Assembly: GCA_009599575.1 (NCBI GenBank)
Contig: VWND01000009.1
Span: 1,116,001-1,180,000 of the forward strand
Direction: 5' to 3'
DNA: 64,000 bases
Source: Blumeriella jaapii
Lineage: Eukaryota > Ascomycota > Leotiomycetes > Helotiales > Drepanopezizaceae
The notes under the pieces were generated by a model. It ran no database searches, was not told where the DNA came from, and worked only from the letters and a program-made list of their open reading frames with translations. Of the stretch, positions 1 to 64,000 are shown piece after piece (the first letter of the stretch is position 1; each line of letters starts with the position of its first letter). Both the position numbers and the translations under genes were made by a program.

Positions 1-2135
1 ATTAAAAAATCGGAGTTTTTCAGCGAAAAAAAATTCGAATAAAAACGGATTATCGTTTTTAAAAGTTTTTTTTATTTGCTTTAACGTATTATATTTGCAA
101 TTTTCCGAAAAAAGCTTAATTTAATTTTCGTTCGAAATAAAAAAAAAAAAGCTAACGGATTTATTTGATTTTTATATAAAAATATCGAAATAAAACTTTT
201 AAATCGTAACGTCGTCGAAAGCGAAAGTTTTAAGCAAAATAATTTAATTTTGTATTTTTTATATAATTTTTTCGCGATAATTTCGATATTTTTTTTTAGG
301 CTTTTTCGGTCGAATCGTATAATAATCGAAATTTTAAATATTTTTATTAAAATTTAAAATATTAGCGATAATAATACGACGTTTTTAAACGCGGCAAGCG
401 TTTTTAATATTTACGTATTTAGTTTCGAAAAATCAGATTTAAAATCGTTTGAATTTTTTTTTTTTCGAAATACCGAGGTTTTTTAAATTTAATTTTATAA
501 AATCGTCGCGTTTTTTATTAATTAATTTAAAAATTATAGCTCGGCGTCGATTTCCGGCTGTTTTTATTCGCGGTGCTTTTTTTATTAGCGACGCGAATAG
601 TTTTTTTTTCCAAATAAAAAAAGTTTCGGAAATATCGGCGCGCTTTTTTGCGTTTTTTGTTTTTACTTTTTTCGAAATCGTTTTTATAAATATAATAAAT
701 TTTTTATATTCGAATAATCGATTATTTGCTATTACGCTTTTGATTTCGTTTTCGAATTCGTTTTCGATAATTAAAAATAAAAATCGTCGAGTTGTTTTAG
801 CTGTTTTAAAAATATTAATTATTACCGCGTATGTTTTTTCGAATTAAACGAAAATAATATTATTTTTTTTGTTTTTTTCGTCGTCGTAAATTTAAAATAT
901 CGGAATAGCGTTGTTTTTTTTTTCGGTATAAAAATATCGCATTTAGCGACGTTTAGTTTTTTGCTTTGAAAAAAAATTAAATTTAAAATTTCGCAGCCGA
1001 TTAAAATTTCTTTTAGCGATTGCATAGCGTCGTCGATTAATTTGCAAACAGCTGTAAAAAAACTTATAAACCTGCGAGCCTTTAGGTTATTAGTTTTTAA
1101 AGTTTGCGTTTTAAAAATATAAGCGTTTAGTATTCAAATTTTTTTTTTAATAAAAGTAATAATTTCGAAAAAGCGAGCGAAATGCCGAAATAAAATAATA
1201 TCGGTGATTTTATTAAAAACGTATTTTTAAATTTTTTTTTTCGTTGATTTAACAGAAAGCGCAAAATTCGGTCTGTTATTTTTTTTTTGTTATTTCGAAT
1301 TTTTTTTGCTCCGGCGAAAGCTTTTAAAACGTTATCGTAATTTAGCAGAAACTTATCGTAATTAAGGTTTTTGCGAACGAATTCAGCTTTAACGAAGCTT
1401 TTGTAATCGAATAAAAATTCGTTAACGTTTTTAATTATTATATCGAATTGTTTTATAAATGTTTTTACGAAAGCAGTTTATTAATTTAAAATAGCGGTAT
1501 TATATGCTTGCTTAAATTCGAAAAAATTACGTATAATAATTTCGTTTTAAAATAAATTAAAAATAAGTTTGTTAGATTTAGCAACGCTTTGCTTAGAAAA
1601 CGATATAATATCGATGGGTTTATTAATTAAAAAAGTATATTATATTTGTTAAAAAATAGTTAAAAAAAAGTACGGAGATTATAAAATATTTGTATTTAAA
1701 AATCACGGAAATCCGCATATTATTTTTTTAATAAATTATAATTATTTAAGCAGGCATTTGTTCAGAATAACGAAAAAAATAAATAATGCCGAAAATAACA
1801 AATAATAAAATGCATAAAAAATAGTTTTCGTAAAATATGCGAGTAATATAAATATATTAAATATGCGACTTAAATATATACAAAGTTTTTGTTTTGATAA
1901 ACAAAAATACAATTAAACAAAAAAATATATAATAAATATTTTAAATAATATAAAAAAAGGTTTTAAAAATAAATAATATATATAAAATAAAATGATTAAA
2001 TTGTATATAAGTAAAGCAAAATAAAAACAATAAAATAATATATAATAAAAAGGAAAAGCAATAAATAATAAAAATAATAAAACAATTAGTAAATAATTTT
2101 GTATGCACTTTTTTTTTTCGGTTATAAATAAAATT
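1..2135 (-). pseudogene. B1 post-pol 3' extension, partial
   Basis: Reverse complement of B2 positions 22081-22481 plus 29847-31600. It follows integrase in the element sense and does not resemble gag, protease, RT, RNase H or integrase. About 1025-822 (minus) is open and homologous to 30560-30740 of B2, so the region was once coding on the element sense strand. The very AT-rich part 1750-2135 looks non-coding. The open frame on the plus strand at 449-847 is an antisense shadow. Function unknown. Confidence 0.6.
566..598. repeat. 33-bp palindromic micro-repeat, B1 3' extension
   Basis: Ends ATTCGCG (566-572) and CGCGAAT (592-598). It is the orthologue of 30997-31029 in B2, sharing its A-rich loop. 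It lies inside the degraded reading frame of the extension. Confidence 0.85.
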
Positions 2136-2299
2136 ACGATTTAAATAATATTTTCAGCAGCGGAGTTATCGTTCGGTTGTTTTCAAACTTTTTCAAAAGA
2201 TTTTTTTTTTAAAAATATAATCGCTTTGGTCGGAGTCGTCGTTAAAATCGCTGAAATCGAAGTCGCTGTTTAATTTAAAATTTAAAAAATAAATTTGCT

Positions 2300-3440
2300 A
2301 ATTTTTTTTATAAAATCGCTTTAATCGGTTAGCGGCGAACGTTTTTTTTAGTTTTGTTTCATCGAGTTTCGTAAGCTTATAATAGCTTTTATTTAATTCG
2401 GCCTTGTATATTTCGTAAAATCCGAGCCATTTATAATTAAATTTAATATCGGTCGATTTGTTAATAACGCGTTAAACGTCGTAAATTAAAATCAGATTTT
2501 TTTTTTAATTAACGTTTTTTTTAAAATCTTGGTTTTATTCCAGACTTTTTTAGCTGTTTTTTTATATTTTTTCTTTTTTAAATTTTTTTTTTATTTTTAT
2601 ATCGCGGTAATTTAACTGTTTAAATTTTATTATTAATAAATCTGCTTTCGTTTTTATTTTAATTACGTTATAAAACTTTTATACAAACCATTTTATTTTT
2701 AAAAGTAATCGAGCGTTTTTGCCGTATTAAATAAAAAATGAAATTATTTTAATAAAAGCGTATATATATATACGTATAACAAAAAGCATTTTCGAGAATT
2801 TCCGCGACCAACGCTTATAATTTTTTCGAATGGCTTTTAAAAAGCCGTCGAAAAGATTTTTATAATTTCGTTTAACGGATCCGTTGCTTTTCGAATTATA
2901 GGCTAAGATTTAAATACGTTAAATATTATATTTTTTTGTAAAAGTCTCGACAACGCTTTTATTTTCGGATTTATTATTAACGTTTAATTTGTTAAATAAA
3001 TCGTATCGATATATAACGTTTTTTTAAAAAAAAATTATTATAATTTCGAAAATAGCGTTTCGAAAAAATCGTTTTTTAAATTATTTAAACAAATCGTCGA
3101 TAGCTAATATAAAGCATATATATTCGCGGTCGGTGATCGGTACGCGTATAACGTCGAAATTGATTTTTTTTTAAATTTTAAAAAACCACGTCGGATATAA
3201 TAGATTTTTTTTTCGGCCAAGCTTTCGTTTTTAATAAAAAATGCAATTTTTAACAAAAGCTTTGCAATTTTCGAAGTATTTTTTTTATTAAAATCGTTTT
3301 TGATTCGGTAATAAATGGCTTTAGCTTTTTTATAAAATATTTTTTCGTAAGTTTTTTTTATAATTTGAAATTTATTAATTTTGTTATTTATTATTAAGCG
3401 TTTTTAATATATATTGTTTTTTATTTTGTACAGCTTTTTA
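2300..3440 (-). pseudogene. B1 integrase (degraded)
   Basis: Aligns in reverse with B2 20770-22000. The zinc-binding HHCC end lies near 3430-3230, the catalytic core near 3180-2700, and the GPY/F-like C-terminal module near 2460-2310. That module carries the element's version of W-x-GPY, followed by a TFAANRLKRF-like end. Many in-frame stops and frameshifts. The original role was insertion of cDNA into chromosomal DNA. Confidence 0.8.
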
Positions 3441-3626
3441 TCGGCTAAAATATAATCGAAAATCTGATTTTTAAATAATTTAAATTAATAATTTAATACG
3501 CTAAATAGTTTAAATAAAATAATTAAATAATATACGATTAAATAAAAGTTTTCGGTTTCGTAATTATCGATTAAAAGTTTATTTTCGTTATTAATCGGTT
3601 TATTCCGATCGTTTTCGGTTAAATTT

Positions 3627-3659
3627 ATTCGCGGTGCTAGCCGAAATAATAACGCGAAT
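3627..3659. repeat. 33-bp palindromic micro-repeat, B1 RNase H-integrase linker, unit 2
   Basis: Ends ATTCGCG (3627-3633) and CGCGAAT (3653-3659). Orthologue of 20563-20595 in B2. Confidence 0.88.
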
Positions 3660-3689
3660 GCTTTTTCGGTCCGAAAATTAATGTTTTTT

Positions 3690-3722
3690 ATTCGCGATGC
3701 TAACCGAAATAGCAACGCGAAT
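3690..3722. repeat. 33-bp palindromic micro-repeat, B1 RNase H-integrase linker, unit 1
   Basis: Ends ATTCGCG (3690-3696) and CGCGAAT (3716-3722). Orthologue of 20500-20532 in B2. It starts 63 bp from its neighbour at 3627. Confidence 0.88.
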
Positions 3723-3904
3723 AATTTCGGTTTTATAAAATTTAAAGCGCAGATAGCGAAGCAGCCGATTTCGTTAGCGATTTATTCGTCGATATTTTAT
3801 TCGTTTTATTTAGTAAAATCAAACGAATAAAAGCGTTTTCGTTTAAAAAGGCCGTTTGCCGCTATATTAATTGTTTTTTTAATATGCTTAATTTCGAAAT
3901 TTAT

Positions 3905-3909
3905 AAATC
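3905..3909. repeat. Target-site duplication AAATC of A1 (left copy; right copy 10326-10330)
   Basis: AAATC precedes the left LTR and follows the right LTR. Removing A1 and one copy restores the Gypsy-B sequence seen uninterrupted near 20310-20330 in reverse complement. Confidence 0.93.
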
Positions 3910-4175
3910 TGTGTCGATCTAATCAGTCGGAGGGCTGGGAGATCAGTTAACTGGTCGCCGTGTTCATATGGTATAAAAAACGAGTCTTTGGTTCTGTAAC
4001 AAAGATATTCACTTAGAATCAACAATTGCAAAAGGCAGAGGTTGCTAAAAGAAAAGAATCTTATATATATAAATAGTTTCTATAATTGATAGAAAGATCT
4101 ACCAGGAGATCAGGAAGCTTGCAGCTATACGTAGTTGCTGGGGTGACACGAGAGGCAAAAAAGTGAGTCGTTATA
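3910..4175 (-). repeat. A1 3' LTR
   Basis: 266 bp, matching 10060-10325. The left part is better preserved than in its partner (it keeps GGAGGGCTGGGAGATCAG) and the right part is worse. Nearly all differences are transitions. Confidence 0.95.
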
Positions 4176-4187
4176 TTATTTTCCCGT
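4176..4187 (-). other. Probable polypurine tract of A1
   Basis: On the minus strand a purine run of the GGGAAAATAA type directly precedes the 3' LTR. A2 has GGGAAGATAA at the same place. Such a tract primes plus-strand DNA synthesis. Assigned by position and composition only. Confidence 0.5.
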
Positions 4188-4399
4188 CCGAAAAAAGCGC
4201 GCCTTCGAGCTTTTATTTATTAATACGTTATTATCCAAATAATCGTACGAGTTCAAACTTTCGAAATACGTTTTCAGCCAGTTTATAAGTTTTGCAGAAA
4301 AACCGGGGAGCTTTTTATGCGTTAAATGAAAGTCGCGCATTTTTAAAAAAGCATATATAAAATTAAACGCGGAATATTACGTAAAATTTTTATTTAAGC

Positions 4400-5965
4400 C
4401 TATTTAAAAAGCTTTGTACTAAAAGGTTTTTCGCTGCATTCGATAAGCGATTAATTTTTCGATTTCGTATTTAAGCTTATTAATTATATTAATAAATTCA
4501 GAAGCTGAATTAATCTGATTTGGAAGCGCGTCGTCAGCTGTTTTACGCAGTCGATTAGCGTGAAAAACTAGATATACGTTTATAATACTAGAAAGGTCTA
4601 GTTTGAAAACGTTGTCGAAAATTTTGGCTATAATTTTAAAAGGGCCGTTTATAAAATTGTCGAGCTTGCGGAAAAGCCGGAAGATCGAAAATAAACGCAT
4701 ATCGAGCTATACGTAATCGCTAACGTTAAAATCGATCGCGCGGCGAGATTTATTCGTATTTTTTTTTTATATTGTCGTAGATTTGTTGAAAATGCGATTT
4801 GGCAAGATTTTAGGCGTCGTAATAGCGGCGAGCGTACGCGCGAGCTTCGTTTGCGTTTAGCTTATATAAAAGATTGAAAAAAAAAAAAATATCGAGTTTT
4901 CAATTTTAATTAATATAAAAAATATAATCGTATACAATTTCAAAAAGTAAAAGGGCATTTAGATTTTTATAAGAAAATATTATTTAAGCGAAATCTATTA
5001 TTGAAAAAAATTCGTTTTAATCGTTTTGATAAAAATTCACGAAAGATCGAAAGCGTTTTTGCAAATATTAGTTGTAAATTTCGGTCTGATTATCGGTTTC
5101 GGGATAAGCGGCTGTCGAAAGTTTTAATTACGTACCGAATATTTTATTTAATTTAAACCAGAAGGTAAACTAATACTAAGGGCCACGATCGTTAATAATA
5201 CTTTTTGAAAGGTTAAAATACTTATATACGTAGAATATATACAGTTTGGCGAAGCTTCGAGCGTTGATATTTTTGTAGCAAAAAATCGAAATAGCTTATT
5301 TGAAAAAGCGATTTATTATTACAAACACGTTATCGTAATCGTATTTGTTTTTATTAAAATTGCAAAAGTCTATTATAACGTGCTTTTAAAAATGGTTAGA
5401 AACAAAAAGAGGCTGAAAAAAACCGGGGCGTTTATTTTTTAAAACAAAACTTTTTCGATAAGCGTAGCAATTGCGATAATATTATTTTACGAAAACTGTT
5501 ATATTTCGCTAATAATATTAATTCGAAAGCAATTACGTAGTTTTGCGAACGTTGGAATAAGCGGTGAAAATCTGATCGTGTATTTCTCGTATAAAAGCCA
5601 AACGAAAATAATCGACGTTTAGTATTATTAAGCGACCGTAATATAACAGCAGATCGCGTTTAAATATATACGAAATATTATTATCGTCGTTTTTTTTCGT
5701 AGCGTTTCGTACAGCTTTTTTTCGAAAAGCTATTAAGCTGTTAATTATGCGATTAGCGTAGAAAATTTAATCAACGATACGAAATGCGAAAAAAAAATCA
5801 GCTATTTTAACGATAAAAACAGCTGTTTCGAAGGCCGTAAAAAATCGAAGTTTTTTAATTAAAAGGCGGTAATTAATTTGATCGGCTCGAAAAAGAATTT
5901 GCAGGCGCTGGATGCGTTTAAAAAAGTTTTGACGGTCGAATTCGCTCGTACGACGTATTAGTACG
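4400..5965 (-). pseudogene. A1 integrase (degraded)
   Basis: Ty3/Gypsy integrase relic. The best stretch is 4419-4700, with FRKLDNFINGPFKI followed by VFHANRLRKTADDAL. This is the GPY/F-type C-terminal module, normally K-L-D-x-K-x-x-G-P-F-x-I and then V-F-H-x-x-x-L-R-K. Upstream core fragments are scattered over several frames with TAA/TAG stops. A2 and A3 carry the same region with different transitions. Confidence 0.85.
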
Positions 5966-7495
5966 TTAGCCAAAGGATTGTATTTATTTAGTTTATACGT
6001 AATAAGAAAATTGTAGTCGGCGAGAAGCTCGGCCCAGCGTATTTATCGAACGTTTAAGAATTTGGAAATTATAAAATATTTTAAAACTTTGTAATTAATA
6101 ATTATTTTAATTTAATAAACTAAGCCAGCTAGTTTAATACGAAAGTTATTTAAAGATTTTACGATTGCGAGCATTTTTTTATCGTGTACGACGTAGTTTA
6201 ATTTTGCGAAAGCTATAGTTTTGCTGAAATAAGCGACTGGAAGTTAATCGTTATTATAAAATTGCGAAAGCACAAAAGCTACTACGTCGTCGGGAACGTT
6301 AATTTTTAATATGCAAAAAAGATTTTGCTTATAATATTATAAAACTAATGCAGTAATAAAAACTAGTGTGAAAAAATCGAAACTTTTTTAATATTTAAAA
6401 GTGAAATTGTAAAAAACGTTAGCTTTGGTTAAATAAATCAAAAACTTTGCAATTATATCGTAATTTCGAATAAAACGTCGGTAAAAGTTACAAAAACTAA
6501 AAAAGTTTTATATATTTTTTATAATAGTAAAAGGCTTTTAATAAGCGACCACGGAAACTTTTTTTAAATTTACTTTTAGATTTTCAATAAAAATAATAAA
6601 ATTTAAATAACGGATTCGAATAACGTTAAATTTAAATTTCCGAATATCGGCCTGTAATTCAGCGTCAGCGAGCTTTTAAAGTATTTTGCGAACGTATATA
6701 ACGTATTTCAAAAAGTCGGACGAATAAATAAAAATGTTATTTAGATATATAATGCAAAAATCGTTTAAATAATCGAAAAAAACGTCGTTTATATAACGTT
6801 GATAAATTGCGGATTTATTAATAAAACCAAAAGATAGCATTTTGCATTTATAAGCCGTAACGCGTACGAAACGTCGTTAGTTTTTTATTAGCGGAGTTTA
6901 TTCGAATTTTATAAAAAGCTTAACGAATATTAAGTTTCGTAAAAATTCGTACTTCCGAAAAACGAGCAAAAATTTTATCGATAAAAAGGAAAAAATAGCG
7001 ATTTTTACGAATAACGTTATTAAAAGCTCGATAATCGATATAAAAACGTAATAAACCGTCGGGTTTTTTAGCGAAAAGCATTAAAACAGCGAAAAAAGCG
7101 GTGAAAAGTTCGATAAAGCTTTTATTAAAATTATTTTGCAGATAAATTTTGATAATTTCGAATTTTAAAATTAATATTTTATATAAAAAAGTGTATTTCA
7201 GCTTTTTTTTATTTATAATAAGTTCGATCTTATAGTCGTAGGGCCGGTGAAAGGCTAGTTCGTTACTGGCGGCTTTAAAAAACACGTGTTCGAGGTTTTT
7301 ATATTTCGAAAGAAAAAATTCGAAAAAAGATTTATTCGAAATTAATTTTGTTAAATTAGTTGAAAAGGTCGAAATCGATATTTTATTAGTTTTGAAACGT
7401 TCGAAAAAACTGTGAAATTGGGTTTTAAAAAAAGTGTTATACGTAAGGTCGTTTAGTATTTTATCGATCTTGTATAAAAAGGTTGAAAACACTTT
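5966..7495 (-). pseudogene. A1 reverse transcriptase-RNase H (degraded)
   Basis: Residue order is typical of fungal Gypsy RT. The N-terminal approach and palm are open at 7492-6920: HRPYDYKIEL, then FAKKPDGLLRFYIDYRAFN, ending in IFTKLNIR. The catalytic box near 6745 reads I-Y-L-N-N where the family has Y-L-D-D, so the protein would be dead. RNase H follows at about 6500-5970 and ends in NVLIRRTSEFDR, the counterpart of the usual ADALSRR motif. It copied element RNA into DNA and removed the RNA strand. Confidence 0.9.
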
Positions 7496-7726
7496 AATTG
7501 TTTTTTTTCTGAAAATCAGTTTAAAAGCGTATATAATAATTTGGCAAATAAAAATTGGATAAGCAGTAAATTAAGAAATTCGTTTTCGAACTGGTCGTTT
7601 GAAAGGTTCAGAAAGTGGCTTGTTTAAATTATCGATTATATTAAGCTGAAAGGCCATCGCGGCGAAAGCTTTTTTTCGGTTTTTGATATAACTGTTTTTC
7701 GTAGAACGAAAAAGCTGTTTTTGACG

Positions 7727-7765
<39 letters not shown>
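7727..7765 (+). repeat. 39-nt poly(A) run inside A1
   Basis: An uninterrupted run of A. The same place in A3 (about 48678-48722) and A2 (about 59618-59650) is a mixed A/G tract, so this copy became pure A by G-to-A change and probably slippage. It lies in the protease-RT linker. Confidence 0.85.
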
Positions 7766-7767
<2 letters not shown>

Positions 7768-7806
7768 GTTAGCCTGGAAAAATAATATAATTTTTTATAT
7801 TATTTT

Positions 7807-7839
7807 ATTAGCGTCGCTATCGGGATTGGCACCGCGAAT
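7807..7839. repeat. 33-bp palindromic micro-repeat, A1 protease-RT linker
   Basis: Left end ATTAGCG (one change from ATTCGCG) at 7807-7813, right end CGCGAAT at 7833-7839. Orthologues at 48771 (A3) and 59696 (A2). Relative to pol sense the unit is inverted compared with Gypsy-B. Confidence 0.87.
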
Positions 7840-8123
7840 GAAATTCGATTTTTTCGCGCTTCGCACAGCGTCGTAAATCTGCCACAATTGGTCAAGATTT
7901 TTGTTACGTTTTACAGCGTCGTTTTAATAGCGAAATTAAATTTTTCGGAAATGCAAATAAAAGATTTTAATACAACGAGCGTAAAAAGCTATAAAGAAAT
8001 AAGATTTTGGCCAATAAAGCTTGCGTTTATTATAGTTTAGTAAAACTTAATATTCGGCCAACCAAGCTTTTTTTAGAATTATATTATAATTTCCGAGATT
8101 AATAATTAAAAAAAAATAAACGA

Positions 8124-8417
8124 TTATATTCGATTATTAATAATAAAATTAAAAAGCGTAAAATATATAATTAAATGGCTACGAGCTTTATTATACTTTT
8201 TTATAAGAAAAAAAGCCGGAAAAGATTGAACCAAAGGTTTTAAAAAAAAAAAAAGGAATTTGATCAACGCCGAATCGATTAACGTATAACCGTTCGTTTT
8301 AAAATCGGCGAACGCTTTTATTTTATACGAAAAGCTATTTTTAGTAAATGTAACGAGAATTGTTAATAAATCGCTATCAAAAAGCTTTCGAACGTTAAAA
8401 TAACGTATATCGCGCAA
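8124..8417 (-). pseudogene. A1 aspartic protease (degraded)
   Basis: Open stretch of about 97 codons. It contains FSYKIKAFADFKTNGYTLID, which fits a retropepsin whose active site normally reads D-S/T-G-A. Here D-F-K-T shows RIP-type substitution of the Ser, Gly and Ala codons. It lies between gag and RT, where Gypsy polyproteins place the protease that processes them. Confidence 0.8.
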
Positions 8418-8439
8418 TACGCTTAAAAAAAAGGCTTTG

Positions 8440-9930
8440 CTTAAACTTAAGCGTTTTTCCGATTGGCGGAAAAGCTTTCGACTTTTTCGTATACGTTTTA
8501 AAAATCGTTTAAAAAAGGGTTTTCGTTTTTATTATTATTATTAAAAAGCGAATTTTCGGCCGGCTCGATTTCGTTTATATTTATCAGTTTTTAAAAGAGC
8601 TTTTTGGGTAAAACCGAAAATCGGCTCGTAAAAGATCGTGCAGATTGGCTTTTTTGAACTTTTTAATATAAAATTAAAAATAAGCGTTATCGTTGGTCCG
8701 ATCGAAAAAAAATACGCTAAAAAAAACGTTTTAGCGTAAAAAAAAAAAAAAACAGCAAAGGGCTGAGAAAAAGCCTGTGAAGCATTTAAACGATTTTCGT
8801 ACGTACGATTTGACTCGTAATACGCTTTGGTTAAAAACTTATTATTTCAATAAATAATAAATTTGATTGAAAAGCGATTCGCGTATAAAATTCGTTCAGC
8901 TAATTAATCTTGTTTTTTTTAACGGACGGCGATAAGCTAATTTTAAAAATCGTTGTACGCGTTTATTTTAAATGTAATTTTTTTCGTAAACGCTTTAGTA
9001 TTTTATCGCGAAAAGCGTTTTAAAGCTGTTTGTCAGTTCGTATTTAAGCGTTCGCCGCGAAAATAAAAAATCGCAGGTAAAATCGCTAAAAATCGTCGTG
9101 CGTATTTATTACAAGCATTTTAAATTCGTTTTCGGTTTTTTAAACGTTTAAAAAGTCGGCTAGGAAATCGGCGACCATTTTGATTAATTTTTCGAAAAAT
9201 ATAAAATCGGAACGGTTTAAAATACGCGGAGTAAAAAACTTTTTTGCTACGCTTTCGGTTTAATCGAATATGTAATTTTTGCGCAATCGATCGTTAGCGA
9301 AATAATCGTGGTAAAGTTCGAAATTATCGAAAACTTTAGTTTTTTAATAGCGTGCTTTGTAATTTTTATTATTATTTAATTTAAATTTAAAATTCGAAAC
9401 GCGTTTTATACGAGCTAGTCGAAAATCAGCAAATAAATGGAAACCGTAGCGTTTAAAAAGCGCGCTAAGGTCTTGGCCGTCAAAAGGAAATTTAAAAAAA
9501 GTTCGCGAAAAGCGTGGAAATTGATTTGCAGCGATTATTAATTGAAATAAAACGTTGCGAAAAAAGAAAAAAGCAGCAGATTCGCGACTGGCAGAAGCAC
9601 GTTCGATAAATTTTATCAAACGCTTTAATTAAAAAATTTGTCGCAATCGTATAATTTCCAAAAGTTATCGTTTACGCTTTTACGCTTTTTTAATTGATTT
9701 TGCAAAAGTTTCAACTAAACGTTTTCAGCGCTAGATTGTAAAGAAAAAGTGGCAGGCGAAATGGTTGGCGCTTTGCTTTTTTTTTTGTTTTTTTTTCCTC
9801 GGAAAAAGAACTGTTTTTTAAAAAAAAAAGCTTTTGGGAAAGGCTGCTTTTTCGCTGATTAAAAAAAAAAAGATTAAAATATAGTAGCAAAAGCTGAAAA
9901 GCTTTGCTAAAAAAAAGATCGTTAAACAAA
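8440..9930 (-). pseudogene. A1 Gag (degraded)
   Basis: Retrotransposon gag relic. In several frames I can follow a helical capsid-like segment (for example SVARKFFTPRILNRSDF and RFYLRFSIFAANA in the better-kept A3 copy) that matches the layout of fungal Gypsy gag proteins. Open pieces at 9619-9344 and 9929-9711 belong to it. No clear zinc knuckle remains. It would form the particle shell. Confidence 0.75.
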
Positions 9931-10059
9931 AGCTATTTTTCGCAAAATGCGAAAATAAGCTTTTTTACGACCGGTCGATTATTTTAATATGATTCGTAAA
10001 AAATTCGAAAAAAAAAATAGTTTACGCCGTTGCTAGCGTAGAAAAAAAATTGTTAATAA

Positions 10060-10325
10060 TATATCGATCTAATCAGTCGGAAGGCTAAAAGATCAGTTAA
10101 CTGATCGCCGTATTTATATAATATAAAAAACGAGCTTTTGGTTTTATAACAAAAATATTCATTTAAAATCAATAATTGCAAAAGGCAGAAATTGCTAAAA
10201 AGAAAAAGCTTTATATATATAAATAGTTTTTACAGTTGATAGGAAGACCCACCAGAAGACCAGGGAGCTTGCAGCTATACGTAGTTGCTGGGGTGACACG
10301 AGGGGCAAAAGAATGAGTCGTCACA
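10060..10325 (-). repeat. A1 5' LTR
   Basis: 266 bp. In the element sense it begins TGTGACGACTC and, by RIP, ends ...CGATATA instead of ...CGTCACA. The right (outer) end is better preserved than in the partner LTR. No convincing tRNA primer-binding site is visible in the AT-rich bases just inside it. Confidence 0.95.
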
Positions 10326-10330
10326 AAATC

Positions 10331-12055
10331 GCATTTAAATTATTTAATTAATAACGAGCGCTTTTAATAAATTATTAGCTTTTTTATTTAATTAATCGAC
10401 AAAGATTTTTGCGTCCGTTTTTAAAATAAAATACACGCCGTATAATTCGCTTTTTATTTTTTTTATTGTTTTAAAAGCGCTTCGATATTTTCGTTTAATA
10501 GCATCGTAGCGTATTTCCGCGGAAAACTATAAGCCGCTTTCGAATCGTAAAAAATACCGTTTTTTATTTTTATCGATTTATTATAATATAATTTTTTAAC
10601 CGAAAATATTAGCGTCGATAATCAAAATGATTTTTTTTGCGTCTAAGCTGTAATCGATCCGCATAAACGATAAAACCGATAAAAAATCGTTTTTAAAAAC
10701 TTTTATAATTTTGTTTTACTTTTTTTCCTAAACGAAATCGATTTCTTTTTTTATCGTAGCGTAAATGGATGCAGTTTTTTAAAAAAAGTTTTTAATTTAA
10801 TTGCGATAATAAATTATAACGCTAATAAAAGCTTTGGCTTCGATAATATTTTTATATTTTTTTTATTCGTATATTTTTTTAAATTTCTTTCGTTAAAAAT
10901 AACGATTAGCGCTGTTAATTATATAATTAATAATATTTATTTCGAATATGCAAAATTTTAATCGAAAGCTAATAATAGCTTTGGCTTTTTCGAAACAGAC
11001 TATAATTTTGTCGATGTTTTAAATATATTTTATTATATAACGTCGAATTTTAAAAAGAATTTTTTTATTATTATAATATAATTTAAGGTTTTTTATTTCA
11101 ACGTCGTTAATATAAAAAAAGATAATATTAAAAATGCAAATTATAAGAATTTTATATACGACTTTTACAAATTAAACGACTAAATTAGTAATTTCTATAA
11201 ATACTTTCGTTATACGCAGCAGACCGATTAATATTTAAATTGCCGTTATATTTCGAAATCGTAAATCAAATACTAAATAATCGTAGCCGAAAAACAAATC
11301 GAAAAAAAAAGCAATTATTAATTTTGCGAATTCGTTTAAAAATTAATCGACGTTGGATAATACGTTAGCGTTTCGTATCGTTATTTTGTTTATTTCGACG
11401 ACCGTAATAATAAATTTGTAAATTTCTTTTTTTTTTTTTCGCAACGATAAATTATTTGTTTTTGTATAAATCGTGATAAAATTCGAAAATCTTTTGCTTA
11501 ATTCGTTTTTTTAACATTTCGACTATTTTATTTTAGAAAACTTTAAAAATTAAAAAAATCTTTTTTTACCAGGCTTCGTAAAATACGGTTTTGATATCGA
11601 TATAAAACGTAACGTTAAAATTAAATTGGCTTATTTCGGTGAAATCGAAGGCTATAGTTTTTTTTCGATTGCGTAAGATTTCGTATAAAAATTTTTTTTT
11701 TTTTGGCAAAAATTGAATTCCGATTGCTAAATTATTAAATCGTTTTTTTGTAAATCGGCTGCCAGATAACAAATTGGAAAATCGGCCGATAATAAATCTT
11801 TCGAGTTCGCTAGTAATTAGTTAAAATAGTTTTATTGCTTCGTTTTTTTCGAACCAATCGTTTATTTTTTCGAAAATATTTTTACCGAATTTATTAAAAT
11901 TTACGAATCGTATTTTATTAGCTTTGCGCTTGTAAAAAATACTGATATTAATATAAAAAAATAAAATATATAAATCGGATTTGTTTAATACGAAAACGAA
12001 ATCTTCGGAATTTTTATTTTCGAATTAATAATTAAAAATATTAATATTAGTTAAT
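10331..12055 (-). pseudogene. B1 reverse transcriptase-RNase H (degraded)
   Basis: Aligns in reverse with B2 18600-20320; the RNase H tail continues at 3904-3760 beyond the A1 insert. The open piece 11772-11566 contains FLYEILRNRKKTIAFDFTEI, then YIDIKTVFY, an RT N-terminal segment shared with B2. Downstream frames carry RT palm fragments between many stops. RNase H is interrupted by A1 at 3910-10325. Confidence 0.82.
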
Positions 12056-12058
12056 TTT

Positions 12059-12091
12059 ATTCGCGGTGCTATTTCGATTAGCGACGTAAAT
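12059..12091. repeat. 33-bp palindromic micro-repeat, B1 protease-RT linker
   Basis: Ends ATTCGCG (12059-12065) and CGTAAAT (12085-12091, degraded CGCGAAT). Orthologue of 18562-18594 in B2. Confidence 0.85.
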
Positions 12092-12189
12092 GCTTTTAGC
12101 CGAGTATTTTCTAAGTTTTGTTATAACTTAGCGTTTGTTTTAAAATCAAAGCCGGCTATTGTTTTTCCGATAAAACGTCGATTAAAAAG

Positions 12190-12620
12190 ATTTTGTCGCC
12201 GGCGACGGTAATTTAATTATAAAAAAATCGGTTCCAGTTTCAGAAAAAGGCTTTTATTTGGCCGTTTTCGGTGTATTTAAAGCTGACGAAATTCTTTAAA
12301 ATCTAAAGTATTTCGAAAATAATAAAATAAAAATATTTTTTTATCATTAAAATTTTTTTATAAATAATAATACTTTTAACGTCGATTTTTATATTTCGTA
12401 CAATTTTATTAAATTTAATAATATTTTTATTAACGATCGTATAAATTATTCGTTTGTCGATAATAATAAAAATATTATTAACTTCGGCTGTTTTCTGGTT
12501 TATATAATTAATTTCGGCTCTATTATCGAATAAAGCGAAAGCGGTCGTATTTTTCTTAAATATTATTTTTATTTTTAGCGCTTTTATAGCCGTATAAAAG
12601 CAGTTTCGTCGTTTTGACTT
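12190..12620 (-). pseudogene. B1 aspartic protease (degraded)
   Basis: Reverse counterpart of B2 18009-18413. The active-site region near 12540-12510 reads A-L-F-D-N-R-A-E-V-N, against D-S-K-T-E-V-N in B2. The two copies lost different residues of an ancestral D-S-G-A, as expected when RIP hits each copy separately. Confidence 0.8.
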
Positions 12621-12849
12621 TTAAATCTTTATAATAAAAGCTAAAAGGCTGATTTCTTCCGAAGATTTTTTTTTATCGGCTAAATTAACTGCGATATTAT
12701 AAATTTTTTTTTGATTTTTTTCTAATTTAAAATCGTTTTTTTTTTTCGAATAATTTTAATTTTCTCGTTTTTTTTTAATGCAAAGATTTGTTTATTAATA
12801 ATTTTGTCGAATCTTTCTTTTGTATTAAATAAATCGTTGAATTTTAATT

Positions 12850-14760
12850 TAATTTTTTGTTTTATAATTTTTTTAATAATTTCGTCGACCGCTTCGGAGC
12901 TAATATATTTATCGATTTATTTTTCGCTTCGTATTAATAATAAGCATTTAGAAGCTGGTACTTTTTAAATAATTTGAATCGGAATATCGGTGTCGATATT
13001 TTTTATATCGTCGCTAATTCTTTTTATTATAAGCGTTTTTTTAATAATTTTATCGGCTTTTTTTCGAATTTTAAAATCTTTTTTTTTTTCGATTCTGACG
13101 TTTTTTTTTATATTAATTAGTTTAGCGAATAAAATAAAAGCATTTTGCTTTTTTATAATTCGTTGGCTTAATTATACAGCTATAATATCTGCAGATGCGA
13201 TAATTGCATTAATAATATACGTATTTGTTTTCTATTCATATACTTAAACTTTATTTACGTTTAGAATAAAAGTTTTCTTTTTGATTAATACGCTTTTTAA
13301 AATGTTTTTTTTTTATTAATAAAAATCGTTTTTACATCCTTTTTATTTTCTAAGCAATCGTTCTATTCCGTATTTTTCATTTTTAAGCGCATAGTATTTA
13401 ACCAGTTTTAATTTTCAGCTTTATTAAAAAAGCCTATTCCTGTTTCCACCGGTCCGAAGCAAATCGCTCCGTACTTATTAATATAACAAATATTATTGTT
13501 TATATAAAAATTAAATACTTTGCATTTTAAGCGAATATAAGGTTTTTCGTAATAAATTTTTTTGTTATTACAAAATTCGCATTTAAGGCCACGAGATTTA
13601 TTTTAATAATTATTTTTACTATTTTAATAGCCGCGATTTTGATTTCCGCGTTAATTTTTTTTTTTCTCTGATAATCGTTGTTATAATTAATGTTTCGCTA
13701 ATTTTAATCGTTAATACGAAAAAGTTGCTACTGGGCAGTTATTATTTTTACGATAGCTTAGCGAAGCTGATCGCTTCGCGCATTTTAAAAAAAATAATTG
13801 TTATAAAAACTATTTTAATCGTTTTTATTATCCGAATTAACGTAAAAAATTTTTTTTTGCTATTGTATAAAACTTTCGATTTTGCTTTAAAATCCTTAAA
13901 TTTTAATATCGGTAAATTTTAATATAAAAGTTTCGATATTCTTATCAAGCTTTTCCAAGCTAATAAGCTTTGCGGAACGATTAAAGAATATAATAACTAG
14001 TTGTTTTTTAGCGATTTCGGTAACTTTTAGTGGCTGGGCATATTTTTGCATTAAAGCTTCTACGTCTTTTTTATAAATAAAAAAAAGGAATTTCTTTTAG
14101 TTTATAGCTTCGATAATACGTTCGCTTTAGTTTTGTTTGAAAACGAATTCTACGAATTTGAAATATTAATCGAAAGTTTTAAAATTTTATTTATTAATTT
14201 TAAAATGCTTAATAATTTTATTGCGAATGCTAATTGAAAAGCTAAATAAAAACAACTTTTCCTATTTAATTTTATTTAAAACTTTTTTGTTAACGAAAAC
14301 GTTAAAAACTTTCGTATAAATACGATAATAAACCTTAAGTTTTTTAATTTAACGAGTTATTATAATAAACTATTTAAAAAAAGCGATAATATCGCGAATT
14401 TGCTAGCGATTGTAGTTTCGGAATTTCGATTTCAAAGCTTTAACTAGCTTACGCTAATTTCGAGCCTTAATAACCTTCCATTTATTTATCGATTTAATAA
14501 TATCCTTGGTAATTAAATTATAATAACAAAGAAGTTTATCGAATATCTTAATTTTAAAAACTCCGAAATCCTTATAAATTTTTTTATATTTTTCGATAAA
14601 ATCGGTAACGTTGGCGCTACTAAATAAAAATGCATCAAAAAAGCCAAAAAAAAAGCATGCGGCCTCGCATAAGAAAACGAAGAGCGTCGTTGTTTATAAT
14701 GTTAATAAAAATATTGGTAGGGTTTGAATTAAATAAATAAATATTTTCTAAAATTGCAGA
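12850..14760 (-). pseudogene. B1 Gag (degraded)
   Basis: Reverse complement of the B2 gag region 15900-17690. Recognisable gag segments lie near 14690-14580 (the reverse of the ALLF-type start seen in B2 and B3) and the nucleocapsid end near 13650-13400. Hydrophobic open frames on the plus strand at 12990-13247 and 13725-13922 are antisense shadows of this gene. Confidence 0.75.
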
Positions 14761-14944
14761 TTAAGGGTTTTTAATATAAAAAAAATCGTTTTTAATAAAA
14801 AGGCTATTAAAAAAGTCTTTGTGTTTTTTAAAAAAATTAAATAAAATAAAATTGCGTTCAAATATTTAAGTAATATATTAAAAAATTTGTTTTTTAATAA
14901 GTTAATTAAATTGATATAATATTATTATATAATTTACGATTTCG

Positions 14945-14949
14945 ATATT
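14945..14949. repeat. Target-site duplication ATATT of B2 (left copy; right copy 33613-33617)
   Basis: The left flank ...TTTCGATATT and the right flank ATATTCCG... rejoin into the B1 leader sequence (compare 15705-15725 of B2 in reverse). One T is shared with, or lost at, the LTR start. Confidence 0.85.
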
Positions 14950-15214
14950 ATAAAACGGTGATACTTTGTATTGATAGGAGTTGGTAGTTTAGCTATAATC
15001 GAGGCATAGACCCCTCCGAGACCCCCTGCCATTAACTACTTTCAACAGATATAAAAGCAAAGCATTCTTTTAAATAACACTATAAGCACGCAGTCCAATT
15101 TATACTTTTATTTATTCTTTTTTTCCTTTTTTCAGTTTTTTCTAGAGATTTTTTATATTATTTTACCTACCGACATATGGCCGTATCAATTTGATTTTTC
15201 TATCTATTTTTACA
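14949..15214 (+). repeat. B2 5' LTR
   Basis: Matches 33346-33612, 34110-34375 (reverse) and 60815-61081. The left part is well kept (GAGGCATAGACCCCTCCGAG) and the right part is RIP-altered. It begins TATAAAACGG where the intact form is TGTAAAACGG. Confidence 0.94.
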
Positions 15215-15890
15215 TTTGGTAATTTACGCAGGAATTTAAACTTCGGTGTTTCGTTTTTATATATTCGCCGATGCATTTTTTAAATTCGCAATCAAAATCG
15301 ATTTCGATATTTCGCTATTACGGCTTAAAAAACCTTTCATATAGTATTATTCGCAGCTGTATTATATAAAAGACTTTTAATAGCTTCTTTTATTTTGCGC
15401 ATAGTTATTAAACTATAAAAATGCAATATATTTCAAAAACGTCTGAAATTACGATCAGGCAATTCTAAACCGTATAAAATTCAAAGCTCGAAAATCGCTC
15501 TTTTGTTTAGGAATAACAAATCGAATATTGGTTCGTACGCTTCGATCGCTGCGCTCGGCCTTTTTGAACTAGATTTTTTTTGATCAAACATCTGGCGAAA
15601 ATTTAATTTTTTGATTTTACGTTTTATAATTATAGCAATTACAATTTGCGGCTTTTTATTAAAAATAATAAGGAAATGGCTGTACGTGCATTGGCCTAAG
15701 CTACGGAATATCGAAACCGTGGATTATATAACAATATTATATTAATTTAATTAATTTATTAAAAAATAAGTTTTTTAATATATTACCCAAATATTTGAAC
15801 GCAATCTTATTTTATTTAATTCCTTCAGAAAATATAAAAACCTTTTTGATAGCTCCCTTATTAAAAACAATTCCTTTTATATTAAAAACT
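15215..15890 (+). other. B2 leader between 5' LTR and gag
   Basis: No coding frame seen. It starts TTTGGTAATTTACGC directly after the LTR, a possible but unproven primer-binding site. The same leader occurs at 33613-34109 (reverse, B1) and 61082-61790 (B3). The stretch around 15680-15720 marks the point where B2 itself hit B1. Confidence 0.6.
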
Positions 15891-15899
15891 TTCAATCTG

Positions 15900-17690
15900 C
15901 AATTTTAAAAAATATTTATTTATTTAATTCAAATCTTATTAATACTTTCGTTAATATTATAAACAACGACGCTTTTCGTTTTTTTATACGAAATCGCATG
16001 CTTTTTTCTGGCTCCTTTGATACATTTTTATTTAATAGCGCTAATATTACCGATTTTATCGAAAAATATAAAAAAATCTGTAAGGATTCGGAATTTCTAA
16101 AACTAAAATGTTCGATAAACTCTTTCGCTATTATAATTTAACTACCAAAAATATTATCAAATCGATAAATAAATAAAAAGCTATTAAAGCTCGAAACTAG
16201 CGTAAGCTAATTAAAACTTTGAAATCGGAATTCCGAAACTACGATCGTTAATAAATTCGCGATATTATCGTTTTTTTTAAACAGTTTATTATAATAATTC
16301 GCTAAATTAAAAAACTCAAAGCTTATTATCGTATTTATACGAAGATTTCTAACGTTTTCGTTAATAAAAAGGTTTTAAGCGAGGTTAAGCAAAAAAAACT
16401 GTTTTTATTTGGCTTTTTAATTAGCATTCGCAATAAAATTATTAAGCATTTTAAAGTTAATAAACAAAATTTTAAAACTTTCGATTAATATTCCAAATTT
16501 ATAAAATTCGTTTTTAAATAAAATTAAAACGAACGTATTATTAAAATTATAAACTAAAAGAAATCTTTTTTTTTTTTTTACAAAAAAAACGTGGAAGCTT
16601 TAATACAGAAATATGCCCAGCTATTAAAAATTACCGAAATCGCTAAAAAACAATTAGTTATTATATTATTTAATTATTTTGCAAAATTTATTGGCTTGGA
16701 AAAGCTTAATAAAAATATCGAAATTTTCGTATTAAAATTTACCGATATTAAAATTCAAAAATTTCAGAGCAAAATCGAAAGTCTTATGCAATAGCAGAAA
16801 AAATTCTTTTACGTTAATTCGGATAATAAAAACGATTAAAATAGCTTTTATAACAATTATTTTTTTTAAAATACGCGAAACGATTAATTTCGCCAAGTCA
16901 TCGTAAAAATAATGGCTGCCCAGTGGCAATTTTCCCGTGCTAACGATCAGAATCAGCGAAATACTAATTATAATAACAATTATTAAAAAAAAAAAGAAAA
17001 TCAACGCGAAAACCAAAATCGCGGCTATTAAAATAATAAAAATAATTATTAAAACAAATTCCGTGGCTCTAAATATAAGTTTTGTAATAATAAAGAAATT
17101 CATTGCGAAAAATCCTATATTCGCTTAAAATGCAAAGTATTTAATTTCTGTATAAATAATAATATTTACTATATTAATAAATACGAAGCGATTTGTTTCG
17201 GACCGGTAGAAGCAGAAATAGGCTTTTTCAACAAAGCTGAAAACCAGAGCTGATTAAATATTATTCGTTTAAAAGTGAAAGATACGGAATAGAACGACTG
17301 TTTGGAAAACAGGAAAAATACGAAGACGATTTTTATTAGTAAAAAAGAAAATATCTCAGAAGGCGTATTAATTAAAAAGAAAACCTTTATTTCAAATATA
17401 AATGGAATTTAAGTATATAAATAAAACAAATATATATATTACCAATGTAATTATCGTATTTACAAATATTATAGCTGCATAATTAAGCCAGCGAACTATA
17501 AGAAAGCAAAATGCTTTTATTCCATTCGCCAAACCGACTAATATAAAAAAAAACGTTAAAATCGAAAAAAAAAAAGATTTTGAAATTCGAAAAAAAACCG
17601 ATAAAACTATTAAAAAAACGTTTATAATAAAGAAAATTAATAACGATATAAAAAATATCGACACCGATATTCCGGTCCAAATCCTTTAAA
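15900..17690 (+). pseudogene. B2 Gag (degraded)
   Basis: Gag relic in several frames. An early segment reads FLFNSANITDFIEKYKKICK, the capsid start I associate with this fungal Gypsy lineage. A middle segment includes KKVLSEVKQKKLFLFG, and 16591-16794 is open. The nucleocapsid end near 17120-17230 shows L-K-C-K-V-F-N-F and further Cys/Gly remnants of a zinc knuckle. Minus-strand hydrophobic frames at 16732-17103 and 17392-17680 are antisense shadows. Confidence 0.78.
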
Positions 17691-18008
17691 AAATACCAGC
17701 TTTTAAACGCCTATTATTAATACGAAGCGAGAAATAAATCGATAAATATATTAATTCCGAAGCCGTCGACGAAGCTATTAAAAAAATTATAAAATAGAAA
17801 ATTAAATTAAAATTCAGCGATTTATTTAGCATATAAAAAAGATTCGATAAAATCATTAATAAACAAATTCCTGTATTAAAAAAAAACGAAAAAAATTAAA
17901 ATCATTCGAAAAAAAAACGATTTTAAATTAAAAAAAAATCAAAAAAAAATTTACAATATCGCCGTTAATTTAGCCGATAAAAAGAAATTTTCGGAAAAAA
18001 TCAGCCTT

Positions 18009-18413
18009 TTGGCTTTCGCTATAAAAACCCAAAAGTCAAAACGACGAAACTGCTTTTACACGGCTATAAAAGCATTAAAAATAAAAATAATATTTAAAAA
18101 AAATACGACCGCCCTCGCTTTATTCGACAGTAAAACCGAAGTTAATTGCATAAACCAAAAAACGGCCGAAGCTAATAGTATTTCGATTATCACCGATAAA
18201 CGAATAATTTACACGACCGTTAATAAAAATATTATTAAATTTAATAAAATTGTACGAAATATAAAAATCGACGTTAAAAATATTATTATTTATAAAAACT
18301 TTCTGATAATAAAAAAATGCTTTTATTTTATTATTTTTAAAATGCTTTGGATTTTAAAAAATTTCGTCAGTTTTAAATACACCGAGAACGGCCAAATAAA
18401 AGCTTTTTTTTAA
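18009..18413 (+). pseudogene. B2 aspartic protease
   Basis: The longest open stretch of this copy, about 134 codons. The active-site segment reads ALALFDSKTEVNCINQKTAE: D-S is kept, but the following Gly-Ala has become Lys-Thr. The flap region and the second hydrophobic segment (FKMLWILKNFVSFKYTE) follow in retropepsin order. It cleaved the Gag-Pol polyprotein. Inactive as it stands. Confidence 0.85.
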
Positions 18414-18561
18414 AATTAAAACCGATTTTTTTAAAATTAAATTATCGTCGCCGGCGATAAGATTTTTTTAATCGACGTTTTATCGAAAAACGAATAGCCG
18501 GCTTTAGTTTTAAAACAGACGCTGAGCTATAATAAAACTTGAAAAATACTCGGCTAAAAGC

Positions 18562-18594
18562 ATTTACGTCGTTAATCGAAATAACACCGCGAAT
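18562..18594. repeat. 33-bp palindromic micro-repeat, B2 protease-RT linker
   Basis: Ends ATTTACG (degraded ATTCGCG) and CGCGAAT (18588-18594). Read in pol frame as F-T-S-L-I-E-I-T-P-R-I, the same frame as the other B2 units. Confidence 0.87.
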
Positions 18595-18599
18595 AAAAC

Positions 18600-20480
18600 T
18601 GGCTAATATTAATATTTTTGGCTATTAATTCGGAAATAAAAATTCCGAAGATTTCGTTTTCGTATTAAACAAACCCGATTTATATATTTTACTTTTTTGT
18701 GTTAATATTAGCATTTTTTATAAACGCAAAACTAATAAAATACGATTCGTAAATCTTGGCGAATTCGGTGGAAATATTTCCGAAAAAATAAACGATTGGT
18801 TCGAAAAAAATAAAATAATAAAATTACTCTAATTAATTATTAGCGAATTCGAAAAACTTATCACCGGCCGATTTTCCAGTTTATTATTTGGCAGCCGATT
18901 ATAAAAAAACGATTTGATAATTTAGTAATCGGAATTTAATTTTTATTAAAAAAAAAAAAATTTTATACGAAGTTTTACGCAACCGAAAAAAAGCTATAGC
19001 TTTCGATTTTACCGAAATAGGCCAATTTAGCTTTAACGTTACGTTTTATATCGATATTAAAACCGTATTTTACGAAATCTGGCAAAAAAAAACTTTTTTA
19101 ATTCCTAGAGCTTTTTAAAATAAAATAATCGAAATGCTAAAAAAACGAATTAAGCAAAAGATTCTCGAATTTTGCCACGGCTTATACAAAAACAAATAAT
19201 TTATTATTGCGAAAAAAAAAAGCATTTACAAACTTATTATCGTAATCGTCGAAATAAACAAAATAACGATACGAAATGCTAACGTGTTATTTAACGTCGA
19301 TTAATTTTTAAACGAATTCGCAAGATTAATAATTGCTTTTTTTTCGATTTGTTTTCCGGCTACGATTATTTAATATTTAATTTACGATTTCGAAATATAA
19401 CGGCAATTCAAATACTAATCGGTTTGCTGCGTATAACGAAAGTATTTATGAAAGCTATTAATTTAATCGCTTAATTCGTAAAAGTCGTATACAAAATTTT
19501 TATAATTTGCATTTCTGATATTATTTTTTTTTACGTTAACGACGTTAAAATAAAAAGCTTTAAATTATATTATAATAATAAAAAGATTTTTTTTGAAATT
19601 CGACGTTATATAATAAAATATATTTAAAATATCGACAAAGTTATAGTTTGCTTCGAAAAAGCTAAAGCTATTATTAGCCTTCGATTAAAATTTTGTATAT
19701 TCGAAATAAATATCGTTGATTATATAACTAACAGCGCTGGCCGTTATTTTTAACGAAAAAAATTAAAAAAATTTGCGAATAAAAAAAATATAAAAATATT
19801 ACCGAAGCTAAAGCTTTTATTAGCGTTCTGATTTACTACCGCAATTAAATTAAAAACTTTTTTTAGAAAGCTGCATTTATTTATGTTACGATAAAAAAAA
19901 AGTCGATTTCGTTTAGAAAAAAAAGCAAAATAAAATTATAAAAGTTTTTAAAAACGATTTTTTATCGGTTTTATTTTTTGTCCGGATCGATTATAATCCA
20001 GACGCAAAAAAAATTATTTTAATTATCGACGCTAGTATTTTCGGTTAGAAAGTTGTATTATAACAAATCGACGAAAACAAAAAGCGACATTTTTTACGAT
20101 TCGAAAGCGGTTTATAATTTTTCGCTAAAGCACGCTACGATATTATTAAACGAAAATATCGAAGCGTTTTCAAAATAATAAAAAAAATAAAAAGCAAATT
20201 GTACGGCGTACATTTTATTTTAAAAACAAACGCAAAAGTTTTATCGATTAATTAAATAAAAAAGCCAATAATTTATCAAAAGCGCTTGTTATTAATTAAA
20301 TAGCTTAGATACGATTTATAAATTTCGAAATTAAATATATTAAAAAAATAATTAATATAGCGGCAAACGGCCTTTTTAAACGAAAACGTTTTTATCCGTT
20401 TGATTTCGCTAAATAAAGCGAATAAAATATCGACGAATAAATCGCTAACGAAATCGGCTGCTTTGCTATTTGCGCTTTAG
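18600..20480 (+). pseudogene. B2 reverse transcriptase-RNase H (degraded)
   Basis: RT fragments in order: VTFYIDIKTVFYEIW near 19040-19080, IVEINKITIRNANVLFNVD near 19240-19300, and NEFARLIIAFFSI near 19310-19350. These parallel the finger and palm motifs of this Gypsy lineage (V-N-D-L-R-x-L-N, then the F-S-G-Y region). The catalytic Asp-Asp box is not readable in one frame. RNase H occupies about 19760-20480, with stops and frameshifts throughout. Confidence 0.82.
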
Positions 20481-20499
20481 GTTTTATAAAGCCGAAACT

Positions 20500-20532
20500 A
20501 TTCGCGTTGCTATTTCGGCTGGCACCGCGAAT
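20500..20532. repeat. 33-bp palindromic micro-repeat, B2 RNase H-integrase linker, unit 1
   Basis: Perfect ends ATTCGCG and CGCGAAT. In element frame it reads F-A-L-L-F-R-L-A-P-R-I. Together with unit 2 it is the best-preserved copy. Confidence 0.92.
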
Positions 20533-20562
20533 AAAAAACATTAATTTTCGGGCCGAAAAAGC

Positions 20563-20595
20563 ATTCGCGTTATTATTTCGGCTGGCACCGCGAAT
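20563..20595. repeat. 33-bp palindromic micro-repeat, B2 RNase H-integrase linker, unit 2
   Basis: Same arms and loop as unit 1, starting 63 bp (21 codons) later and so in the same frame: A-F-A-L-L-F-R-L-A-P-R-I-N. Confidence 0.92.
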
Positions 20596-20769
20596 AAATT
20601 TAACCGAAAATAATCGGAATAAATCGATTAACGACGAAAATAAACTTTAATCGATAACTACGAAACCGAAAACTTTTATTTAATCGTATATTATTTAATT
20701 ATTTTATTTAAATTATTTAACGTATTAAATTATTAATTTAAATTATTTAAAAACTAAGCTTTCGATTAT

Positions 20770-22080
20770 ATTTTAGCCGATAAAAAGCTGTATAAAATGG
20801 AAAATAATATATATTAAAAACGCTTAATCGTAGATAATAAAGCCGACAAATTTCAAATTATAAAAAAAGCTTACGAAAAAATGTTTTATAAAAAAGCTAA
20901 AGCCATTTATCACCGAATTAAAAATAATTTTTAATAGAAAAAATGCTTCGAAAACTGCAAAGCTTTCGTTAAAAGCTGCGTTTTTTGCTAAAAACGAAAG
21001 CTTGGCCGAAAAAAAAATCTATTATATCCGACGTAATTTTCTGAAATTTAAAAAAAAGTTAATTTCGACGTTATACGCGTACCGATTATCGACCGCGAAT
21101 ATATATATTTCGTATTAGCTATCGACGATTTTTTTGAATAATTTAAAAAGCGATTTTTCCGAAACGCTATTTTCGAAATTATAGCGATTTTTTTTTAAAA
21201 AAACGTTATATATCGACACGATTTATTTAGCAAATTAAACGTCGATAATAAATCCGAAAACAAAAGCGTTATCGAAACTTTTATAAAAAAAATACGGAAT
21301 TTAACGTATTTAAATTTTAGCTTATAATTCGAAAAGCAACGGATTCGTTAAACGAAGTTATAAAAATATTTTCGACGGGCTTTTAAAAGCCATTCGAAAG
21401 AATTATAAATGTTGGTCGCGGAAATTTTCGGAAATGCTTTTTGCTATACGTATATATATATACGTTTTTATTAAAATAATTTTATTTTTTATTTAATACG
21501 GCAAAAACGCTCGATTGCTTTTGGAAATAAAATAGCCCGTATAAAAGCTTTATAACGTAATTAAAATGAAAACGAAAGCGGATTTATTAATAATAAAATT
21601 TAAACAGCTAAATTACCGCGATATAAATATAAAAAAAATAATTTAAAAAAAAAAAATATAAAAAAGCAGCTAAAAAAGTCTGAAATAAAACTAAAATTTT
21701 AAAAAAAACGCTAATTAAAAAAGAAAATCTGGTTTTAGTTTATAATATCCAGCGCGCTATTAATAAATCGGCCGATATTAAATTTAATTATAAATAGCTC
21801 GGATTTTACGAAGTATACGAAGCCGAATTAAATAAAAGCTATTATAAGCTTACGGAATTCGATGGAATAAAACTAAAAAAAACGTTCGCTGCTAATCGGT
21901 TAAAACGATTTTATAAAAAAAACCAGCAAATCTATTTTTTAAATTCTAATTTAAACAACGACTTCGATTTCAGCGATTCCGACGACGATTCCGATTAAAA
22001 CGATTATACTTCTGAAGAAAAAAAACTTTTTAGAAAGGTTTAAAAACAACCGAACGATAATTTCGCTGCTGAAAACATTA
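20770..22080 (+). pseudogene. B2 integrase with GPY/F-type C-terminus (degraded)
   Basis: The HHCC zinc-binding end shows Y-H-R-I-K-N-N-F and later C-V-F-C near 20860-20990. The core start resembles VIRVPIIDREYIYFVLAIDD near 21065-21130 (first catalytic Asp in D-D-F). The C-terminal module at 21760-21920 runs L-G-F-Y-E-V-Y-E-A, then KLTEFDGIKLKKTFAANRLK. A short acidic tail (DFDFSDSDDDSD) follows. Frequent TAA/TAG stops. Confidence 0.85.
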
Positions 22081-22481
22081 TTTAAATCGTGATTTTATTT
22101 ATAACCGAAAAAAAGAAAAGTGCATACAAGATTATTTATTAATTATTTTACTGTTTTTTGTTATTTATTATATTTTTTTTTATTATATACTGTTTTATTG
22201 TTTTTGTTTTGCTTTACTTATATATAATTTAATTATTTTGTTTTATATATATTATTTATTTCTGAAACTTTTTTTTTATATTATTTAAAATATTTATTAT
22301 ACTTTTTTTTGTTTAATTATATTTTTGTTTATCAGAACAAAAGCTTTGTATATATTTAAGCCGTATATTTAATATATTTATATTATTCGTATATTTTACG
22401 AAAACTATTTTTTATGCATTTTATTATTTATTATTTTCTGTACTATTTACTTTTCTCGTTATTTTAAACGAATGCTTGCTT
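22081..22481 (+). other. B2 AT-rich post-integrase segment up to the Gypsy-E insertion
   Basis: Very T-rich, with no credible frame. It continues at 29847 once Gypsy-E is removed, and its reverse counterpart is 1740-2135 in B1. Confidence 0.6.
22477..22481. repeat. Target-site duplication TGCTT of Gypsy-E (left copy; right copy 29842-29846)
   Basis: TGCTT flanks both LTRs. B1 near 1750-1770 (reverse complement) shows the empty site with a single copy. Confidence 0.92.
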
Positions 22482-22893
22482 TGTAAGAATTGAAAGGCAG
22501 GGAAACACTAGTTCAGACAATAGAGCTCAGATAAGGTTGGGTTGATAATCAGACTGATTTCTACCTTTTATATTTCTAGTAAAAGGCGTGTATAAGTACA
22601 AAAGGAGGGATGAAGCTTTCGAAAAAAGTATTTTTCAGGAAACCAGGCGAATTTTATTTAGTATGCTTTCCAGCCCTTATCCCGACCTTTTTTTATTTTT
22701 TTTAATATAATTTTAATAATTAGTTTTTTAGCAATTATTCTTATAAAATGTTTTATTTAAATATTATTTTCAGCTTTTATAATACTATCCGGCTTTTACG
22801 GCCTATTCGCAGAAAATGCTATTCGAGAATTAATAAAAGGCAAAAAGTTTTAGCGGATTATCTGATTTATATACGTGATATTGGTTTTTAATA
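22482..22893 (-). repeat. Gypsy-E 3' LTR
   Basis: 412 bp, starting TGTAAG and ending TTAATA (intact form CTGACA). The outer left third is near-intact (AGTTCAGACAATAGAGCTCA); the inner two thirds are RIP-altered. Confidence 0.94.
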
Positions 22894-23104
22894 TTACTTT
22901 TTTTTCTAGGCTTTTGGTTTTTAAAAGCGATTGATTTTTTTATACGTATGCTTCCGTATATAGCGTGCGTTACGCTTTCGAAATAACGTGCGGTTTTTTC
23001 CGCTTTTGGTCGTAAATTATAGCTGTTTTTTCCGCTTTCGGTCGTGAATTATGGCTGTTTTGCTGTTTTGTTTTTTTTATTTTCGGTAGCGTTTTGCATT
23101 TTCG

Positions 23105-23152
23105 TTGAAAAAGCTTTTTTTTTTAAAATGGCCGCTATTTTTCTGCTTAACT

Positions 23153-23183
<31 letters not shown>

Positions 23184-23938
23184 CGTCAGCTTTTTTTTTT
23201 TATTTTAATCAATTGTTTTTCGCTGCGTTCGCCGCGAATTTTCAAAATGCTTTTGATTTTTATCTGCTTTCGGTGCGCCCGTTTAATTTTACGCGAAAGT
23301 ATTACAGCGAATTTTTTGCTTTTTTGCGTTTTCGAGCTTTTTAGCGTAAAATGCAATCGCTGCAAAATTTCGCATATTTAATGCTTTTTTATAAATCTTT
23401 TAGGTTTTTATTCGAATTCGCTTTTAATTAGTTACAAATTCCTATCGCACGCGCTATCGAGACGCAAATATTTTTCGCGAGCTTTAACGATTTTATAAAT
23501 CGTTTCGATATTATTACCGCCGCTGCCGTTTTTTTTTTTTTTGCTGCCGAAGCTAAAACTTTTGCTAAGATTTTTATCGATTTTATTATTTACGACGTTT
23601 ATATAAATCGTTTAAAAAAAGATGACGCTTCGGCTTTTATAATAATCGGAAATCGTGCGAATCGCGCCGCGGCTCGGGCTGCCGCCGCTGCTGCTGCGTC
23701 CGTTTCTGCCGGTTTAGCGGCTGCTGCTATTTTAGAAGTTTTGGCTGCGCCGGCTTTTTTTTTTAACGACGCTAATATAAAACGTATTTTCCGACGTTTC
23801 GAAAACGTCGCTCGGATTTATTTTAATTAATTGGGTTAAATTTTGAATTTTTACGAAAATATCGTAGTTGCAATTCAGAATTCGATTACGGCTATCGTAG
23901 AAGCTTTGATTAGGATAAGTCGAATATTTTGCGAATTC
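23105..23938 (+). pseudogene. Antisense open frame downstream of Gypsy-E pol, unknown product
   Basis: One plus-strand frame from 23105 to 23938, about 278 codons, broken by only four or five TAA/TAG stops that all could be former Gln codons. It includes a run of 132 codons without a stop (23432-23827). That part has alternating charged helices and an Ala-rich block (ANRAAARAAAAAAASVSAGL). It is antisense to pol and lies between integrase and the 3' LTR. A 29-T run at 23155-23183 makes the N-terminal part doubtful. I do not recognise the product. It could be an accessory protein or a chance frame in GC-rich sequence. Confidence 0.4.
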
Positions 23939-24319
23939 GTTTAGTATTAATTTTTTTTAGCCTGCCGTTGCTTTTGAGTCTAAAAGAAATAGCGATGACG
24001 ATAGGAAAAGAAATAACGATAATAAAAATAAATTGGCTTAGCGGCGGTTTTAGGGTTTTTTCTAAGTGTTTTTGTTTTTTTTTTTTTACTTTTACGGCGC
24101 GTATTTGTTACTGCTTCGTTGCTATCATTTGTCGTATTTTTTAAATATTTTTTTACAATCTTTTTTGCGTTCGTAAAATGGTTTTCTGGCTTTTAAGAGT
24201 CTTCGCTTAATAAATAGTTTTTTTATCGTACCAAATAATATCGGCTTTTTTTTATATTTTTGTGAGTTTATATTAATTTAACTTTGTATTTTTCTGGTTT
24301 TTGAAATTTTATTATATTA

Positions 24320-25640
24320 TTTTTCGGCTCGGTGTCGTTCCGATTTTGCCAAGGTTTTAATAAGAAAACGTGAAAAGTATCGTAAATACGATATTAAAAA
24401 GAAAGCTCGAATTGGTAAGTTTGGCCGTGCTCGTATATAATTCGTTTAATTTTAAAAAGCTTTAGATATTTATTTAAAAGCTTTCGAAAAAGTCGCAGCT
24501 ATCGAAGGTTTTTAATCGATAATAGTATTTTATCGCCTATTTGAAATCTAGTCTTTTTATGTTTAGCGTCGTAAAATCTTTTATAATTCGCGTTGGTTTT
24601 TTTTAGCTTTTTATTAAGTTTTTTTTTTTTTTTTTATAATATTTTAATTCGTTTTTCCGCTGACGATACTTTTTTTTTTACGACGTCGCTTTCGACGTTG
24701 CTGCCAAGTTTTAAATAAAAGCCGTATAATATGCGAAAAAAAATAAAATCCGTAGAGGCGTATATCGAATTATTATACGTAAACTCGGCTAAAGCAAGTT
24801 TCGTAGCCCAATCGTTTTGTCGATAATCGCAGTACGTGCGAAAATAAAATTTTAAAATTTGATTTTAACGTTTCGTTTAATTATTTGTTTGAAAATAAAA
24901 AGCGGTGCTTAATCGACGTCGTATTTGTAAATGAAATATTATTAAAAATCAGAATTTATTAGTAAAAACTGACCTTTTGTTTGTAATAATTTTTTTAAAA
25001 TAGCCAAAATTTTTGTAAACGTATTATATAAATATCTCAGCTAAATCTGAAGTTGAAATCGTTTTTTATATCGGTATATATTTCGACAGCTTCGTATATC
25101 GGTTTATTATAACGAATATCGAATCGTAAATACGATTTCGTTTTTTATTAAAAGATAAATTCGTAATAAAATTTATAATTATTTTTTTTTAAAATTTCGT
25201 AAAAGTCGAAAAGAAAGCTAACTCGCTATAAGGTCGGTGCTTTTTAAGCTTGCTTTTCTAGCATTTTTTATACGTATTAACGTAACGTTTTACGTCGCTT
25301 TGTAAACCAGGCCAGAAATACTTTTTTTCGACCAGTTTTAGCGTTCGTCGAAAGTTTTAATAGCCGGCGGTCGGATCGTCGTAATTAATTTTTAATATTT
25401 CGCTTTTAATAACGCTTTTATTCGGAATATACGCACGTTTTTTGTAACGTAGTAATTTATTTTGGTTTATACGCCAGTATTTTTCGAATCCGGCTCGATT
25501 GTTTTGCGAAGCCGATTCGTACGTTTTTTATAATATAAAAAAATCAGATTTTTGCAATTTAAAAATAGTTTTATGAATCGGTTTTGTTAGCTCGTTATTA
25601 ACCGTTTCGAATTATAACAATATAGCGGCTACGCTTCGTG
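24320..25640 (-). pseudogene. Gypsy-E integrase (degraded)
   Basis: The zinc-finger side reads YFWPGLQSDVKRYVNTYKKC near 25330-25270, followed by KSKLKKHRPY. The core shows FVIINRYTKLSKYIP and RRRLSTAFYFQTNN (family H-P-Q-T-D-G-Q-T-E). WATKLALAEFTYNN and the C-terminal GPY/F-like part end near 24320. This is the canonical Ty3 order. Inactive through stops. Confidence 0.88.
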
Positions 25641-25649
25641 GTATATATT

Positions 25650-27260
25650 ATTTGTAATTAATAATATTAGCAAAAGATAATTCGGCGAAAAAGCCTTTTA
25701 TTTGGCTTTTTTCCGCTTGCTTTTTATTTTCTGATTCCGTTAATAAAAGCTTCGAATATTTATCGGCGCGAAATAGTTTATGCCTCGATTTTAGGCGTGT
25801 TTTTATTGCGGAAAACATTTTAGAATTTTTTAAATAAGCTAATTTTAGTTTACGATATAACGTAAGTAGCTGTTCGTTATTTTTTTTTAAATTCTTTTTT
25901 AAATTTGGCCGGCGAAAAAAATTATTCGCCGGGTTAAAAACTTTTGTTTTATATTCGATTGCAAAATCGTATTTAGCTAACTTGTCGGCCTATTTCGCTT
26001 GGCGTCCGTTTAAACGTTTTTTTATAAAAAAGTATTTTAAATTATAATAATTTATACGTATAATAATAACGTCGGAAGCGCTACGTAAATATTGGCTTTA
26101 TTATTTGAAAACGTAAATTATAATTATTAATTTAGCGTCGTAAACCTCGTATTTTTGTTTTATAGAAAAAAGCTTTTTCGAATAATATGCGATAGGGTGC
26201 CAACGTGCTTTCGCATTTCCGAACAATTAGAATAATATTCCGCTTATAACGAATTTCGAAGCGTTTATTTCGATTTGGATTTTTAATCGAGGGTCGAAAT
26301 AGCGTAGAATCGGTGCTTAGCAAAATTTTTCTTTTAGAAGTAAAAAAGCGAGCTTCGCTTCGAATAGGAAACGAAAAGGGCCCGATATTTTTTTTTATTA
26401 TATTTTTTTTAAAAGATTTGTAATAAATCGGCAAAGCTTAGCGTAGTTTTTAATAAAACGTTTGTAAAAATTAGTAAAACCCAAAAATATTTAAATATTT
26501 CGCTACGTAATAAAAAAAGGCTATTTCCGAATATTATTTATTTTTTCTGGGTTTATTTTAATTTCCGTAAAAGTAACGACGAAGCTTAGGAATTTAATCG
26601 TATTCGTATCGAAAGCATATTTTTTCAGATTTCCGTAAAGTTTATTAATACGAAGTTTTTCGAAAACTTTTTTTATCGCGTTTGTATAATCGTCGGGGTT
26701 TTCGAAAAATATTAAAATATCGTCGAAGTAAATTATATATGTAATATTTATTAAACCGATTAAAACTTGATTAATATACGCTTGAAAGGTTGCTAGTGCA
26801 TTCGAGAGGCCGAAAGGTAATACGTAGTATTCGAAGTGTTCGTAACGAATGCGAAACGCAGTTTTCTATTTATTTTTCTTTTTTATTCGAAAGCGGTGGT
26901 ACGCCCAAATGAAATTTAGCTTAATAAATATTTTAGCTTTTTTTAAACGATTTAAAGTTTCGTTGATAAAAGGTAGAAAAGTTCGATTTTTAACCGTAAC
27001 TGCGTTTAGATTTTTATAATCGACGTATAATCGTAAACTTTCGTTTTTTTTCGGTATAAATATTATCGGTGCGCCGGCAGAATTAATAGATTTTTTTATC
27101 TAGCTTTTTTTTAAGTTCGAATCGAGATATTCGCGCAATTCGGTAAGTTCGGATTTCGACAAAAGGTAAATTGGTTTTTAAAAGAAGTTTTTTTTTTCCG
27201 CGAAGTTTATTCGATGCTTTATAGGATAGTAAAAAGCTAGGGTAACCGCGGCGGTATCGT
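25650..27260 (-). pseudogene. Gypsy-E reverse transcriptase-RNase H (degraded)
   Basis: RT start: GAPIIFIPKKNESLRLYVDY near 27080-27020. Then LPFGLSNALATFQAYINQVL, the catalytic box IIYFDDILIFFENPDDY near 26745-26690 with both Asp kept, and FYKRFIKNYAKLCR near 26480. RNase H at about 26430-25950 includes IEINASKFVISGIL (catalytic Asp changed to Asn; family E-T-D-A-S) and WHPIAYYSKKL. Clear Gypsy RT with fewer lost motifs than Gypsy-A. Confidence 0.92.
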
Positions 27261-27479
27261 TAAACACGTCGGCGTAATCGTCGTATTTAAAAGGTAATTA
27301 ATGCTGTTTTTTAGTAGCTTTTTTTAAAACGATATAAAACGCTTGTTTTTTTTAGATTTTTTTTTTAAAACGTTTGATTGTAACGAAATTAAATTGTAAG
27401 CGTTCGATTGGGTATCGCTACGATTTAATTCGAAAGTTTATAGCGGGATCGATATTTCGCAACCAAAGGAATTTTAGAA

Positions 27480-27830
27480 TAAATAAAACCTTTGGGATAT
27501 TTATATCGCAAGCTACGAAATCGCTTTGTATTTTTTTAGTTGTTTTATAATTATCAATAGCGCGAATAAATTGCGTATGCGTATCGTAGATAGTTATTTC
27601 TTTTTTTTTAATCGTAGATAAATTAATACGTTTTTAAATTGGTTTTTATTTATATTTAATTAATAACTTTTGAGTTACGCAGTTTTTCTCCGCGCCGTAA
27701 TCGATAAAAGCTCGTTTCGTACGAGTTTCGCTTTTGGCTTTTTTAATTTCGATTGAAATTATTATTTTCTGCTTTTTTTTTTCGCTCGATTTTGTTAGCA
27801 GCGACGAAATTAAAATCGAACGGAAGTTTT
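27480..27830 (-). pseudogene. Gypsy-E aspartic protease (degraded)
   Basis: The active-site segment reads RAFIDYGAEKNCVTQKLL near 27730-27680, a D-S-G-A with Ser replaced by Tyr. It sits between the zinc-knuckle Gag end and RT. Confidence 0.8.
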
Positions 27831-27869
27831 TTCCGAATTTTTAGATTTGTTAGCTTCGAAGCAGTTTAA

Positions 27870-29110
27870 AGTTATATATTTTTTTTTGTTATATTTATAA
27901 TATTCGATTTTTAAATAATTGGCTATGCGGTATTTTTTTTTTTGGCAGCGATTGCATTTCGAAAAGTAAAAAAAGTCGTTAAAAGTTTTAAGATTTCAAA
28001 GGATTTTATTAAAATTGTCGTTTTTTCGCTTTCGTTTTTCTTTTTGTGACGTATTTTCGAATCGAAAACGGTATATATTTGTTTTAGCTTTTAAATTTTA
28101 ATCGTAAATATAAATCTTTTTTTTTTTTTTTTTTTTTTTTGCGTTTGTTTCGTCGTTTATTATTTTTCGTTTTGTCGCTAATAATTTTATTAGCATTTTC
28201 GATACGACGAGCGATTAATACTAATTTTTCGTACGAGCTTGTAGCTGTAATATTACTTCGTTTAATAATTTTTTTTCGAAAAGTAAGTCGGAGTTTTGCG
28301 AAAAGCATTTTTTTTTTAGTCGCATCGTTTGTTATTTGCAACTGCTGTTCGAGATTATTTAAATAAGCAACGAAATCGTTAATTGATTTATGCTTTTTTT
28401 GCTTCGTTTTATCGTATAAATTCGAAGCTTCGATTTCTCGATTTTCCGTATTTATTAGAAAGTTTAATATTTATTTTTTGAAATCGTTTTATATGGTTCG
28501 AATATTCGTAGAACGTCGTTCGTATCCGGTTTATTTTTTTTTTATTTTATCGTCGAAAGCTAAAACACAGGCGTTAATTTTCTTTTGATCGGTATAAAAT
28601 ATTACTTTTTTATTTTGGCGGAAGCTTCGTTTTGCACGCCGAATAAAAAATTAAGCTTTTTTAATATTTTTCTTTCGATATATTAAAAAGTCTTTTATTT
28701 TTAATATTTTTCGGCTCGAATTCGCTGTGTTTTTTATAAAAGATATAATATGTTTAAAAGAAATGCTAGGTCGTTTCTAATAAGTATTATTATCGTAATA
28801 CTTCGAGGATATTTTATAATAATCGCCGGCTTGGGTTATTTTCTGTTTTTTTTTAATTGGAACGGTGTTAAAAAGTATAGAAATCTTTTTTTTGATATTT
28901 TCGAAAGCGTCGAATTTTCGTTGAAATTGTTTAACTTTTTTTCGGAATTCGTTTCGGCGTTTTTTGGTTTTTTCGAGTTTTTTAATTATTTCGTAGATTT
29001 TTTTTTTAGTTTTTTTCTGCTTTATTTTAGCTTATATTTTTTTTATTTTTTTACGTTTATCGTTTTTTTTTTGTTCGGCGCGGATTCGTTTATTAATCAA
29101 ATAAATTAAA
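27870..29110 (-). pseudogene. Gypsy-E Gag with coiled-coil N-terminus and zinc knuckles (degraded)
   Basis: The N-terminal part (29110-28760) is a Lys/Glu-rich coiled coil (EIIKKLEKTKKRRNEF-type). The capsid part follows with KKVIFYTDQKKINACVLAF and SINDFVAYLNNLEQQLQ. The end of capsid, SSYEKLVLIARRIENANK, is open at 28341-28084. Two zinc knuckles near 27970-27870 begin C-N-R-C-Q-K-K-K-Y, with His and later Cys mutated to Tyr. A hydrophobic plus-strand frame at 28750-29109 is the antisense of the coiled coil. The leader 29111-29432 shows no coding signal. Confidence 0.85.
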
Positions 29111-29432
29111 ATTTCGATGAAAAGTCCTTTCGAATCGCTTTAAGCGTGGCTTTTTTCAGTGATTTCTTCGATAGAAAAAGTTAGAAAGTCGTCGCGCTTT
29201 GGTAATAAAGTATTTTCGACCTTTAGTAAGGCTAGTAACGTTAGGGGAAACGATGGTACGAGGTTTTTTTAAGCAGCCGAAAGTGCTGAATCTTTTTAAA
29301 TAGCTAGAAATGCTTGTTTTTTGCGAGTGCGAAAAGCTATAATATCGATAATAACGATATAAGTGTAATAATATAATAGGAGGTTGTTTTAGTAGTATCG
29401 AACTGCCGTTCCGGTAGGTAAAAAGATCAAAA

Positions 29433-29841
29433 TATAAAAATTAAAAGGCAGAAAAATATTAGTTCAGATAATAAAGCTTAAATAAGGTTGGGTTGATAGT
29501 CAGATTGATTTTTACTTTTTACATTTTTAATAAAAGGCGTGTATAAGTACAAAAGAAGGGGTGGAGCTTTCGAAAAAAGTATTTCTTAAGAAACCAGGCG
29601 AACCCCATTTAGTATGCTTTCCAATCTATCCCGATCTTTTTTTATTTTTTTAATATAACTTTAATAACTGGTTTCTTAGTAATCACTTTTATAAAATGTT
29701 TTACTTAAATGTTATTTCCAGCCCTTATAATACTATCCGGCCCCTACGGCCTATCCGCAGAGAGTGCTATTCGAGGGTTGGTAGGAAGCAGAGGGTTTTG
29801 GCGGATCACCTGACTTATACACGTGATGTTGGTTCCTGACA
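29433..29841 (-). repeat. Gypsy-E 5' LTR
   Basis: 409 bp, matching 22482-22893. The outer (right) half is near-intact (CCTATCCGCAGAGAGTGCTA); the inner left third is RIP-altered, mirroring its partner. Confidence 0.94.
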
Positions 29842-29846
29842 TGCTT

Positions 29847-32800
29847 AAACAATTATAATTTATTAAAAAAATAGTATACGGATTTCCGTAACTTTTGAAT
29901 ATAAATATTTTACAATTTTCGTATTTTTTTTTAATTATTTTTTAATAAATATAATATATTTTTCTAATTAATAAATTTATCGATATTATATCGTTTTTTA
30001 AGCAAAGCGTTGCTAAATTTAGCAAATTTATTTTTAATTTACTTTGGAACGAAATTATTATACGCAACTTTTTCGAATTCAAATAAGTATATAATACCGT
30101 TATTTTAAATTAATAAACTGTTTTCGTAAAAATATTTATAAATTAATTCGATATAATAACTGAAAACGTTAACGAATTTTTATTCGATTACAAAAGGTTC
30201 GTTAAAACTAAATTCGTTCGCAAAAGTTTTAATTACGATAAATTCCTGCTAAACTACGATAACGCTTTAAAAGCTTTCGCCGAAGCAAAAAAAGCTCGAA
30301 ATAAAAAAAAAAAAATAACAAACCGAATATTACGCTTTCTGCTAAATTAATAAAAAAAAATATTTAAAAATACGTTTTTAATAAAATCACCGGTATTATT
30401 TTATTTCGGTATTTCGTTCGCTTTTTCGAAACTATTACCTTTATTAAAAAAAGAATTTGGATATTAAACGCTTATATTTTTAAAGCGCAAGTTTTAAAAG
30501 CCAATAATTTAAAAGCCCGCAGGTTTATAAGCTTTTTTACAGCCGTTTGCAAATTGATCGACGACGTTATATAATCGCTAAAAAATTTTTTAATCGGCTG
30601 CGAAACTTTAAGCTTGATTTTTTTTTAAAACAAAAAATTAAACGTTGCTAAATGCGGCATTTTTATATCGAAAAAAAAAAACGACGCCATTCCGATATTT
30701 TAAATTTACGACGACGAAAAAAACGAAAAAGCTAATATTATTTTCGTTTAATTCGAAAAGATATACGCGGTAGCAATTAATATTTTTAAAGCAGCTAAAA
30801 TAATTCGACGATTTTTATTTTTAATTATCGAAAACGAATCCGAAAACGAAATTAAAAACGTAATAGCAAATAACCGATTATTCGAATATAAAAAACTTAT
30901 TATATTTATAAAAACGACTTCGAAAAAAATAAAAACAAAAAACGCAAAAAAGCGCGCCGATATTTCCGAAATCTTTTTTGTTCGGAAAAAAAAATTATTC
31001 GCGTCGTTAGCAAAAAAAGCACCGCGAATAAAAACAGCCGGAAATCGACGCCGAATTATAGCTTTTAAATCAATTAATAAAAAACGCGACGATTTTACAG
31101 AATCAGGCTTAAAAAACCCCGGCATTTCGAAAAAAAAAGATTTAAACGATTTTAAATCTGATTTTTCGAAATTAAATACGCAAATATTAAAAACGCTTAT
31201 TACGTTTAAAAACGTCGTATTATTACCGTTAATATTCCAAATTTTAATAAAAGCATTTAAGATTTCGATTATTATACGATTCGACCGAAAAAGTTTAGAA
31301 AAAAATATCGAAATTATCGCGAAAAAAATTATATAAAAAGCATAAAATCAAATTATTTTATTTAAAATTTTCGCTTTCGACGACGTTACGATTTAAAAAT
31401 TTTATTTCGATATTTTTTATATAAAAACCAAATAAATTCGTTAGCTTTTTTTTTTTTTGTTTCGAACGAAAACTAAATTAAATTTTTTTTCGGAAAATTA
31501 TAAATATAATACGTCGAAATAAATAAAAAAAAGACTTTTGAAAACGGTGATCCGTTTTTATTCGAGTTTTTTTTCGTTAAAAAACTTCGATTTTTTAATT
31601 TTGTTTTTACGAATAACGTTAACGTTAAAAAAAACGGCAAATTCTGTTATTTTTTACATACGCTGTTACGCGGCGTACTACGATTTGATTACAAAAAAAT
31701 CGACGACGTTATCGGTTTCGCTAATCGATTCGCTGTTATTAAAAATTCGAATTACAACGTGTTCGAAATTAATTTTAATAATTAATTTATATTCCGACGA
31801 AAAACTGCGAAAATTATTAAAGCGCGTGCTAAGGTTTATTTGGGCTACGCAAATTTTAAAACAGATTTTAAAGCTTTTAGCGCGATTATAAAGCTCGATT
31901 AAAACAAAAAAAAATGAAAGCAATAAGTATTTTTAAAAGCCGATTTTTCTGGCCTTTCGACCGAAAATATATTTTAAAATCTATTTAAATTAAGCTGCGA
32001 ATTTGTTAATTACGTAAGGTTTTACAACGGAAAAAATAAATTATTATTATATTTTATAGAAAAAAAAAATTATATATAAATACTATTTTCGATTAGTCAA
32101 AACCTAAAAAGCGCCTACAATTTTTTTCGCTAATATATTTTACAATTTTATTTAATAAACGCTTAAAATACACCCCGGCTTTTACTTCGTTATTTTAATT
32201 ACTCGGAACCTCGGAAACTGCTGCTTCGTAATTTATTTTAACGTTCCGATCGCTTTAAATCTCGCTGGTCCCGATTATATTACAGTTATAAAATTCGATA
32301 TCGCCGATTTTTAAAAAAAAAAAAAAATCGAAAATCTTATCGACGCCATTTTCGATTATTACGTTTTGCCTGCATTTGCATATAATTCAAAAATAATCGA
32401 AGCTTATTTGCAATTACACCACGACGCCAAGCTAATTAAAACTATTTAAAAAAGCTTAGCTTTTTTGTATTTTAGCGCGTTTAAAATAATAGCTTTAGTT
32501 ATTTTATCGGATTACAAAACCGAAAGCTACGAAATAAAAAATAAAATAATTTTTGTTAGCTTTTCGATTAAGTAAAAGGTTTTCGTCAGATTTAAAACCT
32601 AAAAAACCGACGGCGCGATACTGATTTATTCGAATAATTATACGGCGCAGAAATACAAAAGTCATTTCGAAAACGACGTTTCGATAAATAATTTAATATT
32701 ATTTATTTTGCGACGAAAGCAATTATAGCATTTTCGGTGATTTCGACTGCAAATAATTACTTTCGAACCATTTCGTAAAATAATCTTTTTTATAAGCTTC

Positions 32801-33345
32801 GAAGCTTTTTCAGAAGTATTCGTCGGTAAATAACCGTAATCCGATCTATTAGTTTTACGCGAAGCAAAAGCGTTAATCGGTTTTAATTACGATAAATTAA
32901 TCGATTATTTCTACGATTTTAATATAAGACTTTTTAACGCTTTTTGCAAAGCGTAAAATCACGTTCAAAAGCTGAAATTTATTATTTACGAAAAAAAATC
33001 GTAGAAAATATTCGTCGCGGCGATACTTAACGATATTATCGACGAAAAAGCTATTAAAACGTTCGTAAGTTTAAACGATATTTCGATTGATATTTTATCG
33101 AGCCATTTTTTAAAAAAGCAAAATAAACAAAATAATTTAAACGATAAGCGAAACGCTATTCTTTCGCAGAAGCCAATAGCAAAAAAGCTAAAAACGGATT
33201 AAAAAACCGAAAAAGTATAAAATTAAAAAACTCGGTTTTTAGCTGATTGATTTTTAAATTATATAAAATAAACTAGATTGCATTTATTAAAAAAAATTTT
33301 TTTGGTCGTAATCAGAAACGATTACGTATATTATTTAAATCAAAA
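29847..33345 (+). pseudogene. B2 post-pol 3' extension, unknown former coding region
   Basis: About 3.5 kb between the AT-rich post-integrase segment and the 3' LTR, also present in reverse in B1 (1-1740). Sense-strand frames with stops that look RIP-made include NEFLFDYKRFVKTKFV near 30160, RRFISFFTAVCKLIDD near 30520, and a long one near 30710-31340 (KTTSKKIKTKNAKKRADISE). Another is near 33000-33180 (ISIDILSSHFLKKQN). Codon-like conservation between the two copies suggests a former large basic protein. No similarity to pol, envelope or known accessory domains is evident to me. Confidence 0.5.
30997..31029. repeat. 33-bp palindromic micro-repeat, B2 3' extension
   Basis: Perfect ends ATTCGCG and CGCGAAT with an A-rich loop. 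Read in the frame of the extension as F-A-S-L-A-K-K-A-P-R-I-K, the same frame as in pol. Confidence 0.9.
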
Positions 33346-33612
33346 TGTAAAACGGTAATATTTTGTATTAATAAAAGTTAATAGTTTTAGCTATGATCGA
33401 GGCATGGATCCTTCCGAAACCTTTTGCTATTAATTACCTTCAACAGATATAAAAGCAAAGCACCTTTTTAAATAGCATTATAGGCACGCAATCCAATTTA
33501 TATTTTCATTTATTTTTCTTTTCCTTTTTTTAGTTTCTTTTAGGGATTCCCTAGATTATTTTACCCACCGACATATGGCCGTATCAGTCTGGTTTTCCTA
33601 CCTACTTTCACA
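33346..33612 (+). repeat. B2 3' LTR
   Basis: 267 bp, TG...CA termini intact. The outer (right) part is well kept; the inner part is RIP-altered. Followed by the TSD ATATT. Confidence 0.94.
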
Positions 33613-34109
33613 ATATTCCGTAGCTCAGGCCAATATACGTACAGCCATCTTTTTACTATTTCTAATAAAAAGCCGCAAATTGTAATTACCATAATTACAA
33701 AGCGCAAAATCAAAAGATCAAATTCTCGCCAAGCGTTTAACCAAAAAGATTTAATTTAAAAAGGCCGAGCGCAACGGTCGAAACGTACGAACCGATATTC
33801 GATTTGTTATTTTTAAACAAAAAAACGATTTTCGAGCTTTAAATTTCGCACGGTTTAAAATTGCCTAATCGTAATTTTAAACGTTTCTGAAATATATTGC
33901 ATTTTTGTAATCCAATAATTATACGCAAAATAAAAAAAGCTATTAAAAATCTTTTATATAATGCAACTGCGAACAATATTATATAAAAAGTTTTTCAAGT
34001 CGTAATGGCGAAATATCGAAGTCGACCTTGACTGCGAATTTAAAAAATGTATCGGCGAGTATTTAAAAACGAAACATCGAAGTTTTGAATCCTTGCGTAA
34101 ATTATTAAA
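33613..34109 (-). other. B1 leader fragment
   Basis: Reverse complement of the B2 leader 15215-15725. It abuts the B2 3' LTR because B2 inserted here; the rest of B1 resumes at 14948. Confidence 0.85.
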
Positions 34110-34375
34110 TATAAAAGTAGATAGGAAAACCAGACTGATACGGCCATATATCGGTAGGTAAAATAGTCTAAAAAATCCCTAAAAAAAACTGAAAAAAAAA
34201 AAAAAAAATGAGTAAAAGTATAAATTAAATTGCGTGCCTATGGTATTATCTAAGGGAGTGCTTTGCTCTTATACCTGTTAAAGGTAGTCAATAGCAGAGG
34301 ATTTCGGAGGGGTCCATGCCTCGACTATAGCTAAAACTACCAACTCTTATTAATACAAAGTATCACCGTTTTATA
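34110..34375 (-). repeat. B1 5' LTR
   Basis: 266 bp, in reverse orientation to the B2 LTR only 500 bp away. It is not an inverted-terminal-repeat transposon but two opposed Gypsy-B copies. Confidence 0.93.
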
Positions 34376-35536
34376 ATATTCCAGATCTTTTGCTTTTTGC
34401 TAAAAATCGTAGTTTAAAAACCAATCTTTTTATCGAACCAAAAAATATAATTTCTTCCATCGTTTTTTAAACGCAAAATCAAAAATTTAATCTACCTTTT
34501 ATTTATTTATTTATTTTCCGCGTCGTTTTCTATAATATTGAAATCCGAAATTTCGGCGTTTTATTCGCTTTTATTTACTTTCGTTGCTTTATAATATAAG
34601 CTTAATAAACTCACGTGAAAAAACGTCGTATAATTTCCAAAAATCGAGCAATCGTAGTTTGTGTGCCTGAAAATCAATCTTATTTTTAAAAAAAAAAAAC
34701 CAAATCTTTTAGCGTCCAGTTTCTTACAAAGGTTTTTCGTTTTTAGTTAGTTTTTTTTGCGTTTAAATATATTTCCTGTCGTAATACTTTGCTTAAAAAT
34801 CTTAAGCGTATAACAAAATCTTTTTTAATTTTTAATACGTGGTTTTTAATCTTTTTGCAAATCTTACTGCTAATTCGGATTCGAAATTTAACAATATTTT
34901 CAAATCAAATAGTTTTGCGTTAATTCCGTTGGCTTACAAAAGCGATATTCCAGTAAACAAAAATAATATATTGCTAATAGCGAATTTTGTTAAAAAAAAC
35001 AAATCTGGCCAATCGTTTTAATTAAAATCGACGTAAAACCGAAAGTATATTTCGAAAACTACGTTCGCTTTTTCTGTCTGCCCGTCGATTTGTAAATAAA
35101 AAGCGATTAAAAGTTTGCGTTTCATACAAAGCATAATCGTAAATATAATATAAAATGCAAAAAAAAAAAAACCGCGGTCCGATATAATATCGTTTGGCAT
35201 GCCGTAGCGAAAAAAAAACTGTTTTGCAAAAAATGTAAACAAATTAGGTAATTATTATATTTTTGCGTATTAAAACGAAATAAATTATTTAGTTGAACGA
35301 TAAATAATATTAAATATTACGTCGTAAATAAAAGTTTTACCGATCTTATTATATTAAAAGTCGCTTTTGCTCGAAGCGTTTGATAAATCGATAATTAAAT
35401 CCAAAAAAATATTATTTTAAAATCGGTCGGATATCGAAATAAAACAAAGTTTCCCGTTCGTTTTCGTTTTTAAAAGCTTATTTCTTTTACAAATTATACA
35501 AAACGAAATATAATCTTTTATATTCGCGATTATTCC
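34376..35536 (-). pseudogene. Gypsy-D integrase with chromodomain (fragment)
   Basis: The oldest layer. Minus-strand integrase: zinc-finger remnant C-I-I-C-K-R-N-K near 35490, then FIYDVIFNIIYRSTK, and the open stretch 35242-35018 with YGMPNDIISDRGFFF and LQIDGQTEKANVVFEIYFR (family H-P-Q-T-D-G-Q-T-E-R). It continues with NDWPDLFFLTKFAISN and SPHAYRLRLPD-like GPY/F traces. A chromodomain follows near 34500-34376 (KKRWKKLYFLVR, KDWFLNYDF). B1 interrupts the chromodomain and A2 the upstream side. A chromodomain would steer integration to methylated-histone chromatin. Confidence 0.85.
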
Positions 35537-35804
35537 TGTGACGATCTAATCAGTCGGAGGGCTGGGAGATCAGTCAACTGGTCGCCGTGTTCATATGGTA
35601 TAAGAAACGAGCCTTTGATTTTGTAACAAAAATATTCATTTAAAATCAACAATTGCAAAAGGCAAAAATTGCTAAAAAAAAAAAGCTTTATATATATAAA
35701 TAATTTTTATAATTAATAGAAGACTTACCAGAAAACCAGGAAGCTTGCAGCTACACGCAGTTGCTGGGGTAATACGAGAAGTGGCGAAAAAGTGAATCGT
35801 TATA
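35537..35804 (-). repeat. A2 3' LTR
   Basis: 268 bp. It starts TGTGACGATC on the plus strand, the best-preserved LTR end of the family, and ends CGTTATA. A purine tract GGGAAGATAATA (minus strand) follows internally. Confidence 0.93.
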
Positions 35805-36029
35805 TTATCTTCCCGTTCGAAGAAAGCGCGCTCTCGAGCTTTTATTTATTAATACGTCGCTGTCCAAATAATCGTACGAATTTAAACCTTCGGAATACGC
35901 TTTCAGCCAGTTTATAAGTTTTGCAAAAGGACCGGAAAGCTTTTTATGCGTTAAGTAAAAATCGCGCATTTTTAAAAAAGCGTATATAAAATCAGACGCG
36001 GAATATTATATAAAATTTTCGTTTAAGCC

Positions 36030-37229
36030 TATTTAAAAAGCTTTGTACTAAAAAGTTTTTCGTTGTATTCGATAAGCGATTAATTTTTCGATTTCGTATT
36101 TAAGCTTACCAGTTATATTAATAGGCTCAAAAGCTAAATTAATCTGATCTGAAAGCGCGTCGTCAGCTGTTTTACGCAATCGACTAGCGTAAAAAACCGA
36201 ATGTACGTTTATAATACTAAAAAGGTTTAGCTTAAAAGCGTTATCGAAAATTCTGGCTATAATTTTAAAAAGGCCGTTTATAAAATTATCGAATTTGCGG
36301 AAAGGCCGAAAAATTGAAAATAAACGCATATCGAATTATACGTAATCGCCAACGTTAAAATCGATCGCGCGGCGAAATTTATTCGCATTTTTTTTTATTT
36401 TGTCGTAGGTTTATTAAAAGTGCGATTTGGCGAGATTTTAAACGTTGTAATAGCGGCGAACGTACGCACGAGTTTCGTTTGCGTTTAACTTATATAAAAA
36501 ATTGAAAAAAAAATATCAAGCTTTTAATTTTAATTAATATAGAAAGTATAACCGTATACAATTTTAAAAAGTAAAAAGTCATCTAGGCTTTCGTAAAAAA
36601 GGATTATTTAAACGAAATTTATTATTAAAAAAAATTCGCTTTAATCGTTTTAATAAAAGTTTACGAAAGATCGAAAGCGTTTTTACAAATATTAGTTGTA
36701 AATCTCGGTCTGACCGTCGGTTTCGGAATAAGCGGCTTTCGAAAGCTTCAATTGCGTACCGAGGATTTTGTTTAATTCAAATCAAAAAATAAATTAATAT
36801 TAAAAGCTACGATCGCTAATAATACTTTTTAAAATATCAAAATATTTATATATATAAAATATATATGATTTAGCGAAGCTTCGAGCGTCGATATTTTTAT
36901 AGCAAAAAATCGAAATAATTTGCTTAAAAGCGATTTATTATTACGAATACGTTATCGTAATCGTATTTGTTTTTATTAAAATTGCAAAAGTTTATTATAA
37001 CGTATTTTTAAAAATAGTTAAAAACAAAAAAAAGCTGAAAAAAGCCGGGGCGTTTATCTTTTAAAATAAAACTTTTCGATAAGCGTAATAATTGCGATAA
37101 TATTATTTTACAAAAGCTGTTATACTTCGTTAATAATATTAGTCCGAAAGCAATTGCGTAGTTTTGCGAACGCTAGAATAAGCGGTAAAGATTTAATCGT
37201 GTATTTCTCGTATAAAAGCCAAACGAAAA
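36030..37229 (-). pseudogene. A2 integrase, C-terminal two thirds
   Basis: Open stretch 36329-36048 matches A1 4700-4419 with only transition-type changes (for example FRKFDNFINGLFKII against FRKLDNFINGPFKII). The upstream catalytic core runs to 37229, where Copia-1 interrupts it, and resumes at 42896-43280. Confidence 0.85.
37225..37229. repeat. Target-site duplication GAAAA of Copia-1 (left copy; right copy 42891-42895)
   Basis: Flanks both LTRs. A1 (about 5594-5610) and A3 (about 46555-46570) show the empty site CGAAAATRATCGACG. Confidence 0.93.
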
Positions 37230-37412
37230 TGTTGCTAGATTAAGTGTCACGTGTTGCTCACATAACTGGTTGCCAAGACGACTAGTTCCCGAGTACCGTA
37301 CACGCCTCATAAGGGCGCACACCATACCTGAATACTACTATAAGTCAACCAACCCTATCGTATGCATTTATTGCTTCCTCTGCCTACTAACTAGTCAAAG
37401 ATATTAACAATA
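37230..37412 (+). repeat. Copia-1 5' LTR
   Basis: 183 bp, paired with 42708-42890. Short inverted ends TGTTGCT/AGCAACA-like. The left part keeps ancestral bases that the right LTR lost, and vice versa. Confidence 0.95.
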
Positions 37413-37427
37413 GGTTATAAGCCCCGG
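37413..37427 (+). other. Copia-1 primer-binding site
   Basis: GGTTATAAGCCCCGG starts immediately after the LTR. Its complement resembles the anticodon stem-loop of eukaryotic initiator tRNA-Met (GGGCTCATAACC) apart from one G-to-A and one T/C difference. This is the half-tRNA priming known from Drosophila copia. Copia-2 has nearly the same site. Confidence 0.65.
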
Positions 37428-37481
37428 CAACAAATTTATTATATTTATTTTCGATATTTCGATTTCAGCGTATACGCGTAA

Positions 37482-37736
37482 GGAATAATCGAACCTTCGG
37501 CGCGAACAATCACGTCGGAAACCGTCAAAATAGCAGGCAACGCTAAAAAGCGCTTTGCTGCTGAAACTGCAAATGCAGCTAATAAAAGAGTTCTATTTTC
37601 TAGAAAAGCTGTAATCAAAGCGAATACTGCTTTAATTTTACTCAAAAAGACGATAGCAAAAAAGTCAGATAAAATAGCAAAGATTAATCCTGCCGGACTT
37701 TTATTTATTTTTACTGCTATAACCTTTTTTTAAGTT
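37482..37736 (+). pseudogene. Copia-1 open stretch upstream of the recognisable gag
   Basis: About 84 codons without a stop, Ala/Lys-rich (VKIAGNAKKRFAAETANAAN), unusually GC-rich for the window. No ATG at its start. It may be the N-terminus of Gag or leader sequence. The minus-strand frame at 37445-37645 overlaps it and is taken as the shadow, though which strand is real is not certain. Confidence 0.4.
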
Positions 37737-38199
37737 ATTTCCTTTTTTACTTTCCGATCTGCGATTTTAACTGAATAGTTCGGTGCGAGCAAAGCCAAAC
37801 ATAAATATACCAGCAAAAGATTCCGATATTAACGAAAAGAAACAATTTTTTTTTTTATCCTATAAAAAAACGCTTTTAATTTCCTCGATCGCATTTAAGA
37901 AAAAAAAGAAAACTCGCGTGGCAAATTCCTTATATTTTCGGAAATCGACGTTGATTATTTAAATATTCGAAAATTACAAACACCGAATTCCCTTTTTTAA
38001 AAATCATAAAATCTTAAGCTAAATTATAATCAAGATTTTGAAAAAAACCTTTCCGAAAACTTTTTTTCATCTGAAAAATCACTTTTTTTTTTTTTACTAA
38101 AATCCTTCGAATCTGCGCGCTCGCGCAAAATAGCTATAATTTTTATAAATCTTTTTAAAATTATAAAGCTGAAAAACGCTAATAATTATTAATTAAAAA

Positions 38200-39040
38200 A
38201 AAAAACAAAATTATATCTATCGCAAACACAAACTATTTGACTAAGTTTTTAAATTTAAAATCGAAATTATATATTTCGGCTGAAATAAACGAATGGAATA
38301 AAAACCATTCCGCTGTTGCATTTAAAGCATGGCAGAACTGGAACTCCGGTGATTTTCAAATAAAGTTTGTAATATTTGCGAATTGCAAGCCTGGCTTAAA
38401 AAAATATATTATTAGAAAGAAGATTACTTTTAATATATGAAAGTTTTTTATAATAATAATATAAAAGCTTTGAAACAATTCTGAAATACAACGCAATTCA
38501 AAATTACGTTATTATTAATTACGACGATTACTTTTTATTCGAAAAATTTATTTAAGCTTTCCGATTTTTTATTACGAAGCTGAAAGCTTTAGATATCGCT
38601 TTATTTATGCAATAGAATTCAGTTATATTTATTACTGTATATTTAAAAAAGTACGCTATATGGGCCGAACGCTAACGATTTTTACTTCGAACTTTTAAAT
38701 TAAAATTTGAAATTACTTTTAAAAGTTTAATTGAAAATATTACAAATGAAATTCGTACGAGCGAATTTACTAAAATTAACAGCGGTCAAGCTTTATATAA
38801 TAACAAGTTTAATTTTGCTATTAATAAAAGTAAAAGCGGAAGAAACAATCAAAATAACAACGCTAACGCTAATAAAGGAAATAATAATAAGGCAAAAGGA
38901 GACAATTCCAAGCCATCTTACGCTATTATATGCAAATACTGCAAGCAAAAGAAGCTTTGGCATAAGCATGACGATTGTTTTAAAATCAACAAGAAAAAGC
39001 GAAAAGCCTGAGAAAAGCGTATAAAAAAAAATATATTGCT
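38200..39040 (+). pseudogene. Copia-1 Gag with zinc knuckle (degraded)
   Basis: Open 38237-38440 (KFLNLKSKLYISAEINEWN, then AWQNWNSGDF) fits a Copia gag capsid region. The nucleocapsid near 38920-38990 reads C-K-Y-C-K-Q-K-K-L-W-H-K-H-D-D-C, a CCHC knuckle with C-x2-C and H-x4-C but two extra residues before His. A basic tail follows. Confidence 0.8.
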
Positions 39041-39099
39041 TTTAAGAAAACGTTAAAAAAAAAGTTTTTTAACGACGATAAAAAAAAAGTGTTCGGTGG

Positions 39100-39440
39100 A
39101 TTAGTAATTCTTACTGAATTGCTTTCTGACGTTATTGCTTTTAAAAACAATTTTTTTTATATTTAAAAAAAGAATCGCTGGTTTTATAATACAAAAGCTA
39201 TAGATTATATTTGCAACAGTTTTTTTAAGTTTACTTTTTACAAGCTTAAAAACGATTTACTTTTAATAGCTATTGCAAATGGGCTAATTAAATTCTTAGG
39301 TTTAGGCATTTGCATTATTCGTACGTTTAAAACAAATGGTTTTGTACGAATGCTGGAATTATATGATACGGTTTATATGCCTTTTTGCTTTGTTTCATTT
39401 TTTTTCAGGCTTTAAGCTTAGTAAGCTTGGAAGCTATCTA
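39100..39440 (+). pseudogene. Copia-1 aspartic protease (degraded)
   Basis: RWFYNTKAIDYICNSFFKF near 39175-39235 corresponds to the Copia protease active site W-x-x-D-S-G-A-T-x-H-I. Asp and Gly are replaced (N-T-K-A). LLLIAIANGLIKFLGLGI follows as the flap-side strand. Confidence 0.82.
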
Positions 39441-39529
39441 AAATCGAATATTTTTTTATATAATTAATAATAATAAGATTTGCGCTGTTAATAAGAAATT
39501 GTTTATTATAAAAAAACTATTAATCAGTT

Positions 39530-40560
39530 TAATTTACGTCGCAATACACGCTTTACCTGCTGCTATTAAAAAAGCTCTAATTAATATCGAATTTTAGCAT
39601 AAACGTTTTTGTTACTTTGGGTTACAAGCAGTTCGAAATATCTAAAACAGTGTTATTAGTATAAAATTTAAAAAGACTAAAATAAGCAAAACACGTGTAT
39701 ATTAACTTTGCGAATTTGGCCGACTTATCAGAAAGACAAATAAGCGTTCGGCTCGCCCCAAACCTACTAAGGTTTTCGATAAATTGCACGTTAATATAAT
39801 ATATTTTTTTCAAACGGTATTTACGGCTACAAATATGCCTCGATTTTTACCTGCTTTGCATTTATAGCTCGTTAAAATTATATATATTTTAAAAAAAATA
39901 AAGCTTTTCAGGCTAATAAGAAAATGATCCGCCTTGCTAAGACTTAATACAACCGTACAATTAAAAAATGGCGTTGTGATAAAGGCAAGGAATATAGCTT
40001 TACGCAAATGCGAAAACTAGCTGAACACTTTGGAATAGTTTTAAAAAAATCTATTTTTTATATTCTAAAACAAGACGGTCGATCAGAACGTTCGATTCGC
40101 ATTTTAATAAAAAAGCTCCGAATTGCTATAATTAATCAGGAAATTCCGGAATTTTTATAGCCAAAGATTTTATTAGCTGTAATTTATATTATTAATCTTA
40201 CGGCTAATACTTAATTAGATAGTAAAACCTTTTATTAAATCTTTTGAAATAACGTTCAGCCAAAGGTGGAACATAAGCCCTCGGTCAAACACTTTCGAAT
40301 TCTAGGCTATAAAATCTACGTTTTTATCGAATTTAAACGACGTGTTTAAAATCGCAAGCTTGCTTTTAAAGCCGAAATAGAAATTCTTATTAGATTTGAA
40401 AGAAATAATATTTAAAAAATTTACGTTTTTGCTAAGGCTGGAAACAAAATTATTAGATTTTTTTATATAAAATTTAATAAAAATGGTTTTATTACCGATT
40501 CCACTTTTTAGCTCGAGTCTGATCAGCTTAATATATTTTTAGCTAAAAATGATTTGGATA
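39530..40560 (+). pseudogene. Copia-1 integrase (degraded)
   Basis: The pre-integrase zinc region reads H-K-R-F-C-Y-F-G-L-Q-A-V near 39600. A second Cys pair is largely lost, then PKPTKVFDKLHVNI at the core start. LKQDGRSERSIRILI near 40070-40115 matches the Q-N-G-x-x-E-R motif with the catalytic Glu. RILGYKIYVFIEFKRRV near 40300 is the post-core conserved block. Minus-strand frames at 39622-40007 are shadows. Confidence 0.87.
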
Positions 40561-40639
40561 AAGATTTTTATATTAAACGATTATAATAATAATTAAATTA
40601 TTAACGGTGAATTAAAAAAAAAAGATAGTAATAACGAAC

Positions 40640-41700
40640 TTTCTGAATTATACAAAAAAGATTAGCAAAACGATAATAATTTAAATAATGCTGTCGCATC
40701 TGAAATGAGCGAAATCGCTGTATTATTACCAATTTTTATTATTAAAAAAACTAAAACTAGAAAAGTTTGGCTTATTGTTTTTTTATTTAAACGAGTTAAT
40801 ATACGCTTCGACAGATTATTTGAAAACGTTGTATTTAATCTTAATACGTTTTTATACAACTACGCTTTCGCTGCTGGCTTTGATAAGTTTTTTTTTATAA
40901 ACGACTTTTATATATTTAAAAAGGCTTTTGCTAAAACTGACGGAAATCAATAGCGCCTTGCAGTAATTAAAAAATACAAATCACTTTTATATAAAAAAAA
41001 CCTGGATTATTATAAAAAAAGCAAACGTTTCTAAAAGTTGTCGCATTTTAAGTTTCAGATTATTATTTAAATTTAAAAAAGATAAAAACGGTAAAATTGA
41101 TAAATACAAAATTCGGTTCGTTATTTAAGGATTTTCTTAAAAATACGATCGAAATTATAACCAAATTTACGCTGATGTTTGCAAATCGGCTGTTTGAAAA
41201 ATCGCTATTAATATTGCTGTTATAATAAATTACGAATTTAAATAATACGATATAAAAATTGCATTTTTAAACAGTAATGCAAACAACGATATTTACGTCA
41301 AATCTTTTTTTAGTTGAATCGAATCAGGAATCAGATTTATTTATGATTATTATTTTAAATTGCTTAAGGCTTTGTACGATTTTTAAACAATTTCTACGAT
41401 TTTAGCAAACCAAACTTCGTACGGAGCTAGCTAAGCTTGATTTTCATCTTATGAAAACCGACAATTATGTTTATATTAATAAAACCACTAAGATTTGCAT
41501 CGTTATTTACATCGACGATTTCTTAGTACTGGCCAAGAAAAGTCTTATTTTCGATAATTTAAAAAAAGATTTGCATGCTTTTTTCGATATGCAGTCGCAA
41601 AAAAAAGTAAAATATTTTTTAAATATTCGTATTATTAAAAATAAAATAGCATATATTATTTCTTTTTGCTAAAATACTTATATTAATAAGGTTTTAGACA
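40640..41700 (+). pseudogene. Copia-1 reverse transcriptase (degraded)
   Basis: The N-terminal part at 40705-40953 leads into AVIKKYKSLLYKKNLDY. NQIYADVCKSAV-like and YDIKIAFLNSNANNDIYVK blocks lie near 41150-41300. The open C-terminal part, 41451-41672, contains CIVIYIDDFLVLAKKS: the catalytic Y-x-D-D is kept as YIDD. Single stops and frameshifts separate the blocks. Confidence 0.9.
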
Positions 41701-42490
41701 GATTCGGTATATTAATTTATAAAAGCGCAACTACGCTTTTTGCGTCGGATTTCGAAGTTTATATAATCAAATTCGAAGGCCAGGCCATATCTTACGATAT
41801 TAAGTTATATTAATCGATTTGCGGCTTTTTATAATATTTCGCTATTTAAATACGCTGAAATATTGCATACTATTGCTTTGTTCTAGCTAAATTTCTTACA
41901 AATCCGTTTTTATAACATATCGCCGCCGCTAAACGCGTGATATAATATTTATAAAAAACAAAAATATTTTGCTTGGTATTTAAAAAACAAATTACGGACA
42001 AAGCTAAGATAAAGCTATATGGCTTTTGCGATTCTGATTGAGCTGAAGCTCGAATAGGTAGGATATTATACAATAATATTGCTTTTTTTTTGCAAAAAGT
42101 TGTTTTTGCAATTATCTCAAAGCGCCAAACCATCGTTGTCCTTTTTTTTATTAAAATTAAATACGTTGCTATATGCAAGTTCGCTTAAAAGGCCGCTTGA
42201 ATCCGTTAAGTTCTACAGGAAATAAATTATAATCGCTTAGATGTCTAATATATCGAAATAAATTGCGATAGCCAAAAAGCTTTTTTATTAGCTGAAAACC
42301 CCGAATATTATTAACGTACGAAGCATATTAATATCAAATACCATTACGTTCGTTCCGAAATTGTTATTAATAGGCTAGATTTATATTACGTTCAGAGCAA
42401 AGATAATGCAGCTGACGGTTTTACAAAGCCATTTTCGGAAATTAATCACGTTGCATAATATAAGCTGCTAAGCTTATAATTATTCGATTT
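41700..42490 (+). pseudogene. Copia-1 RNase H and pol C-terminus (degraded)
   Basis: Copia RNase H landmarks in order: AISYDIKLY, AAAKRVI (positions near 41930), LYGFCDSD near 42030, then INCDSQKAFLLAENPEYY and the conserved end TKHINIKYHYVRSEI near 42305-42360. It ends in DNAADGFTKPFSE. The stretch 42491-42698 has no clear frame. Confidence 0.88.
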
Positions 42491-42698
42491 GAAGATTTAA
42501 TGCAAAGTTGATAAAAAAAAGGGTGTATTATACAAATGTACAAATATAGAAGGTTTTACAACGCTTTTCAAAAACGCTGAGTTTACTTTTAAAATATACA
42601 AAATAAATGACGCACAAAACATATATAACGTTATAGCTAGTTTTTCTTTATTAACAGGCGTACTGCAGTCAGTTTTAAAACTGCTACTGCACGCTGTC

Positions 42699-42707
42699 AA
42701 AAGGATG
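42699..42707 (+). other. Copia-1 polypurine tract
   Basis: AAAAGGATG directly precedes the 3' LTR, the usual place and composition for the plus-strand primer. Confidence 0.6.
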
Positions 42708-42890
42708 TGTTGCTAAATTAAGTGTCACGTGTTGCTTACATGACTGGTTGCCAAAACGACTAGTTCCCGAGTACCGTGCACGCCCCATAAGGGCGCACAC
42801 CATACCTGAATACTACTACAAATTAACCAACCCTATCGTGTGCACTCATTGCTCCCTCTGCCTACTAACTAGTCAAAGATACTAGCAATA
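42708..42890 (+). repeat. Copia-1 3' LTR
   Basis: 183 bp, ending ACTAGCAATA and followed by GAAAA. The right part is better kept than in the 5' LTR. Confidence 0.95.
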
Positions 42891-42895
42891 GAAAA

Positions 42896-43285
42896 TAATC
42901 GACGTTTAGAATTATTAGGCGACCGTAATATAACAGCAGATCGCGTTTAAATATATACGAAAACGAAATATTATTATCGTTGTTTTTTTTTGTAACGTTT
43001 CGTACAGTTTTTTTTCGGAAAGCTATCAGATTGCTAGCTATGCGATTAGCGTAAAAAATTTGGTTAACGATACGAAATGCGGAAAAAAATTTAGCTATTT
43101 TAACGATAAAAACAGCTGTTTCGAAAGCCGTAGAAAATCGAAGTTTTTTAGTTAAAAGGCGGTGATCGATTTAATTTGCTCGAAAAAAGATTTGCAAACG
43201 CTAAATGCGTTTAAATAAATTTTAGCGGTCGAATTCGCTCGTACGACGTATTAATGCGTCAGCCAAAAGATTGTGTTTATTTGGT
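42896..43285 (-). pseudogene. A2 integrase, N-terminal part
   Basis: Continuation of A2 after Copia-1, aligning with A1 5610-5965 and A3 46570-46905. The tether between RNase H and the zinc finger is followed here. Heavily mutated. Confidence 0.8.
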
Positions 43286-44867
43286 TTATACGTAATAAAA
43301 AAATTATAATCGGCAAGGATTTCGGCCCAGGGTATTTATCGAGCGTTTAAGAATCTAAAAGTTATAAAATACTTTAAAGCCTTATAATTAATAATAATTT
43401 TAATTTAATAAACTGAATTAGCTAATTTAATACGAAAATTGCTTAAAAATCTTACGATTGCGAGCATTTTTTTATCGTATATAACGTAGTTTAGCTTTGC
43501 GAAAACTATGATTTTATTAAAATAAACGATTAAAAGCCAAACGTTATTATAGAATTGCGAAAGCACAAAAGCTATTACGCCGTCGGAAGCGTTAATTTCT
43601 AATATACAAGAAAGGTTTTGCTTATAATATTATAAAACTGATGCAATAATAAAAGCTAGTATAAAAAAATCGAAATTTTTCTGATATTTAAAAGTGAAAT
43701 TGTAAAAAACGTTAGCTTTGGTCAAATAAACTAAAAGTTTTGCAATTATACCGTAGTTTCGAATAGAACGTCGGTAAAAATTACAAAAACCAAAAATTTT
43801 TTATATATCTTTATAATAATAAAAAGCTTTTAGTAAGCGACCACGAAAACTTTTTCTGAATTTATTTTTAAACTTTTAATTAAAATAATAAAACTTAGGT
43901 AACGGATTCGAATAACGTTGAATTTAAACTTTCGAATATCGGTTTGTAATTCAGCGTCAGCGAGCTTTTGAAACATTTTGCGAACGTATATAACGTGTTT
44001 TAATAAATCGGACGAATAAATAAAAATGTTATTTAAATAAATAATACAAAAATCGTTTGAATAATCGAAAAAAACGTCGTTTATATAACGTTAGTAAATT
44101 GCGGATTTATTAGTAAAGTTAAAAGTAGCATTTTACATTTATAAGCGCCGGAACGCGTACAAAACGTCGTTAATTTTTTATTAACGGAATTTATTCGAAT
44201 TTTATAAAAAGTTTAACGAATATCGAATTTCGTGAAAATTCGAACTTTCGAAAAACAAACAAAAGTTTTATCGATAAAAAAAGAATATAGCGATTTTTAC
44301 GAGTAACGTTATTAAAAGCTCGATAATCGATACAAAAACGCAATAAATCGTCGAGTTTTTTGGCGAAAAGCATTAAAACAGCGAAAAAAGCGGTAAAAAG
44401 TTCGATAAAGTTTTTGTTAAAATTATTTTACAAATAAATTTTAATAATTTCGAATTTCGAAATCGATATTTTATACAAAAAAATATATTTCAGCTTTTTT
44501 TTATTTATAATAAGCTCGATTTTATAGTCGTAGGGCCGGTAAAAAGCTAGTTCGTTATTAGCGGCCTTAAAAAATACGTATTCGAGGTTTTTGTACTCCG
44601 GAAAAAGAAATTCGAAAAAAAGTTTATTCGAAATTAACTCTGCTAAATTAATTAAAAAGGTCGAAATCGATATTTCGTTGGTTTTAAAACGTTCGAAAAA
44701 ACTATAAGATTGGGTTTTAAGAAAAGTGTTATACGTAAGATCGTTTAGTATTTATCGATTTCGTACAAAAAAAATAAAAACATTTTAATTGCTTTTTTTT
44801 TGGAAATCAGCTTAAAAGCGTATATAATAATTTAACAAATAAAAATTAGATAAGCAATAGGTTAAAG
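43286..44867 (-). pseudogene. A2 reverse transcriptase-RNase H (degraded)
   Basis: LFAKKLDDLLRFCIDYRAFN is open at 44373-44191; here RIP changed P-D-G to L-D-D. The catalytic box near 44045 again reads Y-L-N-N. A3 interrupts the N-terminal approach at 44868; the frame resumes at 59463. Confidence 0.87.
44863..44867. repeat. Target-site duplication TAAAG of A3 (left copy; right copy 59458-59462)
   Basis: Flanks both A3 LTRs. Joining the flanks restores the A sequence seen at 7570-7590 (TTAAGAAATTCG in A1). Confidence 0.92.
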
Positions 44868-45133
44868 TGTAACGATCTAATCAGTCGGAGGGCTGGGAAA
44901 TCAGTCAACTGGTCGCCGTGTTTATATGGTATGAAAAACAAGCCTTTGGTTCTGTAACAAAAATATTCATTTAAAATCAATAATTGCAAAAAGCAGAAGT
45001 TGCTAAAAGAAAAAAGCCTTATATATATAAATAATTTCCATAGTTAATAAAAAGACCTATCAGAAGACCAGAAAGCTTGCAGCTATACGTAGTTATTAAA
45101 ATAATACGAGGAGCAAAAAAATAAATCGTTATA
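44868..45133 (-). repeat. A3 3' LTR
   Basis: 266 bp. Left part near-intact (CAGTCGGAGGGCTGGGAAAT), right part strongly altered (TAATACGAGGAGC). Confidence 0.93.
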
Positions 45134-45359
45134 TTACTTCTCCGTCCGAAAAAAGCGCGCTCTCGAGCTTTTATTTATTAGTACGTCGCTATTTAAATAA
45201 TCGTACGAATCCAAACCTTTGGAATACGCTTTTAGCCAGTTTACAAGTTTTGCAAAAGGACCGGAAAGCTTTTTATGCGCCAAATAAAAGTCGCGCACCT
45301 TCAGAAAAGCATATATAAAGTCAAACGCGGGATACTACGTAAAATTTTTATTTAAGTCT

Positions 45360-46904
45360 ATTTAAAAAGCTTTGTACTAAAAGATTTTCCGTTGTATTCG
45401 ATAAACGATTAATTTTTCGACTTCGTATTTAAGCTTATTAATTATATTAATAAATTCAAAAGCTAAATTAACCTGATTTGAAAGCGCGTCGTTAATTGTT
45501 TTACGCAATCGATTAGCGTAAAAAACTAAATATACGTTTATAATATTAAAAAGATTTAGCTTAAAGGCGTTGTCGAAAATCTTAGCTACAATTTTAAAAA
45601 GCCGTTTGTAAGGTTGTCGAATTTGCGAAAAAGCCGGGAAATCGGAAATAAACGTATATCGAGCTATACGTAATCGCTAACGTTAAAATCGATCGCGCGG
45701 CGAAATTTATTCGCATTTTTTATTATTTTGTCGTAAACTTATTAAAAATGCGATTTAACGAAGTTTCAGGCGTCGTAATAGCGGCGAGCGTACGCACGAG
45801 CTTCGTTTGCGTTTAGTTTGTATAAAAGATTAAAAAAAAAGGAAATATCGAGTTTCCAATTTTAATTAATATAGGAAATATAATCGTATACAATTTCAAA
45901 AGGTAAAAGGCCACCTAAACTCTCGTAAAAAAGAATTATTTGGGCGAAATCCATTATTAAAAGAAATTCGCTTTAATCGTTTTGATAAAAATTTACGAAA
46001 GGTCGAAAGCGTTTTTACAAATTCTAATTATAAATTTCGGTCTAACCGTCGGTTTCGGAATAAACGGCTATCGAAAGCTTTAATTGCGTACCGAGTATTT
46101 TATTTAATTCAAATCAGAAAATAAACTAATATTAAAAGCTACGATCGCTAATAATACTTTTTAAAAAGCCAAAATACTTATACACGTAAAATATATACAG
46201 TTTAGCGAAATTTCGAGCGTCGATATTTTTATAATAAAAAATCGAAATAGCCTGTTTAAAAAAGCGATTTATTATTACGAATATATTATCGTAACCGTAA
46301 TTGTTTTTATTAAAGCTGCAAAAATCCATTGTAACGTGCTTTCAAAAATGGTCAAAAACAAAAAAAAACTAAAAAAGGCCGGAGCGCTTATTTTTTGAAA
46401 CAAAACTCTTTCGATAAACGTAGCAATTGCAATAGTATTATTTTACGAAAGCTGTTATATTTCGCCAATAATATTAATCCGAAAGCAATTGCGTAGTTTT
46501 GCGAACGCTGAAATAAGCGATGAAAATCTGGTCGTGTATTTTTCGTACAAAAGCTAAACGAAAATGATCGACGTCTAGTATTATCAAACGACCGTAATAT
46601 AACAGCAAATCGCGTTTAAATATATACGAAATATTATTATCGTCGTTTTTTTTCGTAGCGTTTCGTACAGCTTTTTTTCGAAGCGTTATTAGGCTGCTAG
46701 CTGTGCGATTAGCGTGGAAAATTTAATTAACGACACGAAATACGAAAAAAAATCAGCTATTTCAACGATAAAAACAGCTGTTTCGAAGGCCGTAAAAAGT
46801 CGAAATTTTTTAATTAAAAAGCGATAATTAATTTAATCGGTTCGAAAAAAGATTTGCAAACGTTAAATGCGTTTAAAAAAGTTTTGGCGGTCGAATTCGC
46901 TCGT
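45360..46904 (-). pseudogene. A3 integrase (degraded)
   Basis: Aligns throughout with A1 4400-5965. An open piece at 46329-46132 shows VIINRFFKQAISIFYYKNID and VYKYFGFLKSIISDRSF, the integrase core with the second catalytic Asp in I-I-S-D-R. Unlike A1, this part of the core can be read in one frame. Confidence 0.87.
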
Positions 46905-48470
46905 ACGACGTATTAATACGTTAGTCAAAAAGTTGTGTTTACCTAGTTTATACGTAATAAAAAAGCTGTAATCGGCGAAAAGCTCGGCCCAGCGTATTTA
47001 TCGAACGTTTAAAAATTTGGAAATTATAAAATATTTCAAAGCTTTATAATTAATAATAATTTTAATCTGATAAACTAAATTAATTAATTTAATACGAAAA
47101 TTGCCTAGAAATTTTACGATTGCGAGCATTTTTTTATCGTATACGACGTAGTTTAGTTTTGCGAAAGCTATAGTTTTGCTAAAATAAGCGATTAAAAGCT
47201 AATCGTCGTTATAAAATTGCGAAAACACAAAAGCTATTACGCCGTCGGAAACGTTAGTTTCTAATATATAAAAAAAGTTTTGCCTGTAATATTATAAAAC
47301 TAATACAATAATAAAAGTTAGTATAAAAAAGTCGAAACTTTTCTAATATTCAAAAGTGAAATTATAAAAAACGTTAGCTTTGATTAAATAAATCAAAAGC
47401 TTTGCAATTATACCGTAGTTTCGAATAAAACGTCGGTAAAAATTACAAAAATCAAAAAAGTTTTATACATTTTTTACAATAATAAAAAGCTTTTAATAAG
47501 CGATTACGAAGACTTTTTCTGGATTTATTTTTAAGCTTTCAGTAGAAATAATAAAACCTAAGTAACGGATCCGAATAACGTTGAATTTAAACTTTCGAAT
47601 ATCGGCCTGTAATCTAGCGTCAGCGAGTTTTTAAAACATTTTACGAATATATATAACGTGTTTCAAAAAATCGGACGAATAAATAAAAATATTATTTAAA
47701 TATACAATGTAAAAATCGTTTAAATAATCGAAGAAAACGTCGTTTATATAACGTTAGTAAATTGCGGATTTATTAATAAGGCCAAAAAATAGCATTTTGC
47801 ATTTATAAGCGCCGTAACGCGTACGAAACGTCGTTAGTTTTTTACTGGCGGAGTCTATTCGAATTTTATAAAAAGCTTGACGAATATCGAATTTCGTAAA
47901 AATTCGTATTTCCGAAAAACAAGCAAAGGTTTTATCGATAAAAAAAAAAAAAAAAAACGATTTTTACGAATAACGTTATTAAAAGCTCGATAATCGATAT
48001 AAAAACGTAATAAACCGTCGGGTTTTTTAGCGAAAAGCATTAAAACAGCAAAAAAAGCAATGGAAAATTCGATAAAACTTTTATTAAAATTATTTTACAA
48101 ATAAATTTTAATAATCTCGAGTTTTAAAATCGATATTTTATATAAAAAAGTATATTTCAGCTTTTTTCTATTTATAATAAGTTCGATTTTATAATCGTAG
48201 GGCCGGTGAAAGGCTAGCTCGTTATTAGCGGCCTTAAAAAACACGTGTTCGAAATTTTTATATTTCGGAGGAAAAAATTCAAAAAAAGGTTTATTCGAAA
48301 TTAGCTCTGCTAAGCTAATTAAAAAAATCGAAATCGATATTTCGTTCGTTCTGAAACGTTCGAAAAAATTATAAAATTAAATCTTAAAAAAAGTATTGTA
48401 CGTGAAATCGTCTAGTATTTTATCGATCTCGTACAAAAAGATTAAAAACATTTTAACTGCTTTTTTTTTA
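46905..48470 (-). pseudogene. A3 reverse transcriptase-RNase H (degraded)
   Basis: LFAKKPDGLLRFYIDYRAFN is open at 48040-47855. The catalytic box near 47705 reads Y-L-N-N as in A1 and A2. RNase H follows to 46910 with stops. Confidence 0.88.
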
Positions 48471-48770
48471 AAAATCAGCTTAAAAGCGTATGTAATAATT
48501 TAACAAATGGAAATTAAATAAGCAGTAAATTAAAAGATTCGTTTTCGAACTAGTCGTTTGAAAAATTCAGAAAAAGGTTTTTTATCTAAATTATCGATTA
48601 TATTAAATTAAAAAGCTATCGCGGCGAAAGTTTTTCTTCGGTTTTTGATGTAATTGTTTTTCGTAACACAAAAAAGCTGTTCTAACGAAAGGAAAAGAAA
48701 AAGAAAAAAAAATAATAAAAAAGGGATCGGCAGCCTGAGAAAATAATAGTATGATTTTTTGTATTATTCC

Positions 48771-48803
48771 ATTGGCGTCGTTATCGAAATTGGCACCGCG
48801 AAT
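48771..48803. repeat. 33-bp palindromic micro-repeat, A3 protease-RT linker
   Basis: ATTGGCG (degraded left arm) and CGCGAAT (48797-48803). In pol sense it reads F-I-R-G-A-N-F-D-N-D-A-N within an open frame. Confidence 0.87.
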
Positions 48804-49085
48804 AAAATTCGACCTTTTCGCGCTTCGCATAGCGTCGTAAATCTGGTATAATTAATCAAGGTTTTTATTACGTTTTACAGCGTCGTTTTAATAACGAAAT
48901 TAAATTTTTCGGAAATGCAAATAAAAAACTTTAATATAACGAACGTAAAAAATTGTAAAAGAATAAAACTTCGGCTAATAAAACTTGCGTTTATTACAAT
49001 TTAATAAAACTTGATATTCGGCCAACCAAGCTTTTTTTAAAATCATACTATAATTTCCGAGGTTAATAATCAAAAAAAAAGTAAA

Positions 49086-49090
49086 CGATT
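49086..49090. repeat. Target-site duplication CGATT of Copia-2 (left copy; right copy 57322-57326)
   Basis: Flanks both LTRs. A1 8118-8140 shows the empty site AAACGATTATATTCGATT. Confidence 0.93.
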
Positions 49091-49392
49091 TGTCGTGCAT
49101 AGCTGAATAGTCGGTAGGAACCCTCACCGGAGGCTGGAACGGATGAATTGTATGCAGTAAGATGTTATTTGTATTGTTTTAAGTCTGACTGGCGAGCTTT
49201 TCGCAAAAGACGGAAGGTTCGGGCTCGCTTAGTTAGTCGCTCGGAAAAACTAGTTTTCGAAAAGGCTCGTTATTACGTGATTACGAGCTTTTCCGAGCTT
49301 CAGGAACATTTAATTATTAAAAGCGTATAGGAAGAATAAATCTGGAATAAAAGAAATAAAAAGAAATAAAAGAATATAAATATAGCGTAATA
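49091..49392 (-). repeat. Copia-2 3' LTR
   Basis: 302 bp. The outer left part is intact (TAGGAACCCTCACCGGAGGC); the inner right end is altered (GCGTAATA against GCGCAACA). Confidence 0.95.
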
Positions 49393-49610
49393 TATTTTTT
49401 AGCTGATTGCCAATCCGGTGATCAGCTATTTTTAAAGCGCGGAAAGGTTTTTTTGTCGTTCGAATGCGGCCGTAATACGATATTGTAATATTTATATGAT
49501 TTGTTTATATTTTTTGTCGTTGCGGAGTGTGAATAAGGCTAATTCAGCTTAAATAAACGTTTCGTCGCTTTTGAAAACTTTAATTTTTTTATTTTTTTAT
49601 TAGTTTTTTA

Positions 49611-50357
49611 ATGGATTCAGGCTTTATTATTTTAATTAGAAATATCGATATAGCTTTTTTTATATTTAAAAAAGGTCGTTCGCGTGGTTTTACGCGATTA
49701 ATTGGTCTAGCTTTTCGGATTTCCAGTTTTCGGCGCTTGCGTAATCGAAGTTTTGCGAAGTTTATTTTGCGTAATCAGTCGGCTTTTTCGGCCAATTCGT
49801 TTTTTTTTGACTTTTTCGAAAGGGGCGATCTTTTCGATATTTCGTTTTTAAACGGTTTTTTCGGAGATTTATATTTGCTTGGCCTCGAGGATGCCGATGT
49901 GGCGCTTGGAAGTGGGAGAAACGCTGCTGGCGGTGGAGGAGCTATTGGCGGTAGTTTCGGTTTTAATGGCATTTTCGGGGAGGGAGGGCAGAATATTGGC
50001 GCTTTTGGAAAAGGAGCGTCCGGGGGTTATTAAGGCGAAGGAATTGAAGGTGAGGATAACGACGATGGTCGTTTTTTAAAACGCGCTCGTATTAAAGCCA
50101 GAAAGCCTGTTATTTCTAGGCTTTTTAATTTTACTTTTTGTATGATTTGTATTATTCGCGGAGCAATTGAAAACCTAGATTACGATTGCTTGTCGAATTT
50201 GGCTGAAGCTCGTTATTATCGGTGTTACGCAATTAGCACGTCGTGCATTCCGGCCGACGCGAACGTTTTGGCTGCGTGGTTTTTCGTTTTTAAAACTCGG
50301 GTTGATAAAATTATTAAAGCGGTCAGTTTTATCGAAAAACTTTGTCGTTTTTGCTAA
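49611..50357 (+). CDS. Antisense accessory ORF of Copia-2, Cys-bearing C-terminus, one premature stop
   Basis: Starts at a true ATG. A single frame of 249 codons holds one internal stop, TAA at 50031-50033, that a single C-to-T change would create from CAA (Gln). The N-terminal 50 residues are Arg/Lys-rich; an acidic part and a Gly-rich block (NAAGGGGAIGGSFGFNG) follow. Then come a basic cluster (RFLKRARIKARKP, a possible nuclear signal) and a C-terminal Cys set C-x2-C-x12-C-x11-C-x6-C near residues 177-215. The Cys set recalls small zinc-binding domains of fungal repeat-associated proteins, but I cannot name the family. It lies antisense to pol, 218 bp inside the 3' LTR. Accessory role inferred from position only. 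Confidence 0.6.
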
Positions 50358-51050
50358 TCGATTTTTAGAATATGACGGTTATTTTTTATTTTACGATTAA
50401 AGCGGCTTTAAAAATGCAAAAAAGTAAGTTTTTAAATCGATCGTAATTCAGAAGTAAAACTAATAAACATAAAGCGTATTATTGACGCGAAGCTCGCCGC
50501 GGCTCGTGGGATTTTTTAGATTTTTGCTTTTGCTTTTCGAATGGAAACTTTTATTTCTGTTTTACGTGCTGGCGGAATAGGGCCTGGCTACGACCTATCA
50601 GAGAATACTTTCGTTTTTGGAGGTTTAGAAGGGAATTTCGCGGCGACTTTTCTGCCAAACGTTTTTGGTTTTTAGCTCGGTGAAGTTTCGCAAAAAGGAG
50701 GAAATGTTTCGGTTGTATAGCCGGCGGCAGCTGTTTTTTAAAGGGGCTATCGGGGGGGGGGGTTTATTTCAGGTTTGATTGTTGCGGAGCGTCGGGGCGC
50801 GGGTTGTTGTTTTGGCGGGTTATATTTTTGACTTTTTGTAAAATTAAGCGGTTTGATTTTGGGTTTTTAGGTTTGCGAAAGATTCGGATTTTTTTTGATT
50901 GGAAGATGGTTTTGCTGTGTTTTAAGTTTTAATAAAAGTTTGTTTAAATAAGTGTACGCCTGCAAAATGCAAGTTTTTTAGCTCGATTGATCGAGCTTTT
51001 CGATAAAGCTTCGAGAATTCCGTAAATTAAGGAGTTTAACGAAACTTGTG
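50358..51050. other. Copia-2 segment between the antisense ORF and RNase H
   Basis: G-rich on the plus strand, with an 11-G run at 50752-50762. Short plus-strand open pieces (for example FRMETFISVLRAGGIGPGYD near 50535-50600) might extend an antisense gene with an intron or frameshift. Nothing assignable on the minus strand. Confidence 0.4.
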
Positions 51051-51830
51051 TTTTTATCGGATTAGATTTTTGGTGAAACCGTTTGCGTATATTTTATTTG
51101 TTAAAAGATATATGATTTTGAATTTTCTATTTTGATACTTTTGGCGAATTTATATATTGCTTATATCGACGTGGCGGAGTTTCGTAAAGATTTTTTTTTT
51201 ATTTTTTACGATTAGTTTAATCGTTTGCTGATTGTCGTAATATACGTTTTACTTAGGAATAATATCGAGTCGAAGCTTTTTGAAAAAACGTTGGAGTGTT
51301 ATTATTTTTTTTACGATTGTTATACAAATAAATAGTTTCGCTTTAGTGAAAAAAATGGTGATTATGTTTTGTCGTACAGTTTTTTATAAAATAGCATTTC
51401 CGAAAAGAAAAAAAATATAATTTTGAAAGGATTTCCGAGTTTTTGAATCGTCGGCGAAAAAGGCGTCGGTGGAAATTATTAATTGGTTTTTCCGCTTTTT
51501 CCGATTGTAAACGATTTTTAAGAACTTCGTTTTATAAAAATATCGAAGCGTTTAATTGATTGCTTCGAAATGTTGGAGACTTGGGTTGGTAAAAAAATAA
51601 AAAAGTTGAGAGGCTGCGAAGGCTACGTCGGGTCGAAGTATGATGGCCGTGTATAAAATTAAACCGATTTTTTTTTAATACTTTTTGATTTGCGAAAGCG
51701 TGGCTACGCTTGGGTTTTTAATAAATTCGCAGGTTAGGAAAAGCGTATTTGGAAAGCGCTTTTTGCATGTATTAAACTTCGTAGCGATTTTTTCGATATA
51801 CGAGTCGTAGAGCAAAAAGACTTTTTTTTT
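51051..51830 (-). pseudogene. Copia-2 RNase H (degraded)
   Basis: Follows RT in frame for long stretches: ILYTAIILRPDVAFAASQL near 51660-51600, then LQHFEAIN, STDAFFADDSKTRKS near 51460, ITIFFTKAKLFICITIVK near 51360, YYDNQQTIKLIVKN near 51230, and the end KLRHVDIS near 51170. These are the successive Copia RNase H landmarks. Confidence 0.9.
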
Positions 51831-52660
51831 TTATTTGTTTCGTAAGATACGGATTCCGAAAAAATAATTCAGATTTCTTATATTTGTAAGTTCGTAGGCT
51901 TTTTTCAGACCGAGAATGATTTCGTCGGCTTTTAACGAATAGAAGGCGTGGTATAAAACTTGAATATCGTCGATGTAAAACGCTACGTATACGCTTCGTA
52001 TTTCGTTAGCGAATATATAAGGTTTTTCGCCTATTGGTTCGAGCTTTAGCTTTTTCAAAATGTTGGCGAATTCGCTATATTATAAGGCTAGAGAGTTTTT
52101 TAATTTATACAAAGCTCGGTTTAACTGTATTATTATATTTGGTTATTTGAATTTATTAGACAGATGGCACGTAATTGATTTATTTCTGGAGTTTCGTTTT
52201 GCATTAACGAAAGTATTGATTATATCGAATTGCTTAATTTCCAGGTCGAAATAAGCCGCTAGCGTTATAACCGTTCGGAAAAAACGGGTTGCGAGTGTAG
52301 CTGCGTATATAAAAAAAATTAAAGCTTCGTTTTATAAGTTTTTTTTTACGATTAGTTTCGATTTGCACCGTTGCAATTCGCTTAAGCTGTTTGTTTTGTA
52401 TATGAAGATTTATTTAAGTGGAATAGGTTTTATGGTTTTATTTTTTTTAATAATTTTCCAATATTTTTTAGTTTTTAAATTTTTGATTTCGGTTTTTGCT
52501 TTTTTTCTGAACTGCTTTTTTATTTGGTGGTTTTTCAATTCGTTTTAGTTTTTTGGAGCCTTCGGAAGGTTGTTTCGATATTGTTTTTGGTCGGAAAGTT
52601 GAATGTTTTTTACCGATTCTTTTTTTATCGAAGCCGTTATTATTGCGTAGATAGCCTGGA
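51831..52660 (-). pseudogene. Copia-2 reverse transcriptase (degraded)
   Basis: The open part 52058-51831 reads VYVAFYIDDIQVLYHAFYSL, then KKAYELTNIRNLNYFFGIRI: catalytic box kept as YIDD. Upstream are KQFDIINTFVNAKRN near 52180 and an LNRALYKLKNSLAL block (family Y-G-L-K-Q-S-P). Plus-strand frames here are shadows. Confidence 0.92.
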
Positions 52661-52699
52661 GGTTTTTTTTATTTATTTAAATCGGTTCGTTTGTTTAAA

Positions 52700-53840
52700 A
52701 CGTATAAACGAATTCGTCGATTTGTTATTTGGTAGATGGAGCTATTAATTAAAAGATTTCGCATACCGTGGCGTATATTTCCGGTTTATCCGGCCAGTGT
52801 AAAATAGAATTTGTACGATTTCGTTTGACAGTTTTTGAAATCAGCTGTTTTTTATCGCTTATCGGAAACTTCGATTTGTTTTTTTTACTTTTTTTAAATG
52901 GTGCCTTTTTCTTAATAGTCAGCTTTGGAGGAGCTTCCAAAAGTAAGCGTTTAGATGGCTGTTTTATTTTAAATCGATCTGGCGTCTGATTTGCCGGGCG
53001 ATGGCTTTTAATTATAATTTAAAAGGTTGAATTGCGCGCTTTTTTGTATAGGGCCATTTTTATATCCGCGCCGAAGAATCTTTTGGAATTTTGCTTTGTT
53101 TTATTTTGTTTTGCAATAATAAGTTTTACTAGTTTATTATTTTTTTTTAAACTTTTATAATTTTTTGACGCTTTTATCGCGTCGATCAAAGTGTTTCGGA
53201 TATGCTTTGCATATTTCCGATTAATAATTAGTTTTGAAAATTAAGATTGGTCGGTAGTAGCTTTATCGAAAGGGCTTTTATAAGAGATTATTATTTCCGA
53301 GCTTTGGACGTTTGAATCGACCGTAAAAAAAGGCTCGATCGCTTCGATTTTTATTAGGTTTTTTATTTTCGAAAATTTGGTTTTTTTTGAAATGTTTAAA
53401 TTTATTAATATTAAAATATTTTTTTTTTTTATCGTAGGCTTTGGAAGTTTATCAAAGAGATTTGAAATAGGTTTTGGTTCTGATAGCGGCTCCGGTGGAA
53501 AAGAACTTTTATTTTTTTTTGTAGAGTCTGGAGGTTGCTTGTTTTATAATAGTGGCTTTTTTTTTGTATTATCTCCTTTTTAGCATACCGAGTTTTGCTG
53601 GTTTGCGCCGTTATTGAAACCGTCCGCTAGTATTTAATATTCAGCGTTTTGAGCTTTTTCGTTTTTCGCGTTTTCGATAAATTTTACGGTTTTTTAAAAC
53701 TTTAATTTAGTTATAGGATTTAGACTTTTACGTTCCGAGAAGTAGAACTTGGATTCGTTAAATATTACGTTTCGGCTTGTAATTATACGCATCAGTTGGG
53801 ACATTTAAATTTTGTAAATATTAGAGGCGTTGTATTTAAC
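52700..53840 (-). pseudogene. Copia-2 integrase-RT linker region (degraded)
   Basis: A low-complexity, Lys/Pro/Ser-rich linker as usual between Copia integrase and RT (open piece 52940-52749: KKKAPFKKSKKNKSKFPISD). Plus-strand frames at 52768-52989 and 53377-53583 are antisense to it. Confidence 0.7.
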
Positions 53841-53849
53841 CAAATATCC

Positions 53850-54950
53850 GATATGTTTTTTCGAAAGGATTTTAAATTTTTTTTTATGTTTTGTGGCCTT
53901 TCGATTTTTTATTATTAGATACGCACGAGCTTCGTACGTATAAACTTTGCTTCAGTTTGGTCTGAAGTCGGCCGTACGCGCTTTTATAATAGCAGGATCG
54001 TAGTACCGGAAGTATTGCTTAAATCAGCTGTACAAAACTTTATTTAAAGATTTGAATTGTTTTTTCGCAAGCGGCGATATATTATATAAATGCGCTGCTG
54101 CTTTTATTATTTCGGGCCAAAAGGAGGTTGGAAATCTCGTTTTAATTTTTATTTTTATCGAACGCTTAATTATTTTTTTTTTTTATTCGTTCGATCGAAC
54201 CGTTTGGCTGGTGCACGTAGGGTGGAATTAATTTTAGATCGATATTTTCGCGCTCCGTTTATTTTTGGTATTTCGAAATGATGTTTTTTTGTTTTGAAAT
54301 CACCGACGATTCGTTATTTTATCGAATTTTGCAAATGGAAAAGTTGTATTAACGTTTTATTTATGCGTCGAACGTTTGAAAACGGTTCAGAACGATTTTT
54401 ATACTTTTCGTTCTGGTAGCGGAGGTTTAAATCTTTTTATTGTATTCGTTTTTTATTAGAAATATTTACGTCGAGCCGTTGTAAGCTTTTTTACGATTTT
54501 TGGGATAATCGTAAAAGTTTTAGCCGATGCGAAAAAAAAGCCTAAGAGATTTGTTTTTTAATATTGCTTTTAAAATCATTTGCTTTAAATGCGTAATAAT
54601 ATACTTTTCGCATTTTATTTTGGTTGAGCCTTTGATTTTTATTTTACGAGTGTTTTCGATTAGCTTTTCGAGCGCGTTTTTATTTAAATAGTCCGAACGA
54701 AGGTGTTATAAACGCGCATCGTTATTTCGATCGTATATAAACACGCTGCTTTTTTTGAATTTATGGCGCGTACGACGTTTCGGGGTTATATAAATTATTA
54801 GGCCGGGCGAATTACGTTTTAAAAAGTTTAAATTATTACGTAGGAAGTGCGAACAAAAAAAGCAATTGATTTTGATATATTTAAATATATAAAAATCGGC
54901 GATCGTTTGATATTGACGTTTTAAAATAAAACTTTCAGAGTTTTCAGAAC
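53850..54950 (-). pseudogene. Copia-2 integrase (degraded)
   Basis: IPPYVHQPNGSIERIKKKII near 54220-54160 carries the Q-N-G-x-x-E-R motif with the catalytic Glu, followed by FWPEIIKAAAHLYNISPL. Upstream are the core (NRFQTFDA) and the Cys pair near 54600. Downstream is YEARAYLIIKKRKATKHKKK, the conserved post-core block. Confidence 0.88.
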
Positions 54951-55270
54951 GAAAAGTATTATTTGACCTTTGGAATTAATAATCTTTTTTAGCCAAAAAA
55001 CTAGCGGAAATAATATTGGTGGTGAAGTTTGAAACGAACGCTACGTTATTAAGAATTATATTTCAGAGCTTTTTATTTTTTTTGCGAAAGGCTTTTTTTA
55101 TTAGACGATTTTTTTTTCCCGACGATTAAAAAACTTTATGTGCTTGCATAAACGTTATTAATAAGGTTAATAATCTTTTTATAAGACTTTTCGATAAAAA
55201 GGTTTTTATCGTTTATTAAATGGATTTCAGAGCAATTGTTAAAAAAAGTGTTTTTATTTAAAAAATAATA
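54951..55270 (-). pseudogene. Copia-2 protease region (degraded)
   Basis: VFFNNCSEIHLINDKN-like sequence near 55250-55200 fits the Copia protease active site with D-x-G lost. NVAFVSNFTTNIISASFLAK near 55040-54990 is the strand that precedes the pre-integrase region in many Copia proteins. Confidence 0.72.
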
Positions 55271-56900
55271 TTAATCAGGTTTTAAAATTAAAACGTTGAT
55301 TCCGAAATGCTTTTTAATCGTATCAGGGTAAAAAAGACAAAAAGTTGCGGTAGAAAACTTTTTCTGGTCGTTTTTAAAGGTTGATTTTGGAGTTTGTTTT
55401 GGCTTAGTTATTGGAATTTTAAGGATTTTATTAATTGCGACCATTTGAATATTTTTTTTATTTAGAGCTTTCAGAGCTTTTTTGTGATTGGAAGACAGCT
55501 TTTTTCGCATTTCAGCGATTTTTTACCTGTTTAGGGGGTTGGGAAAAGTTTTTTTTTTACGACGATTATTTATTACGTATAAAAGCTTTTTATAATCGAT
55601 TGGGGGATAGAAATGGCGCTTTTTAAGAATGTCGCATAGGCAGTTATATTTTTTTCCTTTTTTCTTTTTGCTTTTTCTTTTTTTTTTTTCTACGATTTTT
55701 CGAAGTATCGTTGTTTTCAGAATCGAGAAGGGAAGTGCGAAAACTCCGACTTTTCCGACTTTTCGGCCTGAATTGTCGAATCTTCGGTTGTTTTTAAAGG
55801 AAGAGATTATAAAACTTAGTTCGATTAGAGTTTTTTTTATAGAAAGGCCGGCAAGTTCGTTTTTCAGATATTTAGCTTTTTTGCCGTTCGCTTATTATGG
55901 ATTGATATGTGCGGCGATTGCGTCGAGAAAATCGATGGCAGCGTGGCGGCTATTTATATTAGAAATTTTATATTCGACAGCTGTTTTGTAAGCGGTCTGC
56001 TATTTTTTTATTTATTCGATTATATTTATTTTTCCGTTGTACGCTTTGCGAAAAGTGTTTTTATAGTCAGATTTGACGGAGCTAACTACGAAAAAATATG
56101 CAGGGGCAATATTCTTTTTTAAAATACGAACGAATGCTTGGAATGATTTCTGCTTTTTTTTATAGTATGGATTCTTGATTTTTCGCATACTTTTATTTAT
56201 TAACGAATCTTTTTGCAGATTAGTATGGAAAGTGGCGTACGCTTTTTTATTATTGATAGCGTTAATCTTCGATTAAGCAATTGCAGAGTTTATTAAATTA
56301 GTTTTTATTATTAAAAAGATTTAGTCGAGCAACTTTTGGTAGGCAGTGACGTACTTTTGCTATTTTTTAAGCTTTTTTAAATAGTTTTTCGAGAGGTGAT
56401 CGATTTTATTTTTTAAATCGTCGAAAGTTAGATTGGCTGGTCGAAGTCTGTCGGAAAAGTTATTAGTCGTAACGGCGGCCTTTTTTGCTTCGGTTATGCT
56501 ATTGTATTCGGCGTATTTTCGATCGTAGTTTGCTTGGCGCTTTTTGTTTTTTTGATCGATAAACTGATAAGGAAATTGTTTTTATGGTCGTTTATTAATA
56601 AGAGAGCGAAATGGAAGGTCAGAATCGGTGTAATCGAGGAGAAGAATCTTTGATCGGTGAAATTTGTACGCTTTTAATCAGAAGATCTACGATTTTGGAT
56701 CGTGAAAAAAAATCTTTTTTTTCGTAAGGGCCGATATATTGTTTTCGTTGTGAAAGGTCGAATAACTGGATTGAAAAGAGTAAAAAAATGAGAATGAGAT
56801 TTGTAAATTGAGAAGATCGAAGAATTGGTGCTTTTCGCATTTTCAATAGCTTTTTATCGATTCGTGGTCTTTTGCCAAATAAAGAAAACTTTGCAAAGTA
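55271..56900 (-). pseudogene. Copia-2 Gag (degraded)
   Basis: Helical, Lys-rich gag-like sequence. Fragments: ATFHTNLQKDSLINKSMRK near 56220, FFVVSSVKSDYKNTFRK near 56080, and the open piece 55510-55271 (SSNHKKALKALNKKNIQ). The N-terminal piece 56846-56619 includes LIFLLFSIQLFDLSQRKQYI. No zinc knuckle recognised. Plus-strand frames 55435-56122 are shadows. The stretch 56901-57004 is leader. Confidence 0.65.
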
Positions 56901-57004
56901 TAATTTCTTACGAATATTTTTTGATAATTCGAATGAATTGACCGGTAAGGGCTTTCAACGAGTTTTCTAGCGTATGCATTGCAGAAAGAAGCTTATTAAT
57001 TGGC

Positions 57005-57019
57005 TCCGGGGCTTATAAT
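57005..57019 (-). other. Copia-2 primer-binding site
   Basis: Minus strand directly after the 5' LTR reads ATTATAAGCCCCGGAG, sharing TTATAAGCCCCGG with Copia-1. Consistent with priming by an initiator tRNA-Met half-molecule. Confidence 0.65.
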
Positions 57020-57321
57020 TGTCGTGTATAGCTGAATAGTCGGTAGGAACTTTTACCGGAGGCTGGAACGGATGAATTGTATACAGTAAGATATTATTTG
57101 TATTGTTTTAAGTCTGATTGGCGAGCTTTCCGCAGAAAACGGAAGGTTCGGGCTCGCTTAGTCAGTCGCTCGGAAAAACTAGTTTCCGAGGAGGCTCGTT
57201 ATCACGTGACTACGAGCCTTTCCGAGCTCCAGGAACATTTAACTACTGAAAGCGTACAGGAAGAATGAATCTGGAACAAAAGAAATGAAAGGAAATAAAG
57301 GAATGTAAATATAGCGCAACA
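57020..57321 (-). repeat. Copia-2 5' LTR
   Basis: 302 bp. The outer (right) half is intact (GAAAGCGTACAGGAAGAATG); the inner left part is altered. Confidence 0.95.
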
Positions 57322-57326
57322 CGATT

Positions 57327-57640
57327 GTATTCGATTGTTAATAATAAAATTAAAAAGCGTAAAATATATAATTAAATGGCCACGAATTCTATTATACTTT
57401 TTTATAAAAAAAAGAGCCGAAAAAAATTAAATCAAAGATTTTAAAAAAAAAAAAAAACTTAATTAGCGCCGAATCGATTAACGTATAACCGTTCGCTTTA
57501 AAATCGGCGAGCGCTTTTATTTTGTACGAAAAGCTATTTTTAATAAATATAACGGAAATTATTAATAAATCGCTATTAAAAAGCTTTCGAACGTTAAAAT
57601 AACGTATATCGCGTAATACGCTTAAAAAAAAATTTGCTTA
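57327..57640 (-). pseudogene. A3 aspartic protease (degraded)
   Basis: Aligns with A1 8124-8417. The Copia-2 insertion falls at its C-terminal side, so it was cut away from the RT half at 48470. Active-site residues altered as in A1. Confidence 0.75.
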
Positions 57641-57649
57641 GGCTTAAGC

Positions 57650-59180
57650 GTTTTTCCGACTGACGAGAAAACTTTCAATTTTCTCGTATGCGTTTTGAAA
57701 ATCGTTTGAAAAAGAGTTTTCGTTTTTATTATTATTATTAAAAAGCGAATTTTCGGCCGGCTCGACCTCGTTTATATTTATCAGCCTGGAAAAGCTTTTA
57801 AATAAACCGAAGGTCGGTCCGTAAAAAGTCGTGCAAATTAGCCTTTTTAAACTTTTTAATATAAAATAAAAAACGAGCGTTATCGTTAGTCCGATCGAAA
57901 AAAAAAAACGCCAAAAAGGGCGTTTTGGCGTGGAAAAAAAGAAAAAACAGCAAAAAGCTAAAAAAAAGCTTGTAAAGCATTTAAACGATTTTCGTACGTA
58001 CGATTTAATTCGTAATACGCTTTAGTTAAAAACCTACCATTTTAATAAATAATAAATTTAATTAAAAAGCGATTCGCGTATAAAATTCGTTCAGCCAACT
58101 GATTTTATTTTTTTTGTCGGACGGCGGTAAACTAATTCTTGAAAATCGTTGTACGCGCTTATTCCAAATGCAGCTTTTTTCGTAAACGCTTTAGTATTTT
58201 ATCGCGGAAAGCGTTCCGAAGCTATTTATTAATCCGTATTTAAGCGTTCGCTGCGAAAATGGAAAATCGCAAATAAAATCGCTAAAAGTCGTCGTGCGTA
58301 TTTATTACAAGCATTTTAAATTCGTTTTCGGCCTTTTAAACATCGGAAAGATCGGCCAGGAAATCGGCGATCTTTTTAATTAATTTTTCGAAAAATGTAA
58401 AATCGGAACGATTTAAAATACGCGGAGTAAAAAACTTTCTCGCTACGCTTTCGGTCTGATCGAATATATAATTTTTGCGAAATCGATCGCTAGCGAAATA
58501 GTTATAATAAAATTCGAGATTGTCGAAAACTTTAATTTTTTAATAGCGTGTTTTGTAATTTTTATTATTATTTAATTTAAATTTAAAATTCGAAACGCGT
58601 TTTATACGAGCTAGTCGAAAATCAGCAAATAAATAAGAATCATAGCGTTTAAAAGCGCGCTAAAATCTTGGCCGTTAAAAAAAGATCCAAAGAAAATTCG
58701 CGAAAAACGTGGAAATTAATTTGCAGCGCTTATTAATTGAAATAAAACGTTGCGAAAAAAGAGAAAAGCAGCAGATTCGCGACTGGCAGAAATACGTTCG
58801 ATAAATTCTATCAAACGTTCTGATTAAAAGGTCTGTCGCAATCGTATAATTTCCAGAAGTTATCGTTCACGCTTTTGCGCTTTTTTTAATTGATTTTGCA
58901 GAAGTTTCAACTGAACGCTCTCAGCGCTAGGCTGCAAGGAAAAGGTGGCAGGCGAAGTGGTTGGCGCTCTGCCTTTTCCTTTGTTCTTCTTTCCTCGGGG
59001 GGAGGTTGAGGTGTAGTAGCAGAAGCTGAAAAGCTCTGCTGAGGGAGGGATCGTTAAACAGAAGCCATCCTTCGCAAAATGCGGAAATAAGCCTTTTCAC
59101 GACCGGTCGATCATCTTAGTGTAACCCGTGAGAAATTCGAAAGGAAAAATAGTTTACGCCGTCGCCAGCGTAAAAAAAAA
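57650..59180 (-). pseudogene. A3 Gag (partly well preserved)
   Basis: Best gag of the family. SVARKFFTPRILNRSDFIF and ENEFKMLVINTHDDF-like segments near 58300-58480 show a capsid of the fungal Gypsy type. The N-terminal end near 58920-59050 is almost free of RIP changes, rich in Pro/Arg on the minus strand (PPPEERRTKE). It still lacks one uninterrupted frame. Confidence 0.8.
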
Positions 59181-59191
59181 GTTATTAATAA

Positions 59192-59457
59192 TATAACGAT
59201 CTAATTAATCGGAAAGCTGAAAAATCAGTCAACTAATCGCCGTATTTATATAATATAAGAAACGAGCCTTTGGTTTTGTAACAAAGATATTTACTTAAAA
59301 TCAACAACTGCAAAAGGCAAAAATTGCTAAAAGAAAAAAGCCTTATATATATAAATAATCTCCACAGTTAATAGGGAGACCCACCAGGAGACCAGGGAGC
59401 TTGCAGCTATACGTAGTTGCTGGGGTGACACGAGGGGCAAAAGAGTGAGTCGTCATA
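59192..59457 (-). repeat. A3 5' LTR
   Basis: 266 bp. The outer right third is the least mutated LTR sequence of the family (CCACCAGGAGACCAGGGAGC). Confidence 0.94.
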
Positions 59458-59462
59458 TAAAG

Positions 59463-59690
59463 AATTCGTTTTTAAACTGGTCGTTTGAAAAGTTTAAAAA
59501 AAAGTGGCTTGTTTAAATTATCGATTATATTAAATTAAAAGGCTATCGCGGCGAAAGCTTTCCTTCGGTTTTTAATATAACTGTTTTTCGTAGAACGAAA
59601 AAGCTGTTCTGACGAAAAAAAAAGAAAAAAAAAAAAATAACGGAAAAAAGATCGGCAGCCTAAAAAAGCGATAATATGATTTTTTGTATT
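59463..59690 (-). pseudogene. A2 RT N-terminal approach, resumed after A3
   Basis: Continues from 44867 once A3 and one TAAAG are removed, aligning with A1 7580-7800, including the purine-rich tract 59618-59650. Confidence 0.8.
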
Positions 59691-59695
59691 ATTTT

Positions 59696-59728
59696 ATTAG
59701 CGTCGCTATCGAAATTAGCACCGCGAAT
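59696..59728. repeat. 33-bp palindromic micro-repeat, A2 protease-RT linker
   Basis: ATTAGCG and CGCGAAT (59722-59728). Same loop as A1 and A3. Confidence 0.87.
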
Positions 59729-59999
59729 AAAATTCGACTTTTTCGCGTTTCGCATAACGTCGTAAATCTGTTATAATTGGTCAAGATTTTTATTACGTTT
59801 TATAGCGTCGTTTTAATAACGAGATTAAATCTTTCGAAAATGCAAATAAATAATTTTAATACAACGAGCGTAAAAAGCTGTAAAAAAGTAAGATTTCGGC
59901 CAATAAAGCTTGCGTTTATTACAGTTTAATAAAATTTAATATTCGGCCAACCAAGCTTTTTTTAAAATTATATTATAATTTCCGAAGTTAATAATAAAT

Positions 60000-60310
60000 A
60001 AAAAAGTAAACGATAATATTCGATTATTAATAATAAAATAAAAAAACGTAAAGTATATAGTTAAATAGCTACGAGCTTTATTATATTTTTTTACAGGAAA
60101 AAAAGCCGGGAAAAATTATATTAAAAATTTAAAAAAAAAGGATTTAATTAGCGCCGAATCGATCAACGCATAACCGTTTATTTTAAAGTCGGCGAGCGCT
60201 TTCATTTTATACGAAAAGCTATTTTTAATAAATATAACGGAAATTATTAATGAATCGCTATTAAAAAGCTTTCGAACGTTAAAATAACGCATATCGCGCA
60301 ATACGCTTAA
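60000..60310 (-). pseudogene. A2 aspartic protease (degraded)
   Basis: Open 60301-60116 with NSFSYKMKALADFKINGYAL, aligning with A1 protease; D-F-K-I replaces D-S-G-A. Confidence 0.8.
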
Positions 60311-60814
60311 AAAAAAGGCTTTGCTTAAGCCTAGGCGTTTTCCCGACTGGCGGAAAAGCTTTTAACTTTCTCGTATACGTTTTAAAAATCGTTTAGAAAA
60401 AGGTTTTATTTTTATTATTATTATCGAAAAGCGAATTTTCGGCCGGTTCGACCTCGTTTACATTTATCAGCTTAAAAAAACCTTTGGATAAAACCGAGGA
60501 TCGGCCCGTAAAAGATCGTGCAAATTAGCTTTTTAAAACTTTTTAATATAAAATGGAAAACGAACGCTATCGTTGGTCCGATCGAAAAAAAAAAACGTTA
60601 AAAAAAGCGTTTTAGCGTGAAAAAAAAAAAAAAAAAAAAAAAGGCTGGAAAAAAGTTTGTAAAGCATTTAAACGATTTTCGTACTTGCGATTTAATTCGT
60701 AATACGCTTTGATAAAAAATCTATTATTTTAATAAATAATAAATTTGATTAAAAAGCGATTCGCGTATAAAATTTATTTAGCCAATTGATTTTGTTTTTT
60801 TTAACGAACGGCGG
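60311..60814 (-). pseudogene. A2 Gag C-terminal part, cut by B3
   Basis: Aligns with A1 8425-8930. Cut at ...ACGGCGG by the B3 LTR; the N-terminal gag and 5' LTR lie beyond the window. Confidence 0.8.
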
Positions 60815-61081
60815 TGTAAAACGGTGATACCTTGTATTAATGGGAGTTGGTAGTTTTAGCTATAGTCGAGGCATGGACCCCTCCGAAACCCCCTGCCACT
60901 GACTACCTTCAACAAGTATAAAAGCAAAGCACTCCCTTAAATAGTATTATAGGCACGCAGTCCAATTTATATTTTCACTTATTTTTCTTTTTTTTTTTTC
61001 AGTTTTTTCTAGGAATTCCCTAAATTATTTTATCTACCGACATATGGCCGTATCAGCCTGGTTTTCCTATCTACTTTTATA
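60815..61081 (+). repeat. B3 5' LTR
   Basis: 267 bp. Keeps TG at the start and GAGGCATGGACCCCTCCGAA; the inner end is altered to TTTTATA. Confidence 0.94.
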
Positions 61082-61790
61082 TTTGGTGATTTATATAAAA
61101 ATTTAAACTTCGGTGTTTCGTTTTTATATACTCGCCGATGCATTTTTTAAATTTATAATTAAAATCGACTTCGATATTTCGCTATTACGGCTTAAAAGAT
61201 TTTTTATATAATATTATTCGCAGCTGCATTATATAAAAAACTTTTAATAGCTTTCTTTATTTTGCGCATAGTTATTAAATTACAAAAATGCAATATATTT
61301 CAAAAACGTTTGAAATTACGGTTAGGCAATTCTGAACCGTGCGAAATTCAAAGCTCGAAAATCGCTTTTTTATTTAAAAATAACAAATCGAATATTGGTT
61401 CGTACGCTTCGACCGCTGCGCTCGGCCTTTTTAAATTAAATTTCTTTTAGTCAAACGCCTGGCGAAAACTCAATCTTTTGATTTTACGCTTTATAATTAT
61501 AGCAATTACAATTTGCGGCTTTTTATTAAAAGTAATAAGAAAATAGCTGTACGTGCATTAGCCTAAGCCACGGAATATCGAAACCGTGAATTATACAGCA
61601 ATATTATATCAATTTAATTAATTTATTAAAAAACAAATTTTTTAATATATTATCCAAATATTTGGACGCAATTTTATTTTATTTAATTTTTTTAAAAAAC
61701 ACAAAAACTTTTTTAATAGCTTTCTTATTAAAAACGATTTATCTTATATTAAAAACCCTTAATTTGTAATTCCAAAAAACACTTATTCGT
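61082..61790 (+). other. B3 leader
   Basis: Non-coding, same as the B2 leader 15215-15890, including TTTGGTGATTTA at the start. The short open frame 61262-61450 is not conserved as protein in B1 or B2. Confidence 0.65.
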
Positions 61791-63560
61791 TTAATTCAAA
61801 CCCTACCGAAACTTTTATTAATATTATAAATAACGACGCTTTTCGTTTTTTTATGCGAGGCCGCATGCTTCTTCTTGGCTTTTCTGATGCATTTTTATTT
61901 AATAGCGCCAACGTTACCGATTTTATTAAAAAATATAAAAAACCTGCGAAAATTTCGGAATTTTTAAAACTAAAATATTCGACAAACTTTTTCGCTATTA
62001 TAACCCAACCACCAAAAATATTATTAAATCGATAAATAAATAAAAGGCTATTAAAGCTCGAAACTAACGCAAACTAATTAAAATTTTAAAATCGGAATTC
62101 CGAAACTACGATCGCTAACAAATTCGCGATACTATCGCTTTTTTTAAACAATTTATTATAATAATCCGCCAAGTCAAAAAACTTAAAGCTTATTATCGTA
62201 TTTATACGAGAGTTTTTAACGTTTTCGTTAATAAAAAAGTCTTAAGCGAAATTAAGCAAAAAAAATTGTTTTTATTTGGCTTTTCAATTAGCATTCGCAA
62301 CAAAACCATTAAGCATTTTAAAATTAATAAACAAAACTTTAAAATTTTCGATTAGTATTTTAAATTTGTAAAATTCGTTTTTAAACAAAACCAAAGCGAA
62401 CGTATTATCGAAGCTATAAATCAAAAAAAATTTCTTTTTTTTATTTACAAGAAAAACGTAGAAGCTTTAATATAAAAACATGCCTAGCTATTAAAAATTA
62501 CCGAAATCGCCAAAAAACAATCAGTTATTATATTATTCAATCGTTCTGCAAAACCTATTAATTTAAAAAAGTTTAACAAAAATATCGAAACTTTCGTATT
62601 AAAATTTACCGATATTAAGATTTAAAAATTTCAAAACAAAGTCGAAAATTTTATACAATAGCAGAAAAAACTTCCTTACGTTAACTCGAATAATAAAAAC
62701 GATTAAAATAACTTTTATAACAATTACTTTTCTTAAAATGCGCGAAGCGATCAACTTCGCTAAGCTATCGTAAAAATAATAACTGCTTAGTAGTAATTTT
62801 TTCGTACTAACGATCAAAATCAGCGAAACATTAATTACAATAACGATTATTAAAAGAAAAAAGAAAATCAACGCGAAAATCAAAATCGCGGCTATTAAAA
62901 TAATAAAAGTAATTATCAAAACAAATCCCGTGGCCTTAAATATAAATTTTGTAATAATAAAAAAATTTATTGCGAAAAATCTTATATTCGCTTAAAATAC
63001 AAAACGTTTAATTTTTATATAAATAATAATATTTATTATATTAATAAATATAAAACGATTTGCTTCGGACCGACGAAAGCAAAAATAGACCTTTTTAACA
63101 AAGCTGAAAATCAAACTGATCAAATATTATTCGCTTAAAAATAAAAAATACGAAATAGAACGATTGTTTGAAAAACAAAAAAAATGCAAAAACGATTTTT
63201 ATTAATAAAAAAAAAACATTTTCGAAAGCGTGCTAATTAAAAAGAAAATCCTTATCCCAAATATAAATAAAATTCAAATATATAAATAAAAAACAAATAT
63301 ACGTATTGCTAATGCAAATATCGCATTTGCAAATATTATAACTGCATAATCAAGCCAGCGAATTACAAAAAAGCAAAATGCTTCTGTTTTATTCGCTAAA
63401 TCAATTAATATAAAAAAAAACGTTAAAATCGAAAAGGAAAAAGATTTTGAAATTCGAAAAAAAACCGATAAAACTATTAAAAAAACGCTTATAATAAAAA
63501 AAATTAACGACGATATAAAAAATATCGATACCGACACTCCGATTTAAATTATTTAGAAAA
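61791..63560 (+). pseudogene. B3 Gag (degraded)
   Basis: Open 61853-62035 contains MLLLGFSDAFLFNSANVTDF, then FIKKYKKPAKISEFLKLKYS, the clearest gag N-terminal segment of the family. It continues in broken frames with KKLKAYYRIYTRVFNVFVNK. Minus-strand hydrophobic frames 62599-62919 and 63274-63537 are shadows. Confidence 0.8.
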
Positions 63561-63889
63561 TACCAGCTTTTAAACGCTTATTATTAATGCGAAGCGAAAA
63601 ATAAATCGATAAATACATCAGCTTCGAAACCGTCGACGAAGCTATTAAAAGGATAATAAAACAAAAAATTAAATTGAAATTCAACGACTTATTTAATACA
63701 AAAAAGAAATTCGACAAAATTATTAATAAATAAATTTTTGTATTAAAAAAAAACGAAAAAGTTAAAATAATCCGAAAAAAAAACGATTTTAAATTAAAAA
63801 AAAACCAGAAAAAAATTTATAACATCGCAATTAATTTAGCCGATAAAAAAAAATCTTCGGAAAAATTCAGCTTTTTGATTTTCGTTATA

Positions 63890-64000
63890 AAAATCTAAAA
63901 ATTAAAACGACGAAACTGCCTTTACACGGCTATAAAAGCATTAAAAATAAAAATAATACTTAAAAAAAATACAACCGCCTTCGTTCTACTCGACAGTAGA
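63890..64000 (+). pseudogene. B3 protease, N-terminal end at window edge
   Basis: Aligns with B2 18035-18140. The last codons read L-L-D-S-R, the start of the D-S-G-A active site with Gly changed to Arg. Confidence 0.75.

Follow-up and report, generated by a model that had tools for sequence, protein, structure and literature searches.

To our knowledge, most examples of coding palindromes that move from gene to gene come from a few bacteria. The palindromic elements of Rickettsia are approximately 100-150 bp long. Excerpts of two papers (PMC6649704, PMC2996958) describe the elements of Rickettsia and Wolbachia as short palindromic DNA lying in frame within protein genes, and the Rickettsia elements are said there to lose their repeat identity over time. 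In the mitochondria of Magnusiomyces capitatus, short inserts that an excerpt of PMC6649704 calls palindromic occur at many places in protein genes, where, according to an excerpt of PMC5009743, they disrupt the reading frame and are bypassed in translation. Two further systems share some of these properties. The GalEa Conserved Hairpin Site, as described in part of PMC5445492, is an imperfect hairpin in which one mismatch is strictly conserved and the loop varies more freely; it occurs once, beside the 5' LTR of a fungal Copia element, and is thought to act in transposition. PARCEL, in an excerpt of PMC2996958, consists of coding 75-nt tandem repeats with dyad symmetry, which encode an amphipathic domain and have spread from gene to gene. 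Here we describe a unit of 33 to 35 bp in two families of Ty3/Gypsy retrotransposons; a literature search covering titles and abstract openings found no description of such a unit.

A 33-bp unit at five sites in two retrotransposon families

The window, i.e., the whole 64-kb stretch that we analysed (C9:1116001-1180000, from a genome of 47.4 Mb in 91 contigs), is a nest of elements by self-comparison. The original prediction placed eleven 33-bp intervals in it, and at all 11 starts, distributed over five sites, we found 33 bp made up of the two arms it describes around a middle of 7 nt; its opening count of ten copies gives way to eleven, as its own closing remark already says. S5 belongs to Gypsy-A, of which copies A1, A2, and A3 lie on the minus strand and each contain it, while S1-S4 belong to Gypsy-B, where copies B1 (minus) and B2 (plus) carry the units in the order S4, S3, S2, S1. 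The units are as follows.

566..598, minus strand: S1 unit of B1, in the post-pol open frame 442-843 (minus)
3627..3659, minus strand: S2 unit of B1, RNase H-integrase linker by putative domain order, in open frame 3488-3781 (minus)
3690..3722, minus strand: S3 unit of B1, same putative linker, 63 bp from S2, in open frame 3488-3781 (minus)
7807..7839, plus strand: S5 unit of A1, protease-RT linker, antisense to pol (pol on the minus strand)
12059..12091, minus strand: S4 unit of B1, putative protease-RT linker
18562..18594, plus strand: S4 unit of B2
20500..20532, plus strand: S3 unit of B2
20563..20595, plus strand: S2 unit of B2
30997..31029, plus strand: S1 unit of B2, in open frame 30752-31333 (plus)
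48771..48803, plus strand: S5 unit of A3, antisense to pol (pol-sense open frame 48606-48851, minus)
59696..59728, plus strand: S5 unit of A2, antisense to pol

The elements that carry them were delimited by self-comparison.

3909..10323, minus strand: Gypsy-A copy A1, nested in B1 and bounded by ~260-bp terminal repeats
44868..59458, minus strand: Gypsy-A copy A3, pieces 44868-49090 and 57321-59458 with another element between
35537..60813, minus strand: Gypsy-A copy A2, pieces 35537-37230, 42891-44866, and 59463-60813 with other elements between
1..14949, minus strand: Gypsy-B copy B1, pieces 1-3909 and 10326-14949, interrupted by A1
15707..31599, plus strand: Gypsy-B copy B2, pieces 15707-22481 and 29842-31599, where 31599 is the point at which the B1 match leaves the window and not a proven element end

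The element inserted in A3 (49090-57319) has 301-bp terminal repeats that are 90% alike and is somewhat less AT-rich than its surroundings. No tRNA genes were found in the 64-kb window.

With 28% GC, CpA at 0.50 of expectation and CpG at 2.99, the window has the dinucleotide composition of RIP-like loss that spares CpG, which makes it easier for CpG-rich words such as the unit arms to stay recognisable. Copies with little RIP were picked from a search with the Ty3 RNase H domain family, in which 150 of 1,684 candidates were scored and several Gypsy copies had open frames of approximately 800-1,312 codons beside heavily worn ones. We found the unit in all five low-RIP Gypsy-A copies read at S5 (L076, L088-L091), each time in an open pol-sense frame. 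The 33-mer is identical in four of them, ACTGGCGTCGCCA TCGAAAT TGGCACCGCGAGT, with the peptide TRGANFDGDAS, and the fifth, L091, has two arm changes and the peptide TRGANFDSDAN. Low-RIP copies, one of the five being partly worn, read ACT..AGT and CCA..TGG where worn copies read ATT..AAT and TA..TA, which indicates that the latter are worn forms. The similarity thus holds in less-mutated copies, a point on which the original prediction had staked itself, and our data indicate that the unit belongs to recent elements and is no mutation artefact. Among ten Gypsy-B places chosen for low identity (28-33% GC) none was a low-RIP copy, and all ten carry the unit. A separate Gypsy-A fragment (L077) has 49% GC.

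We scanned the window for similarity to the arms of a low-RIP Gypsy-A copy, counting a transition as half a mismatch. The eleven intervals cost 2.0-4.5, the sole further place at a cost of 7 or below was position 12986 (7.0), and the lowest costs in eight Markov-resampled windows were 7.5-8.5. The genome-wide pattern search that had been proposed gave 1,209 exact matches for CGYNRYTAN7WRRCACCGCGAAT and none for the reversed control; the genome patterns consist of RIP-worn letters and would miss copies with little RIP, such as any in host genes. The same pattern occurs at 22 prokaryotic and 3 viral places, none of which has both full arms, and a low-RIP pattern had 0 matches in viral contigs.

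The unit is antisense to pol in Gypsy-A and sense in Gypsy-B. Within Gypsy-B, S1-S4 all have one relative frame, as had been proposed; S1, S2, and S3 lie within open frames, and S4 was assigned to its frame by measuring the 270 nt that separate it from the RT open frame (11569-11820). The broader claim of one in-frame DNA unit in two Gypsy families also stands, with the opposite orientations to pol as a correction that we add. In Gypsy-A, S5 lies between protease and RT, a placement backed by relatives, including one protein (P0118) with both domains flanking the linker. For Gypsy-B the domain order draws on a weak RT-RNase H similarity in B1 at 11438-10437 (best E 1e-5; an earlier comparison with six queries found no similarity there), on a sub-threshold Pfam match of the protease piece to RVP_2 (E 0.027, the best sensible match, with nothing above cut-off among ten open-frame pieces), and on motifs picked by eye in the translations that we take to be those of the respective domains. 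This weak similarity and these motifs would place S4 between protease and RT, with S3 and S2 in the spacer that separates RNase H from integrase. S1 lies 3.06 kb beyond S2 in a separate open frame and, by eye, well past integrase.

The frame of the Gypsy-B protease piece differs from that of S4. By distance, the protease-like open frame (17880-18410 plus; 12306-12620 minus) is out of frame with S4 and RT in both Gypsy-B copies, and it may need a frameshift. Gypsy-B also has a hydrophobic open stretch after integrase (1916-2140 minus) and a lysine-rich open frame around S1 (442-843 minus), a possible extra gene.

Ends, pairing, and loops of the unit

We compared 95 units, taken from the window, from fetched loci, and from a 200-kb part of contig C1. 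In 94 of them a pyrimidine (C or T) stands before the left arm, at column -1, and a purine (A or G) after the right arm, at column +1; the exception (L068) is interrupted there by a Gypsy-A LTR. This C/G-type pair extends the arms to 14 bp and the unit to approximately 35 nt. Since columns +2 and +3 are A nearly everywhere, the right end is uncertain and may extend further.

Pairing was counted in 90 units; five more that escaped sorting by their flanks, and look like S2 or S4 by eye, were excluded. Over the 14 columns, Watson-Crick pairs averaged 9.9 at S1 (n=26), 9.8 at S2 (n=13), 11.1 at S3 (n=14), 9.2 at S4 (n=16), and 9.8 at S5 (n=21), which is lower than the approximately 12 of 13 bp that had been predicted. 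Column 8/26 is paired in at most 5% of units at every site; column 9/25 is never paired at S1 and S5 and always at S2 and S3; column 4/30 is never paired at S5 and column 13/21 never at S1; and column 10/24 is paired in 8% of units at S2 and 56% at S4. Fixed pair-breaking changes at several sites indicate that the sequence is better kept than the structure, and the description of the unit as structure-conserving is not supported. Predicted RNA folding was uneven. S3 (-15.4 and -13.8 kcal/mol) and one S1 copy beat shuffles, while both S2, both S4, and two of the three S5 copies in the window were no better than shuffles. Among low-RIP units, the 35-nt unit of L088 reached -14.4 and -16.1 kcal/mol as RNA of the two strands, outdoing 195 of 200 shuffles on one and all 200 on the other, and that of L091 was no better than shuffles.

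The loops are GCAAAAA at S1, TTTCGGC at S2 and S3, ATCGAAA at S4, and TCGAAAT at S5. The S4 and S5 loops are one 7-mer offset by one base, and the S2/S3 loop, inverted, matches the S4 loop save for two transitions. With shifts and inversion allowed, the likeness among the four loops exceeds that of random 7-mers (P 0.002, post hoc), while a single loop pair as good as S4/S5 has a P of 0.13. The arms are alike across sites, as originally described, but the loops are not plainly unrelated. In loop length we found two variants, both 2-nt deletions; a wider gap pattern gave 276 matches, with a 7-nt loop in all of the 100 matches listed.

The left arms of the 16 S4 units are mostly of the TTTACGTCGC or the TTCGCGTTAT form, some being mixed, and both forms are reachable through CG-to-TA changes; they perhaps mark Gypsy-B subfamilies. 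The low-RIP right arm starts with TGG, which we take to resemble a tRNA-primed site, although there is no TGG after the Gypsy-A 5' LTR (its end placed by eye), and we rejected a primer-site role. As a separate observation, the absence of a TGG-type site at 10000-10080 and 59130-59215, again with the LTR end placed by eye, means that Gypsy-A priming may be unusual.

Fixation and origin of the unit

We asked whether sites lacking the unit exist. In fetched DNA, where loci were obtained by pattern and are biased toward filled sites, the gap was 33 in all 71 two-flank copies (S1 21, S2 12, S3 12, S4 11, S5 15). Partial matches with one flank (8 at S2, 13 at S3, and 3 at S5) were set aside, those at S2 and S3 being cross-matches to the neighbouring repeat. 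Joined-flank queries were scored for 40 of 480 candidates at S4 (39 at +33, one at +30), 40 of 472 at S1 (all +31 to +34), and 40 of 603 at S5 (12 two-flank copies, all +33, and 28 right-flank-only places broken off at the joint). Genome-wide, an empty allele was seen in 0 of 92 two-flank copies of S1, S4, and S5, with most candidates unscored. By eye, no direct repeat of the kind that a target duplication would leave is common to the joints.

Further sites and donors were sought in several ways. No sixth site was found among 11 matches with unusual loops (10 and 1, with odd letters at loop position 2 or 6, a search covering about three quarters of random loops) or among five matches with foreign right flanks (two S2, three S4). 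Orphan arms in worn letters numbered 11 left and 11 right genome-wide (1 in each control); 9 of the 11 left and 6 of the 11 right ones are damaged known copies by their letters, three of these were read in context, and no clear donor copy in worn form was recognised among the orphan arms. A larger donor with the ends of the unit was rejected on a half-arm census of the fetched DNA, in which 89 and 87 half-arms lie inside units, whereas those outside number 9 and 12, are weak, and often fall in two other repeated contexts. With no sixth site, no clear donor, and no empty allele here, mobility is not shown. The original prediction that the unit spread between families keeps its basis in DNA shared by the two families but loses mobility, and the lack of empty alleles in this genome matches its own sign of an old fixed segment. 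The units are old and fixed in the copies examined, and present mobility is without support.

To find relatives, we took the RT frame of one low-RIP copy of Gypsy-A as the query. Monilinia, Podosphaera, and Diplocarpon, the first two near the top, are named among the best 120 of its 5,070 hits, in which identity reaches 79% (across 60% of the query), and they suggest a leotiomycete host. Among these 120, the RT core was recognised by pattern in 62, and seven, one of them from Diplocarpon, extend further to the HQxDAxRRD anchor, which precedes the place of the unit. Nine unit peptides, with five shuffles each, were compared with all 120 listed proteins; top scores were 19-28 against self-scores of 51-71, and the two that exceeded shuffles (27 vs 26 in P0032, 27 vs 24 in P0079) are not among the seven. 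A clear unit peptide was found in 0 of the 7 linker-spanning Gypsy-A relatives among these best 120 of 5,070, in which linkers vary widely in length and the alignment is too poor to define a joint. As judged from protein sequences, relatives without the peptide would fit a gain in the present lineage. There were no RT relatives in viral contigs, and nothing related emerged when proteins were searched for the S1 open frame of Gypsy-B (287 candidates) or for the linker frame of Gypsy-A (646 candidates).

These observations can be read in several ways. A cis-acting signal (an RNA hairpin or a DNA site that binds protein) under selection in both families, for example for a function in packaging, priming, or regulation, would fit arm sequences that are alike across five sites and the better-than-shuffled folds of L088, S3, and one S1 copy; in part of PMC5445492, moreover, the Copia hairpin site of GalEa, in an extended form of 33 to 62 bp, is common to distant elements of one species. 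However, that site adjoins the 5' LTR, unlike the unit, which occupies one site in Gypsy-A versus four in Gypsy-B, has opposite orientations to the transcript in the two families, carries fixed pair-breaking changes, and folds no better than shuffles at S2, S4, two of three S5 copies in the window, and low-RIP L091. We consider such a signal unlikely. A similarly low probability attaches to passive exchange of a short stretch between Gypsy-A and Gypsy-B through recombination or gene conversion where the elements are nested, with the palindrome irrelevant. The families do come close together, since A1 is nested in B1 187 bp from S3 and at one locus (L068, C17, ~1528) a Gypsy-A LTR starts exactly where an S4 unit of Gypsy-B ends, and the S4 and S5 loops have their 7-mer in common with a one-base shift. 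Yet, A-rich bases aside, the likeness ends at the palindrome boundaries, and the unit sits at four separate positions in Gypsy-B.

A motif at the protein level, such as cleavage sites of the element protease between pol products, appears very unlikely to us. Although the Gypsy-B units would fall at protease/RT, RNase H/integrase, and post-integrase positions in one relative frame, the DNA is antisense in Gypsy-A and encodes another peptide, silent codon positions are common to the sites, and S1, at its distance from S2, lies well past integrase by eye. Chance likeness or a product of RIP has the least to commend it. AT-rich DNA of this composition (28% GC, CpA 0.50 of expectation) lets CpG-rich words survive, and 264 kb scanned contains 32 non-unit hairpins with at least 11 of 13 pairs, compared with 17 within units; but the control gave 0 matches, resampled windows were never as close, and the unit is clear in low-RIP copies. 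This reading, to which we assign next to no probability, is refuted in practice.

The explanation that we prefer, and to which we give about an even chance, is an ancient in-frame insertion of near-palindromic DNA into two Ty3/Gypsy families before they multiplied, inherited since then. A segment of 33 to 35 bp would have entered coding spacers once in Gypsy-A and at S4, S3/S2, and S1 in Gypsy-B, before the multiplication of the present-day copies, and relatives without unit peptides would represent the older state. S2 and S3, which have a common loop, probably arose by local duplication. The unit would have survived because 33 bp is eleven codons without stops (the low-RIP Gypsy-A 33-mer is stop-free in all six frames) and because spacers tolerate extra residues. 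Later it would have been carried along through retrotransposition while its letters drifted, largely by changes of the C-to-T type. Simple template switching from one sense RNA to another is hard to reconcile with the opposite orientations, and copying may have involved a short DNA or hairpin piece; the unit was probably copied a few times between and within the two families. A stronger version, in which a nuclear micro-element of about 35 bp inserts as a hairpin in either orientation into retrotransposon coding spacers, as a parasite of parasites whose loop flips between the arms (S2/S3 versus S4/S5), is conceivable but rather improbable.

If the preferred explanation of ancient insertion and inheritance holds, a 35-bp unit in two retrotransposon families would provide a eukaryotic case whose small size suits simple assays, and it would show a route to new linker peptides in transposon proteins. 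The 1,209 exact worn matches together with the low-RIP Gypsy-A copies make the history of the unit readable.

Comparison with known systems

The inserts of Magnusiomyces capitatus, as excerpted in PMC6649704 and PMC5009743, make the original statement that there is no fungal counterpart too strong. They resemble the unit in being short and in occurring at many places in protein genes, and differ from it in that the unit is nuclear and adds eleven codons in frame, so that translation has no need to bypass it. Compared with the single GalEa site beside the LTR (PMC5445492, in part), the unit occurs several times, in or after Ty3/Gypsy pol, although both combine an imperfect hairpin and a kept mismatch with a freer loop. 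PARCEL (PMC2996958, in excerpt) is likewise coding DNA with dyad symmetry found in several genes, whereas the unit is mostly single and not a tandem repeat. The unit has inverted ends as a MITE does, but, by eye, no common direct repeat at its joints.

The closest likeness in kind is to the palindromic elements of Rickettsia and Wolbachia. At 33-35 bp the unit is shorter than the Rickettsia elements. It belongs to a nuclear, probably fungal genome, where the worn-letter matches that we examined lie in just two retrotransposon families, with no host gene and no empty allele seen. Like those elements, it is an imperfect palindrome (on average 9-11 of 14 pairs) in frame within open frames. By analogy, the unit works like a coding palindromic insert and would be a candidate member of the Rickettsia type.
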